A stretch of DNA of 64,000 nucleotides from Bryum argenteum (lineage: Eukaryota; Streptophyta; Bryopsida; Bryales; Bryaceae), in assembly GCA_037043015.1 (NCBI GenBank), contig CM073326.1, positions 18,236,345-18,300,344 of the forward strand, given 5' to 3'. Shown here one piece after another: positions 1 through 64,000 of this stretch. Position numbers and translations under genes: made by a program. The notes beneath the pieces are model-generated. The model was not told where the DNA came from. It saw nothing but the letters and a program-made list of their open reading frames with translations, and did not search any database. The stretch's first letter is position 1, and every line of letters starts with the position of its first letter.

Positions 1-1555
1 CGAGTCGATTGAGGGCGGGTGCAGCTGGCTGAAGATAGGGTTGGATTTCGGTGCCTTTATGGCAGTAGGAGAATGACGGCGTTAGACTGGCAAGGGCCGG
101 ATTTAGAAAGATTCCCTGGCACAGGATTTTGTCCTCTCTGGGATGCCAGGGAGGATCTGCTACTTAGCCGAGGGGAGGATACTCCCTCGGGGTCTTTTTG
201 TGATTTTGCCATACCCTAATCCAGTGCAAGTACGCCTCTTTCTCACTTCCCTCGTGTGTGCTCGTGTGTGATTGCGTGTGTCGGATTGTGCATCTTTCTC
301 GTTCTTCCTGTCTTGTCCGTAGGGTCGGGGGTGTGTGCGAGTTCAAAGGACCCTTGCTGTCCGGGCAAGAGGTAACGGTTCCGTCCTTGAACGGAGAGGA
401 GTGAGGAGAGTAGAGAAGCTGGTAGGAGAGGAGTGCGGCCAACGAACGGCACCTCTCACTTAGGGCCCGGTTTAGCCTCCGTCCGCGGCAAAGATTCGGG
501 ATTACGCGCGGCCGGAAGGGATTCCGGCCGCCTAACCGACTCCCGAGGCCGCACTCGGTTGAGTCCCCCTGGATTGTTGAAGTCCGGATAGGAAGGTCGG
601 TGTATAGGTGATAGCGGTGAACTCCGGGTCAGTCGCACCACCCCCAGTCCAGTAACCCGGAATCCACTAACCCGGGTAGTGAGTTGAGATAACCGGACCA
701 TAGGAGAACCGGATACCGAACTTTGTGACATGCGTGTGGATTTATAGTCCGGGCGTAGAGGGAGGTATAAGGGAAGTTCCTAACAGGGTAAGGAGAGAGA
801 GAGAGTCTCGGTGACCTTTCCGGTCACGTTAATCAACGGGAGAAGTGGCCTAATCCCCCCACTTATCTAAGTCCGGGAAAACCCCTCTGAGGAGAATACA
901 GAGGTTAAACTAAACCACAAAGACTAAACCCGCCCCTTTTCCTGTCCGGGCAGCTGTTTCCAGGACAGGATATAGGGTACACGGGCGATAGGACAGTACC
1001 CGGATAGCACCAATCCGGGTTTGCTAACAAGTGGAAATTGTTGTTCTTGCACTTCACAGGATCTCCGTGGAACGAACACTCGGGTTCTTGTTTGGGAAAC
1101 CTCTTTTACCGCGAAAAAGGGTTATCCGGGCACGAATCGGAAAAGCACGTTACGACAACGACAAGGGCGGACGGTTGGCCTTTTATAAAGGGAGCCGGAG
1201 TTAAGTCCGACCATCATGACTTGTTCCGCCGCCATCATTGCCATCTCCGTACGGAGTCGCCTTCTAGATTTCTCGCCATTATTAAATTCTTCGCCACTCC
1301 GTCCTTCAGCCGCTGTAATAACTTTCATTCCGGCCTCTGACAGCACGTCCTAGCCGTACGGTGACAGAGTACGGATTCGCAAATCCGTCCTTATTAACAC
1401 AAACTAGATTTTAACTAATACACTTATTTGTAAAAACGTAATTGCCTTATAGTATACGGCCTAGCACATACATAGGTCGGATTCTAGACTCTATACTTAT
1501 TCATAATGCGCATTAGAACTTAGTGGCCAAAAATAAAAATAAACAGGGTCCGACA
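1..1555 (-). mobile_element. LTR-type retroelement fragment (Z'), minus orientation, cut by window edge
   Basis: This stretch has no convincing coding sequence. Its right edge reads TGTCGGACCC on the minus strand, as an LTR start would. About 430 bp next to that edge (roughly 1125-1555) closely match 57370-57764, which ends at the same TGTCGG terminus. A TATA box lies on the minus strand within the shared part. To the left of the shared part the two copies diverge and this one is rich in CCGG and GTCC words. The right edge abuts the tandem-repeat intron of element A, so the fragment probably inserted into that intron and removed exon 1 from view. The left end lies outside the window, so element class and size are inferred. 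Confidence 0.5.
1181..1187 (-). promoter_or_regulatory. TATA box of the minus-oriented LTR fragment
   Basis: On the minus strand the sequence reads CCCTTTATAAAAGGCC, a strong TATA context about 370 bp inside the LTR start at 1555. The equivalent place in the related copy (57388-57394, minus) has the weaker TATAAGG. The position agrees with a U3 promoter in a minus-oriented LTR. Confidence 0.45.
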
Positions 1556-3690
1556 CACGTGTCTTGTTTGGGGGAGGAATGACTGGTTTGTTCCCCGACT
1601 CTCTCTGAGCTAATGGGGCCGGAGCAGAAGCCGTGCCAGGTGAGTCGGAAGGCTCTTGGAGCTGACGCTCCTCATAATGTTGATAATATTTTCCCTCCTC
1701 GTCAAGGAATTTGTGTTCCGCGTGACTCTGACCTGCGGTACCGCAACGCTCGATGTATTCAACCATCGGTGTAGATTCAACGCTTTTTTAAAATTCCACC
1801 TGTCTGATTGAATGATGATCGACTCAGAAGCCCTCCTAGTTCGACTGAAGGCACTGCCCGTTGAGTCGTTAGGCAGTGCAAGATTACGCTCCTGATGTTC
1901 CAGATTTTCGTCTTCTTGTTGTTTGGTTTTTTCTGTTCCTCGTGACTCTGAACTGCGGCACCGCAACTCTGCGATCCGATGGAGCTAGTTTGGAATTTAG
2001 ATTTCTTTTACGCAATCAAGTGTTTGGGATGAATGACTGGATCTAAAACCGAGTCCGTCAGTGCTGAACTGCAGGAGTATAGGCCCTGCCAGTTGAGTCG
2101 GGAGGCTCTGCGGATTGACGCTCCTGATGTTGTTGATATTTGTTTCCTCGTCGTTCTGGATGTCGTGTTCCTCGTGACACTGACCTGCGGCACCGCATCT
2201 CTGGATGGTTCAAACCATCGGAGAGAATTCAAACCTTCTTTATGACTTTCACTTCTACTGTTTGATGGAGGAATGCCTGGATTTGTTCGCCAAGGCCCTT
2301 TGTGATGGTCTGGCCTTAGTTGAAGCCTCGCCAGTTAGTCGGAACGCCCTGCCATTTGATTCGGGAGTCCTTGCGATGTCACATTGCTGATGTTGATTGT
2401 AATCGTTTTCTCATCGTTCTGTAACATCTGTTCCTCGTGATTCTGACCTGCGGCACCGCAACTCTGCGAGTCTTTGGAGGTAGATTCGAATTTTTATTAA
2501 ACCCATCATGTGTGAGAGAGGAATGACTGGATCTACAGCCGAAGCCGAGTATGATGATGGGGCCGTATCAGAAGCCCAACCAGTTACTCAGGACGCCCTG
2601 CCAGTTGAGTCGGGAGGCTCTGCGAGTTGAAGCTCCTGATGCTGTTGAGCATCTTGCTTCTTCATAAAGGATTTCAGTGTACATTGTGATTTTGACCTGC
2701 GGCACCGCATCTCTGGATGGTTTCGAGCATCCGAATCGATTCAAAGTTTTTTTTTTAATTTCACGTGTCCTGTTCAAGGGAGGAATTACTGGCGTTGTAG
2801 CCGAGGCCCATGTGTTGATTCGCACGGAGCAGACGCCCTGCCAGTTCGTCGGGACGCCCTGCCATTTGCATAGGGAGTGCTTGCAAGTTCACGATCTCGA
2901 TGTTATTGGTAATCGTTCGTCGTCGTTCTGTAAAATTTGTTCTTCGTGACTCTGACCTGCGGCACCGCAACTCCACATGGTGTCAACCATCGGGGTAGAT
3001 TCCAGCTTTTTTTTTCTTAACACCTCTCTGGTTGAAGGATGATCGACTAGATTTTCAGTCAAGGCGCCTGCTGATGGGGTCCGAGATGAATCCCTGCTAG
3101 TTAGTCGGGAGGCCATCCCCGAGGCGTTAGGCAGTACAGTATTACGGTCCTTATGTTGTTGATGTTGTTTTCTTATTGTTCGGTAATTTCTGCTCCCTGT
3201 GACTCTGACCTGCGGCACCGCAACTCTGCGATTCCTTGAAGCTAGTTTTTTTTTTTTAATACGCATCATGTCTCTGGGATGATTCGCTAAATGTGAAGCC
3301 GCGTCCCTGCGTTCGAAGAGGCCAGACCGTGCTTTTCATACCTGACAGCTGAGTCGGGGGTCCTCAGTCGGGAATACCCCATGCGATGAAGTCCGAGTCT
3401 ATGGCAGGACAAGGATCTGTTGTTTTTTTATTTTATTTTCTTACTGTGACCCCAAATATTTTCGTACGAGATTGATTTGTTTTGCCGAATGTTTTTTAAG
3501 GCTGTCAGAGTCGTCAGTTGGTATCCTCCCATTTCTATTGGTTTGAACAGACCTCATTGCATGATTGTGGTACAAATGATGATTTAGTTCGCAATGTTCG
3601 ACGAAATATTGTCATCTTAAAGTAGCTCGTTTTTTGTAATTGATGTATGGTTTATACTTAACTTCCTAACTGTGTTCAATGGTACTGCAG
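1556..3690 (+). repeat. Tandem-repeat-expanded intron 1 of element A, ~250-bp units
   Basis: At least seven diverged units of about 220-260 bp occupy roughly 1560-3330. Each carries the core ACCTGCGGCACCGCA, near positions 1732, 1953, 2193, 2447, 2696, 2956 and 3210. The core is a near palindrome (TGCGG-CCGCA). Units also share phrases such as CCAGTTGAGTCGGGAGG. The block ends in an AT-rich stretch with a splice acceptor (TACTGCAG) at 3690. Small ORFs here are repeat artefacts. By comparison with elements B and D it is the first intron of the ParB-methyltransferase-like gene; exon 1 is not in the window. Confidence 0.6.
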
Positions 3691-4008
3691 GTCCCAATGA
3701 AAGCAACTACAGTCCCTAAGGAGGAGGAATCTGATGCCGACAGCGACTTCTCGGCTATGAAAAACCATGTCATGGCTGTAGTGGAGTCCCGCCGATTAGT
3801 AGTACCATTGTCCTCGGTTCCGGAAACTCCACCTCCTGCTCCTCCTGTCCGTTACACTACTAGTGTTGACGTTGATCGGGTTGCACGAGCGGTTAACATA
3901 CGAATTAAAAAGAACGAGGCCAAAGCTAGACGTAACGAAGCGATAGCATTAGCTAGACTTGCACCCAGACGTTCTCCGCGACTTGCAGCGAAGATTAAAA
4001 CCATATAG
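3691..4008 (+). CDS. Exon 2 of element A gene: short basic, acidic-start segment
   Basis: The exon opens after the acceptor TACTGCAG and reads through an acidic stretch (EEESDADSD), a proline-rich stretch, a conserved VDVDRVARAVN segment, a charged helix, and the basic ending RRSPRLAAK, followed within a few codons by a stop. Equivalent exons at 17211-17522 and 39811-39485 have the same plan and also stop just after RLAAK. So either exons 1-2 encode a small basic, possibly chromatin-binding protein of about 175 residues, or an unrecognised donor before the stop joins it to exon 3. The conserved coding pattern across three copies shows it is real coding sequence. Function unknown. Confidence 0.6.
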   Translation, partial: VPMKATTVPKEEESDADSDFSAMKNHVMAVVESRRLVVPLSSVPETPPPAPPVRYTTSVDVDRVARAVNIRIKKNEAKARRNEAIALARLAPRRSPRLAAKIKTI

Positions 4009-4145
4009 TTCTATGACAACGTTACTTGATACTTATAACATTTTTCTACATTATGATCGACATTATATTTGAAATAATATTTTTCTACTTTCTTGGTATA
4101 TTCTTATGATTTATGTGTGTTGTATTTTGTTTCTTGATTTGTCAG

Positions 4146-4850
4146 ATGAGAATATCCGAGCTTCAATCTCTTCAAGACGAAGAAATCATCTCCCTTGAGA
4201 ACTTTGAGTCAAGTCCAGTTCCTGAAGAAGATGATAGCACAATCGTTCCACAAGAAATTGTGGAACCCATTTCTTCACCAATTCCGCGTGATACTCCTTC
4301 CGAAGGCGAACCATCTCCGCAGGCTTTGCAAGATCCCGAAGGACACGACTCTCCATCGGATGATGAAGAGTCTCTTTTGCCAGGAAGTGTCAACGTCGGC
4401 ATCGTTCACATGCCACCTCATCTCCAAAACAAAGATCCTGATTGGAGTGCGAACGAAATGTGGATGATTCACAAAAGTGATTTCATTGCAATCATAAACA
4501 GGTTCCGTTGCAAACCTGTGAAGAAGTCACGTATGCTAATTCCATTGTGTCGTCTGGTGTGTTACCCAAAGGTTCGGCCTATCTCCGAACAAGACGTTCG
4601 GAAACTCGAGAATGAGTTCAACAAAGGTTACCGAGAAGGAGATCGGGTAATGTATATATCTCCAATCGATAGGAAAGGAAGAGAAAAAAATGTTGATGCA
4701 GGAGACGTTGTGTGGGAGAATCCACTATGGAGAGATGCTCATGAAGACTTCGAGAAGACTTTGATGTCGGATCCTGATCTTCATTATCTCAGTGGAAAAT
4801 ACTTCTACGTTTACGAAGGAAATCATCGGTTGACGGCGTGGATGCGTCAT
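4146..4850 (+). pseudogene. Element A ParB-methyltransferase-like gene, 5' part of exon 3 (broken by element B)
   Basis: The exon follows a clear acceptor (TTTGTCAG). It encodes an acidic N-terminal segment, then a conserved block from VNVGIVHMPPHLQ to the end. The block contains the ParB/sulfiredoxin-like core: a strand with IPLCRLVCYPKVRPI, a helix (SEQDVRKLENEF), and the signature YVYEGNHRLTAWMRH, matching the G-x-x-R-x-x-A box of ParB-type folds. Reading stops in mid exon at GATGCGTCAT, where the inverted repeat of element B begins. The rest of the exon resumes at 22846 after the second copy of GATGCGTCAT. Without the insertion the frame appears open. The ParB-like assignment rests on motif pattern. 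Confidence 0.7.
4841..4850 (+). repeat. Target-site duplication of element B, left copy (GATGCGTCAT)
   Basis: The same ten bases occur at 22836-22845. Joining the flanks at one copy restores the exon seen uninterrupted in elements B and D. A 9-10 bp duplication fits MULE-type transposition. Confidence 0.9.
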
Positions 4851-4919
4851 GGACGTTGCTACCGTGTGAGCGTTGAGCGGTGAGCGGTGAGCGGTGAGCG
4901 GTGAGCGGTGAGCAGTGAG
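4851..4919 (+). repeat. Left terminal inverted repeat of element B with GAGCGGT array
   Basis: It begins GGACGTTGCTACCG, then GTGTGAGCGTTGAGCGG and about six further GAGCGGT-type heptamers, ending near 4919. The reverse complement of the right end (22791-22835) matches from CCG-TGTGAGCG onward, while the outermost 12 or so bases differ (right end: GGGGAAACCACCGG). Confidence 0.8.
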
Positions 4920-5344
4920 GGGGAAGATTTAGAATTTTTAGGGCTGAATTTGTATTTTTAGTAAAAATAGTTCTAAAAATAGATTTTTAAAAAAAATTGA
5001 GAATAATTTTCGAATATTCTCAAGAATATTCGAATATTCGAGACTTATAACCGTGGATTTAGTGACCCAAACCCGTGGAAATAAGGCTTAAATTTCCTGA
5101 ATTTGTGAGACTTGAGCTACAAAACTCTACAGTAAATCACAAATTTTTAAATGTCAAGAGGTTTCTAAGGTAATATTTCTAAGTAAATAGTACTCCGAGT
5201 TAGACAAATTTGCAAGGTCTGCTGTACATGTAGGTACTGGTATAATAATTTTTAATAAGTTGTGAAAAAATATCACATATAGTGTGGAGCACCCAATCAT
5301 AAGACTAACATACAGCGTACGTAGATGAGGAGATATAAGGCATT
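4920..5344. other. AT-rich subterminal region of element B
   Basis: This lies between the left inverted repeat and the transposase stop codon. It is strongly AT-rich, with a small inverted motif around TTCGAATATTC. I see no gene. It would hold the 3' untranslated region and polyadenylation region of the transposase. Confidence 0.4.
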
Positions 5345-8300
5345 CTAATCTGTAGCATGGTCTAGGATTCCTCCCTCCAGAATCTTTTTCACCTCGTTGA
5401 AACTAAGAGTGGCCGCGTGGATGAAGAGGTCAGCATCCGGATCAAATTTGCAAACCAATACCGTGATGTAGTATAGGTGCTTGCAAGGTCGGTATGGATC
5501 TCTCCGTCCTAACGAAGAGATTGTTTTCTTGAACACTGGGCATGAGCAATCCGGGAATTTACTGATTGAAAGTCTATAAACTGCATCCGAATCCGACTCC
5601 AAGTCTACGATACACCCAAAACCAGGCTGCGGGATCATGGTTACCTTCAGAATTTTGGCCCGCATTGAGGTGGCAGACTCAATATTCTTCATGTGCTTTG
5701 AAGTCATAGCTGGAATGTGTTTCATGTTCTTCGATCTTCTTGACCTAGGGAACACGTCCGGCTTCTCCGGGACTGGAATATGGGACAAGTCTCTTGGTGG
5801 GGCAGCATTATTGAAAGTGCGGTTCGTAGGAAGCTGTTCTTTTTGTGGTAGTCGAAAGCCCGCATTCTCCAACGCCTCCATTTCATCTCGTGTGAGGTTA
5901 GTCCCTATCTTTACAGGCCATATTGAAGGAATAGGGGGTCTATCCTCGCTTTGAGAGAATGGCTCAATCCACTTGCGACGATGACCCTTCACACACCTGT
6001 CAATATCATCCGCACAAAAAAAGAACTGGTCAATTTTTCTTGGCCCCTCTTGAGGGCGTTGCCATACTCCGGTGTAAGTTGGAGTTGCGGTTGCCTTCCC
6101 CTTCTGAATAATTCGTGAGTCACATCTTTTTTTACTCTTTCGCATGATACCCCAACAAGCCTTGGCAGAATTCTCCCTCAAACGGGCAATGTGCCACAAC
6201 CTCTCGTTTATTTTAGTCTCCTGAACAGCGGTCACACGTTCAATACTAGGTCCAGCAAAAGTGGATGGTATTGTCGGTGGCTCCTCAACTTCATCCTCTT
6301 CATGGATAGTACTCAGATTTTCAGCCAAGGCTCGGGTAACCCTTCTCCCAATTCGGGGTCGTGAGTAGCTCACGGTGTCAGGTCTGTGCGTTTCATCATC
6401 AGCTCCAATCGGAACATCAGCCTTACGTTTCTTGGATCCGAACACCTCGGCCCCCTCAAGGTGGGCGTCTCGGGTACAAATCTTTTCAGCTCCTGGATAT
6501 TCAGAAACAGCCTTTGTGAGCCCTGATGGATCGCCCGTTCGTTGAGCTTTATGGGCAACACGAAGTAATAGTTCTTCGGATGTTGGTCCACTACCACCCT
6601 TGCCACCTCCGTTGAAGTCGTAGTAACCCACAACTTGGAGGAAAGCACGAACATAATCATCAACAGCTGCAACGTACAAATCCCCACCCTTGTTGCCGGA
6701 CGCTTGCAACCATTTGTTATGGATAGATTCCGCAAGGTTACATGAAGGCATCTCAGCCAGCTCCTCTGCAAAATATTTATTTTCCTGCAAGGTGCAAAAG
6801 ACATTTGACTTAAAAACAAAAAAGTTCATCACGATATCCAGAGCGGGTTAGGCTTTCGTCACCGAAAGTCTGATCTAAAAATAGAATTTTTAAAAGTTTA
6901 ATTATTTTAAAATGTTGTTACTGTAATCGTAAAAAAAATATTCTATGATAAAAAAGTAAATAAAATTTCCATGACATAAAAGCACGTGAACATAATTGCT
7001 ACAGTGGCTGCGGACTCACTAGTTCCATGAAGCCACCCCATTGTCTGTATCGGAAGTGCCAGAATGTAAGCCAGTGTTCAAGGTGACCTAATCCAACTTC
7101 CGAGGTGGCCTGCGCTGACGCCCACCACGCTCGGATCGCCCAGTATCTTGTCTCCGCCTCAGCCATGGTGCGTGCATCTTTGTATTGCTTACAAAGATGT
7201 CGATGTTGATCTTGCAGCTCGTGCACGATGTATTGTTTGGTGTGTTTCTCTAGGGATTGCGTCCAATGGAAGTAGCAAGTTCGTTCGCGGCCTTCCATAG
7301 GGACTTTAGGGTCACCGGAGCCGTAAATGATCCGCACAGCGTTCCAGTTGGCTTGCGCACTGTCGGCCATGAACCCTTGAAACTGCGGCGCTTCCACCCC
7401 GTTCCTGCCCATGACGTGGTTTAGGTTCTTCCAAAAGACGATTTGAGCATCTCCGTCTTCAGACTGGAAATCACAGCATGCAATTGTTAGAATGCGGCAG
7501 ATTTTAGAGTCATAAACGTGGCACGCCATGGTGGTCCAGTTCTTGACACGCTTGACGTGGTCGAACATTAACCACGCGTGGGGCACAGTCGCCCGGGTCG
7601 CATACGACGAACAAGGTCAACACCGCTTCCGGGGCCGACCTCGGACATCTTGAAAATGAAAACTTTGTCACTTTCATCTCCTTGGCCCGGGAACTGGTTA
7701 CGTTGGATGTAAACCCAGTTGCTGAGGCCTCGAAGTTTGGTGATCCCATCGAGGACACCGTATCTGCGCAAGTGCTTAAAAGTGGTAATACGATTTCTGA
7801 CGCTGGGAGAGTTCAACTCTTTACACTGATCGAAGATAGGTTCTAGCTCCTGGAGGGTGAGCTTGGAGGTTACAGGGTCACCTTCTTCACGGAGAAGTAA
7901 GTTTCCGAGTAAGTCCTTACTAGCCTCCAGAACTATTTTGGACGTGGTAGCTTGTGGGTTAGGTTCTACGTGCTCCTCTATTAACTCATCAATTATTTTA
8001 CGTGCACATCTGTAGTCTCCGACTTTGACAGGATGTTCGTGGGTACCGATATGGACACACGCCCGCTCTTGACTCTCATCTCCAAATACGTAGAATATTT
8101 TAGAAGGGCATACAGCAACACAAACGGGAGGTTCTTTGCAGATCTTACAGACCAGTGTTGAGGAAGGAGGAGGCGCGTGGCCGATCGGGAAGGGGTCCTT
8201 AGTAAAGCCCTCGAACTTCACCTCATTCACCTCTGCTCTGCGGTCAGGCCGTAGTAAGTAGCCGCAGTTCCCATTGTGGCATTGAAGATGACCAACACAA

Positions 8301-9169
8301 TTAGAGTAGCGGAAAGACAAACCGAGGTTGTTACTAATATTAGTAGTCATTGTCCTGGTCCACACATGACCGTCGTATCTTTTGTCCATTCCTTCGATAG
8401 ATTTGGCTACCTTGACAGCAGTAGTTGGTAGAACGGGAGGGAGAATGTAGAGGACATCACCGTTGAAAGTGGGAGGCAGGAAAGAGACGTTGTGAGTACG
8501 AATGGAATGGAAATCTATTTTTTTGAGTATAGTTTTGTTGCGGGACATACTACCTAGTCTACGGAGCGAGGATAGAATGTTTTTGGGTGTTTGGACTCGA
8601 GACGCAGGAAGGGAGTTGGGGGTGGTTCTGAGACTGTGTTCAGAACCAGACGAGGTGGGATGCAGATTCGATGATAGTCGACGGGACTGCATGGACGCTT
8701 TTCTTTCATCGTCGGATGAATCAGAAATATCGATTCGGACTTCGAGTCCGGGTTCGACCTTGACACGAGCAAGAACTGGAACAACTGTGGAGATGGTAGA
8801 AGAACTACGAGGAGTGAGGAGGACGGTGGAGGCGTTCATGACAGATTCTGTCATGCCGAACAATCGATATTGTCCGGGCTGTAGCTTATATATTCTACAA
8901 TTACTGTCTAGGTCGACTGGTTCGACGAGCATAGAGTACTGGACAAGATTAGTGTTTGGATCCATGACATGTTTCTCTAACCAAAGAGATGACTCATCTA
9001 AACCGAAACGAATTGCTAGCCAAGATGGAGTGACTTCAGCCTCTCCGTCCACCCCCGGAGGAATGCAGATGGGAGGACCTAAGTCTTCAGACCTAATGGC
9101 AATGACGTCTGCCACGGGAGGTAAGGGAGTAGAGGATGCCATGATAGACGTAGGGGAAGAAGACAACAT
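5345..9169 (-). pseudogene. MULE-like transposase with SWIM zinc finger (element B)
   Basis: Two exons are visible: 9169-7020 and 6784-5345, joined by an intron (donor CTA/GTGAGT, acceptor TTGCAG). The N-terminal part has a variable Ser-rich region, then two Cys clusters (HLQCHNGNCGYLLRP; LVCKICKEPPVC) that look like a zinc DNA-binding module. The core contains FMADSAQANWNAV and RERTCYFHWTQSLEKH, typical of MULE-type DDE transposases. Exon 2 starts with a helical segment (NLAESIHNKWLQASGN) and ends in a CxC...CxH SWIM finger (PDCSCPVF...PCKHLYY). A one-base frame change near 7575-7586 separates the zinc half from the catalytic half, so this copy probably makes no full protein. ATG chosen at 9169; 9142 is possible. 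About 1,200 residues if whole. The protein would bind the terminal repeats and move the element. Confidence 0.75.
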
Positions 9170-9694
9170 CAACAAGTGCGCGGAGAAAGAGAGTCTCAGG
9201 TGCGTTTCGGATGTTCAAATATGAGACATTGGTGTACGGTGTTTGCGTGTACGTATTGAATACATAGCAAACGTTATTTCTTATAATAAAACGTACACAT
9301 ATCGGATACTCTTAATCGTGAGCATAATGATTTGAAAGCACTTTACTTAAAATACTTAAATATTATGAACTGAGTAAACTGCATTAAGTACATACGATTA
9401 AAAATATTGGATTCCACGATTAAAATAGTATGTGTAGAAGGTAAAGTGGCGGCGGCAGTCATTGTCAGAGGTTTAGTTGGATAATAGATGCGGTCAGAAG
9501 TTAGCTTATTTTGAATTGTCAGACACCGTGATGGCGGGGGTTAGGGAATACGCGTTGGCTGATTAGGGTTTCGTAGCCGCATGGAGCAACTTATATAATC
9601 GAGTTGAGAATCATGGTTCGACAACTTCATATGCACTGAGAAGTTTTGGATTCGGTATGTGAGACGAGTGATAAGTTATCTCATTGCAGGCAGC
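9170..9694. promoter_or_regulatory. Divergent intergenic promoter region, transposase/ORF2 (element B)
   Basis: About 525 bp separate the two divergent start codons. TATATAA at 9592-9598 lies roughly 100 bp upstream of the ORF2 ATG on the plus strand. The corresponding interval in element C (28246-28775) keeps the same arrangement and local similarity, which supports a shared two-way promoter. Confidence 0.4.
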
Positions 9695-10438
9695 ATGGAT
9701 GAAACCGCTAGCGGTAGTGAGAGAGGAAAGGAAATAGGTCAGAGAAAGAAGAAGCGGAGGGGTGGTACGAAGTTCACTAATTCTAAAGCACAGAGGCGTA
9801 GTGCTATGCGGAAGCGTGATGGAAGAAGCTCAAGCGGCGATGATCGGGAGCCAGACGGGTACGATTTACTGATCGACGATGATGTGTTACCGCCATTCAG
9901 GCGGACTATCAAGATGCGCTCGCTCAACCTCGATAGTGTTCCAGAAAGTGTGGGGACGGACGAAGGTGAAGAAGAGGAAGACGTAGGGCGTAGCAGGCAG
10001 TTCAAGACGTTCACTGATACTCTTTGCGTGGATGGGCATGACGATGGAGGTGTGGAATCTACGCATGAGGTACTAAAGTTGTCTATGATATAATTATGTA
10101 GATATTCGTAAAGGTCAACATATTCCGTTATACATATATGGATTTATTACAAAATCGGTTGTCTTCAGGATCGAGTAGGATTGGAAGAGGTAGACGATGG
10201 ATCAGGAGAGGAAGCAACAACTTTTGAAGAGAAAAGGGTCGTTGATATTGGCGAGCGAGCAGAAGCTTCTACTCAGCCGGGGACACAGAATGAGGTAGCG
10301 GATGGATTTGAGACAAGTGCAGAAGACTTAGAGGAGGTACATGGGAAACCCTACTTCCTCGTATACTGGGAGGACCTAGGGCTAGTTAAGTATACTGTCA
10401 CGGAGAGTTCATTCTTCAATAGCAGGACACAGGACTGA
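9695..10438 (+). CDS. ORF2 of element B: acidic two-exon protein of unknown function
   Basis: Exons are 9695-10069 and 10169-10438 (donor GAG/GTACTA, acceptor TCTTCAG), giving about 214 residues with no stop. The ATG at 9695 is chosen because the sequence after it (MDETASGSERGK) is conserved in element C, while upstream codons are not. The protein has a basic stretch (QRKKKRRGG) that could act as a nuclear signal, a conserved centre (YDLLIDDDVLPPFRRT), a long acidic region, and a conserved C-terminal module (KPYFLVYWEDLGLVKYT). It is transcribed away from the transposase and lies 1 kb upstream of the ParB-methyltransferase-like gene. I do not recognise the family. Conservation in the same place in element C argues it is a standard gene of the transposon. 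Confidence 0.65.
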
Positions 10439-11470
10439 GTAATCTATTTCATATAATGCAAACATGGTTCTGATAGTGGTTTGAATTATACGTAACATTT
10501 GTATTCAAATGTTTGAGAGAACGTTGCGAATTTAATGGTTTGTTGGACAAATATAAACAAGAGTCTCATGAACCGTATGTAATCATAAATCTAATGAGTT
10601 ATCGTTTGGTTTGATGTCATACTTATAATTCATTTTAATATAGTTTACACTATGTAAGTGGGCTCATCAAAAATACAATACATTGTATTGATAAATGTAT
10701 TGCGGACAAAGTAATGAATTAGTAAATTGAAGAGTGAGTTTTGTCGAGATGGCAGCCCAATGGCTGCCCGATGGCAGCCCCATGTCAATCCGATGGCAGC
10801 CCCATGTCAATCCGATGGCAGCCCCATTCCAGTGTACCAAGTGACTCCCGATGGCCGCCAGTGTACCTAGTGATGCCCGCCAGAGTACCTAGTGATGCCC
10901 GCTAGTGTACCAAAAGATACCCGCCAGTGTACCAAGTGATGCCCGCCAGTGTACCCGGGTCCGCAGCCCGATGGTATCCGGATTTCACCCCGCCAGAGCC
11001 TCTGAGCTGACCTTCGTCTGTTTCCAATAAACGCAGATCCGCCGAGCTTGGCAGGGCTCGGGAACATCGAATCCTTTGCTTTCATCGGATCCTCCGCAGT
11101 CGCAGTGACTCTTGCTCACGATGAACTTCGGTCTGGCCATGGCATCGGCTGGCCTCTGTCAAGCGCCGCCCTTGCCAGGTCCTGCATTAGAGAATTCTCC
11201 TGTGATTCCGCTTAAGTAATAGTTCGGCAGGATTTTATTTGAATGATTTGTCAGTTGGCTTTAAAAAAGCATTGGCACCTCAGAGTCTAAAATCCAGCTG
11301 TGTCAGAGAGGTAGCTATATTTAACAATTGGAATTGGGTGGACGTCAACGACGAGGATAAGAACGATGATCTTCTGGGCCTCCCTTTGCTTCTCAACTGT
11401 GAGTGTATGATGTTTGAATGTCCAGTTAGGGTTGGAGGAAGGATCTGAGTTTGCACAAGTACAGGGAGAG
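10439..11470. other. Intergenic region with short tandem repeats between ORF2 and the large gene (element B)
   Basis: The left half is AT-rich and featureless. From about 10750 to 10960 there are two short repeat sets: a CCGATGGCAGCCCCATGTCAAT unit type repeated about three times (diverged), and a CCAGTGTACC-AGTGATGCCCG unit type repeated about five times. The remainder to 11470 would contain the promoter and leader of the large gene; no clear TATA box was picked. Confidence 0.4.
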
Positions 11471-11876
11471 ATGGCGAGATTGGGAGAAGAAGATGGAGTA
11501 ACGAATCGGCCAGAAGAGGAGAACGTGGAGTTTGATCTCCAGAATGTGAGTATACAATCGTCCGAGTCTAGCCTATTTGAGGAGTTTTACAAGGAGTATT
11601 ACAGATCACATTGTTGTCCATCAAAACGTGAAGCGATCAAAACCCGCGCCGAATTGGAGGCTTTCTACTTCAACCGATTGAAGGTAAGTATGAAATCCTC
11701 AAATGTTTTAGTTTCTCTTATGTCATGGTCACAGTGTGTGCTCGATTGCAGTGGAAAGTTGTCCATGGTGTTTTCGGGATTGAACATATTCTGCTGTACA
11801 GTGCTGGACCGAAGGCCACACCTCCGCACATCCCCTGCTCGCCAGTATTGTGAGGTCTTCCTGTGAATCGTGGTCC

Positions 11877-12449
11877 TAGTGTGCGCTGGTGGTGCCGCCT
11901 TCGAGGATTGGGAAGCGGGAAAGCTGGGTCAGAGCTCGAGCTCGCCAGCCCCAGGTCATCGCCTTGTTGGCCATCCTCCGGCACAAGCTGGCTTCGTGCG
12001 TGGTTGTCTCTATGGATTTTGAGCCCCGAATGGGCCTCGTGACGTCCTCGGTGTGTTGTCTGTGTGACTGCTGGTTCCTCGTGCGCGCTGGTGGGCCGCC
12101 TTCGAGGTTGGGAATCCGAATTGAGCACCGAATAGGCCCCTGCCTCCCAGCCTTGCGTCGACGCAAGGCTGGAGGAGGGCTGCCAGTTTCAAACTTTTGG
12201 TCATGAAATTTGGATTCCAGTGACATTCTCGAGGTCCTTGGTGTGTTGTCTGTGTGGATTTTGAGCCCCGGATGGGCCTCGTGACGTCCTCGGTGTGTTG
12301 TCTGTGTGACTGGTGGTTCCTCATGGTTCCTCATGTGCGCTGGTGGTGCTGCCTTCGAGGGGTGGGAAGCGGGAAAGCTGGGTCAGAGCTCGAGCTCGCC
12401 AGCCCCAGGTCATCGCCTTGTTGGCCATCCTCCGGCACAAGCTGGCTTT
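11877..12449 (+). repeat. Intronic minisatellite block, left part (element B)
   Basis: Composite units of about 180-230 bp alternate between two types, both starting TGTGCGCTG and ending GTGACTG-TGGTTCCTC. One type carries the 24-bp perfect palindrome CAGCCTTGCGTC-GACGCAAGGCTG (12148-12171); the other carries GAGCTCGAGCTCG. The block continues at 15277 on the far side of the TRIM insertion. Confidence 0.7.
12445..12449 (+). repeat. Target-site duplication of TRIM1, left copy (GCTTT)
   Basis: GCTTT precedes the LTR start TGTTAATG and recurs right after the last LTR base at 15272-15276. A five-base duplication is standard for LTR elements. Confidence 0.85.
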
Positions 12450-13085
12450 TGTTAATGAGGAAATACATGCTCTACCTACCGGTAGGGCAAACAAGACACA
12501 AGAGCCACTACATTGTAAACCATGCCTAACCTCAATGTGTCTCATCACACAAGAAGGCCTTTACTTATAAGAAGAAGGTACAAAGGGAAGATCCATGATC
12601 TAGATCTAGATCTGGATCTGGATCTGGATCTAGATCTGAATCTGAATCTGGATCTGAATCTGGATCTAGCTACAGAGTCTAGTCGAGACCGGTACAGGAA
12701 GGTCGGGTCGACCGGTAAAGGTCGGGTCGACTGGTAGGTCGGGTCAACCGGTCGGTCGGGACGACCGGTAAAGGTCGGGTCGACCGAAAAAGGTCGGGTC
12801 GTCTGGTAGGTCGGGTCGACTGGTAGGTCGGGCCGACCGGTAAATGTCGGGTCGACCGGTAAAGGTCGGGTCGACCGGTAAAGGTCGGGCCGACTGGTAA
12901 AGGTCGGGTCGACCGGTAAAGGTCGGGTCGACCGGTAAAGGTCGGGTCGTCTGGTAGATCGGGTCGACTGGTAGGTCGGGCGGACCGGTAAAGGTCGGGT
13001 CGTCTGGTAGGTCGGGTCGACTAGTACAGGTCGGGTTGACCGGTATATGTCGGATTCACTAACAAATACTAATATGCCATTAACA
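12450..13085 (-). repeat. TRIM1 LTR, left copy (636 bp)
   Basis: The LTR starts TGTTAATG and ends CATTAACA. It includes a GATCTG/GATCTA hexamer run near 12597-12665 and a run of GGTCGGGTCGACCGGTAAA units near 12700-13045. Confidence 0.85.
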
Positions 13086-14549
13086 TTACCCTCCCTCCGA
13101 ACGCGTTACGCCCTCGTAAACGCCATATAGGAGTAAGACTATCTATTACAAATCTCACAAGTAGTTGAAAGAGGCTAGTAGTATCTATACCACTTGGTAG
13201 ATTTTCTCATTGGGAACCTTCCATCAAAAGTCAAACTATCGTTTAAAAGTATCCTCGCCATTCGGTATTCACCCCTCTATGTCTGACCCGATTACTCTTT
13301 CTCGGTTCTTCATGAGTCCAATGGGAGTCCTTTGCTCCTTCTGATGGTAGTCACTTCACCACTAGAAGTATCGGGTTCAGTAGGTAGTTACTTTAGGGCC
13401 GTTGAGGCGATTGAATTCCAACCGGCAGTAGTCTCCATCTGGTCGGCTAACCTTTGAAAAAATCTCCATCCGGTACTTTCTCTTCTGACTCTTTCACTTC
13501 ACAGGAAATCTGCAAACGCATGTGCACCTAGTTGGGTTAACGCGAGAGAGGTCGGGTCGGGTTGAACACCAAAGTCGGATCGAGTCAATCGCCAGAGTTG
13601 GGTCCAGTCGATTGCTTGTGTCGGGTCCAAACGGTCGCCCGATGATGTCGGTCGGTTTTGCCGGTGTCCGAGTCGGGTCGGGTCGACGGCCAGTGTCGGG
13701 ACGACCGCCAATGTCAGGTAGGGTCGGGTCGACCACCAGTGTCGGGTCGACGGCCAGTGTCGGGACGACCGCCAATGTCGGGTAGGGTCGGGTCGACCGC
13801 CAGTGTCGGGTCGACGGCCAGTGTCGGGACGACCGCCAATGTCGGGTAGGGTCGGGTCGACCGCTTGATGTCGGGTCGACCACCGATGTCAGTCGGCCGC
13901 TTGATGTTGGGTCGATCGCTTGATGTCGGGTGAGCTTGCCGATGTCAGTCGGCCGCTTGATGTTGGGTCGACCACTTGATGGCGGTCGGTCGCTTGATGT
14001 TAGGTCGGTCGCTTTGTGTCGGTGAGCCGCCGATATCAAGTCGGCCATGATGTTGGATCGAGTCGGGTCGGGTCAAGTCGAGCGCCAGATAAGTTGGCTT
14101 CAGGGTCTGGTCCAGTTCAGGGTAGGGTCGACTTTTGGGTTGTGTCGACTCCTCGATAGGGTCAGTACAGACAAAATGATACTAAATAAGAAATCAGATT
14201 CAAACACCTCTTCTCCTAGTTCTTCAGATCGGGCTTTTTCTCTTAGCTTTTGGTATCTTGCTCCTTTGGCTCACCTCATCTAAGTTCCTCAAAGCATGGA
14301 TCTTTCACTAAGTTCTTCAAGAGTGTTACTCTAGATCTGAATCTCTTTGACCTATGACCTCTTAGACCTTTGAAACATGAAACACTCATAACATTGACCT
14401 TTCAACCGTTCTAAAACATTTACTTATGAATCCAAGATGATAAGATAGAATACAAAGCATAAGAAACAAAACCTATCAACAAGAATCACTTTACAAACAA
14501 CAAATCTCAAACAACAGATCATGGTACGAAACACTACATGGTCGCCAAA
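13086..14549 (-). other. TRIM1 interior: polypurine tract, spacer, GC-rich minisatellite, primer site
   Basis: From right to left in element orientation: a primer-site-like TTTGGCGACCATG adjoining 14549, an AT-rich segment, a minisatellite of GTCGGGTCGACCGCCAGTGT-like units at about 13540-14100, a spacer, and the polypurine tract next to 13086. The same order recurs in TRIM3 (63019 to the window end). No protein domain is recognisable; long ORFs here are repeat translations. Confidence 0.7.
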
Positions 14550-15271
14550 TGTTAATGAGGAAATACATGCTCTATCTACCGGTAGGGCAAACAAGACACA
14601 AGAGCCACTACATTGTAAAACATGCCTAACCTCAATGTGTCTCATCACACAAGAAGGCCTTTACTTATAAGAAGAAGGTACAAAGGGAAGATCCATGATC
14701 TAGATCTAGATCTGGATCTGGATCTGGATCTGGATCTAGATCTGAATCTGAATCTGAATCTGGATCTGAATCTGGATCTAGCTACAGAGTCTAGTCGAGA
14801 CCGGTACAGGAACGTCGGGTCGACCGGTAAAGGTCGGGTCGACCGGTAAAGGTCGGGTCGACTGGTAGGTCGGGTCAACCGGTAAAAGTCGGGTCGACTG
14901 GTGAAGGTCGGGTCGACCGGTAAAGGTCGGGTCGACTGGTAGGTCGGGTCGACCGGTCGGTCGGGCCGACCGGTAAAGGTCGGGTCGTCTGGTAGGTCGG
15001 GTCGACGGGTAGGTCGGGCCGACCGGTAAATGTCGGGTCGACCGGTAAAGGTCGGGTCGACCGGTAAAGGGCGGGCCGACCGGTAAAGGTCGGGCCGACC
15101 GGTAAAGGTCGAGCCGACCGGTAAAGGTCGGGTCGTCTGGTAGGTCGGGTCGACTGGTAGGTCGGGCCGACCGGTAAAGGTCGGGTCGTCTGGTAGGTCG
15201 GGTCGACTAGTACAGGTCGGGTTGACCGGTATATGTCGGATTCACTAACAAATACTAATATGCCATTAACA
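14550..15271 (-). repeat. TRIM1 LTR, right copy (722 bp)
   Basis: Same ends as the left LTR. It is longer because it has more GGTCGGGTCGACCGGTAAA units and a longer hexamer run. Confidence 0.85.
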
Positions 15272-15276
15272 GCTTT

Positions 15277-16857
15277 GTGCGTGGTTGTCTCTGTGGATTT
15301 TGAGCCCTTGAACGGGCCTCGTGACGTCCTCGGTGTGTTGTCTGTGTGACTGGTGGTTCCTCGTGTGCGCTGTTGGGCCGCCTTTGAGGTTGGGAATCCG
15401 AATTGAGCACCGAATGGGCCTCTGCCTCCCAGCCTTGCGTCGACGCAAGGCTGGAGGAGGGCTGCCGGCTTTAAACTTTTGGTCATGATATTTGGATTCC
15501 AGTGACATTCTCGAGGTCCTCGGTGTGTTGTCTGTGTGACTGGTGGTTCCTCATGGTTCCTCATGTGCGCTGGAGGTGCTGCCTTCGAGGGGTGGGAAGT
15601 GGGAAAGCTGGGTCAGAGCTCGAGCTCGCCAGCCCCAGGTCATCGCCTTGTTGGCCATCCTCCGGCACAAGCTGGCTTAGTGCGTGGTTGTCTCTGTGGA
15701 TTTTGAGCCCTTGAACGGGCCTCGTGACGTCCTCGGTGTGTTGTCTGTCTGACTGGTGGTTAATCGTGTGCGCTGTTGGGCCGCCTTCGAGGTTGGGAAT
15801 CCGAATTGAGCACCGAATGGGCCCCTGCCTCCCAGCCTTGCGTCGACGCAAGGCTGGAGGAGGGCTGCCAGTTTCAAACTTTTGGTCACGAAATTTGGAT
15901 TCCATTGACATTCCTGAGGTCCTCGTTGCGTTGTCTCTGTGGATTTTGAGCCCCGGATGGGCCTCGTGACGTCCTCGGTGTGTTGTCTGTGTGACTGGTG
16001 GTTCCTCATGATTCCTCATGTGCGCTGGTGGTGCCGCCTTTGAGGGGTGGGAAGCGGGAAAGCTAGGTCAGAGCTCGAGCTCGCCAACTCCAGGTCATCG
16101 CCTTGTTGGCCATCCTCCGGCACAAGCTGGCTTTGTGCGTGGTTGTCTCTGTGGATTTTGAGCCCTTGAACGGGCCTCGTGACGTCCTCAGTGTGTTGTC
16201 TGTGTGACTGGTGGTTCCTCGTGTGCGCTGTTGGGCCGCCTTCGAGGTTGGGAATCCGAATTGAGCACCAAATGGGCCTCTGCCTCCCAGCCTTGCGTCG
16301 ACGCAAGGCTGGAGGAGGGCTGCCGGCTTTAAACTTTTGGTCATGATATTCGGATTCCAGTGACATTCTCGAGGTCCTCGGTGTGTTGTCTGTGTGACTG
16401 GTGGTTAATCGTGTGCGCTGGTGGTGCCACCTTCGAGGTTGGGAATCCGAATTGATCACCGAATGGGCCCTTGCCTCCCAGCCTTGCGTCGACGCAAGGC
16501 TGGAGGAGGACTGCCGGCTTCAAACTTTTGGTCATGAAATTTGGATTCCAGTGACATTCCTGAGGTCCTCGTTGCGTTGTCTCTGTGGATTTTGAGCCCC
16601 GAATGGGCCTCGTGACGTCCTCGGTGTGTTGTCTGTTTGACTGGTGGTTCCTCGTGTGCGCTGGTGGTGCCGCCTTCGAGGGTTGGGAAGCGGGAAAGCT
16701 GGGTCAGAGCTCGAGCTCGCCTGCCCCAGGTCATCGCCTTGTTGGCCATCCTCCGGCACAAGCTGGCTTCGTGCGTGGTTGTATCTGTGGATTTTGAGCC
16801 CCGAATGGGCCTATTGACGTCCTCGGTGTGTTGTCTGTGTGACTGGTGGTTCCTCGT
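15277..16857 (+). repeat. Intronic minisatellite block, right part (element B), with four 24-bp palindromes
   Basis: The same two alternating unit types as the left block continue. The palindrome CAGCCTTGCGTC-GACGCAAGGCTG occurs at 15430-15453, 15833-15856, 16288-16311 and 16479-16502. Units differ by a few bases only, so the array looks recently amplified. Confidence 0.7.
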
Positions 16858-19800
16858 TAAGGTCTTCTTGTGACTCGTAGTGCTCATGTGCTTCGGTGAT
16901 GCGCTGACTTATAATGTTTTTTGCGTTGAGTTTTTTGATTCGTCGTTCAATCCTTACTCCCTTTTTTTATGGTATAGAGCATGGGAGGGAATGACAGGCC
17001 CTCCGTTTGTTAGAATCTAGTCTTTGTAATCCATGATGGTTCTTTCTCAAACTTTGAGTGCCTGAATTGTGTATTTAAGCAGTTCATGTGTGAAAAACTT
17101 TGGTCGAATGTGATAGTGGTTTTTGCAATTTGGTAGATGGTGGATAGTGTTTAATGTTGATTAACGCTATCTGGAATTTGACATGCCTTTGGTTTCGTGC
17201 GGTTTTACAGGATCCGCTAGAGCGAAAGAAAGTTGTTCTTGAAGAGGAGTCTGACGCGGACAGCGACTTGTCAACTCTGAGAGATAGTGTTATGGCTTAC
17301 GTAGAGTCCCGTCGTCTAGTGATACCATTATCTTCCGTTCCCGTAACTCCGCCTCCTACCTCCCCTGTCCGTCTCACTTCATGTGTTGACGTTGATCGGG
17401 TTGCACGAGCGGTTAACTTGCGAATTAAACAAAATGAGGCCAAAGCTAGACGTTTCGAGGCGAAAGCATTAGCTAGAGATGCCCCAAGACGTTCTCCACG
17501 ACTTGCCGCAAAATTGCGTTGACCTTAGTTGTATCGTTTGTTGATCTCATGAGTTTATCATGTATTTGATTATAAAGTCTTTGTGTTTATTTAGATTTAT
17601 CTTATTGTTAATTTGACACACTCTTATTATTTTTGGTGGTGTTTTGAATTTGGTTTCTATATTGCCAGATGAACTTAGCTCAAGACCATACCGATGAAGA
17701 TGAGGATTGCACCCCGCCACTTTTTCCTTCTCCACGAACTCTCTCCATCGATGGAGATGAACACTTACGTCAAACTGCCGCAAATGTTGATAACATTCGC
17801 AGTGGACTCCCAGAAGAGAGTCCTTCCAAAACTCAGCCTCATCCAGAAGCCGTGCACGATCATGATGGACTCGACCCTATTTCCGAAGATGAAGACACTC
17901 CATTGCCTGGGGGTGTCAATGTTGGACTCGTCCATATGCCAACTCATCTTCAAGACAAAGACCCAGATTGGAGTGCAAACGAAATGAGAATGATTCACAA
18001 AAGTGATTCCATTGCGATCATTAACAGGTTTCGGTTCAAACCTGTTAAAAAGTCTCGTATGCTAATTCCTTTGTGTCGTCTCGTCTGTTATCCTAAGGTT
18101 CGTCCTATATCGGAACAAGACGTGAGGAAGTTGGAGAATGAGTTCAGCAAAGGCTATCGGGAAGGCAATCGGGTGATGAACGTTTCTCCCTTTGATAGGA
18201 AAGGGAGAGAGAAGATGGTTGGTGCCGATGATGCAGTATGGTCTAATCCTCTGTGGAAAGCTGCAAATGACGAGTTCGAGACTATGCTGGAGTCTGATCC
18301 CGATCTTCAACATCTCCGTGGGAAGTATTACTATGTGTACGAAGGTAACCACCGTGTTCCTGCTTGGATGCGTCACATTGAAAGGTACCACAAGATGGAC
18401 CCTTCGTGATACATCTCAGTCGATTGCATCGTTCTCGATGCTCGTGGAGAGAGCAATCTCCTTCTAGACGCCATGAACGACATAAATTGGTAAATACTTC
18501 TCACGTACATTTGAATAATTTTATTTCTATTCTTTCATTTGGCTATTTCTAATATCTGATCCCGCTGTGTAGGTCTACCGAAAATGACCATGTCGAAGAC
18601 GGTCTGTGTGCAAAATTGCAAAGCATGAGAAAATTTGGAAAATTGAAACTCGAGGACTTCAAGGACCTTATCTCCCCGGAGGATTACAGAATTTGCAAAA
18701 ACGCCAAAGCCAAAAAAGAAACTTGGTATCCGGTTACACTTGACGTTTTCGTCAAATTCTTGTACGCGGTACGTTGATTCCTACGTGCTTTATCGTAATT
18801 ATTTGCGTTTGGGTCTTTGCACCTTCTGAATGCTATTGAAATTTTATACAGCGGAGGTTAGCGAAAGCATCGGACAAGGCTGAAGCAACTTACTACGCCA
18901 CTGTACCTAAGGATAAACAAACAGGGCCGGGAGTATGGAGTGCCATGGATAACGCCATTAAATCATAAATTAAATCGATTCGTGGCAAGAACTTCGACAA
19001 AATGGTTGCTGTTGCCAACAACAAACTTGGGAAAGTATTCCCAAAAGAGGTATACTTCGCTTTCTACTGAAATTCAATATTAGCCTAATGGTCTTTCAGT
19101 CATACATCACATTTGAACTTTGTCAATTTCCTTCATGTGCAGATTTACTCTCACTACAGCAATAACCAGAAACCGGATATGACAATTGATCGTTTGCAAA
19201 TGGTAGCCACCACAAACGTTCACTCCGATTTCAAGGGAAAGTGGCTGCAATGGTGGAACTCATCATCCGAAGTTCGTCGATCTGTACACTTCCCGGAAGA
19301 CCGTCCAATGAAAGATAAAACATTGCTTGCTTTCCTACATCGCGCATCTCTCTGGGCTCAGGTAACTTAAAGAATTTTTCGTGTTTTCTATATTACTGTC
19401 GTTACAATATTTATAATTCTGACGAAATATCTTCTTTTCCAGCTAGAGCAATCCCTTTCAACTGAATTGCTAAAACTAGAGGAAGTTGACAATCTCAACA
19501 TTCAATGGAATGATTCCGTCTTAAAACCATCCGCGTACGTTGAGAAGTAGAGGTTGCTTTTATGGGAGAAGGCATTTGGGAACTACCTTTCTCTTAATGC
19601 TAGCCCGAGGTTCATTAAAGGCTCCGATCTTCAAAAGATTGGTGGTGGCAAAGTTACAATAAAACGTCTTTTATTCCGGTATGTATTTCGATTATCTTGT
19701 CAATGTAACATATTTTTTATTCAACATTCAATTCTGTCATTCTAATTTATTCTCGTCACTGTAGGTATTTGAAACAAGAGCTTCTTGCGAAAGGAGCACT

Positions 19801-21943
19801 AGCTTCTTGGGCCATTCCGGTCGAGTTCGATGACGTCTCCGTGTCCAACGATCCTCCACCTTCTTCTCTGGTGACCAACAGAAGCGGTTTACCACAACAC
19901 AATTACTGACTGGTGGTTGGTTTCTTGAGTGCCAGGATAACTACGTTCATAAGGAGGAGAAGCATCTTATTCGAAACCTCCGTACAAGCGCTGCTGGCAC
20001 AGCACCTATGGAGATAGACAACGATGAGGACGAAGAGGACCTCTCAATATTGCCAGCCGCACCTGCCCCTCTCTCTTCACCTCCTTCTGCTCAACCGCTC
20101 AAACGTCGTGCCAACAAAAAACGACGCAACGCTGTAGCGGAGCCTGTAGTTGATCTTCAGGAAGAATCCGAAGAAATTCCTCCCCTCGCAGCAGACATTC
20201 AAGGTCCAGAAGAAGCTGATTTGACTCAGGCATCAGATGGTGCGACCAACAATGCACGTAGACGCGGTCGACAACTGACTCAGCTTTCTGCAGGCGCTCT
20301 TACAAATGCTGGGTCCCCTCCTCAATCTGTCACAGCCGACCACAACTCCGGAAAGAAGTTTGCTTCACTCCCATTTCTTGAACCGAAGCATGTTGGTGAG
20401 TGTTTGTCTTCAGAGATTACTATTTCTCTTCCAATGTACTTGGAAAAGGGGGACATCGGAGCTTCTGTTCAAAAGGCAGCTCATGAAACAAAAGATTGGG
20501 ACACGCAAGTCATGGACATCATCAACCACATCAGAAAGGTATTGAGTCTTAAATTTCTTATTACATTTGTTTATTTCCTAAATTCTGATGGGAACTCATC
20601 GCTTCTAACATGTGTAAGTTTTTGTGATTTCCAAAGATTGGCAAGGACAGGAAGTACCCATGTAAGGAGATGGGTACGAAACACCCGCATCCCGGCATTG
20701 ATCTCCTCTACGCAGACGTTCCCGAGAACTTACACGTGCCTGACGTGTCGCCCGTCGAAATCCCTTCATGGAACAAGCGAGAAAAAAGCTACTTCGAGAG
20801 TGTGTTCTTTTTTGCTTTCTACAACTTGACAGATGAGGGTGCGATACTTGTTATGCATCCCAAGGACCGTCGAGTCGAGAAAGCTCTGGATGCCGAGTCA
20901 AAGGCTTTCGAATTCCGAATGGTGCGAGATTGGTGGGGATATAATCCCATGCCAATGGCCTCGACGAGCCTCCACGTGAAAACGGTATGGTCTTCATACT
21001 GCATTCAAATCATCATTTGTCATTATTTACAATGCTTTTTTAAATCACTCTCATGTATTGAATTTTGCAGACTCACAACTTCCACATAAAGGTATTTTAT
21101 CGGAAGTCGTTTGCCACCAGATTCTCCATACGACAGGTTGCGAAAGAGTACGCAGGTGTGCCGATTCTTCCCGACGAGGAGGACCATGTTTTCAATTTTG
21201 CGAGCAATGACTCCATTCGTAAGAAGGAAGATGGTACTCCGTGGCGTGGCTCGCGAGAGAAGGATCCCTCCTTCATCCAGTGTTTTATTGATTCTCTCAC
21301 AGACGAGTGGGGAATCCTCTTTGACTGGAGCCCTAGTACTGGTTAGTTGTTGCTAATACCAACTCTCATTCAACTTAAGCAATATTGTAGTTTTGATGTT
21401 GGTTGCTGGTATGTAGGTGCTTCCGTGATTGCGTGCGCGCGATCGAACCGTCATCTCATTGCTGTTGAAGCTGATGAAGAGATATTTGACGGACTTTTAT
21501 CGGCATACGTGGATGGTACCGCTTTTGAGGAAGAAAGTGGCGATTCGGATCCAGTTTATGATTACGACAGTGACACTTCCGAACCGCTTCAGAAGAAGCA
21601 ACGCCCAACATTTTGTGCGTACTTCTCTTTTACTTTTCCCGCTTCTATTGTCACCTTCACTTGGTAATAATTCATTGGTATTGACTTTTTCTGTACTTTT
21701 AGGATCGCAGGTTCCAATCGACGCTTGATTGGCGACGCTAGTCTCTACAGCAGTCCTTCGCAAACTTTCACCCTACCATCTTATGCGGAGCAGATAGCTC
21801 AGGAATTTGTCGCTGCCCCTTCTCCCGTCTTATCGGACAGTAGTAGACATCGACGCTTTAGCTCGAGAGTGCTTGCGTTTATAGACGACGAGGCTGATCA
21901 GTGTGACCAACACTTTAATGGTCGTTCACCATCAACTTCTTAG

Positions 21944-22790
21944 TAGTTTTTATTTTCCTGGTTTGGTTTGGACTACGTAGGGATATAGTCCTACGGCATT
22001 GGTCATACATGTGGTTTTATTATACGTTTTTATATCTATATATGATGTTTACCTATTACTCATGAAAGTTTAACGCTTTCTTAATTTATATCTAAATGTT
22101 CAAGTTTTAAACTCAATGCAAACTAAAAGTTTCTGAACGTTTCTTTATTTTCAATTGGAGTGATTGAGTCTAGCCAATGTTGGTAGGGGCTCTAGTTCAC
22201 TGTTTGTATAGCTCAGGATAGCTGCCTTACGACGCACTGCAACGCTCAAACGAGCCCGAGGAGAATCGAACTCGGACCACTACAATGCCACGTGAATGTC
22301 TTTTTGTACACCTTACAAGGAGACACGGAAAGACGACTTGAATTTATAAACTTCACATTATAAATACAGAAGAATTTACATATAATTTTTATAAGTGCCA
22401 TAGGAAATTGATGACGTCAGCCCTAATTATACTATACATATTACAATAATTGGAGTAAATTTTTTGATATCCTAATGGGCCCTCCTAGATTTTGGTTAAA
22501 GTTTTGTATTTGAAAGTGAACGAGGCCAATATATGATTTGAATTGTACGGGTAACATATGATGATGTAAACATTAATTTAATTAACTTCTACTTAAACTT
22601 ACAAATGTGGAATATTTATGGAATATTGTAGGATTTCAATACCATGCAAAGAAATGCATGAAGGACCTATATCCACGGTTTTGGGTACTTCTATGCCTAA
22701 AAATAACCATTTCAAAATTTCAAAACCACCCATTCCATGGTAATAGGGCCATTAACATTTGAATTATTTTTTTCTTACCGTTCAAACTTT
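21944..22790. other. 3' region of element B large gene with TGACGTCA and a tRNA-promoter-like motif
   Basis: AT-rich sequence follows the stop. On the minus strand around 22250-22300 there is GGCATTGTAGTGG followed closely by GAGTTCGATTC, resembling Pol III A and B boxes but too close together for a tRNA gene. TGACGTCA, a bZIP-type palindrome, lies at 22412-22419. The equivalent part of element A (26446-27290) has both; element D has the TGACGTCA site twice. No gene is seen. Confidence 0.4.
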
Positions 22791-22835
22791 ACCGCTCACC
22801 GCTCACCGCTCAACGCTCACACCGGTGGTTTCCCC
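22791..22835 (+). repeat. Right terminal inverted repeat of element B
   Basis: It reads ACCGCTCACCGCTCACCG, then CTCAACGCTCACACCGG and TGGTTTCCCC, and abuts the duplication at 22836. Element A ends in nearly the same sequence at 27291-27328. Confidence 0.85.
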
Positions 22836-22845
22836 GATGCGTCAT
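22836..22845 (+). repeat. Target-site duplication of element B, right copy (GATGCGTCAT)
   Basis: Identical to 4841-4850; the coding frame of exon 3 resumes directly after it. Confidence 0.9.
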
Positions 22846-25800
22846 ATAGAGAGGTACCACAAGATGGATCCTTCATCGTACATCTCAGTTGATTGCATCG
22901 TACTCGATGCTCGCGGACAAAGCAATCTCCTTCTCGACGCCATGAATGACATAAATTGGTAAGTACTTGAAACTTTTTTTCCATTAATTTTATTTAAATT
23001 CTTTGTAATCTCGATGTATTCTCATATACAGGGCTACCTTTCCGCTTTATAGGTCTACCGAACATGACCACGTCGAAGACAGTTTATGTGCGAAGCTGCA
23101 ACGCATGCGGAAGTTTGGTAAGTTGAAGCTTGAAGATTTCAAGGATCTTATTACTCCGGAGGATTACCAAATTTGCAAAAACGCTAAAGCAAAAAAAGAG
23201 ACATGGTATCCTGTCACACTAGACGTCTTCGTCAAGTTCTTATACGCGGTAAGACTTCTTAATACGTACTAAACACTTCTACCTTGTACTCCTGTCATTA
23301 CAATTTCTTACTACTACTTTTGTGCCATGTAGAGGAGGTTAGCGAAAGCATCGGATAATGCCGAAGCTACTTATTACGCCACTACTCCTAAAGAAAAGCA
23401 ATCAGGGCCAGGAGTTTGGAGTGCCATGGATAACGCCATCAAAGCCGAAATCAAATCTATTCGTGACAAACAGTTCAACAAGATGGTTGCTGTGGCCAGT
23501 ACTAAACTTGGGAAAGTATTCCCGAAAGAGGTAAACAATCCTCTCTACTTACTTCTTAGTGAGACTCAATACGGTTATTGACTAAAACTGAAATTAACTA
23601 CTTCGATTTGTTCTATGTGCAGATCTACTCTCACTACAGTCAAAACCCAAAGCCCAACATGACAATCGAACGGTTGCACATGGTAGCCACCACCAACGTC
23701 CAATTCGATTTTAAGGGAAAGTGGCTGCAATGGTGGAATGCGCCAAATGATGTTCGTCGATCTGTCCACTTCCCATTAGAGCGCCCTATGAAGGATAAAA
23801 CGTTGCTAGCATTTCTGCATCGCGCTTCTCTCTGGGCTCACGTACATTGAACTGAACTTCTATCATTCCTGTACAACCGTCATCGACTATCTACTTATTC
23901 TGACGGGTTCTACTTTATTGCAGTTACAACAATCCCTCGAAAGTGAAATACAACAACTTCTAGAGGATGCCAATATCCACATTCAGTGGTCGAATGCGGT
24001 ACTAACGCCATCCGCGTATGTTGAGAAATGGAGATTGCTTTTATGGGAAAAAACGTTCGGCACCTACCTCGCTCAAAATGCCAGCCCCAAGTTCATAAAA
24101 GGATCCGATATTCAGAAGATTAGTGGTGGCAAGGTTACTATTAAACGGCTCATATTCCGGTACGTTTTCAATTAACTTTTCATTTTCGTACTCAATTTGC
24201 GGAGTAACAAAATCTGTACAACGTACTATAAAATTTATCATTGTAATATGTTTTCTTGACTGTAGGTACTTGATACAAGAGCTTGTTAGTAAAGGAGCCT
24301 TGGCTTCATGGTCCATTCCACCTGAGCTCGAGGTCGTAACCGTCTCAAATGATCCATCCAGCATCTTCTCCGAAGCTCAGCAGAGACGATTCTCCAACTC
24401 TCAGTTGTTGACCGGTGGTTGGTTCCTTGAGTGCAACGATAACTTTGTGCACAAGGAAGAGAGACATCTGCTTCGCAACCTCAATTCTAACGCACCTGGC
24501 AATGCACCTATGGAGATCGATGACGATGACGACGAAGACGTCTCCATTTTACCAAGTGCACCTGTCTCTCTATCGGAACCTTCTTCACCGGTTGCACAGC
24601 CCAGAACCCGAGCAAACCGAAAGCGACGCAACGGTGCTGCGGAGCCTGTAGTTGATCTTGAAGAAGAACCCGAAGAAATCGCTCCGCTCCATGAAGACAT
24701 TGCAGCTCCAGAAGAAGCTGATTTAACTCAGACTTCAGATGGAGCGACCAACAATGCACGTAGACGCGGTCGACAATTGACTCAGGTTTCTGCAGGCGCT
24801 CTTACGAATGCGGAGTTCCCTCCTCAATCTTTCACAGTCGACCACAACTCCGGAAAGAAGTTTGCTTCACTCCCATTTCTTGAACCGAAGCATGTTGGAC
24901 GGTGCTTGTCTTCCGAGATTACCATTTCCCTCCCAATGTACTTGGAAAAAGGGGAGATCGGAGCTTCTGTTCAGAAGGCAGCTCATGAAACAAAAGACTG
25001 GGACACGCAAGTCATGGACATCATCAGCCACATCAGAAAGGTATTCTGTCTTGAATCTTTTATTACATTATTTTCCTTTTGAAATTTAGATTGGAACACA
25101 TCGCTTACAACGTGCCTAATTTTCTGTGATTCTCAAAGATTGGCAAGGACAGGAAGTATCCATGTAAAAAGATGGGCACGAAGCACCCGCATCCGGGCAT
25201 TGATCACATCTACGCAGACGTTCCCGAGAACTTACCCGTGCCTGACGTGTCGCCCGTCGAGATCCCTTCATGGAACAAGCGAGAGAAGAGCTACTTCGAG
25301 AGTGTGTTCTTTTTTGCTTTCTACAACTTGACAGACGAGGGTGCGATACTTGTTATGCATCCCAAGGATCGTCGAGTCGAGAAAGCTCTGGATGCCGAGT
25401 CAAAGGCTTTCAAATTCCGAATGGTGCGAGATTGGTGGGGATATAATCCTATGCCAATGGCTTCGACGAACCCCCAGGTCAAAACGGTATGGTCTTCATT
25501 CTGCATTCAAATCATCATTCATGATTTATACAACGTTTTTTTAAATCATGTATTAAATTTTGCAGACTCACAACTTCCACATTAAGGTATTTGTTCGGAA
25601 GTCGTTTGCCACCAGATTCTCCATACGACAGGTTGCGAAAGAGTACGCAGGTGTGCCGATTCTTCCCGACGAGGAGGACCATGTTTTTAATTTTGCGAGC
25701 AATGACTCCATTCGTAAGAAGGAAGATGGTACTCCGTGGCGTGGCTCGCGAGAGAAGGATCCCTCTTTCATCCAATGTTTTATTGATTCTCTCACAGATG

Positions 25801-26445
25801 AGCGGGGAATCGTCTTTGACTGGAGCCCTAGTACAGGTTTGTTGTAGCTAATACCAACTCTCATTCAACTTATTCAATATTGTATTCTGATGTTGGTTGC
25901 TGGTATGTAGGTGCTTCCGTGATTGCGTGCGCGCGATTGAACCGTCATCTCATTGCTGTTGAAGCTGATGAAGAGATATTTGACGGACTTTTATCGGCAT
26001 ACGTCAATGCCTCAATGGTACCGCTTTTGAGGAAAAAAGCGGCGATTCGGTTCCAGTTTATGACTACGACAGTGACACTTCTGAACCGCTTCAGAAGAAG
26101 CAACGCCCAACATTTTGTGTGTACTTATCTATTACTTTCCCTCCTTCTCCTGTGACCTTCACTTGCTATGAAATTATTGGTATTGACTTTTTCTGCACTT
26201 TTAGGATCGCAGGTTCTAATCGACGCTTGATTGGCGACGGAAGTCTCTACAGCAGTCCTCCGCAAACCTTCACCCTACCATCTTATGCGGAGCGGATAGC
26301 TCAGGAATTTGTTGCTGCCCCTTCTCCCCTCTTATCGGACACTAGTAGACGTCGACGCTTTAGCTCGAGAGTGCTTGCGTTTATAGACGATGAGGCTGAT
26401 CAGTGTGACCAACACTTTAATGGTCGTTCACCATCAGCATCTTAG
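22846..26445 (+). pseudogene. Element A ParB-methyltransferase-like gene, 3' part (rest of exon 3 to exon 12)
   Basis: This continues the gene cut at 4850. Exons: 22846-22958, 23053-23248, 23333-23530, 23623-23841, 23924-24159, 24266-25040, 25139-25486, 25566-25836, 25911-26116, 26213-26445, all with GT-AG borders at the same places as in B and D. Exons 4-10 are open. The methyltransferase-like part shows HIYADVPENLPVPDV at the DPPY position and DWSPSTGASVIACAR at the FxGxG position. Exon 11 is 8 bases longer than in B (extra bases after GCATACGT), which shifts the frame near the end of the protein. Apart from that and the 18-kb insertion the gene looks recently functional. The helical exons 5-7 (VRRSVHFP, FLHRASLWA) match no domain I know. 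Confidence 0.7.
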
Positions 26446-27290
26446 GTGTTTTTATTTTCCTGGTTTGGTTTGGACTACGTTGGGTCATATAGTTGCCCTA
26501 CGGCATTGGTCTTACATGTGGTTTTATTATACGTTTTTATATCTATATATGACGTTTACCTATTAATCATGAACGTTTAATGTATTCTTAATTACTATCT
26601 AATTGTTTAAGTTTTAAACTCAATGCAAACTAAAAGTTTCAGAATGTTTCTTTATTTTCAATTGGAGTGATTGAGTCTAGCCAATGTTGGTAGCGGCTCT
26701 GATTCAGTATTTGTATAGCTGAGGATAGCTGCTTTACGACGCACTGCAACGCTCAAACGAGCCCGAGGAGAATCGAACTCGGACCACTACAATGCCACGT
26801 GAATGTCTTGCTGTACACCTTACAAGGAGACACGGAAAGACAACTTGTAGTTATAAACTTCAGATTATATATCACGAATCATTTACATATAATTCTCACA
26901 AGTGTTATATTGATGACGTCAGCCCTAATTCTAATCTAAATTTTAAAATCATTAAAGTGATTTTATGGTTGTCCTAATGGGCCCTCCCAAATTTTGGTTA
27001 AAGTTCTGTATTTCTGAGTGAATTAGGCCAATATATGATTTGAATTGTATGGGTTACACATGATGATGTCAACCCTAATTTAATTAACTCTTATATAAAC
27101 TTGCAAATGTGGATAATTTATGAAATTTTGTATAACCTCAATAACATGAAAATAAATGGATAAAGGACCTATATCCATGGTTTTGGGTACTTTTATGCCT
27201 AATAATAACCATTTCAAACTTTCAAAACCCCCCATTCCATGGTAATAGGGCCATTAACTTTTAATTTTTTTTTCTTACCGCTCAAACTTT
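26446..27290. other. 3' region of element A
   Basis: Closely similar to 21944-22790, with TGACGTCA at 26914-26921 and the tRNA-promoter-like motif near 26750-26800 (minus). No gene is seen. Confidence 0.4.
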
Positions 27291-27328
27291 ACCGCTCACC
27301 GCTCAACGCTCACACCGGTGGTTTCCCC
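27291..27328 (+). repeat. Right terminal inverted repeat of element A
   Basis: The sequence ends CTCACACCGGTGGTTTCCCC, as in element B. The ten bases after it, GTCATTAGTC, would be the target-site duplication; the partner lies outside the window. Confidence 0.75.
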
Positions 27329-27492
27329 GTCATTAGTCACATATTCTGAAAGTACGAACTTTGGAGCCAAAATTTCGGAATTGGGTCCCGCAAGTACGAG
27401 TTTAGGACCAGAAACATGAGACACTGTTTTCACTATAAAATCACAATAAAAGATATTCTCAATCTTGGCTCTATATATGTCATGCAATTATA

Positions 27493-28245
27493 TCATGTCA
27501 AAAGTCCAAACCACATCGAATTGAAGAATGAATTCTCGTTGATTGTATACTTAACCAACCCTAGATCCTCCCAGTAAACCAAGAAATAGGGTTTCTCATG
27601 TACCTCCTCTAATTCTTCAGCACTTGTCTCAAATCCATCCTTTTCATCATCTTGTGTTTCCAGACGATAAGAGGCTTCTGCTTTTCCGCCCGTATCTGTG
27701 ACTCTTTTCTCCTCAAACATTGTTGCTTCATCCTCTGATCGCTCATCTTCCTCTTCCGATCCTCTGCGACGCTGAAGACAACACATGGTAATCTTGATTA
27801 ATATATGTATCCAGAAATAGTTTGACCTTTACGAATATTCAAATAGTTGTAAAATAATCTGATTCATTACCTCATGTGTAGAGTCCACACCTCCATTGTC
27901 ATCCCCTTCCACGAAATCAAACTCGCTAGACGTCCTGAAATGCCTTGTACTCCCTTCTTCCTCCTCTGCTTCAGCTTCGTCAGTCCCGACACTCTCGGGA
28001 ACATTGTCGAGGTTGAGCGATCGCATCTTAATAGTCCGCCTAAACGGCGGTAGCACATCGTCGTCGATTAGAATATCATACCCGTCCAGCTCCCGATCAT
28101 CGCCGCTAGAGCTTCTCCCATCGCGCTTCCGCAAAGCACTACGCCTCAGTGCTTTAGAATTTGTGAACTTTGTACCTCCCCTCCGCTTCTTCTTTTTCTA
28201 ACCTATGTCCTTTCCTCTCTCACTACCGCTAGCGGTTTCGTCCAT
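27493..28245 (-). pseudogene. ORF2 copy in element C (acidic protein), with early stop
   Basis: Exons 28245-27872 and 27771-27493 match ORF2 of element B in start (MDETASGSERGK), central module (DDDVLPPFRRTIKMRS) and C-terminal module (KPYFLVYWEDLGLVKYT). The intron has the same position. A stop replaces Gln at about codon 15 (TAG at 28201-28199), and the last few residues differ from element B. The gene is inverted relative to element B because element C lies on the other strand. Element A inserted just downstream of it, so the ParB-methyltransferase-like gene of element C is not visible here. Confidence 0.65.
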
Positions 28246-28775
28246 GCTGCTTGTTTGAAGATAACTTATCACACATTCTACCGAACGAGTCCAGGAGTTC
28301 TCACTGCAAATGAAGAGGTTGGACTACGGTTTTCAACTCCATTATATGAGATCCCACATGCGGCTAAGAAACCCTAATCAGCCAACGCATATTTCCTAAC
28401 ATCCCGCTATGACCGTGTCTGACAATCCATAATAAGTTATCTTTTAAACGTATCTAAAATCCAACGCATCTAATTATCTGACAATGACTGCCGCCGTCAC
28501 TTTACCTTCTACACCTACTTATTTTATCGAGGGATCTAATATTATTAATCCAAACCACTTAATGCAATTATGTCAGTCCAAATATTTTAAGTATTATAAG
28601 TAACGTGCTTTCAAATTATCATGCTCAAGATTAAGAGTATCACGTATCTGTACGATTTTTTAATCTGAAATTACGTCTAGTAGGTATTCAATACGTACAC
28701 AAAAAGCCTACACCAATTCTTTGTATTTGAACATTTGAAACGCACCTCAGACTCTCTTTCTCTGCGCACTTGTTG
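28246..28775. promoter_or_regulatory. Divergent ORF2/transposase intergenic region of element C
   Basis: Same layout as 9170-9694 in element B, with conserved stretches on both sides such as AACCCTAATCAGCCAACGC. A TATA-like CATATAAT lies on the minus strand near 28340-28350. Confidence 0.35.
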
Positions 28776-29742
28776 ATGTTGTCTTCCTCGCCTGCGTCTA
28801 TCATGGCATCCTCCGCTCCCTACCTCCCGCTCCAAACGTCATTGCCATTAGGTCTGAAGACTTAAGTCCTCCCATATGCATTCCTCCAGGGGTGGATGGA
28901 GTGGCTGAAGTCAGTCCGTCTTGGCTTGCAATTCGTTTTGGGTTTGATGAGTCCTCTCTTTGGTTAGAGAAACATGTCTTCAATCCAAACACTAATCTTG
29001 TGCAGTACTCTGTGCTTGTCGAACCAGTCGACCTAGACAGTAATTGTAGAATGTATAAGCTACAGCCCGGACAGTATCGACTGTTCGGCATGACAGAGTC
29101 TGTCATGAACGCCTCCACCGTGCTCCTCACTCCTCGTAGTTCTTCTACCATCTCCACTGTTGTTCCAGTTCTTGCTCGTGTCAAGGTCGAACCCGGACTC
29201 GAAGTCCGAATCGCTATTTCTGATTCATCCGACGATGAAAGAAAAGCGTCCATGCAGTCCCCTCGACTATCATCGAATCTGCATCCCCCCTCTTCTGGTT
29301 CTGAACACAGTCTCAGAACCACCCCCTACTCTCTTCCCGCGTCCAAAGTCGTAAAACCCAAAAACATTCTTTCCTCGCTCCGTAGACTAGGTAGTATGTC
29401 TCGCAACAAAACTATACTCAAAAAAATGGATTTCCATTCCATTCGTACTCACAGCGTCTCTTTCCTGCCCCCCACTTTCAATGGTGATGTCCTCTACATT
29501 CTCCCTCCCGTTCTACCAACTACTACTGTCAAGGTAGCCAAATCTATGGAAGGGATGGACAAAAGATACGATGGTCATGTGTGGACCAGGACAATGACCA
29601 CTAACATCAGTAACAACCTCGGTTTGTCATTCCGCTACTCTAACAGTGTAGATCATCTTCAATGCCACAATGAGAACTGCGGCTTCTTGCTACGACCTGA
29701 CCGCAGAGCACAAGTCAATGAGGTGGAGTTCGAGGGCTTTAC
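28776..29742 (+). pseudogene. N-terminal part of the MULE-like transposase in element C, truncated
   Basis: From about 28892 the reading matches the N-terminal half of the element B transposase, through the first Cys cluster (HLQCHNENCGFLLRP) to EVEFEGFT. One base is missing within the first 15 codons after ATG GCATCC (28803), so the natural start is out of frame. The gene is cut at 29743 by an LTR that begins TGTTAAGG. The catalytic core and SWIM finger are not in the window. This copy shows that transposase and ORF2 are divergent neighbours in more than one element. Confidence 0.65.
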
Positions 29743-30335
29743 TGTTAAGGGGGTTTTTCTAGAACCACACCTTAACGAGTCTAAGTTAGCTTCCTACTAG
29801 TCGCAGTAACGTTGGGTCACCAAAACTACGACTAGCAGGAAGAGAAAAGGGTTGAATCTACCGACTAGTGAGCATCTATTGGACCAGACAGCTTTAGGTC
29901 GGGTCTGCTAAACACTAGAAAGAGAGAAAATACACGATTCTCACAAACAAATCAGAGATCCTGCAAACAAGGGTCGGCTAGTCTATTCAAACACACACAA
30001 CGAAAGAACAGAATAGAAGACTATGCAGAGCTCTGAGGTTACTGGCAAAGAGGGATAGATTAACTAGCAACAACCCTCACGGAGAAGAGGGTGGTACATA
30101 TAGTCGGCTGGGTCTGACTGACTGTCAGATCCAGCTGAGAACAATAGGTCAGCCGACCAGTCTGCCAGGTCGGCCAGAAAGGTCGGGTGTCCAAAATGAG
30201 TCTAAGACTCTAAAAACAACAACTAAAGATCCGACCTGCTCATCCTACCGGGTATCGCCTGCTGGGTCTATACCTGCCGGGTAGAGACTAGACTAAAAAT
30301 AGCCTAGCGAATATACTACGAATATTCCGTTAACA
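29743..30335 (-). mobile_element. LTR of a TRIM-like element (X), minus orientation
   Basis: The 593-bp unit starts TGTTAAGG and ends CCGTTAACA, and contains GGTCGGGT-type words like the TRIM LTRs. To its right the minus strand reads AAAGGGGGGCAA, a polypurine tract, so this is the 3' LTR of a minus-oriented element. Its interior is seen only to about 30373, where gypsy2 has inserted. Confidence 0.6.
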
Positions 30336-30373
30336 TTGCCCCCCCTTTAAGCCAAGTACACCCCTGTGGACTT

Positions 30374-31154
30374 TATTACCGCTGACGTCACAGGGTAACT
30401 TCGGAGACAAAGCAGGAACCACAACAGCAACTGGACCACCGCGGCATCCTCAACGGAGGAGATAGCGGCCGAACTAGGAGATCAAGGCATCCGAGAAAGA
30501 AGACAGATGCTGACCACAGCAGCCAGGATAAGGGCACCGCCAGATTTATAGGAGTGCCGTAGTATTTAAAGTAGTAGAAAATAGGGGAGAGGACTCTCTG
30601 TAGTCACCGTAGAAGCGAACCCTTGGTGAAGACATCACCTTCCATTGTATTGCATTTTTATCTGATGAATACAAAGGCCACCGAGCCTACACTCTCTCTC
30701 ATTTCTGTGTCTCTCTCTCACACAGCATTTCCCTTGTTCGACTAACTATGACTGTGTGGACGCCATGAATGCCTAACGCCGTCCTCCTTCTCCCGAGCTC
30801 CTACACTGTCACCGAGGACACCGAGACTCCGCGGTAGCTGCAGGTCCTGTTAGGTCTCCTGTGCTCGACACTCGAACCTCGTAGACCCCCCACACAACCC
30901 AGGTTCCCTGTCCACGGTATCTCTCCTGTCCCGCTCGTAAACAGAGGTCCCCCACGGTAACCGGGTCACCTTCTGTCCGCCTCCAAGGCAGCTAATAAGT
31001 GCTGCCACCGTCTTAGAAAAACTTCCCCCCAAAAAGTCAACTCCGTGGCCTTCACTTACCAAGTTTGCCCGGCCACACATCTATCCACGTTCTTCTATCA
31101 ACAGACCCTCGATGAGCTCGTAAAGCATTCCATCCTCGGTAACCCAGGATAACA
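30374..31154 (+). repeat. 5' LTR of Gypsy element gypsy2
   Basis: It aligns along its length with the gypsy1 LTR (43667-44449): a GCTGACGTCAC-type CRE motif near the start, GCCGTAGTATTTAAAG as TATA region, TAGTCACCGTAGAAGCG, and the end CCAGGATAACA. The first bases read TATTACC instead of TGTTACC, so the terminal dinucleotide is mutated or the border is a few bases off. A primer-site-like TTTTGGCGACCATGCTGGGG follows at 31155. Confidence 0.65.
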
Positions 31155-31174
31155 TTTTGGCGACCATGCTGGGG
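31155..31174 (+). other. Primer-binding-site-like sequence of gypsy2
   Basis: TTTTGGCGACCATGCTGGGG directly follows the LTR and is identical to the one after the gypsy1 5' LTR. It resembles the TGGCGAC-type sites of plant Tat/Ogre Gypsy elements; which tRNA primes it is not established here. Confidence 0.6.
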
Positions 31175-31228
31175 ATGGAATGTTGAGTCATCCCAGAAAA
31201 CAACTGAAATCATAAACAGACAAGAAAC

Positions 31229-32031
31229 ATGCCTCCACGAAAAGCCACAGAGAAGAATGCAGAACCTGAAGAGGCTGCACCCCAAGATGACCAAGATACC
31301 ATGAGAGAATTGCTCCAATGGATGAAACAGCAAATGACCGATTTGGCAGCAAAAAATGATGCTACCAATGCCAAGATAGAATTACTAAATTCTCAGTTTC
31401 TCACTATCTCCAGGGAATAGGTACGTCTACAACTATCCCAAATCCGCCTCTAGTCACCATGGCGGGACCATCAGAACTCCCGTCCAACGATCCTACAATG
31501 GCTGCGTCAATGGCATCCAGAGAACGAGACAGACTCATCAAGTTACCAAAAATACCTTACCCAGTTTTTGATGACTCCGGTGACCCAGATTGGCACGTGC
31601 GCAGGTTTAAAGTGATAGCACGAACCAACAGCGTTACCAGCACGGAAGATTTACAGAATATCTTCGGAACCACGCTCCAAGGCAACCACATCAATTGGTA
31701 TCTTGACTTTGAAGCCGAGCACTTGTTACCAACGTGGGAAGAAATGGAACGTAGTTTTCTGCAGAAATTCAGAAAACTAAAAACAAGCTCCGAAATCCTC
31801 CGAGCGTTAGGAAACATTCAGCAGGAGAGAAATGAACCCGTTGACAAATTCTACGATAGATTCAAACAACTGGCGGACAAACTCAGTCAACGACCCGAGG
31901 AAGACTACCTGTGCGAATGGTTCAAGAAAGGATTATTACCGTGGATACAGCAAGGCATTATCATCCGCGGAGTGAAAACACTACAAGACATACTAGCTGC
32001 TGCCAATGATATCAGCAGAGAGTTCACCGCT
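31229..32031 (+). pseudogene. Truncated gag of gypsy2
   Basis: The reading starts [18 protein letters not shown], nearly identical to gypsy1, and runs through a capsid-type region ([47 protein letters not shown]). A frame change near 31410 splits it. It ends at 32032, where another LTR begins TGTCGCGC inside the codons for SREFT. The zinc knuckle and pol are not in the window. Confidence 0.75.
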
Positions 32032-33320
32032 TGTCGCGCACCTCTCCTTGAGGAGTGCCCGCAACACCAAGGGCCCAAGGGGGACACCGGAGTGACGCCC
32101 GGGCCTTGGGGTGCCAAGGTGAAGGGAACCTAAGTGGGCCTAGTGTGGGAGAGGACCCCGGGCGTTGGAGACGCCTCTCACCCACGGAGACTAGGAGCCA
32201 CGAGGGAATGGACATGAGATTATGGAAGCTCATGTTGCCACGATTCCGGGATGCTAAGGAGCACCTCATTTGGAGGTGTGAGCTAAAAGTTATGGGAGTT
32301 GGAAGATTGTGGGACTAAAGGGAGTGCTGTCCAGGGACAGTGCTGGACTGGGAAGCTGGCCCGGGACTCCCGAATCTTCAGAGGGGCATAACTCCCTCAA
32401 TACTTGTCGGAATGAGGCAAGTAAGGTGTCTATCGGCATCTACTTGACGAGTAGATGTCGATAGAGTGGTCGCTCGTCGCGTTTGGATGCGGGACGAGGT
32501 AGATACGAGCCCTGGAAGGTTCGGGAAGTCTCCGGGCCTTCCAGCGGCTAAGGCATTGGGAGATTGGGTGGTCTTCCAAAACTAAGAGGTGTGAGGGTCC
32601 AGCCCTTCACCTAGGATCAGGGGCTGCCGAATCCCACAGAGTATACTATGGGGAGGGCTGGTCTCCTCCCCACTCCCATGGTGCCTTGGTGGTGACCAAG
32701 GTGGGAGTCCCGAGTGGTGTGGCTAGTGTTGGGGCCTCACCATGGGGACTCCCAAGCCAAGGTGAGTCCCAATGGGTGGAGCTAGTGTTGGGGCTCCACC
32801 ATGGGGACTCAAAGTGCAAATGAGGCACGGTGGGTGGAGCTAGTGTTGGGGCTTCACCACGGTGGCTCATAAAGACAAGGTGAGTCCCCGGTGGGGAGCT
32901 AGTGTTGGGGCTTCACCACGGGGACTCATATAGGCAAAATGAGGACCATGAGTGTTACCGATGTGGGGTGGTGTCTCACCGCCGGCGTTGTGATTACTTG
33001 GTGGCCTTGGGGTCACCATGGTGGTCATGGGCGGTGGTGAGGAGACACCACCAAGTGCGGTTAGGCCGCGTGGTATGGGAGTGCCACCAAGTTGGGCCTT
33101 GGACATAAGTGGAAGTCCGCACCTAACCATTGGCTACCTACGAAGGGGTTGAGTCCCGATTGCATGAGTAGGAGGGATTGATAACCAAGCGGTGAGCTTG
33201 GTGGTTGGTATGGGGAGCTAACTTTGTGCATGTGGGGGATGTGCGAGTTAGCTTCGTGACACTTGCTAGAGTTGGGAAAAAGTTGGTGTAAGCTAAGGTG
33301 AGCTAGCAAGGGTTGCGACA
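32032..33320 (+). repeat. 5' LTR of element Y (1.29 kb)
   Basis: The unit starts TGTCGCGCACC and ends GGTTGCGACA, and is followed by a primer site. It interrupts gypsy2 gag. It shares organisation and several phrases (GGAGTGACGCCCGGG; CATCTACTTGACGAGTAGATG, an inverted repeat) with the solo LTR at 53171-54659, so both belong to one family. Numerous GTGGAGCTAGTGTTGGGGCT-like repeats occupy about 32660-32920. No genes are present. Confidence 0.65.
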
Positions 33321-33337
33321 CTTGGTATCGAGCGGTG
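33321..33337 (+). other. Met-tRNA-like primer binding site of element Y
   Basis: CTTGGTATCGAGCGGTG follows the LTR end. It resembles the common plant initiator-Met site TGGTATCAGAGC with one base missing. Confidence 0.6.
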
Positions 33338-33373
33338 CTTTTAGTACCCAAGTGCAAAGTTGTGAGGGAGCAA

Positions 33374-34427
33374 TGGGCAAGAAGAAGACCATTGAGGGTG
33401 ATGAGCCTGGAGCTTCCAAGCGGCCACGCACGAGGGGGAACAAAGACCCCGATCCTACAAGTGAGGCTCATTCTCATGACTCCAATGAGCAAGCCGCCAC
33501 TAGTGAGGGCAATGAGCAAATGGAATTGTCACTTCAAGAGGAGCCCTTAGGTGAAGAGTAGCGCTCTAGGTCGAGACGCCTAGAGTCTTCCCAAGGGGTG
33601 GAAAGACAAGATCCTCAATTGGCTTTTCAAATGAGAATGCTTGAGTTCATGGACTCCGTGAATCAAGAGCTCAAGCGTGGGAAGGAAGAAAGGGATCGCC
33701 AAGAGAGGTTGATTGAACACCTCATGATGCAAGGGTCCCGACCTTCATCTTCCACCAAAAAGTTGGCTAAGGTAAACATGCCAAGCACCTTCTCGGGACT
33801 TGGTAAGGCAAGGAAGGTGAAGGAATTCCTTCTTGAGATGGATAACTACTATGATGTCCAAAAGCCGGATGAGGAGGACAAGGTTTCCATTGCGGTGACA
33901 TTTCTCAAGGATCATGCTCTTCAATGGTGGACAAGCAAAAAGGAGCAAGAGCCGGAGTTGGTGGCAAACTTGACTTGGGGTGGCTTCAAAGACTTGTTGA
34001 GTGAACGCTTCACACCGTAGTATCGGGAGTTGAGGGAAGGCATGAACTTGGTGCAAATGAGGCACACGGGTCTCTCAAGGCCTATGTGCGTGACTTCAAT
34101 GCCCAAATGAATGCCACACCCAAGATGGATGAGTTCTCTAAGAAGTGCATCTTTTTGGGTGGGCTTCAAAAGTGGGTGGTGGATGCCTTGTTCAAGTTCC
34201 CAAAACTTCCCGAGGATGTGGCGGGCATCATCAAGATTGTTGAAAGGATTGAGGCTGATGGACCCGAGAGGAAGTCAAGTGGCCCCTCTCAACAAAGTGG
34301 ATCAAATAGGAATGCGGCTCGAGGCAAAGAGCGCAAGAAGTTTGGCTTTGGCAACAAACACAAGGGACAAGTGGATGGTGGAGCCTCTAACAAAAGGGAA
34401 CACCAAGGGGGAAAGCGGGGAATGTAG
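33374..34427 (+). pseudogene. gag of element Y, with internal stops
   Basis: Reading begins MGKKKTIEGDEPGASKR, passes a TAG at 33559-33561, continues through a Retrotrans_gag-type capsid (VNMPSTFSGLGKARKVKEF, DHALQWWTSKK, TWGGFKDLLSERF), meets a second TAG at 34018-34020, then a frame change, and continues as MNATPKMDEFSKKCIFL to a basic tail. The zinc knuckle that should follow is absent: element D begins here. With the Met-type primer site and this capsid it looks like a chromovirus-like or related Gypsy gag; the lineage is a guess. Confidence 0.65.
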
Positions 34428-34465
34428 AGGTGTGAGCGGTGAGCGGTGAGCGGTGAGCGGTGAGG
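34428..34465 (-). repeat. Terminal repeat of element D with GAGCGGT heptamers
   Basis: GGTGTGAGCGGTGAGCGG and further GAGCGGT units match the termini of elements A and B in the expected orientation relative to the gene. Confidence 0.7.
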
Positions 34466-35054
34466 TCCAAGATGGCATCGCCGGACTAGAACATTTTTAA
34501 AAAATTCTGTAAAAGATAGGGACCCTATGACCATTGATTTAAGAGTTTTCAAAAATTTTAAGATTACTTTTGTCCAATTGAGTACCCCAAATCCGTGGAT
34601 TTGGTTCCTATTTCCATGTGAATGTGATCATCGCTCCATTTTATAGATCATTAAGGAGCGAATTTTGGCCCGAATTTTCGATTCGTGTAGGAATTAGGGC
34701 TGACGTCATCGTTCCAAAATCACATGAAATTGAGGTCACCATTGTCTCTCGATAGAGTTTAATATTTTTACACACTTTTATTTGAATTGCGGGATTTAGG
34801 ATTATATTCTATTCAGCGACATTTAATTTGGAGTATTGTTTTTCCATTAGAAATTTAGAATTAGGGCTGACGTCATCATTTCCATTGTTGAGTATTTTCT
34901 TTCGTGAACCAGTTAGTGTATGTTAAGATATCGATAATCACGATAAGTAATAATTCAATACCGACTTCAAAAACATATAAGTAAAGAGTATATTATGGCA
35001 ACACGAATACATGGCGCAACCAAGTCGAGCACCTATCAAAAAACAAAGCACATA
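34466..35054. other. 3' region of element D with two TGACGTCA sites
   Basis: AT-rich sequence. TGACGTCA occurs at 34701-34708 and 34869-34876, each next to AATTAGGGC, as in elements A and B. No coding sequence is seen. Confidence 0.45.
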
Positions 35055-38000
35055 CTACGCTGAAGGTGTCGTACCATTGAAGTGCAGGTCACACTCATCA
35101 GCCTCGAAGTCTATATACTTAAGCACACTACTATTATAACGTAGACGTGTAGTGTCAGACAAGATGGGAGATGGAGCTTCAACAAACTCTTGAGCAAGAC
35201 GCTCAGCGTAGGAGGGAAGAGTGAACGTCGATGGAGGGCTATTGTAGAGATGAGCGTTGCGAGTCAATCGCTCTTTCAGACCTGCGATGCTAAAAGTACA
35301 AAAAAAGTCAGTACAGTACATTTGTAAGAGCAGAATACGAATATTCATATGAAATTAGACTAAGTTACAACGCACCAATAAACTTCCGTGGCTTCTTCAC
35401 GGGCGGTTCGTCAGAGTCATAATCTGCAGGTGGGGCCGATTCTCCACTTTCTTCATCACCGGGAGGACCATTCTTGTAATCGGCTAGTACACCATCAAAG
35501 ATTTCTTCGTTAGGTTCCATGGCGATGAGGTGTCGGTTTGAGCGCGCGCAAGCAATTACGAGATGCACCTAAAAATCAAAAGCCACCTTAGAAATGCGAA
35601 ATGTATAAAGGATTTCTAAAAATGCGTTTACGGATACGGTACCTGTACTTGCGCTCCAGTCGAAGACTATACCTCCGTCGTCCGTGAGACAATCTACGAA
35701 ACATTGTATGAAGGACGGGTCCTTCTCTCTAGAGCCTCGCCATGGCGTACCGTCCGGACGAGTACGCAATGTGTCTTTGTCTGCAAAGTTCGAGAGGTGC
35801 TCTTCCTCATCCGGAATAATTGCTACACCCGCATATGCGTGTGCCACTTGCCGAGTGTGGAACTTCGACACATAATCTTTCCGAACATAAACTTTGATAT
35901 GGAAGCAGTGAGTCTGCAAAACACAAGTATAGACATATTAATATAGAAGCATAGTGGACATTAAACATAAACTTTGAGAATGGAAATTACAAACTGCTCC
36001 GTACCTCTTTTGGGTGCGGTACGGTAGAGGCCATTGGGAGTGGATTATATCCCCACCAATCTCGAACAACACGAAAACCATATGTATGGGATTCGGAGTC
36101 GAGAGTACGCTCGATTCTGCGACATTTGGGATGCATCAGAAGAATCGCTCCAACGTCTGTCAAGTGGTATGCGGCAAAGATAAAAAGGCTCTCAAAGTAG
36201 TTTTTATCGCGCCGGTTCCAGGAAGGAACTTCTGTTGGAGACACACCCGGTACTGGCAAGTTCTCGGGAGCGTCTGCAAAAATGAGATCAATCCCAGGAT
36301 GCTTGGGATCATACTCCATCGCCGAACACGGGTACTTTCGGTCTTTTCCAATCTGAAATACAAGGCAATAATTAGATAGTGGCATATATATTGAGAAGTA
36401 CAAAACGTAAATATGAAGATTATAAATGACCAATGTATGAAAGAATACCTTCTTGATGTGCTCAATGATATCGAGGATTTGCAAATCCCATTTTGCAGTC
36501 TTCGACGATTGATGAACCAAATCTCCAATGTTGCCCTTCTCGAGATACATAGGCAGAGTGACTGTAATTTTCGACGACGAGCTGCTACCAATGTGATTGG
36601 GTTTCGGAAGAGGGCGTTTGGCGAATTTTGGCTGACTGAGACGGCGAGGCGACCGCGGGGAGTTGTGGTCAACGGTAAAGGACACGGGAGGGGATCCCGC
36701 ATTCGTGAGTCCACCCCCGGAAACCTGAGTCAGTCGTGCACCACGTCGAACGACATTGACTGTCGCACCATGTGAAGTTTGAGTGAGATCAGGTTCCAGG
36801 GGACCTTCCAGTTGGAGAGGAGCAATGTCTCCGGAATGTTGTTGAACATCTTCCATAGGGTCTGCACCAGCGTTGCGTCGCTTCTTCTTTCCTCGAGCTT
36901 TAGGCAGTGCAGCCGGGGACGGTGGTGGAGAAGTTGAGACAGGTGCGGTTGGTAGAATCGAGACGTCGTCGTCCTCATCATCATCGATCTCCATGGGTGC
37001 ATCGTCAGCTCCTAGTGAACCGAGGTTTCGAACCAGTTCTTTCTCCTCCTTGTGCACGAAGTTAGCCTGACACTCAAGGAACCAACCCCCTGTCTGCAAC
37101 TGTGCGTTAGTGAACTGCCTTTGTTGGGATTCGGAGAAGAAGCTCGAGGGATCGTTTGTGACTGCAACGTCTTCTAACTCCAAAGGAATAGACCATGAAG
37201 CTAAAGCTCCCTTAGCAACAAGCTCTTGCTTCAAGTACCTACAATCAGAAGAGCAAATTAGAACACTGCATAAGAATTAGAATTGCATAAGTGAAACCAA
37301 AGTTGTTAGTAGAGAATAGGTAGCGTATGGCACATACCGGAATAACAATCGTTTGATCGTGACTTTACCACCGGCAATCTTATGAATATCAGTGCCTTTG
37401 ATGAATTTTGGAGTGGCATTTTGATCGAGGTAGTTGGCGAATGCCTTCTCCCAGTACAGCAACCTCCACTTCTCGACATATGCAGATGGCTTGAGGACGG
37501 CGTCTGACCACTGAATGTTGAGATTCTCTTTCTGAGTGAGCTTCTCTAATTCACTTTCAAGAGATTTCTCCAACTGCACATGCATAAAACACGTTGGGAA
37601 ATGAATTACTGACATTGCAAGAGTAAGGTGAACACAGAAGTAAGAACCAAAATACCTGTGCCCATAGAGAAGCACGATGGAGAAATGCCATCAAACTTTT
37701 GTCCTTTATTGGACGGTCTTCCGGGAAGTGAACTGATCGACGAACATCGTTTGATGAGTTCCACCACTGCAACCACTTTGCCTTGAAATCGAAGTGAACA
37801 TTGGTAGTTGCTACCATGTGCAAGCGATCGATGGTCATATCCGGTTTAAGGTTTTTGCTGTAGTGTGCATAAATCTGCACAGAACACGGATTTGATACAG
37901 AATTTAGAAACGTAAAGCAATAATATGGAGGCACAAAAGGAACCTTTAACAGATGACATACACACCTCTTTCGGGAATTGTCTCCCAAGATTGTAATTCG

Positions 38001-41000
38001 CCACTGCAACCATCTTGTCAAAGTTTTTGCCACGGATTGCCTTGATTTCAGCTTTAATGGCATTATCCATGGCACTCCATACTCCAGGCCCCGACTGCTT
38101 CTCTTTTGGGACAGAGGCATAGTAAGCAGTCTCGGCATCGTCCGATGCTTTGGCTAACCTCCTCTACAGAAGAGAACCCAAAGATAAGAAGATGTGAAAA
38201 ATTAGACATTTTGTACAAGAGACAAGCACGTGATTATAGAACTTACCGAGTATAAGAACTTAACGAAGACGTCTAGGGTGACTGGGTACCAGGTTTCTTT
38301 CTTGGCCTTGGCGTTCTTGCAGATTCTGTAGTCCTCTGGACTTATGAGATCTTTGAAATCATGGAGTTTGAGCTTACCAAATTTTCTCATGCGTTGAAGT
38401 TTAGCACAAAGGCCGTCTTCAACATGGTCGTGTTGATGAGACCTACGGATCAGAATCAGGAATTAGAGAAGTTGAAGGGAGATAAATTATCGAAAGAATT
38501 CCAGTTTAAGAATAAGAATTCTTCTTACCAGTTTATGTCATTCATGACGTCGAGGAGCAAGCTGCTCTCTCCGCGAGCATCGAGGATGATACAGTCGACC
38601 GAAATATGCCACGCAGCATCCAGCTTATGGTACCTTTCGATGTGCCGCATCCACGCCGTAACTCGATGGTTACCCTCGTAAACATAGAAGTATTTGCCGA
38701 TAAGATGATGAAGGTCCGGATCCGAGCGCAATGTCTTGTCGAACTCGTCATTTGCCTCTCTCCATAGCGTATCCGTAAAGACATCATCTTCGGCATCAAC
38801 TTCTTTTTCTCTCCCTTTCCTATCGAAAGGAGAAACGTACATGACCCGGTCGCCCTCTCGGTAGCCTTTGTTGAACTCATTCTCCAACTTCCGGACGTCT
38901 TGTTCCGAAATTGGTCGAACCTTGGGATAGCAAACAAGGCGACACAATGGAATCATCATACGAGATTTCTTGACAGGTTTGAAACGTAACCTGTTGATGA
39001 TTGCGATGGAATCACTCTTGTGAATCATTCGCATTTCGTTTGCACTCCAGTCAGGATCTTTGTTTTGGAGGTGAGGGGGCATGTGGACAATCCCAACGTT
39101 AACGCTTCCCGGCAATGCAGGTTCATCATTGTCGGATATAGAATCCCGCTCACCATCAGCATCGACAGTTTGAGGTGGATGGGCAGCTTCCGACGGACTT
39201 TCAGGAGGAACCTCATCGCTCGATCGTACTAGCGGATGTTGTTGAGGAAACACCTCGCCCTCACCACTGATATTATCATTGTCATTGGTAAGAGGAAGCT
39301 GAACATCCTCATCTACTTCGACTGGAGAAGCGGGTGATAATCTTATCTGTGAAGGAAAAAACCAAATACAACAACGGAAGTACAAAATAAGAAAATGTCT
39401 AAATCAAAATGAAACATGGATATAATCATAAAAGTGAAATATGATAAAGTTAATAAATAAGTATCATATAATGAGGTCAATATTCTATTTAGACTTGCAC
39501 TTTGCTGCGAGTCGAGGTGAACGTCGAGGAGCAACTCTAGCCAACGCCTTGACTGCGAGACGACGTGCTTTTGCTTGTGCATAATAATTACGCATGTAAC
39601 TAGCTCGTGCCACCCGATCAACATCAACATGTAAAGTGTGACGGACAGGAGAAGCAGGAGGAGGTGTTACGGGCACAGACGACAATGCTACAGCCAAACG
39701 ACGTGACTCAACTACTTTCTGCACATGGACTCTAAGCTGTGATAAGTCGCTGTCAGCGTCAGAATCTTCATCCTCCATAACGGGAACTTTCTTCGGACAC
39801 TTAGAAGCCCCCTGCAATCCCACGAACCAAAATTTAGAAAATACCAATATAAACAAGCATAATTCAAACAACCAGCAACAAGAACACATTAGAAGACCGG
39901 TATTTAGAACACATACTTCCTTCAACATAATCATGCATTTATCCGCATTGTTAAGTCTAGACATTGGTTCTAACATAGTTTATTCTACAACGCAATAATC
40001 GACCATGCCAGCACCAATCAGATAAGATAAAGGACGGACAAAACGACAAGGGATTGTCATCAACACGGAAGCCCCCTCCTCGGCATTCATAACAGCTTAG
40101 ACCTGCAGGGACCATCGAGAATGAGCTCCGAGGCTCAGCATTGCAATCATCAAGATCAGTAGCGCCACGCGTAGCAGGGCAGCACACGCAGGACATCGAC
40201 ATCCCCTCCCGAATACAGGGTCATCCAGGATCAGATGGGCATGGGGAGGATTTCAAAAAAACAAGAAACCGCGCATCCGACCATCCGGGGTCAGCCCTGC
40301 GTCCACGCAGGGCTGGCCCTCCCCGGAGCATACGCAACGAACATCAACACGAAAGCCCCCATCACGGCAGTCACGCAACCCAGGACCAGATGAGCACGGG
40401 AGGATTAAAGAACAGCGATCAGATGAGCACGGGAGGATTAAAGAAAAAAAAAGAACCAAGCATCCGACCCTCCAGGGTCAGCCTTGCGTCCACGCAAGGC
40501 TGGCCCTCCCCGGAGCGATCTCACCAAACATGAGCGAAAATGCCCCCCCCGAGTGCAGTCAAGGCAGCGAGGGAGCGTGAGACCACCGACAAGGAGCACA
40601 GAGGCTCGTCCCTGCAAGCATCCAGTGCCAAAGCGGCACGCGTAGCGGGACACCTCACGCACCACATCCACATCCCCTCCACAAAACAAAGAACAACAGG
40701 CTCGGATGAGCATGGAAGGATTTCAAAACAAAAAGAAAACAAGATTCCGATCCTCCGGGGTGACCTTGCGTCCACGCAAAGGCTGGCCCTCCGAGCGATC
40801 TCACCAAACATGAGCGAAAATGCCCCCCCCCCGTGCGGTCAAGGCGGCGAGGAGCGTGAGACCACCGACAAGGAGCACAGAGGCTCGTCCAGCCGCAAGC
40901 ATCCAGCCAAAGCGGCACGCGTAGCGGACACCTCACGCACCACATCCACATCCCCTCCACAAAACAAAGAACAACAGGCTCGAGATGAGCATGGAAGGAT

Positions 41001-42378
41001 TTCAAAAACGGAAAGAAAACAAGATTCCGATCCTCCGGGGTCAGCCTTGCGTCCACGCAAGGCTGGCCCTCCCCGGAGCGATCTCACCAAACATGAGCGA
41101 AAATGCCCCCCCGAGTGCAGTCAAGGCAGCGAGGGAGCGTGAGACCACCGACAAGGAGCACAGAGGCTCGTCCAGGCTGCAAGCATCCAGTGCCAAAGCG
41201 GCACGCGTAGCGGGACACCTCACGCACCACATCCACATCCCCTCCACAAAACAGCAACAACAGGGCTCAGATGAGCATGGAAGGATTTCAAAAACGAAAA
41301 GAAAACAAGATTCCGATCCTCCGGGGTCAGCCTTGCGTCCACGCAAGGCTGGCCCTCCCCGGAGCGATCTCACCAAACATGAGCAAAATGCCCCCCGAGT
41401 GCAGTCAAGGCAGCCAGGGAGCGTAAGACCACCGACAAGGAGCACAGAGGCTCGTCCCTGCAAGCATCCAGTGCCAAAGCGGCATGCAATGCACGGCACC
41501 TCCCTCCAGGACATCGACATCCCCTCCACAGAACACGATCAACACCAATCACATGAGCATGGGGAGGAAACAGCCATCAACACGAAAGCCCCCTCGAGTG
41601 CAGTCATAACAATCAGGACCAGACAGGACAATCCAGAATGAGCACCGCTGCACATCCGGTTCATCGAACCTTCCAAGCATGAAGTCAACCTGCCCCCCCC
41701 CCTCGGAGAATCCCGAGTAAACATCAAAACATAAGCCCACTGGAGAGCAGTCAAGGCAGCCAGGCAGAGCAGGACCATGGAGAATGAGTTCTATGCTCAT
41801 CCTTGCAAGCATCCAATTCAGTACTGGCACGCATTGCGGGACACCCCGCTCCAGGACATCGACATCCCCTCCACAAAACAGGATCAACCGGGATCTCATG
41901 AGCCGGGGCCATGCCGAGGATTTCAACAAGTTTAGCAACCAAAAATCCGGACACTCCGAGGTTAGTCTACCCCCAGCATTCACAGCAAACATCAACACGA
42001 AAGCCCCCTCCAAGCCACTCATGGCAGCCAGGACCATCAGGGACCACAGCATCCAGTACACGACACCTCGTTGGGAGCATCGGAGGACACCTCGCAGCAG
42101 GCAGCGGAGGACAGTGGAGGACACGTCGCTGCCGCAGGAAAATGTAATCAACTGAAGAAGAGCATCAGGAGGAGCGCAACACACACCTTAAATTCGCTTG
42201 AGGACCAATTGTCCAGCTCCGCACGCAGTTTCAACGCTTCTTCAACAGCACTACGTCGAATTTCATAGAATTCTTTCCAAACTCTCGATTCAGAACTAGT
42301 ACTCACATTCTCCAAAGTTGTTTCAATGTTCTCCTCGTCGCTTCGCACTCCCTCCTCCTCCTCGATTCCGTTCGCCAT
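35055..42378 (-). CDS. Element D ParB-like/DNA-methyltransferase-like gene, 12 exons, nearly intact
   Basis: Exons (minus): 42378-42187, 39811-39485 (stop after SPRLAAK), 39346-38529, 38442-38247, 38163-37966, 37874-37656, 37573-37338, 37238-36449, 36352-36005, 35913-35643, 35568-35376, 35281-35055. Exons 3-12 would give about 1,165 residues. Exon 3: acidic start, conserved NVGIVHMPPHLQNKDPDW, then ParB-like fold with VRPISEQDVRKLENEF and YVYEGNHRVTAWMRH. Exons 4-7: alpha-helical, unknown. Exon 8: acidic/basic low complexity with KKKRRN. Exons 9-11: methyltransferase-like, IDLIFADAPENLP (DPPY place), WWGYNPLPMAS, GGIVFDWSASTG. No stop codon interrupts exons 3-10; one extra base at the start of exon 11 (about 35560) shifts the frame inside the FxGxG-like motif. 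Exon 3 begins ATA, not ATG, so it must be spliced to upstream coding sequence. Confidence 0.7.
39830..42186 (-). repeat. Intron 1 of element D gene, minisatellite-rich
   Basis: About 40240-41560 holds tandem units of roughly 230-290 bp. Most contain the near-perfect palindrome CAGCCTTGCGTCCACG-CAAGGCTG (near 40292, 40472, 40765, 41042 and 41330) followed by GCCCTCCCCGGAGCG. Diverged units continue to about 42120. The palindrome core matches that in intron 1 of element B, though the rest of the unit does not. ORFs here are repeat artefacts. Confidence 0.65.
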
Positions 42379-43189
42379 TGCCTCTTGCTCTGAAATCGCT
42401 ACTCCGCCCTACAATTTCCTCTACTATTCGATGAAGTACACATAATTTTTCTCCCAGGCAATCCACTACAAGACAAATATTTGATTCCTCCATTCTATTG
42501 TATACATCAATCTCCTGTCAACGCCAAATTTGACTAAACTCCAAAGAATGCTCCCGCTCCGAGCCTAATACAGTCCATTACTCTGAAGATGCTGCTAGGG
42601 TTTGACAAGGAAACGTAATCACGAGGGGGCCGGCGGCGAGTCCCGACACAGAGAGGGCCGGCGGCGAGCATAAGGAACATTCACAGGGGCGCCGTCGAGC
42701 AAGGCCAGTCCGCCAGCTTCACAAGCAGCCGACGACAGCTGTACCCCGCCGAGCCAGGAGGGCGCATCCCCGCCGAGCCAGGAGGGCGCATCCCCGCCGA
42801 GCCCTGATTGCTCCGCTGTACCGGCCGACCTCCGAGGACGCATCCCCGCCGGCCCCGGCAAGACCGGCCCCGGCAAGCCTTACCGGGCCCTGCTAGCCGG
42901 CAGCTATAGGCAACATATACGGGCCACCCTCATTTCAAAGATTAAAATTTTTTATCTTAGATAACGAAAGATTAATTGCATTACCAGAAAATTATTTCAA
43001 GTAGTAATTTTCCTATTGTTTCAGTAACATGTCATCTATGTATCGTTTGAAAAACATGTTATTTGCGTGTGTAAAAAAACCTTCAGGAGTACTGAAAATC
43101 ATATCTACTTACAATGTATAAGAAAAAGGTTAACATATTTTTCACATTAAAAAAATTCATCATCCAATTCCTCAATTGCTTACATCACA
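42379..43189. other. Upstream region of element D gene with GC-rich short repeats
   Basis: Directly upstream of exon 1 is ordinary sequence. About 42620-42900 is very GC-rich, with repeats such as CCGCCGAGCCAGGAGGGCG. Then follows AT-rich sequence to 43189. It parallels the repeat-bearing gap between ORF2 and the large gene in element B (10439-11470), but the repeats differ. Confidence 0.4.
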
Positions 43190-43666
43190 TAACTAAGCGT
43201 CTACACTAAGGAGGTGAAGGCTAAGATGTGCCCGGTTTCATTCATGACACTAAGGAAAAAGGACATATCCGTTACCTCCTTCTCTAAATCTGGATCACTG
43301 TTGTCCTTCTCTTTTGGCGATTCAGTGAAATCCTGCAATGCACCTGTTCGTTCTTCGTTGTCGGAGATATCATTTCCATTCTTTTCACCATCGTCAATGC
43401 TTAGATTGTCATCCCCATCGTCTTCGTAAGTCCTTTCTGCATCATCCTAATTGAAGAACAAAAATGTCAATAACCACAAAATACACACAATCTGGCGTTT
43501 AACCTTTCAGTTACTAATGTACCTGTCTTTCGGAATCCACCGCAACACCATCACCTCCAATGTAGTAACTCAAAGACTCGCTCGATACTGGATTCCGTCC
43601 CCCACGCTCTAGCTCATCCACTATGCTTTTCCACTCCGACAGTCCTTGAGATTTCTCGCTCTCCGC
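43190..43666 (-). pseudogene. Exon-like acidic coding fragments upstream of element D gene, cut by gypsy1
   Basis: On the minus strand two open segments with good splice borders are visible: one from 43666 to about 43525 (WKSIVDELERGGRNPV, ending CAG/GTACAT) and one from about 43447 to 43280 (DDGDDNLSIDDGEKNGND, acceptor CAATTAG, donor GAG/GTAACG). They are acidic and lie where ORF2 sits in element B, so they could be a strongly diverged ORF2 or another transposon gene. I do not recognise them. The 5' part is removed by the LTR at 43667. Confidence 0.3.
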
Positions 43667-44449
43667 TGTTACCCGATGACGTCAGTCGGGTAACCACGGC
43701 GGCCCATGCGGGAGCAGCAGCGGCAACAGGGATAGCGCAGCATTTTCGGCGGAGGCACCAACAGTTAGCTGCAGATGCCTCGGCAGTCGATTGCGGCACC
43801 GTTCGGTGCCAGGGCTATCCACGGCAGCCGTAGTATAAAAGGCAGTGAAAAATAGGAGAGAGGACTCGTTTTTTTGGTAGTCACCGTAGAAGCATAGTTC
43901 GATGTACGCTGAGTAGACACACACTCATATGTATTTTGATCGGATGTTTGGAATATGAAGGCCAAGAGCCATGACTTTTCTCTCCCATGTCGTATGCACG
44001 GAATCTCTTTCTCTTCCTCTCATCTATCCGGTCCGCTATCGAGGATGGCAATAGTCACCTTGAATAAACCCTAATATTCCTCTTGGGTTGTATACGTCTA
44101 TCCTCGATTCTGTTGTGTCTCCGCGGTTTTTCTCGCTTGCATTTCTTTGGGTCTCGAGACAGAGCGATCGGCCTCGGTAGGAGTCCCGTACCTGAGCCTC
44201 GGACTTACATTCCCAAGCTACAGGATACCGGGCCGACACCCTCTTTCCTCCTCGGTATCCGTGGTCACCTTGGCCTCAGTCCTCTCAGGACCTTAGGCCG
44301 GTATCACCAAAGTCAACTCTTCCTCTCCCTGGCCGAAACTGGTCAGGGTCTAGACTTCCGATCAGTATCTAAACAACTCACCCAAAAACGATATCTTCGG
44401 TGCCTTGAGCTCGTAAAGCATTCCATCCCCTCGATAACCCAGGACAACA
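43667..44449 (+). repeat. 5' LTR of gypsy1
   Basis: It starts TGTTACCCGATGACGTCAG and ends CCAGGACAACA. The first 29 bases form an inverted repeat (GTTACCCGA/TCGGGTAAC) around TGACGTCA at 43677-43684, a bZIP/CRE-type site. GTAGTATAAAAGGCAG gives the TATA box near 43832. The matching 3' LTR is at 52302. Confidence 0.85.
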
Positions 44450-44469
44450 TTTTGGCGACCATGCTGGGG
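44450..44469 (+). other. Primer-binding-site-like sequence of gypsy1
   Basis: TTTTGGCGACCATGCTGGGG directly follows the LTR. It is identical to that of gypsy2, and its first 13 bases match the one used by TRIM1 (TTTGGCGACCATG). Confidence 0.6.
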
Positions 44470-44523
44470 ATGGAATGTTGAGTCAGACCGAAGAATAAGA
44501 AAAAAGACACCGAACAGGGCAAC

Positions 44524-47500
44524 ATGCCTCCTCGAAAAGCAACCGAGAAAAATGCGGAACCTGAAGAGGCCGCACCCCAAGATGACCAAGATACCACAAG
44601 AGAATTGCTCCACTGGATGAAACAACAAATGACAGACTTGGCGGCTAAAAACGACGCCACCAATGCAAAGATAGAATTACTAAACGCACACTATCTCCAA
44701 GGGGTGGGAACCTCAACAACTGTTCCCCCCATGGTTACCTTGGCCGGACCATCACAGCTCCCACCGATGGATCCAGCCATGGCCGCTTCTATGGCGTCTA
44801 GAGAAAGAGATAGGCTCATCAAGTTGCCAAAGATACCGTACCCAGTCTTTGATGACTCCGGCGACCCTGACTGGCACATACGTCGATTTAAGGTGATAGC
44901 GCGGACCAACGGTGTCACCAGCACCGAAGACTTGCAGAATATCTTTGGAACCACGCTCCAAGGCACCCACATCAATTGGTACATAGATTTCGAAACCGAG
45001 CATTTGTTACCAACATGGGATGAAATGGAGCGTAGCTTCTTACAAAAATTCCGAAAACTAAAAACGAGCTCAGAAATACTTCGAGCTTTAGGAAACATAC
45101 AGCAAGAAAGAAGCGAACCCGTGGACAAGTTTTATGACAGATTCAAGCAGCTGGCCGACAAACTCAGTCGACGGCCTGAGGAAGACTACTTATGCGAATG
45201 GTTCAAAAAGGGCCTGCTACCGTGGATACAACAAGGCATCATTATCCGCGGTGTTAAAACATTGCAGGACATACTCACCGCCGCCAACGATATCAGCAGG
45301 GAATTCAGCGTCATCGACAGAACACCGACACCGTTGCTTCCACTGCCAACACCAAGGATACCTGTTCGGGCGACAACATCACCATGTACTACTTGCGGTA
45401 AACTACATGCAGGACGCTGTTGGTTTTCCAACACACCCACTAAAGCAGAAGATATCCGGCCCACGCGAACTAAGACAGCATCCATGTACCCAGAAGAAGT
45501 TGATGTGGACGCGTTCCAACCTGGCAGAAACGATGGATGCTGGGAATGCGGATCCCCGCACCACCGACGAGGCCAGTGCCCGGTGTTGAAACAACGCTGG
45601 GCCAACACACGGGCTACCGCGGAAACCCATGCACAGTCCGGCAGCACCGAAGCCAATACAGGCAACAGAAGAGGGGGAGTTACACTTACTGAAGTCCACG
45701 GCACTAACGTGGCTACCATAAGCACCGCCGCGGTAACCACAAGATCAAAAGCTACCTTGGATACCGCTGATAAACATGTCATAGAACACCGCAAGCCTTT
45801 CGCAGAACGGCATTGGGAAAGGTTAAACAATCTGCGGACGCAAATTCAAACCGACCTGGAAACAGCGGTAGTCCCAGACCTGCAACGGGTATTGGAAAAA
45901 ACCGATGTACGCATTACGTTGACTGATCTGTTGAAGATTAGCCCGGAATTGCAAACATACCTGCAAAATATGCACAAAATCACAACCGCAGCCACGACAA
46001 CCGTAGAGATTAATGCGACAACCATAGACACCGATGCCGCTGTCATACATGTCCGATTAGGACATCACCAATTGGCCAATGTGTTAGTTGATGGAGGCTC
46101 CGGAGTCAATGTTATTAGCAATCACCTACGACAACAGCTAGGACTGCCACACCCAACCACAGCCCAGTTCGTCTTAAGGATGGCAAATGATGCTCCGGTG
46201 ACTCCATTGGGGATACTGTCCACCGTAGCCATCACTACTCACGGAATCTCTACACCGGCAACCTTTGTTGTCATTGACATGCCGGATAGTAGCAATTTCC
46301 CTATGATTTTGGGCCGACCTTGGTTAAGAGACATGAATGCAATCCATGATTGGGCAAGAAATCAAATCAGAATCCGAAGATACGGAAAGACCATGATTAT
46401 TCCCGTGGACAGCTGCATCACTAGAGAAAAAGTCAAACAAATTAGGAATCAAGCTGGTACAGCCTGGGGGCGAGGTCTTACGCAAGAGCAAGAAGCCTTG
46501 GTGTTCCACGCCGACCCAAATCTGATCCCACTAGCGGAGATTCACTTGGCCAGCGTAGTCTCAGAAGAAGATACCCTCGATATTCCCCACAGGTTCACCA
46601 CCGAGGTTTCCGAAAAAATCCTCATTGATAAAACCTCGGCAACTGAAGCTTTAAGTAAAAAAGTGGTAACCGGGTGGACAAATGGTTCCACAGAACAGGT
46701 ACAATTGGTCAACCTCGGCACCGAAAACGAACCAAAGCATGTCAAAATCAACGCAGACGCACCGCACGATATCAAACAGGCAACCATAGCCCTTTTCAAA
46801 GAATACCACGATATTTTTGCCTGGACGCACGAAGACTTGAAAGGGATACCAAGGACAATAGCAGAACACACTATCGATCTGGTACCAAATGCTCACCCAG
46901 TACAACAACGCAGGTACCGCATGAATCCAAACTACGCAGCCAGAGTCAAAGCAGAACTGGACAAACTGCTCGATGCCAAGTTCATATCACCGGTAGACTC
47001 GGCACCATGGCTGTCCCCGATGGTCATCATTCCTAAAAAGAATGGCGCCCTGCGAATCTGTGTGGATTTTCGTAAACTCAATGCGGCAACCAAAAAGGAT
47101 CACTATCCTCTACCTTACATGGAAGAAATCATCGACGAAGTAGCAGGACATGAGATGTACTCATTTCTAGATTGTTTTTCCGGATATTATCAAGTCGCCA
47201 TGGCAGAACAAGACAAGAGCAAAACCGCGTTTTCCACGGAGTGGGGTCCTTACCAATTCGAAAGAATGCCGTTTGGAGCAAAAAACGCACCCATGACATT
47301 TCAACGTGTCATGGAGTTGATTTTTCGCCCTTACTTGAAGAAATTTTTCCGCATATACCTAGATGACGGCACAGTGTACGGTCGTATGCAAGACCATGTT
47401 AGCCAATTAAGACAAATCTTTCAAGCATGCAGGGAAAACGGAGTAAGCCTAAATGCTGACAAATGCATGTTTTTATTCTTCGCAGGACTCATCTTGGGTT

Positions 47501-48792
47501 ATATTGTTTGCAAATATGGCAAACTTCCCGACCCCTCCAAGATCCAAGATATCCTGGACATGACTCCACCGAAAGATCAAAAAGGCGTCCAGAGATTGCT
47601 TGGCATCTCACAGTTCAACCGAATGTATATTGAAAAGCTAGCACACCTGACGGCACCGATAGCTGCCTTAAACCGTGCCGGGTATTCCTACCCCCGAGAC
47701 TGGACCCCGGCAGCCCAGACAGCGTTGGATAAAATAAAGCAAGCATATTCACAGGCGCCAATACTATTGGCACCTAATTGGGACAAACCGTTCCACGTCC
47801 ATACAGATGCCTCCAAGATCGCCGTGGGGGTTATGTTGGCACAAAATGTCAACGGCAAACACGATCAACCGGTGGCCTACGCTAGCAGGTTGCTAAACCA
47901 AGCAGAACGAAATTATTCAACCACGGAGAGAGAGGCCTTAGCGATGGTCTACGCAGTCAAGAAATTCCGACATTACTTGTTGGGAAACAAGTTCAGATTC
48001 ATGGTGGATCATCATAGTCTGTCTTACTTGGTGAACCAACCATTGATCACCGGAAGAGTCGCTCGGTGGATCATGATTCTCATGGAATATGACTTCGAAG
48101 TGGTCTTTGTGCCAGGAAAACGCCACATCGTGGCAGATTATCTTTCCCGAGACACCAATGCTACCGAAGAAGGCATAGACGACTCGTTTAATGAGCCATA
48201 TATACAAGCTGCGTTAGTGCAGACCACCATGGATACCGCGGAAACTTCAGTCGACTACAGACAGGACATCATGGCTTACTTGGATCAAGGAATCATACCC
48301 AATGGACTAACAGGCAGCCAAAAAATCAACTTCGTTAGAACCACGCTACCATACACCGTGGTTGACGGCAGATTATACCGAAAAGGCGCAGATTTAGAAG
48401 TTAGGCTCTGTGTACCCACCGGAGACCAACAACAGATCCTCGAGAGCCTCCACGCAGGCCCCGCTGGCGGACATCAGGGACCAGATACCACAGTTCAGAA
48501 AATACTGGCTGCCAAATATTGGTGGCCAACGTTACATAAGGATGTCCTCGCATACATTAAACAGTGTCACGTATGCCAAACAGCAACCACAAACTTTCAG
48601 CATCAAGGCAAAGTACCGCTCAAATCAATACCACCGTTGGGACCTTTTCAACGATGGGGGCTTGATTTTGTCGGACCAATTAAACCAGCCTCAAAGCAAG
48701 GATACAAGTATATTTTGGTAGCCACGGATTACACTACCAAATGGGTAGAGGCCAAACCAGCACAAGCAAAGAATACCGCAATGGTAATGTGA
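44524..48792 (+). pseudogene. gypsy1 gag-pol polyprotein (gag, protease, RT, RNase H, N-terminal integrase)
   Basis: One open frame of 1,422 codons begins [13 protein letters not shown]. Gag capsid-type helices lie at about residues 90-260, followed by two zinc-knuckle-like motifs ([26 protein letters not shown]). The aspartic protease site is [13 protein letters not shown]. Reverse transcriptase runs about residues 800-1050 with [10 protein letters not shown] as the catalytic YxDD box. RNase H starts at [14 protein letters not shown] and ends near DYLSRD. The integrase begins with the H-H-C-C finger ([17 protein letters not shown]) and the first core Asp (WGLDFVGPI). It stops at 48792 just after the core starts, by a frameshift; the rest lies in other frames to 49194. 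Everything up to the integrase core looks functional, but integration would need another element. Confidence 0.85.
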
Positions 48793-49194
48793 CCACTTTC
48801 CTCTATGAAAACATAATTACTCGCTTTGGATGTCCCTTGAAATCGTCTCCGATCAAGGTACCCATTTTTGTCAACGTTGATCATCGAAGACCTCATGGAC
48901 AACCATATCATCAAACACAGGACAAGTACGGTCTATTATCCTCAAGGAAATGGACAGGCAGAATCCACCAACAAGACCATTTTAAACATGCTACGCAAAT
49001 TTGTATTGGCAAACCAAGGTGACTGGGATGACTGTCTCTCCCTTGTATTTGTGGGCCTCTGTGGTGGCCACAAAAGCGACCACCAAGATCTGACCCCTTC
49101 GAGTTAGTTTACGGAGACACCATTTGTTGCCGGTGAATACATTGTACCAACATTCCAATCCGTACAACCACGAGACTATCAGCCTCACCGCGTC
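48793..49194 (+). pseudogene. Frameshifted integrase core of gypsy1
   Basis: Pieces of the integrase core can be read in three frames: [17 protein letters not shown], then MDNHIIKHRTSTVYYPQGNG and AESTNKTILNMLRK, which carry the last catalytic Glu region, then a degraded stretch to 49194. At least three frame changes are needed between 48785 and 49195. The integrase C-terminal domain is again open from 49195. Confidence 0.75.
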
Positions 49195-52100
49195 TTGGCA
49201 GCCCGTGTACAGGACTTACACAGGCTCGAGGAATTCCGTGGAGAGGCCAGGCTTAATATACTACGGAGACAAGCACTAAGCGCAAGGTATTTTCAGGGCA
49301 CAAAACCTCCTCGCATATTCCAAAAAGGAGATCGGGTACTATGGTGTCCAAGAGACCCAAAAATTAGAAAATCCAAATTAGGGACAATCTGGCACGGGCC
49401 CTATAGGGTACAATTAGCATTGCCAAACAATACAGTTCTTTTGGTTAACAATGACAACTATGATAGCCAGGCCACCATTGTTAACGCAGCAAAATTAAAA
49501 AGTTATCATTCCAACACCCCGAACCAACAGCCAACGGTGAGCTTGGGTCAACTACAAAATTTACTGGCCACGGAAGCCAAGGGGCAAAAATCGCAGCAGG
49601 ACATCGAGGACCCCGAGGAGGCCAAAGACACCGCAGATAACACAGTTACCCAAGGGGCAAACCTGCCTATTATTTATTTAAATCATGTCCAAGTCGTCTT
49701 TTTGGACACCCAAAAAATCTCATGCGGTAATCATCACATAGACACCGAGGATATTGATGCCCAAGGAAGAGACCTTCTCGAGGGGCCTACGCTACATCAC
49801 AGGTACCTTCACAGGCCATCAACCGCCGCCGAAATGGCCTTTGGCCGATTGGCACTGACAGTCTTAACTCCCACTCAGCCGCCTTTCCCTCCCACTACCG
49901 CGGTAACCGAGGACAACAAAAGGCCGTTGGAGTCTCTCTGTCCTCATTTGCGGCCTCACACAGCGCCTCTCTGTCTCACAGCTCGAGCTCTCTCGCCGCG
50001 CCATTGCTTTTCTTCCTTGCAGATTGCGCCACCCATTCCACACACACGGTGTTTTTCCACGGTTTCCATGGCTTCTCGTAATTTGACTCCGCAGAAACCG
50101 AAGCCAGAGGCGCCCTTCTTCATGCCGAGGCACCTCCTCGATTGGCGTAGCAGGATCGATAGTGTGTGGACGCAAAACACAGGGCTTCACCGATTTTGGG
50201 AGGACATGAAAACATGGAAGCTCAATGTTAACCACTGTAGGCAATTCGTGGAGACTATGAAGCCTCAGAGCTGTGGAGGAACTTACCCAACCGGTACCGT
50301 GGATGGCGTGGAAGTTCACTTCTCTGCAGCCTATCTCTACCACCAGTACGGGTGGGACGGCACCGGCATCACACAATGGACAGAAGACTGCAGTTTCCAA
50401 AGGCCAGACATCGCACAGAGGATACCGGGGTTGGAGCCAAGGGAGAAGGGCTACGATACGTACGCAGTTGGAGCAATGTTGAAGGAGCCGTGGTTTGCGC
50501 GCATTCGCGGCATCATCAGCCAAATTTACTGCCGGTGCAACTGCAACTATGTGTTGCCCGCACAGTTAGAGCTTCTGTTTATCGCCGATGCAGGAGCTAA
50601 GGTGAACTGGGGCATGCTTTTCGAGGATCACCTGCGGCTTGAATTGCAAAACCATCAGAGATTCAGCGATTATTCTAGTCCCATCGGGCCGTTTCTATCC
50701 ACCTACATCATGCGCTATCTACAGTATAACAAGATGAATGGGAAATTGCCACCGATGGCAACCTTCGTGGAGATTCAACGTCGGAAGCTGCCTTCACCGA
50801 TGAAGCCTATCAGGGACTCCGCGGCACCACCCACACACAAGAGGCAGCGAACAGATGACGAGGGACCCTCCACCGAAGCAGGGCACACACTGGCAGACCA
50901 ACTCGAAGCCCAAGCGTCCGCCATGGCAACCTGTGTAGACAAAGTGCTGCGGCACTTACAAGTCACCGAAGGACAACAGCGGCAACTGCGGGAGGAGAAG
51001 GACCGACACTCCAAAGCTACACAAGACCTGCACACACGATTGCGCAAGAAGGAGGAGGAGTTAGGTCAAGCCATTCAAAAGATGGATGAGGCTAACCGCG
51101 CTGCCCAGACCTTACAGAGCCAGCTCGCGGCCAAACAGATTGACATACAATCGATAACATTTCAGCTGGAAGGAGTGACTAAGGAGAGGGACGGTGCCAA
51201 GGAGCAGTTGATGTCCCTGATATCACAGAATGAGGAGTTGCGGCAACAATGCCGGAATTTGATCGACACCAACCCATCGAATCCGGAGGCACAGAGTTTG
51301 GAGGAGCGGCGCAGAGCGTTGGTGATCGAGGAGGAGAATTTCGAAGCAAACAAGCAAGCCTGGGTCCACGATGCCGCAGCAGTTTTGGGAGAAATATTGT
51401 TCAGGGCAATCCAGCGGGACCCTCCGCAGACAGACGATATCGCAGTTAACATGGTGGCCGCCTGCATCGAGGAGACACTCACCAAATTGCAGTTAAATGC
51501 AGACTACGAGGGAGAATGGCAAGAGTCCAGCCACGATGAAACCAATATGCCCACGGAGGCCGCGGTCATCGAGCACCAAAGGTCTCCACAGCAGATCACC
51601 GAGGCACCGGACTTCCCCGAAATCGTGGCACAGGACGACATCACAGGCACCGAGCTGGAAGGTCAGGAGACTCGGGAGGTAGACATGCCAGAGGAACAGT
51701 TGCAGGATCGCGTGCACATCCCGGAACACCTTACCGACACCGAACAGACACCCCAGGCATCACCGAGGGCAGCAGAGGAAAAGAACTCCTCACCAGCACA
51801 CCCACCGACATCCTCAACGACATCCACGGCTCAACCATCGACTCCGGTAACTCCTAAAATGTCATTTGCAACTCATCGACAGGCTTTGATACAGCTATCC
51901 GATGATAACACGTGGCATGTGGAACCTGAGAATGACAGCGATGCCGATGAGGAGTACCAGGATGCACACGATGAAGTTCAAAAATACTTCAACAAACACC
52001 CCGATTTGGCTCAACGTTTCGCGGATCACACCGCTAGTGATGTTCAATGTCCCGGTTGTAACAAAATGTTGGGCAAAACCGTCTTTGATGTCCATGAACA

Positions 52101-52260
52101 TGCTAACACAATCCGCAATCGACGCTTACTGCACAGGGGCATTGCCGCGGCCATCAGAGCGTTATACGATGACCAACCTCCACCTCGCCGACAACAGCAG
52201 CGGCCTCGTGAGCAGACTCGTCCCGACCGGCGCCCTGCAGAGCGACGTGCCAAGCACTGA
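49195..52260 (+). CDS. gypsy1 3' ORF: integrase C-terminus followed by extra helical/coiled-coil/zinc-like protein
   Basis: The frame is open for 1,021 codons. The first ~110 residues are the integrase C-terminal (GPY/F-type) domain (GTIWHGPYRVQLALPNNTV). After a linker, an independent protein probably starts at the ATG at 50068 (MASRNLTPQKPKPEAPFF). It has a helical domain (LLDWRSRIDSVW; WGMLFEDHLRLEL; SPIGPFLSTYIMRYL) like the 'putative plant transposon protein' region found in plant Gypsy elements, then a long coiled coil (about 50970-51260), an acidic tail, and a C-terminal C-x2-C...H-x-H motif (CPGCNKMLGKTVFDVHEHA). Position is that of an env-like ORF3, but I see no signal peptide or membrane segment. 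A similar domain plan appears in the minus-strand ORF at 55330-57162. Role unknown. Confidence 0.65.
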   Translation: MAARVQDLHRLEEFRGEARLNILRRQALSARYFQGTKPPRIFQKGDRVLWCPRDPKIRKSKLGTIWHGPYRVQLALPNNTVLLVNNDNYDSQATIVNAAKLKSYHSNTPNQQPTVSLGQLQNLLATEAKGQKSQQDIEDPEEAKDTADNTVTQGANLPIIYLNHVQVVFLDTQKISCGNHHIDTEDIDAQGRDLLEGPTLHHRYLHRPSTAAEMAFGRLALTVLTPTQPPFPPTTAVTEDNKRPLESLCPHLRPHTAPLCLTARALSPRHCFSSLQIAPPIPHTRCFSTVSMASRNLTPQKPKPEAPFFMPRHLLDWRSRIDSVWTQNTGLHRFWEDMKTWKLNVNHCRQFVETMKPQSCGGTYPTGTVDGVEVHFSAAYLYHQYGWDGTGITQWTEDCSFQRPDIAQRIPGLEPREKGYDTYAVGAMLKEPWFARIRGIISQIYCRCNCNYVLPAQLELLFIADAGAKVNWGMLFEDHLRLELQNHQRFSDYSSPIGPFLSTYIMRYLQYNKMNGKLPPMATFVEIQRRKLPSPMKPIRDSAAPPTHKRQRTDDEGPSTEAGHTLADQLEAQASAMATCVDKVLRHLQVTEGQQRQLREEKDRHSKATQDLHTRLRKKEEELGQAIQKMDEANRAAQTLQSQLAAKQIDIQSITFQLEGVTKERDGAKEQLMSLISQNEELRQQCRNLIDTNPSNPEAQSLEERRRALVIEEENFEANKQAWVHDAAAVLGEILFRAIQRDPPQTDDIAVNMVAACIEETLTKLQLNADYEGEWQESSHDETNMPTEAAVIEHQRSPQQITEAPDFPEIVAQDDITGTELEGQETREVDMPEEQLQDRVHIPEHLTDTEQTPQASPRAAEEKNSSPAHPPTSSTTSTAQPSTPVTPKMSFATHRQALIQLSDDNTWHVEPENDSDADEEYQDAHDEVQKYFNKHPDLAQRFADHTASDVQCPGCNKMLGKTVFDVHEHANTIRNRRLLHRGIAAAIRALYDDQPPPRRQQQRPREQTRPDRRPAERRAKH

Positions 52261-52288
52261 GCAATCCGAGGACGGATTGCGCTCTCAC

Positions 52289-52301
52289 AGGGAGGGCAAA
52301 A
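52289..52301 (+). other. Polypurine tract of gypsy1
   Basis: AGGGAGGGCAAAA sits immediately before the 3' LTR start TGTTACCC and would prime plus-strand DNA synthesis. Confidence 0.75.
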
Positions 52302-53077
52302 TGTTACCCGATGACGTCAGTCGGGTAACCACGGCGGCCCATGCGGGAGCAGCAGCGGCAACAGGGATGGCGCAGCATTTTCGGCGGAGGCACCAACAGT
52401 TAGCTGCAGATGCCTCGGCAGTCGATTGCGGCACCGTTCGGTGCCAGGGCTATCCACGGCAGCCGTAGTATAAAAGGCAGTGAAAAATAGGAGAGAGGAC
52501 TCGTTTTTTTGGTAGTCACCGTAGAAGCATAGTTCGATGTACGCTGAGTAGACACACACTCATATGTATTTTGATCGGATGTTTGGAATATGAAGGCCAA
52601 GAGCCGCAGCTTTTCTCTCCCATGTCTGTATACGGAATCTCTTTCTCTTCCTCTCATCTATCCGGTCTGCTATCGAGGATGGCAATAGTCAGCCTTGAAT
52701 AAACCCTAATATTCCTCTTGGGTTGTATACGTCTATCCTCGGTTTGTGTCTCCGCGGTTTTCCTCGCTTGCGCTGCTGGGTCTCAGAGACAGCGATCTGG
52801 CCTCGGTAGGAGTCCCGTACCTGAGCCTCGGACTTACATTCCCAAGCTACAGGATACCGGGCCGACACCCTCTTTCCTCCTCAGTATCCGTGGTCACCTT
52901 GGCCTCAGTCCTCTCAGGACCTTAGGCCGGTATCACCAAAGTCAACTCTTCCTCTCCCTGGCCGAAACTGGTCAGGGTCTAGACTTCTGATCAGTATCTA
53001 AACAACTCACCCAAAAACGATATCTTCGGTGCCTTGAGCTCGTAAAGCATTCCATCCCTCGATAACTCAGGACAACA
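52302..53077 (+). repeat. 3' LTR of gypsy1
   Basis: It matches the 5' LTR with scattered substitutions and a few small gaps (for example in the segment after GTTGTATACGTCTATCCTCG). It ends CTCAGGACAACA. The differences mean the insertion is not brand new. Confidence 0.85.
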
Positions 53078-53170
53078 ACTCTACACACACATACACACAC
53101 TAAGGCACACATTACGTCCTCACAACTAATCCGTCCTATCCGTCCGAACTAGCAGGTCACGCAGGCCGTC
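53078..53170. other. Short unassigned stretch right of gypsy1
   Basis: A CACACA-rich start, then GTCC-rich sequence up to the solo LTR. It does not continue element D, which lay left of gypsy1. It joins 54660 onward when the solo LTR is removed. Confidence 0.4.
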
Positions 53171-54659
53171 TGTCACATCCCTTTCCAAAGGATGCCCGAA
53201 CACCGTGGTGAGCCGAGAGGACCCCGGGAGTGACGCCCCGGGCTTGGCAAGAGACAAGGTGAGGTGACCAAGGAGAGTCCCGAGCAAACAGCACGCAATG
53301 GCGTCGTGCTCGGGACGAACTTGGTGGCGTGTCTTACATGGTTGGAAACCTTGTTTGAGCACGCATCCATGGGTCCAAAGAACGCGCGATTTGGAGTTGT
53401 GAGTCATGAGATATGACTCTCCAAAGTTGGAGCGCGTTCCGGGACACTCCGGGACTCGGGAGTGTTGCCTTTCGGGACTCAAAATGTCGTCCCTCATGGA
53501 TGGCGGCATGTTGCATGTCTTTGGAAAGCTCTGGATAAGAGCTTTCCAAAATGCTAAGGCTCGTGAGGAGCAAAGCAATGCTTTGGGAGATATGGCTCTC
53601 CAAAGCATCGGGACTTCGGGACTCCGGGACTGCCGCCTCCCGGGACTCCCGAATGTTTAGAGGAGCATAGCTCCCACATACAAGCTCCGATTGGGACAAG
53701 TAAGGAAACCATCGACATCTACTCAAAGAGTAGATGTCGAAAATGGGCTCGCACGTCCCATTTTGATAACTGAGCTACAAGTTAGCCCGAGAAGAAGATA
53801 CGGCCCGTTTTTGAGGCTAAGGAAAAACGGGTGGTCTTCCAAAAACAAAAGTGTGTCACGGAAGGCCCCTCAACACAAGAGGGGGGGGCCTACCGAAGAC
53901 TCCAGAGAGTACTATGAGGAGGGGTGGTCTCCCTCCTCACTTGCACATGGTGCCTTGAGGAGCCGGGGTGGCTCCAAGGGGTGAGGCTTGGGATGGGGCC
54001 TCACTCCCGCACCTTGTGGAAAGTAGAGAGTGCTTTGGAGCCTCTCTAAACATGGGGTAGGGAAGAGTCCCTCTCCAAGTTAGTCCCCGTGATAAGTAGT
54101 GCCGGATCCCGGGAGTGACCGGGAATGGCTCAAAAAGGTGAGGCATGGAAAGGAAGCCTCACTTCTACATCTTGGGCATTGTGGGATGCTCTTGAGCATC
54201 CCGCAACATTGGGTTGGAAAGAGTCCCGCTCCAAACTAGTTCCTGGGAAAACTAGTGCCGGATTCCGGGAGGATTTCCGGCAAAGTCCCGAATGGGGTGA
54301 GAAACAAGAGTGGAAGGAGACTAGTGGGAAGTTGGACAATGGATAAGGGCGGTTAGCTCCGGGGGTGATTAGTAGCACCCTTGGGAGCTTGGACATTTGT
54401 GGAAGGCCGCCCCGTGCCACCAAGTGGCATGCCCATGTGTTTTGTGGGAGTTCCGGTTTACGGGTTCTGGGTAATGAGTTGCGGGAGTCAAGGTGGGTTG
54501 GACACCTTGACTTAGAATGGTGCTAACATTGTGTGTGTGGGGCACATGCAAGTGTTAGCAAAGTCGTGGCCGGTTGCTACCAACTAAGTGAGCCGTGATT
54601 CCGCTACCAAGTAAGGCTCACTAAGAAAAAGAAGAGTTGGAGTAATTAGGGTCGCGACA
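53171..54659 (+). mobile_element. Solo LTR (1.49 kb) with CCGTC target-site duplication
   Basis: It begins TGTCACATCCC and ends GGGTCGCGACA. CCGTC stands on both sides (53166-53170 and 54660-54664). Organisation and phrases (GGGAGTGACGCCCCGGGC, ACATCTACTCAAAGAGTAGATG-type inverted repeat) match the element Y LTR at 32032. No internal region is present, so it arose by LTR-LTR recombination. Confidence 0.85.
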
Positions 54660-55329
54660 CCGTCCTGGTTACCCTATCACCCTTACTACAATGACAGACT
54701 CCAAGAGCTCCGAATCCGGCTAGAAGACGTCTACACGTATTCTGGTCACGTACTGCGCTTAATTCGTCCTCTGAGACTACAGAGGAACCCAAGTCTGTGG
54801 CAGCTGGAGGCCGGATTGGAATCCGTCCTCACACACTATACTCCCAGAACCTCCCAGACCGTAAGTGTTTACCACAGCAGTTTCCCTCTCTCAGACACCT
54901 AGACCAGTTCAAGACACAAGGCACTCAAGAATACGCCCAACCCGGCTTCAACTCCACAGAAACGATCTAACAAGGAATCCGGATTCCTTACTCCCAACTC
55001 ACAACACACAAAGTAGATCCGGCTTTCCAAGCACTCAACTGAAAAGGAGACAGGGAAATGATCACACCGAATATGCGCATAAGAAGGTTCGATTAACACT
55101 CAAGCAAGGAATGTTTTGGTGGACAAAAACTCCCACCTATAAGTACTTCTAAGTCAACGACTTAGATCCCTAACTGGATTGCGGCGCCGGCCTACCAGGC
55201 CTACTCCTCAAAAAGCGGCACGCATTCCTCAAAAAGAAAACACTATACTGCCTAGGACGGATACCAATCCGGCCTCCTAACCCTGGCCGTCCTGTGACAG
55301 CCGTCCTCTAAGACGTCCTACCTCTTCTT
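54660..55329. other. GTCC/CCGG-rich region between solo LTR and minus-strand ORF
   Basis: Base composition resembles 460-1100 and the ORF region to the right. On the plus strand about 54670-54852 reads as a continuous charged helical segment (YYNDRLQELRIRLEDVYTYS) ending at GACC/GTAAGT, possibly a gag-like exon, but nothing supports it beyond openness. No other feature is seen. Confidence 0.3.
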
Positions 55330-57225
55330 TCACGAACTAACTCCATGCTTCGGCCGCTTCAGTGGCGTCGCTGCGATACGTCCTGCCTTCACCCTCTTGC
55401 CCGTCTCGGTGAGCACGTACTCGTCCTCGCTGGAGTTAGTCTCGTCTCCGCTCTTCAACTCTTCCTCTTCGGAATGCTCGAGGCCGAGGTCGTGTAGCTT
55501 CTGTGCTCCGGGGGACTTCTCGTACTCCTCGGCCGTAAGCTTCCTCTTCGCTGTGCGGGTGTTCTTGGCCGGCGAGTCTGCCGGGGCTGGGACGGGTGCA
55601 TCCGACTCCGTCTTCACCTTCGCCTTGCCCTTCGGGTCGGTCGGACTGGACGGTCCGGCTTCCGTCCTTGCTGGATCCGGCCGCGGGGTCTTGGCCGGAG
55701 TAGAAGTGAAGGCCGGCATCACTACCTCCTTCATCTGCTCCCGTACGGCGTCGAGCAGCACCTTGACTTCAGCGTTGCTCTTCTCCACCTTCGTGGCGTA
55801 CGTCTTCGCCGCCAAAAGAAACTTCTTGAACGCATCCGCCTTGAAGACTTCCGACTCCAAGATTCCGGCCTCGAACAAGTTTGCCCTCTGCAACACCTCG
55901 GCCGGAACCTCGCAGATCTCCACGAGCTTCACGACCTGCTCGTTGGCTGTGATTACGGCCTGTCTTCCGACCAGGAGCTCCTCTTCTCTTCTCCTGACCG
56001 TCTCCCGAAGCCGTCTATTCTCCAGGACCAGCTTGGTCACTTGCTTCTCCATTTGCCGGAATTGCTCCGCGTCCGGCTTGGAATCCCACTTCGTCTTGAC
56101 CTCCAGCAACGTCTTTACTTCAAATTCTCGGCATAGCTTTGCTATCAGCTCTTGGTAGGCGAAGTACTGGCATCTGGCTTCCGTGAAGTGATACCACGCT
56201 CGTCTCATGGGATCCGGATGGTTGGCGGACGGGCTGAGAAGTGGGGGAAGTCGGGGGTCGTTCGGATTCATGGGGTTCTCCCAGTCGGCCGTAACTTCCC
56301 CTTCATCCTCCGGCCTCGAAGGCTGGCCTCTCTCAGTCTGCGTTCCGGCCTCGGTCGGATTCGTGGGAGGGGACGGGGACGGAAGGATAATTACCTCTGG
56401 ACGCGCTCGGGGTGGAGTTGCCTCCGGGGCCGGCTCCTCTGGTGCGTCGGGTGGGACGTCCCCTTCATCTGATCCGACCTCGTCCTCCTCCTCGTCCGAG
56501 TATACGGCCTTGCTATCCGTACTCTCTTCCAACTCGAACACGCCGTTGTTTTGTGATGACAACGCGACTTCGTAGAGCGACTCCTCCTCCTCCGTCAGCA
56601 CCTCCTCCTTCTTGTACAGATGGTAAAGGAAAGGAGTGATGGGGCTAGGACGGGTTTTACCTACATTCTCCGCGAGCCGGGCGACCAAGTCGCGGATGAT
56701 CATCCCCCAATCCGTCTCCCTTTCTCCGCGCAACGAGCCCAGGACGGTGTTCGCCAGCCGTACGGTGATCCGGTGCGGCTTCTCACCGTGAATTATCGGC
56801 GCCAAGAATTTGATGACGGCGCGCTCCCTCGGATTCCTGCAATCTTCGATGGAGTAGCCGTTGTTCTTGTGCGGATCCCCGTGGAACGCCTTCTTCGCCC
56901 ACTTGTGTTTCCGGCCGCATAACCCTACTCCGTTGTTTACGGTCAGGCCGTAAACTGCTCTCCAATGCTCGGCCGTCCAGGAAGCCGGCTTCCCTCTAAC
57001 CGTCCCCTCGAACTGGTTTGGCGCGCCGACCTTGATCTCGCGCACCATCTCCGCGTCGCGCAAACCCCAGGGCGTATCCAGCAGGCCGGCTAACCCTATC
57101 CGCTCGAGGTCTTCCGTCAACGTCTTCTTCTCCGTGTCATCGAGTGGAATACACGGCAGCACGAGCTTGATAGAGATCTTCAGCTCCTATGGCTCCTGCG
57201 CGGAAGTGGAAGCCGTCCCGGCCAT
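55330..57225 (-). pseudogene. Minus-strand retroelement-associated ORF Z (610 codons open; one early stop)
   Basis: The open frame runs from 57162 to 55330. In-frame sequence upstream leads to MAGTASTSAQEP at 57225, separated by one TAG (57189-57187), so the natural start is probably there. The N-terminal half is a helical domain (FEGTVRGKPASWTAEHWRAV; ERETDWGMIIRDLVARLAEN; SPITPFLYHLYKKEE) with the same order of features as the gypsy1 3' ORF. An acidic, proline-rich middle follows, then a coiled-coil-like helix (about 55800-56150), a lysine-rich tail and a basic end. It is transcribed toward the solo LTR, away from the LTR-like promoter at 57226-57764. I read it as the extra ORF of a minus-oriented Gypsy-type element. 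Function unknown. Confidence 0.5.
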
Positions 57226-57764
57226 CGGGAAGAAGTGCGCGAGAAAGTAGAGTGTCGCCGGGCTGAGGTCGGCCAGTGGGCCGGATCGCAGCCAAGGACG
57301 GAAGGCAGAAAGACGGAGAGCAGGCGCGCAAAACGACAAGAGGCGCAGAAAACGAGGAGGCAGGTGACGACAAGGGCGGACGGGTTGCCTTATATCGAGG
57401 TGGCCGGAGTTAAGTCCGACCATCATGACATGGTCCGCCGCCATCATTGTACTTCCCCGTACGGGGCCGCCTTCTAGATTTCTTGCCATTATTAAATTCT
57501 TCGCCACTCCGTCCTTCACCTACCATCATAACTCCTAATCCGTCCTCTGACAGCACGTCCTAGCCGTACGGGGACAGAGTACGGATTGGCAAATCCGTCC
57601 TACTTAACACAAACTAGATTTTAGCTAAGTCCTTTATTTGTAAAAACGTATTTGCCTTATAGTATACGGCTTAACAAATACATAGGTCGGATTCTAAACA
57701 CTATACTTATTCTTAATGCGCATTAGAACATAATGGACAAAAATCGAAAAAACGGGGTCCGACA
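57226..57764 (-). promoter_or_regulatory. LTR-like promoter region of ORF Z, shared with 1125-1555
   Basis: On the minus strand the sequence starts TGTCGGACCCC at 57764, and about 400 bp match the fragment at the window start. TATAAGG lies at 57394-57388 (minus), about 165 bp upstream of the putative ATG. No primer site was found between the TATA box and the ATG, so this may be a truncated or unusual LTR. Its right edge cuts into the Gypsy pol that follows. Confidence 0.45.
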
Positions 57765-60700
57765 CCCGGTGGAAGCAAAGAAAGGGGTGGAGTACAATAG
57801 GTTAGAAATAGATATAACTGATGAGGTCAGGGATTCCTTGCTGAAGGAGGATCCGAAACCGGAGGCGAAGAAAGTCCGGTTTGTGGACAATCCGGTGATA
57901 TTGAAACCGGGACCCAAAGCAAGGGTGGATGAGTACGACATCCTGCAGGACGTCAAGGATCAGCGCGCGAATGTCACGATCGGTCAACTCCTCCACGACA
58001 ACGTCAACTACCAGAAGGTGATCCGGGAGGCTTGGATACAGAGAAGGAAGAAGAGTTACAAGCTTCCCGCGGTGGCGGTGAATTTCGCTGCTCTCGAGGA
58101 TTACGGAGCCCCGGAAATTACAGTTGGAGTCGATGGCTGCAATATCCATAACGTTCCGGTAGATGGCGGATCCGGAGTTAACCTCATGCTGGAGGATACG
58201 GCATACGACCTCGGGTACACGACCCTGGAGAGGACCGGCCTGGTGCTACGGATGGCAGATCAATCTCGAGTAGTTCCGGTCGGCCTTCTCTCTCAGATCC
58301 CGTCCCGTGTAGGAAAGCAGACCTATTTGCTGAACTACGTGGTGATCCGGGTTGACGAGGGAAGACCATTCCGAATGCTGCTGGGACGACCATGGCTCTA
58401 TCTGGCCAAGGTAGTGGTAGACTGGGGAGAGAAGGAATTCCGGGTTGGGAGACCTCCTGTCCGGATTCCTTGGAAGCACGTCGCTCATGAAGGAGAAACC
58501 AGTACAACCGAGGATTACACCTCGGACTGGTCAGAGTCAGAACCGGAGTCCCAAGCGTGTTATCTGGTCGAAGAGTTTACCGGATTGGTGGAGAAGGACT
58601 TCGAATTCCCAGAGCAAGTCCCGGAGGAAGCACCCCTCTTGCAGACGGACCCATTCCGGGAAGGGAAGACCGACGTGGAGGACCGTTCCCTGGGCGAATC
58701 ATGTACCGCACTCACAGAGAAATGGGTACGCCAACAACTGACTAACCCGGATACCCAACCTGTACGAATGGGAGGGGGGAGTCACTTGTCATGGGGGGCG
58801 TTGGATCCGGATCCAGAGGAGAAAGGACCTGAGAGGATCAAGAACGTGGTCTCACCCAAGGACTACGAGGAGATGGAAGTCCTGGCAGGACGGAAGTTCT
58901 ACGTGGGGAAGACGTTGACCGCGGAGGAAAAGGAGGAATGCCGCCAACTGCTGGCGGAGTATTCCGACGTGTTCGCCTGGACTCCGAGCGACCTGAGAGG
59001 GATCCCTTCCCACCTGGGAGAGCATGAAATCGATTTGATCGATGGAGCCGTTCCGGTCAGACAACGTCAGTACCGGCTAAATCCGAAGTACTCGCTGATG
59101 GTGAAGGAGGAGATAGATCGGTTGCTGGATGCAGGATTCATCTACCCGGTCAATAACTCGGAATGGGTTTCTCCGATAGTGGTTGTTCCGAAGAAAACCG
59201 GAGCAGATGGGAAAGTAAAGATCCGGGTCTGCCAGGATTTCCGGAAACTGAATGCAGCCACCAAGAAGGACTACTACCCCCTACCTTTCACCGATGTCAT
59301 TCTCGATCATGTAGCTGGTCGGGAACTGTACAGCTTCCTTGACGGATTCTCGGGTTACAACCAAGTGTCAATCCGGGCTAGCGATCAGCTGAAGACCACT
59401 TTCACGACGGAATGGGGAACCTACGCGTTCAACCGGATGCCCTTCGGACTTTGTAACGCCCCGGGTACCTTCCACAGGTTGATGATTGACATCTTTAAAG
59501 ATTTCCTCCGACATTTCTTGGAAGTCTTTATCGATGACTTCGCGGTGTTTGGAGAACGGAAGAACCACCTCTCCCACCTTCGCCAAACTTTCCAGCGCTG
59601 CAGAGAGACAGACCTCAAACTGCATCCCGGTAAATGCTTCTTCGGCATGGAGACTGGGTTGCTGTTGGGACACGTCGTTAGTAGGCAAGGGTTGCAAGTG
59701 GATACAGATAAGGTTAAGGTAATCCTGACCCTATCTCCACCCCGGACGGTCCGGGAAGTTCGAGGATTCCTTGGCTGTGTCGGGTACTACCGGAGATTTA
59801 TCGACAGCTATGCAAGGAGGGCGTCCCCTCTGACGGAGTTGTTGAAGAACAACGAGCCGTTTGTGTGGACATTCGAACGGCAGGCTGCGTTCGAGGATCT
59901 GAAGAAGCAGTTGGTCCGTGCTCCAATCCTCTCCCCACCGGATTGGAAGAAGGAGTTTAATGTGACCATTGATGCGTCCGGATGGTGCCTAGGGGCCATC
60001 TTGTGGCAAGCGGACGACCAAGGGCGGGAGAACCCGATTTACTAAGCTAGCAGGCAGATGAGCTCCGCGGAGCGCAATTACACCACCACAGAGACGGAAG
60101 CGTTAGCGGTGGTGTACTCCTGCAAGAAGTTCCGGCATTACCTCCTCGGTTACAAAGTCGTGTTCCATACGGACCATGACTCCCTGAAGTACCTTGTTAA
60201 CAAGGCTGACCTGTCCGGGAGGATTGCTCGGTGGATCCTCCTCCTCCAGGAATTCGATTACGAGGTGAAGGTGAAATCCGGGAAAGCCAATTCCAATGCG
60301 GATTACCTCTCCAGGATGCGCGGGGACAAAGCTTTTGAGGATGTGCCGAGCCTCTTTCCGGACGAGTTTTCGGAAGGGAACCCGGTTCCTTCCACAGGAG
60401 TGTTTCACATCGAACAGGCACCCATATCGGACTATCAGGACATCAGGGACTTTCTGAACACGGGGGAGTATCCGGAAGGTATGTCAAGGGACCAGAAGAG
60501 CGTGTTCCAGTACAAAATGGCACCCTACACCCTCCTATCTGGGATCCTCTTCCGAATGGGACCCGACGATGTCATCCGACGCTGCTTGGAGCCTGACGAA
60601 CGTAAACCGGTGATGGAAGCACTTCACGCAGGCGATTCGGGAGGACACCTCGCAGCGATGAGCACGGTGAACCGGATCAAAAGTGCTGGTTATTGGTGGC

Positions 60701-61743
60701 CCTACATCATCCGTGACGTGAAGAAGTACGTCCGGAGTTGCGACCAGTGCCAGCGAACCGGTGCCCCGCAGACGAAGCACCACTGGCCACTGACACCCAT
60801 CATCCCCTTAGCCCCTTTTGTCAAATGGGGGATTGACTTCATCGGTCCAGTCAATGCGGTCAGCAGTGATCGGAAGAGGTACATAATCTTGGCTACGGAT
60901 TATGCCACCAAATGGGTAGAGGCCCGGGCTACAAGAGGAAACGACGCACGTGTAGCAGCCCGGTTCCTTTTCGAGGAGATCATGATGCGTTTCGGGTATC
61001 CCCTGGAGTTGGTGAGTGACCGTGGAAAGCACTTCATCAACGACATTGTGGAGGATCTGACCAAGAGGTATGCCATCAAACACCGGAAGACGACTCCGTA
61101 TAACCCGAAGGCTAACGGTCTTACGGAGCGGTCCAACGGAATTGTTGGCAAAATCCTCAGCAAAATGGTGTCGGCACACAAGACGGATTGGGATCGCAAG
61201 CTGCCATCCGCCATACATACCTACAACACCTCGGAGAAGACCACCACCGGGAAGACCCCGTTCTTCATGGTGTTCGGACAAGAATGCATCCACGGCATCG
61301 AGCTCAACATCGAGTCTCACCGGGTAATGGCAATCCGTATGGGGGAGAGAGTAGAGGATGACACCCCCCGCCTGATGGCCATTGATAACTTGGAGGAACT
61401 GAGGGAGGAGGCCATTGAGAAAAACCGGGTAGAGCAAGAAAACCGTAAGGTAATCTATGACCGACGCCTTCCCCGGGATCATGGAATCCGAACCGAGACG
61501 CTGGTCCTACTGTACGACAGCCGGTTCATGGACTTCCCCGGAAAACTCCACACCCGGTGGATCGGACCTTACAAGGTCACGGAGGTCTTCGCCAATGGGT
61601 CATTGCAGTTGGAGGATTTGCAAGGTAACCCCCTACCAACCCGAACGAACGGGTCTCGAGTGAAAAGGTACTACCCCGAATCAATTTCGGAGGCAGACAC
61701 CGGTTCCGAACCGGAAGATGCCTCAGCTGATGATTCCAGTTAA
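57765..61743 (+). pseudogene. Ty3/Gypsy pol of element W, 5'-truncated, one in-frame stop
   Basis: An ORF opens at 57733 inside the LTR-like region; element W sequence proper starts about 57765. The protease site is [14 protein letters not shown]. Reverse transcriptase has VVVPKKTGADGKVKIRVC and the catalytic box VFIDDFAVFG. RNase H starts at VTIDASGWCLGAIL. A single TAA at 60043-60045 interrupts RNase H just before ASRQMSSAERNYTTTE, and the frame is unchanged after it. Integrase has the H-H-C-C finger (LHAGDSGGH, CDQCQRTG), core Asp (GIDFIGPV), second Asp (LVSDRGKHF), Glu region (NPKANGLTERSNG) and a C-terminal GPY/F-type domain (HTRWIGPYKVTEVF). No chromodomain follows. Gag is missing because the region to the left has replaced it. 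Only the one stop is visible in about 1,320 codons, so decay is slight. Confidence 0.8.
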
Positions 61744-61793
61744 AGGCAATCATGTTGGAGAGGACGAATGTGTTCGCGGGGACGCTCACATTT

Positions 61794-61806
61794 AAGAAAG
61801 GGGTAA
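61794..61806 (+). other. Polypurine tract of element W
   Basis: AAGAAAGGGGTAA directly precedes TGTCGAACCC, the start of the 3' LTR, about 50 bp after the pol stop. Confidence 0.7.
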
Positions 61807-62025
61807 TGTCGAACCCTGTTCTCCAATATTTTTGTTTTTAGCAATTAATTAGGAGTAAAATAGTAAATTTAGCAAGAAGAAATAAAAACCGGTCCGCTTA
61901 AACCGGTTCGTAGATAGTAATTGTGTGTTAGGATTCCTCCGGCTAACCTTATGGGATTTTAAAACCTTACCGGATAGCCGGGTTGGTACCCGGCTGATAC
62001 CCTGCGACGCCCAGATGGGCCGGTC
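61807..62025 (+). repeat. 3' LTR of element W, truncated by TRIM3
   Basis: It starts TGTCGAACCCTG after the polypurine tract, and 219 bp are visible before the TRIM3 LTR begins TGTTAATG. The remainder would lie beyond the window. No matching 5' LTR is in the window. Confidence 0.65.
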
Positions 62026-63018
62026 TGTTAATGAGGAAATACATGCTCTACCTACCGGTAGGGCAAACAAGACACAAGAGCCACTACATTGTAAAACATG
62101 CCTAACCTCAATGTGTTTCTTCACACAAGAAGGCCTTTACTTATAAGAAGAAGGTACAAAGGGAAGATCCATGATCTAGATCTAGATCTGAATCTAGATC
62201 TAGATCTCGATCTGGATCCGGATCTAGATCTCGAATGCGGATGCGGATGCGGATCTAGATCGAATGCGGATGCGGATTCAATCGGATCTAGCTACAGAGT
62301 CTAGTCAAGACCGGTACAGGAAGGTCGGGTCGACCGGTAAAGGTCGGGTCGACTGGTAGGTCGGGTCGACCGGTAAAGGTCGGGTCGACTGGTAGGTCGG
62401 GCCGACCGGTAAAGGTCGGGTCGACCGGTAAAGGTCGGGTCGACTGGTCGGTCGGGCCGACCGGTAAAGGTCGGGTCGACCGGTAAAGGTCGGGTCGACC
62501 GGTAAAGGTCGGGTCGACCGGTAAAGGTCGGGTCGACCGGTAAAGGTCGGGTCGTCTGGTAGGTCGGGTCGACTGGTAGGTCGGGCCGACCGGTAAAGGT
62601 CGGGTCGACCGGTAAAGGTCGGGTCGTCTGGTAGGTCGGGTCGACCGGTAAAGGTCGGGTCGACTGGTAGGTCGGGCCGACCGGTAAAGGTCGGGCCGAC
62701 CGGTAAAGGTCGGGTCGTCTGGTAGGTCGGGTCGACCGGTAAAGGTCGGGTCGACTGGTAGGTCGGGCCGACCGGTAAAGGTCGGGTCGACCGGTAAAGG
62801 TCGGGTCGACTGGTCGGTCGGGCCGACCGGTAAAGGTCGGGTCGACCGGTAAAGGTCGGGTCGTCTGGTAGGTCGGGTCGACTGGTAGGTCGGGCCGACC
62901 GGTAAAGGTCGGGTCGACCGGTAAAGGTCGGGTCGTCTGGTAGGTCGGGTCGACTAGTACAGGTCGGGTTGACCGGTATATGTCAGATTCACTAACAAAT
63001 ACTAACATGCCATTAACA
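62026..63018 (-). repeat. TRIM3 LTR (993 bp) with expanded minisatellite
   Basis: Same ends as the TRIM1 LTRs. The hexamer run (62167-62290) has changed into GATCTC and GAATGCGGATGCGG variants. The GGTCGGGTCGACCGGTAAA array (about 62330-62960) is longer than in TRIM1, which accounts for most of the extra length. Confidence 0.85.
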
Positions 63019-63262
63019 TTACCCTCCCTCCGAACGCGTTACGCCCTCGTAAACGCCATATAGGAGTAAGACTATCTATTACAAATCTCACAAGTAGTTG
63101 AAAGAGGCTAGTAGTATCTATACCACTTGGTAGATTTTCTCATTGGGAACCTTCCATCAAAAGTCAAACTATCGTTTAAAAGTATCCTCGCCATTCGGTA
63201 TTCACCCCTCTATGTCTGACCCGATTACTCTTTCTCGGTTCTTCATGAGTCCAATGGGAGTC

Positions 63263-63266
63263 CTTT
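63263..63266 (+). repeat. Target-site duplication of the MITE (CTTT), left copy
   Basis: CTTT recurs at 63428-63431. The empty site in TRIM1 (near 13330) reads GTCCTTTGCTCC once, which confirms insertion. Confidence 0.8.
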
Positions 63267-63427
63267 AACACGTAATTCGTTATAATGGGAATATTTAGAT
63301 TATCAAATTGATGACATTTGAGCTTGAGTTGAGCCAAATGTACTGTGTGGGTACATTTAGCTCGACTCGAGCTAAACCCACATTTCTCAAGATCAGTGAA
63401 TAATACCATTATAACGAATTACGTGTT
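63267..63427. mobile_element. 161-bp MITE with perfect 22-bp terminal inverted repeats
   Basis: The left end AACACGTAATTCG-TTATAATGG is the exact reverse complement of the right end. CTTT is duplicated on both sides. The centre holds the palindrome TTTAGCTCGACTCGAGCTAAA flanked by CCCACA/TGTGGG-type arms. No coding capacity. The superfamily is uncertain: a four-base duplication does not point clearly to one family. Confidence 0.85.
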
Positions 63428-63639
63428 CTTTGCTCCTTCTGATGGTAGTCACTTCACCACTAGAAGTATCGGGTTCAGTAGGTAGTTACTTTAGGGCCGT
63501 TGAGGCGATTGACTTCCAACCGGCAGTAGTCTCCATCTGGTCGGCTAACCTTTGAAAAAATCTCCATCCGGTACTTTCTCTTCCGACTCTTTCACTTCAC
63601 AGGAAATCTGCAAACGCATCTACACCTAGTTGGGTTAAC

Positions 63640-64000
63640 GCGAGAGAGGTCGGGTCGGGTTGAACACCAAAGTCGGATCGAGTCAATCGCCAGAGTTGGG
63701 TCCAAACGGTCGCCAGTGTCGGGTCGGCTGCCAGTGTCGAGTCGGGTCGGGTCGGCTGCCAGTGTCGAGTCGGGTCGGGTCGACGGCCAGTGTCGGGACG
63801 ACCGCCAATCTCAGGTAGGGTCGACCGCCAGTGTCGGGTCAACCACCAGTGTCGAGTCGGCCGCCAGTGTTGGGTCGACCGCCAGTGTCGAGTCTGGTCG
63901 TGTCGACGGCCAGTGTTGGGACGACCGCCAATGTCGGGTAGGGTCGGGTCGACCGCCAGTGTCGGGTCGACCACCAGTGGCAGGTCGGTCGCGAGTGTCA
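63640..64000. repeat. GC-rich minisatellite in TRIM3 interior
   Basis: Units of about 20-25 bp built from GTCGGGTCGACCGCCAGTGT and variants run to the end of the window. The same array lies at about 13540-14100 in TRIM1. Open reading frames here are translations of the repeat. Confidence 0.75.

Follow-up and report, generated by a model that had tools for sequence, protein, structure and literature searches.

A transposon-borne gene of Bryum argenteum with a methyltransferase-derived region altered at both catalytic signatures and a possibly ParB-like region

A gene on contig CM073326.1 of Bryum argenteum raises the question of what a plant DNA transposon might do with a protein that resembles a DNA methyltransferase. 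The initial annotation read this gene, here called D, as a transposon-borne fusion of a ParB-like domain with a DNA-methyltransferase-like domain that could modify the element's own DNA. The locus lies in a window of 64 kb, the whole stretch that was analyzed, to which all coordinates refer. D spans 35055-42378 on the minus strand in 12 exons with GT..AG borders, and splicing in silico yields one open frame of 1332 aa. The parts of the gene, with exon borders from the splice model, are as follows.

42187..42378, minus: exon 1
39812..42186, minus: intron 1, with a tandem array of four 286-bp units at 40411-41535
39501..39811, minus: exon 2
38529..39341, minus: exon 3, ParB-like region (splice model and PHROG profile scan)
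38247..38442, minus: exon 4
37966..38163, minus: exon 5
37656..37874, minus: exon 6
37338..37573, minus: exon 7
36449..37238, minus: exon 8
36005..36352, minus: exon 9, first half of the methyltransferase region (splice model and profile alignment)
35638..35913, minus: exon 10
35376..35568, minus: exon 11
35055..35281, minus: exon 12 and stop

The exon 10/11 junction of Ceratodon proteins would be out of frame in D, so our model shifts the donor downstream by a few bases, and only with this shift is D open across 12 exons. The spliced protein contains the peptides on which the initial annotation relied, namely SEQDVRKLEN and YVYEGNHRVTAW in exon 3, ADAPEN, GAILLMHP, and WWGYNPLP in exon 9, GGIVFDWSASTG in exon 10, and IACARSNRHLIAMEPNEEIF in exon 11, and the 12-exon gene is confirmed as real. 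None of the gene copies in the 64-kb window is plainly intact.

The claim that the gene is transposon-borne rests on another copy, B, because the transposase and second terminus of D were not found within the 64-kb window. The coordinates given for D cover the gene only, whereas copy B is linked to a transposase within an element bounded by terminal inverted repeats (TIRs) and a 10-bp target-site duplication (TSD). The relevant features of the window are listed below.

3700..4850, plus: left part of copy A/C, exons 2-3 as far as the B insertion
4841..4850: left TSD of element B, GATGCGTCAT
4851..22835, plus: transposon copy B in full (17,985 bp), inserted into exon 3 of the older copy A/C (termini and TSD read)
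4861..4912, plus: left TIR of element B, 7-bp tandem unit GTGAGCG
5369..9076, minus: transposase gene of element B, divergent to the methyltransferase-like gene
9695..10435, plus: small protein gene, the third gene of element B, in two pieces (9695-10069 and 10169-10435)
11486..21934, plus: copy B of the ParB-like/methyltransferase gene, exon 1 at 11486-11683 and exons 2-12 at 17232-21934
12597..16587: arrays of tandem repeats within the first intron of copy B, including a palindromic GTCGGGTCGACCGGTAAAG unit
22774..22826, minus: right TIR of element B
22836..22845: right TSD of element B, GATGCGTCAT
22836..27328, plus: right part of copy A/C, from the last portion of exon 3 through exon 12, with the right terminus
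34416..34464, plus: 3'-terminal repeat of the D element, with a 7-bp unit shared with element B

The TSD is a perfect 10 bp in the one element examined, the TIRs are ~50 bp with 7-bp tandem units, and the element ends in GG..CC. Parts A and C, the latter with a gene match at 22825-26439 that runs from the last portion of exon 3 through exon 12, are read as a single older copy that the inserted B divides in two. Exon 3 of the gene in copy B contains a stop, and exon 8 is matched in two different frames; the transposase frame is likewise split, near 7580. Tandem arrays occupy intron 1 of both B and D. The 10-kb E1 stretch L039 has short arrays only, of 2-3 units, and long arrays in intron 1 are thus not a constant feature.

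The association extends across the genome. A DNA motif from exon 3 occurs at 615 genome sites (≤2 mismatches), as compared to 39 for the reversed pattern, and the methyltransferase exons have at least 336 matches (137 of 2117 candidates scored). A transposase lies within 20 kb of 43 of the 106 B-like rows, divergently in 37 of the 43 (random placement: mean 2.5, maximum 9), and within 15 kb of 24 of the 128 D-like rows, divergently in 19 (random: mean 3.6, maximum 10). In the pairs measured, some of them near saturation at synonymous sites, dN/dS is 0.04-0.13 for exon 3, 0.08-0.17 for exons 4-7, and 0.085-0.22 for exons 9-11; values for the transposase are 0.03-0.26. These data show that the gene is a resident part of a lineage of ~18-kb DNA transposons with TIRs and TSDs, present in hundreds of copies and usually divergent to the transposase, and that purifying selection acts on exons 3-7 and 9-11, as it does on the transposase. 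Recent activity, as might be read from a transposase protein identity of 98%, was rejected in view of a synonymous divergence of ~0.23-0.29 in the copies compared. The closest D-like gene copies differ by ~0.04 at synonymous sites.

The element had also been described as MULE-like. Element B has TIRs, and its TSD (10 bp, one element) is within the 8-11 bp usual for MULEs (PMC6446971). Its transposase is made up of an N-terminal part with the D-D region (9076-7008) and a C-terminal part with CxC..CxH (6781-5369). Motifs picked out by eye as possible traces of the D-D-E catalytic residues and SWIM finger of MULEs are the FDHV and MADS aspartates, 66 residues apart, and, toward the C terminus, NLAESIHN and CSC..CKH. 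Pfam offers no MULE model that fits the transposase, however: the MULE transposase domain PF10551 gives no match in it at E≤1, and its 52 matches across the genome include none in the 64-kb window. An hhalign comparison with one MULE of this genome scores 14.0, and the maximum of 40 shuffles is 21.1. A MULE-like affinity is plausible on the TSD, the TIRs, and the motifs seen by eye.

Another named superfamily, Lanisha, was also considered. Its authors (Maumus, McDaniel, and Carey) work on Ceratodon, and Lanisha is therefore possibly a moss element. As cited in PMC12730594, this cut-and-paste superfamily is EnSpm-like and belongs to a group with TSDs of 2-5 bp and mostly CA..TG ends. Measured by that description, the 10-bp TSD and GG..CC ends speak against a Lanisha/CMCT identity for element B.

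The next question is what the protein is. Its C-terminal region was compared by hhalign with 14 YhdJ-type enzymes, which we take to be beta-class (one is so named in its record). The alignment covers 196 columns (Prob 95.4, E 1.8e-8) and scores 60.6, as compared to 24.7 for the best of 60 shuffles. In HMMER, eight of eight rows of this region beat the best of 2000 shuffles, and the Ceratodon homologue matches a PHROGs DNA methyltransferase at E 2.5e-5. Single sequences score lower: 13.8 (D) and 18.3 (P0001) for PF01555, under the 26.7-bit cut-off, and a Pfam scan of the 1332-aa D protein returns no family at E≤1. Against ParB-fused phage enzymes, the profile aligns over 53 columns only (Prob 67; 38.7 versus a shuffle maximum of 29.2), and five of eight rows pass in HMMER. 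In the alignment to the YhdJ-type enzymes, motif IV is followed by the target region and motif I, the beta-class (PF01555) order. The methyltransferase reading is thus supported by profile comparison and PHROGs, with motif IV placed before motif I, and a relationship of the C-terminal region to beta-class amino-methyltransferases is shown at the profile level. The two motif positions in D are as follows.

36263..36274, minus: DAPE in place of the DPPY of motif IV, exon 9
35641..35676, minus: GGIVFDWSASTG at the motif I position, exon 10

Residues that matter for catalysis include the second proline and the aromatic of motif IV and the F-x-G-x-G of motif I. A (D/N/S)PP(Y/F/W) motif IV is absent from the 35 local rows (D counted twice), 34 of which have D-x-P-E and one D-x-P-K. 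Of 16 database relatives, 10 are readable here; none of these 10 has DPPY or an aromatic, and the residue after D-x-P is E, S, or D. F-x-G-x-G occurs in none of the 28 readable local rows (35 in total), most of which have FDWSASTG, and motif I is readable in eight of the 16 database proteins (e.g., DCKAATG in P0011). Of the FxGxG-plus-acidic-residue motif reported earlier, the acidic residue is kept, whereas F-x-G-x-G is altered in readable rows. Ordinary catalysis is doubtful because DPPY is absent and F-x-G-x-G altered in these rows, which weakens the proposal that the protein modifies the element's DNA. We take the domain to be degenerate, with both catalytic signatures affected, and most likely to have lost ordinary DNA methylation, although the residues conserved inside the altered motifs could reflect changed chemistry instead of lost catalysis.

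The evidence for a ParB-like region in exon 3 is suggestive only. The box in question lies as follows.

38651..38686, minus: GNHR box motif YVYEGNHRVTAW, exon 3

The G, N, H, and R of this box are each ≥90% conserved (55 rows). It is of the GxxR type, and its equation with the ParB box was made by eye, GNHR being aligned with GHQR. The ParB-like profile phrog_1033 matches D at E 0.0036 and 17 of the 55 rows (best E 0.0021). The hhalign score is 20.7 untrimmed, with none of 60 shuffles above it (maximum 19.7), and 19.9 trimmed, with one of 60 above. In contrast, no row beats the best of 2000 shuffles in HMMER (0 of 55; reverse, 0 of 79), no ParB family was matched in Pfam or NCBIfam scans, and an initial ParB comparison with eight phage fusions found nothing. 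Because unrelated NCBIfam families reach E 0.0068, or about 0.007, in a scan like the PHROG one, we consider the chances that exon 3 is ParB-like to be no better than about even.

Selection has kept the gene despite its lost catalytic signature, which suggests that the element uses the protein to recognize or protect its own DNA. We lean toward an element-encoded, probably noncatalytic DNA-recognition or anti-silencing factor. The methyltransferase-derived protein, possibly with a ParB-like N-terminal domain, would be an element-specific DNA-binding accessory factor that keeps element copies accessible (anti-silencing) or aids the transposase. The 7-bp terminal repeats and the intron-1 tandem arrays are candidate binding sites. 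Such a factor would play the part of VANC in VANDAL elements with a protein built from a bacterial/phage-type methyltransferase. The recurrent pairing with the transposase and the arrays of 7-bp terminal repeats would also suit a transposition accessory factor like maize mudrB/MutB, cooperating with the transposase at the element ends without any epigenetic role. Extra ORFs of MULEs are known (PMC6446971); a methyltransferase-derived protein would be unusual in such a job, however, and we regard this explanation as unlikely. An active though altered DNA (or RNA) methyltransferase, placing N6-methyladenine or N4-methylcytosine on the element's own DNA despite D-x-P-E and so protecting or labeling it, would account for the retained acidic residue, domain order, and purifying selection. 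It must contend with a motif IV that lacks the second proline and aromatic in readable rows and a motif I without F-x-G-x-G, and it is quite improbable. Capture of a host gene as a Pack-MULE-like passenger without function for the element is highly improbable: MULEs do pick up host gene fragments (PMC6446971), but purifying selection acts between copies, the divergent layout with the transposase recurs, and protein searches, in which hits were judged without their genomic context, named no host orthologue.

A bolder form of the recognition-factor reading, which we consider doubtful, is that these elements form a separate plant DNA transposon superfamily, with a domesticated phage-type ParB-methyltransferase fusion as its core accessory gene. 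The half resembling ParB would load or spread on element repeats, the degenerate methyltransferase half would read sequence (or make an unusual modification), and this self-recognition would hide element DNA from the host methylation machinery. Peptide-pattern scans of viral and genome contigs for viral or prokaryote relatives gave 24, 35, 53, and 21 stretches, none of which tblastn confirmed, and solved-structure searches gave no matches or weak unrelated ones (the best to dynein light chain, E 0.018). No plant transposon with ParB-methyltransferase cargo was among the literature matches listed, from a search whose scope excluded Repbase Reports and most subscription papers.

Transposons with DNA-modification proteins as cargo offer such proteins one route into eukaryotic chromatin. 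A plant element that preserves a signature-less methyltransferase-derived protein across divergent copies would allow a direct test of pseudo-enzymes as element-specific readers or anti-silencing factors. Our studies also indicate a lineage of elements in which the transposase escaped recognition by Pfam models in this analysis.

The closest parallels are VANDAL/VANC, fungal transposons bearing TET/JBP, and the inactive methylase of DIRS1. VANDAL21/Hiun of Arabidopsis, with VANA transposase, VANB, and the anti-silencing VANC, is like element B a three-gene plant DNA transposon, and it too has tandem arrays inside an accessory-gene intron. VANC targets are often tandem repeats, including those in introns of VANC21 and VANB21 (PMC5735166). 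In contrast to VANC, the D protein has no DUF1985/DUF287 match (Pfam, E≤1), and the accessory protein here is methyltransferase-derived. Fungal TET/JBP-dioxygenase transposons are likewise DNA transposons with DNA-modification-family cargo; they differ in enzyme class and hosts, and their TSDs, where stated, are 8 bp (Zisupton) or 2-5 bp (CMCT) (PMC12730594). DIRS1-type elements carry an N6-adenine methylase termed catalytically inactive and are thus also mobile elements that retain such a domain. They are retroelements, however, with reverse transcriptase and tyrosine recombinase, and no ParB-like part is mentioned in the portion of the source at hand (PMC3537659). For the fusion itself, Javan113_0027 of a Streptococcus phage combines in a single chain a ParB_N domain at the N terminus (E 3e-5, narrowly missing the Pfam cut-off) and an N6_N4_Mtase domain at the C terminus (E 1.4e-28). 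Its GxxR box comes first, then motif IV, then motif I, the order seen in the D protein. At 418 aa, it is without the ~500-residue middle of the moss protein, and it has both DPPY and FLGSGST.

In silico splicing of the D gene (35055-42378, minus strand), as proposed in the initial annotation, joined 12 exons with GT..AG borders into a single frame of 1332 codons, and every peptide named there was found in the spliced product. The region searched has matches in three proteins of the moss Ceratodon purpureus, each annotated as hypothetical, at 50-53% across 73% of its length. One of them (P0001) spans mid-exon 5 to exon 12, and its exon joins agree with the D model by eye, which supports the exon 5-12 part of the model with the exception of the exon 10/11 border, at which D departs from P0001; the remaining two are without pieces of exons 6 or 8. 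A more distant relative (P0011; JGI, hypothetical) is 29% identical over 69% of the query, with VVLDCKAATG at the motif I position and ADIPEN at that of motif IV, and possibly represents an early-diverging member of the family.

D's own transposase and second terminus were looked for within the window, and neither was found; a retrotransposon adjoins D. A nested LTR retrotransposon occupies 43667-52601, with identical 300-base stretches at 43667 and 52302 and, between them, a 1436-aa retroelement-like ORF (44482-48792). The related gene copies and the transposon (element B) that carries one of them are as follows.

3700-4850, related copy (A)
4851-22835, element B, 17,985 bp, bounded left and right by GATGCGTCAT
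9076-5369, minus strand, transposase gene of element B
9695-10435, small gene of element B
17232-21934, with exon 1 at 11486, plus strand, 12-exon gene of element B (copy B)
22825-26439, related copy (C)

The termini of element B are inverted, about 50 bp long and made of a 7-bp repeat. Together with the flanking repeat and the linked transposase, they bear out, on copy B, the claim that the gene is transposon cargo. Copies A and C are interpreted as the two parts of a single older copy, which element B split in exon 3. The gene order of element B is repeated in two further elements fetched from the genome (258.8 Mb, 25 contigs). In copy B the transposase reading frame is broken at 7577-7592; in a string test, with one copy outside the test, the frame is open over at least 691 codons in 15 of 29 other fetched copies. 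The right end of E1, another such element, adjoins exon 3 of another gene copy (fetched stretch L040, about 3980-4010), and both readable junctions with a sibling gene (E1; B in A/C) are within exon 3. A second, truncated copy of the small gene and transposase N-terminus lies at 27517-29743, on strands opposite to those in element B. At the right window edge (62266-63999), arrays 96-99% identical to copy B intron 1 over two 300-base stretches are probably a further element copy.

Pairing with the transposase was counted among the best matches listed genome-wide. For the B-like methyltransferase, 43 of the 106 best rows were listed as having a transposase no more than 20 kb away, in the divergent layout in 37 cases (random placement: mean 2.5, maximum 9); for the D-like one, the count was 24 of 128 within 15 kb, 19 divergently (mean 3.6, maximum 10). 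Among the matches listed, contig C1 (44.1 of the 258.8 Mb) holds 70/128 D-like versus 31/106 B-like rows, and the D-like lineage may accumulate on a chromosome with little recombination, perhaps a sex chromosome.

Selection was assessed by Nei-Gojobori dN/dS in measured pairs. For the 12-exon gene, synonymous-saturated pairs were excluded; several of the remaining pairs have dS >1, which makes the ratios of those pairs rough. Its values are 0.04-0.13 in exon 3, 0.08-0.17 in exons 4-7, 0.2-0.36 in exon 8, 0.085-0.22 in exons 9-11 and 0.25-0.37 in exon 12. Those for the transposase are 0.16-0.23 in the N-terminal part of near copies, 0.03-0.04 in the D-D region, 0.11-0.12 for B versus E1 and 0.23-0.26 against the decayed copy in element E2; the small gene gives 0.26. 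The values for the 12-exon gene and the transposase indicate that the former is preserved in the manner of the element's own genes. Copies B and C (17232-26439) are mosaic: their synonymous divergence is about 1.1 in exons 4-7 but 0.14 in exons 9-11, a pattern suggestive of inter-element recombination or gene conversion.

The methyltransferase-like reading is upheld by profile comparison. An eight-row profile matched a set of 14 YhdJ-type enzymes, 13 of them from phage genes and the other E. coli YhdJ, with Prob 95.4 and a score of 60.6 over 196 columns, whereas 60 column shuffles reached no more than 24.7 and reversal gave 16.1; DPPY aligns with DAPE and the glycine motif with STG. The match to ParB-fused phage enzymes is weaker (Prob 67, 53 columns, 38.7 versus a maximum of 29.2), and a single C5-methyltransferase used as control gave Prob 1.2. 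With HMMER, 8/8 rows for the YhdJ-type set and 5/8 for the fusion set exceeded the best of 2000 shuffles. PHROGs methyltransferase families match the Ceratodon homologue at E 2.5e-5 and 4.1e-5, further supporting this reading; 5 of 19 rows match the top family. In single-sequence searches, PF01555 stayed below the Pfam cut-off for the D segment (E 0.055), as it did for the Ceratodon homologue (E 0.0024); the whole D protein had no Pfam match, NCBIfam gave none, and PDB gave no relevant one.

Motif IV reads D-x-P-E in 34 of 35 local rows (D counted twice) and D-x-P-K in one; among 16 database proteins it can be read in 10, and in each of these E, S or D comes after D-x-P. In the 28 local rows where motif I can be read, it is mostly FDWSASTG and never F-x-G-x-G. 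Ordinary amino methylation generally needs the aromatic residue of motif IV and the glycines of motif I. These alterations therefore make it likely that the protein is a pseudo-enzyme. PMC3537659 provides a precedent, an inactive methylase kept by DIRS1-type elements.

The ParB claim has weaker backing. The family phrog_1033 ('ParB-like partition protein') is hit by D over 40 residues (E 0.0036) and by 17 of 55 relatives (best E 0.0021). However, unrelated families reach E 0.0068 and 0.0074 in an NCBIfam scan of those 55 rows, so the match is not decisive. GNHR aligns in register with GHQR of phage ParB-methyltransferase fusions, at Prob 4-5%; shuffles exceeded the ParB profile score in 0/60 cases untrimmed and 1/60 trimmed. 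Pfam finds no ParB family in the region, and in HMMER none of 55 rows (none of 79 in the reverse direction) outscored the best of 2000 shuffles. Judged from motif and context, the chances that the N-terminal part is ParB-like are about even.

The label 'MULE-like' is plausible. TSD length and TIR are compatible with Mutator-like elements under the rule given in PMC6446971, and D-D-E-like and SWIM-like motifs are visible by eye in the transposase, but the Pfam MULE model does not match it, and setting it against one genomic MULE gave a negative result. The element could be a remote MULE or belong to a superfamily of its own. DNA transposons carrying TET/JBP, SET or VANC genes are already known (PMC12730594). 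Our literature search, with Repbase Reports outside its scope, found no transposon with ParB-like/methyltransferase cargo in its listings, in line with the initial annotation, which knew of none described in plants.

We propose that the 12-exon gene product serves as an element-specific DNA-binding factor for anti-silencing or transposition; we infer that it would bind element DNA and that it would prevent silencing. Phage-type relatives combine ParB and methylase domains, and PMC5512222 reports DNA nicking by the ParB domain of B. cereus Bce_0392, which is fused to an adenine methylase. In VANDAL elements, as PMC5735166 describes, VANC causes methylation loss in its element and binds a short motif accumulating in tandem repeats, introns included. 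In the present case, intron 1 holds arrays of a palindromic GTCGAC unit in copy B and a 286-bp x 4 array in D; the 10-kb E1 stretch has short arrays only.
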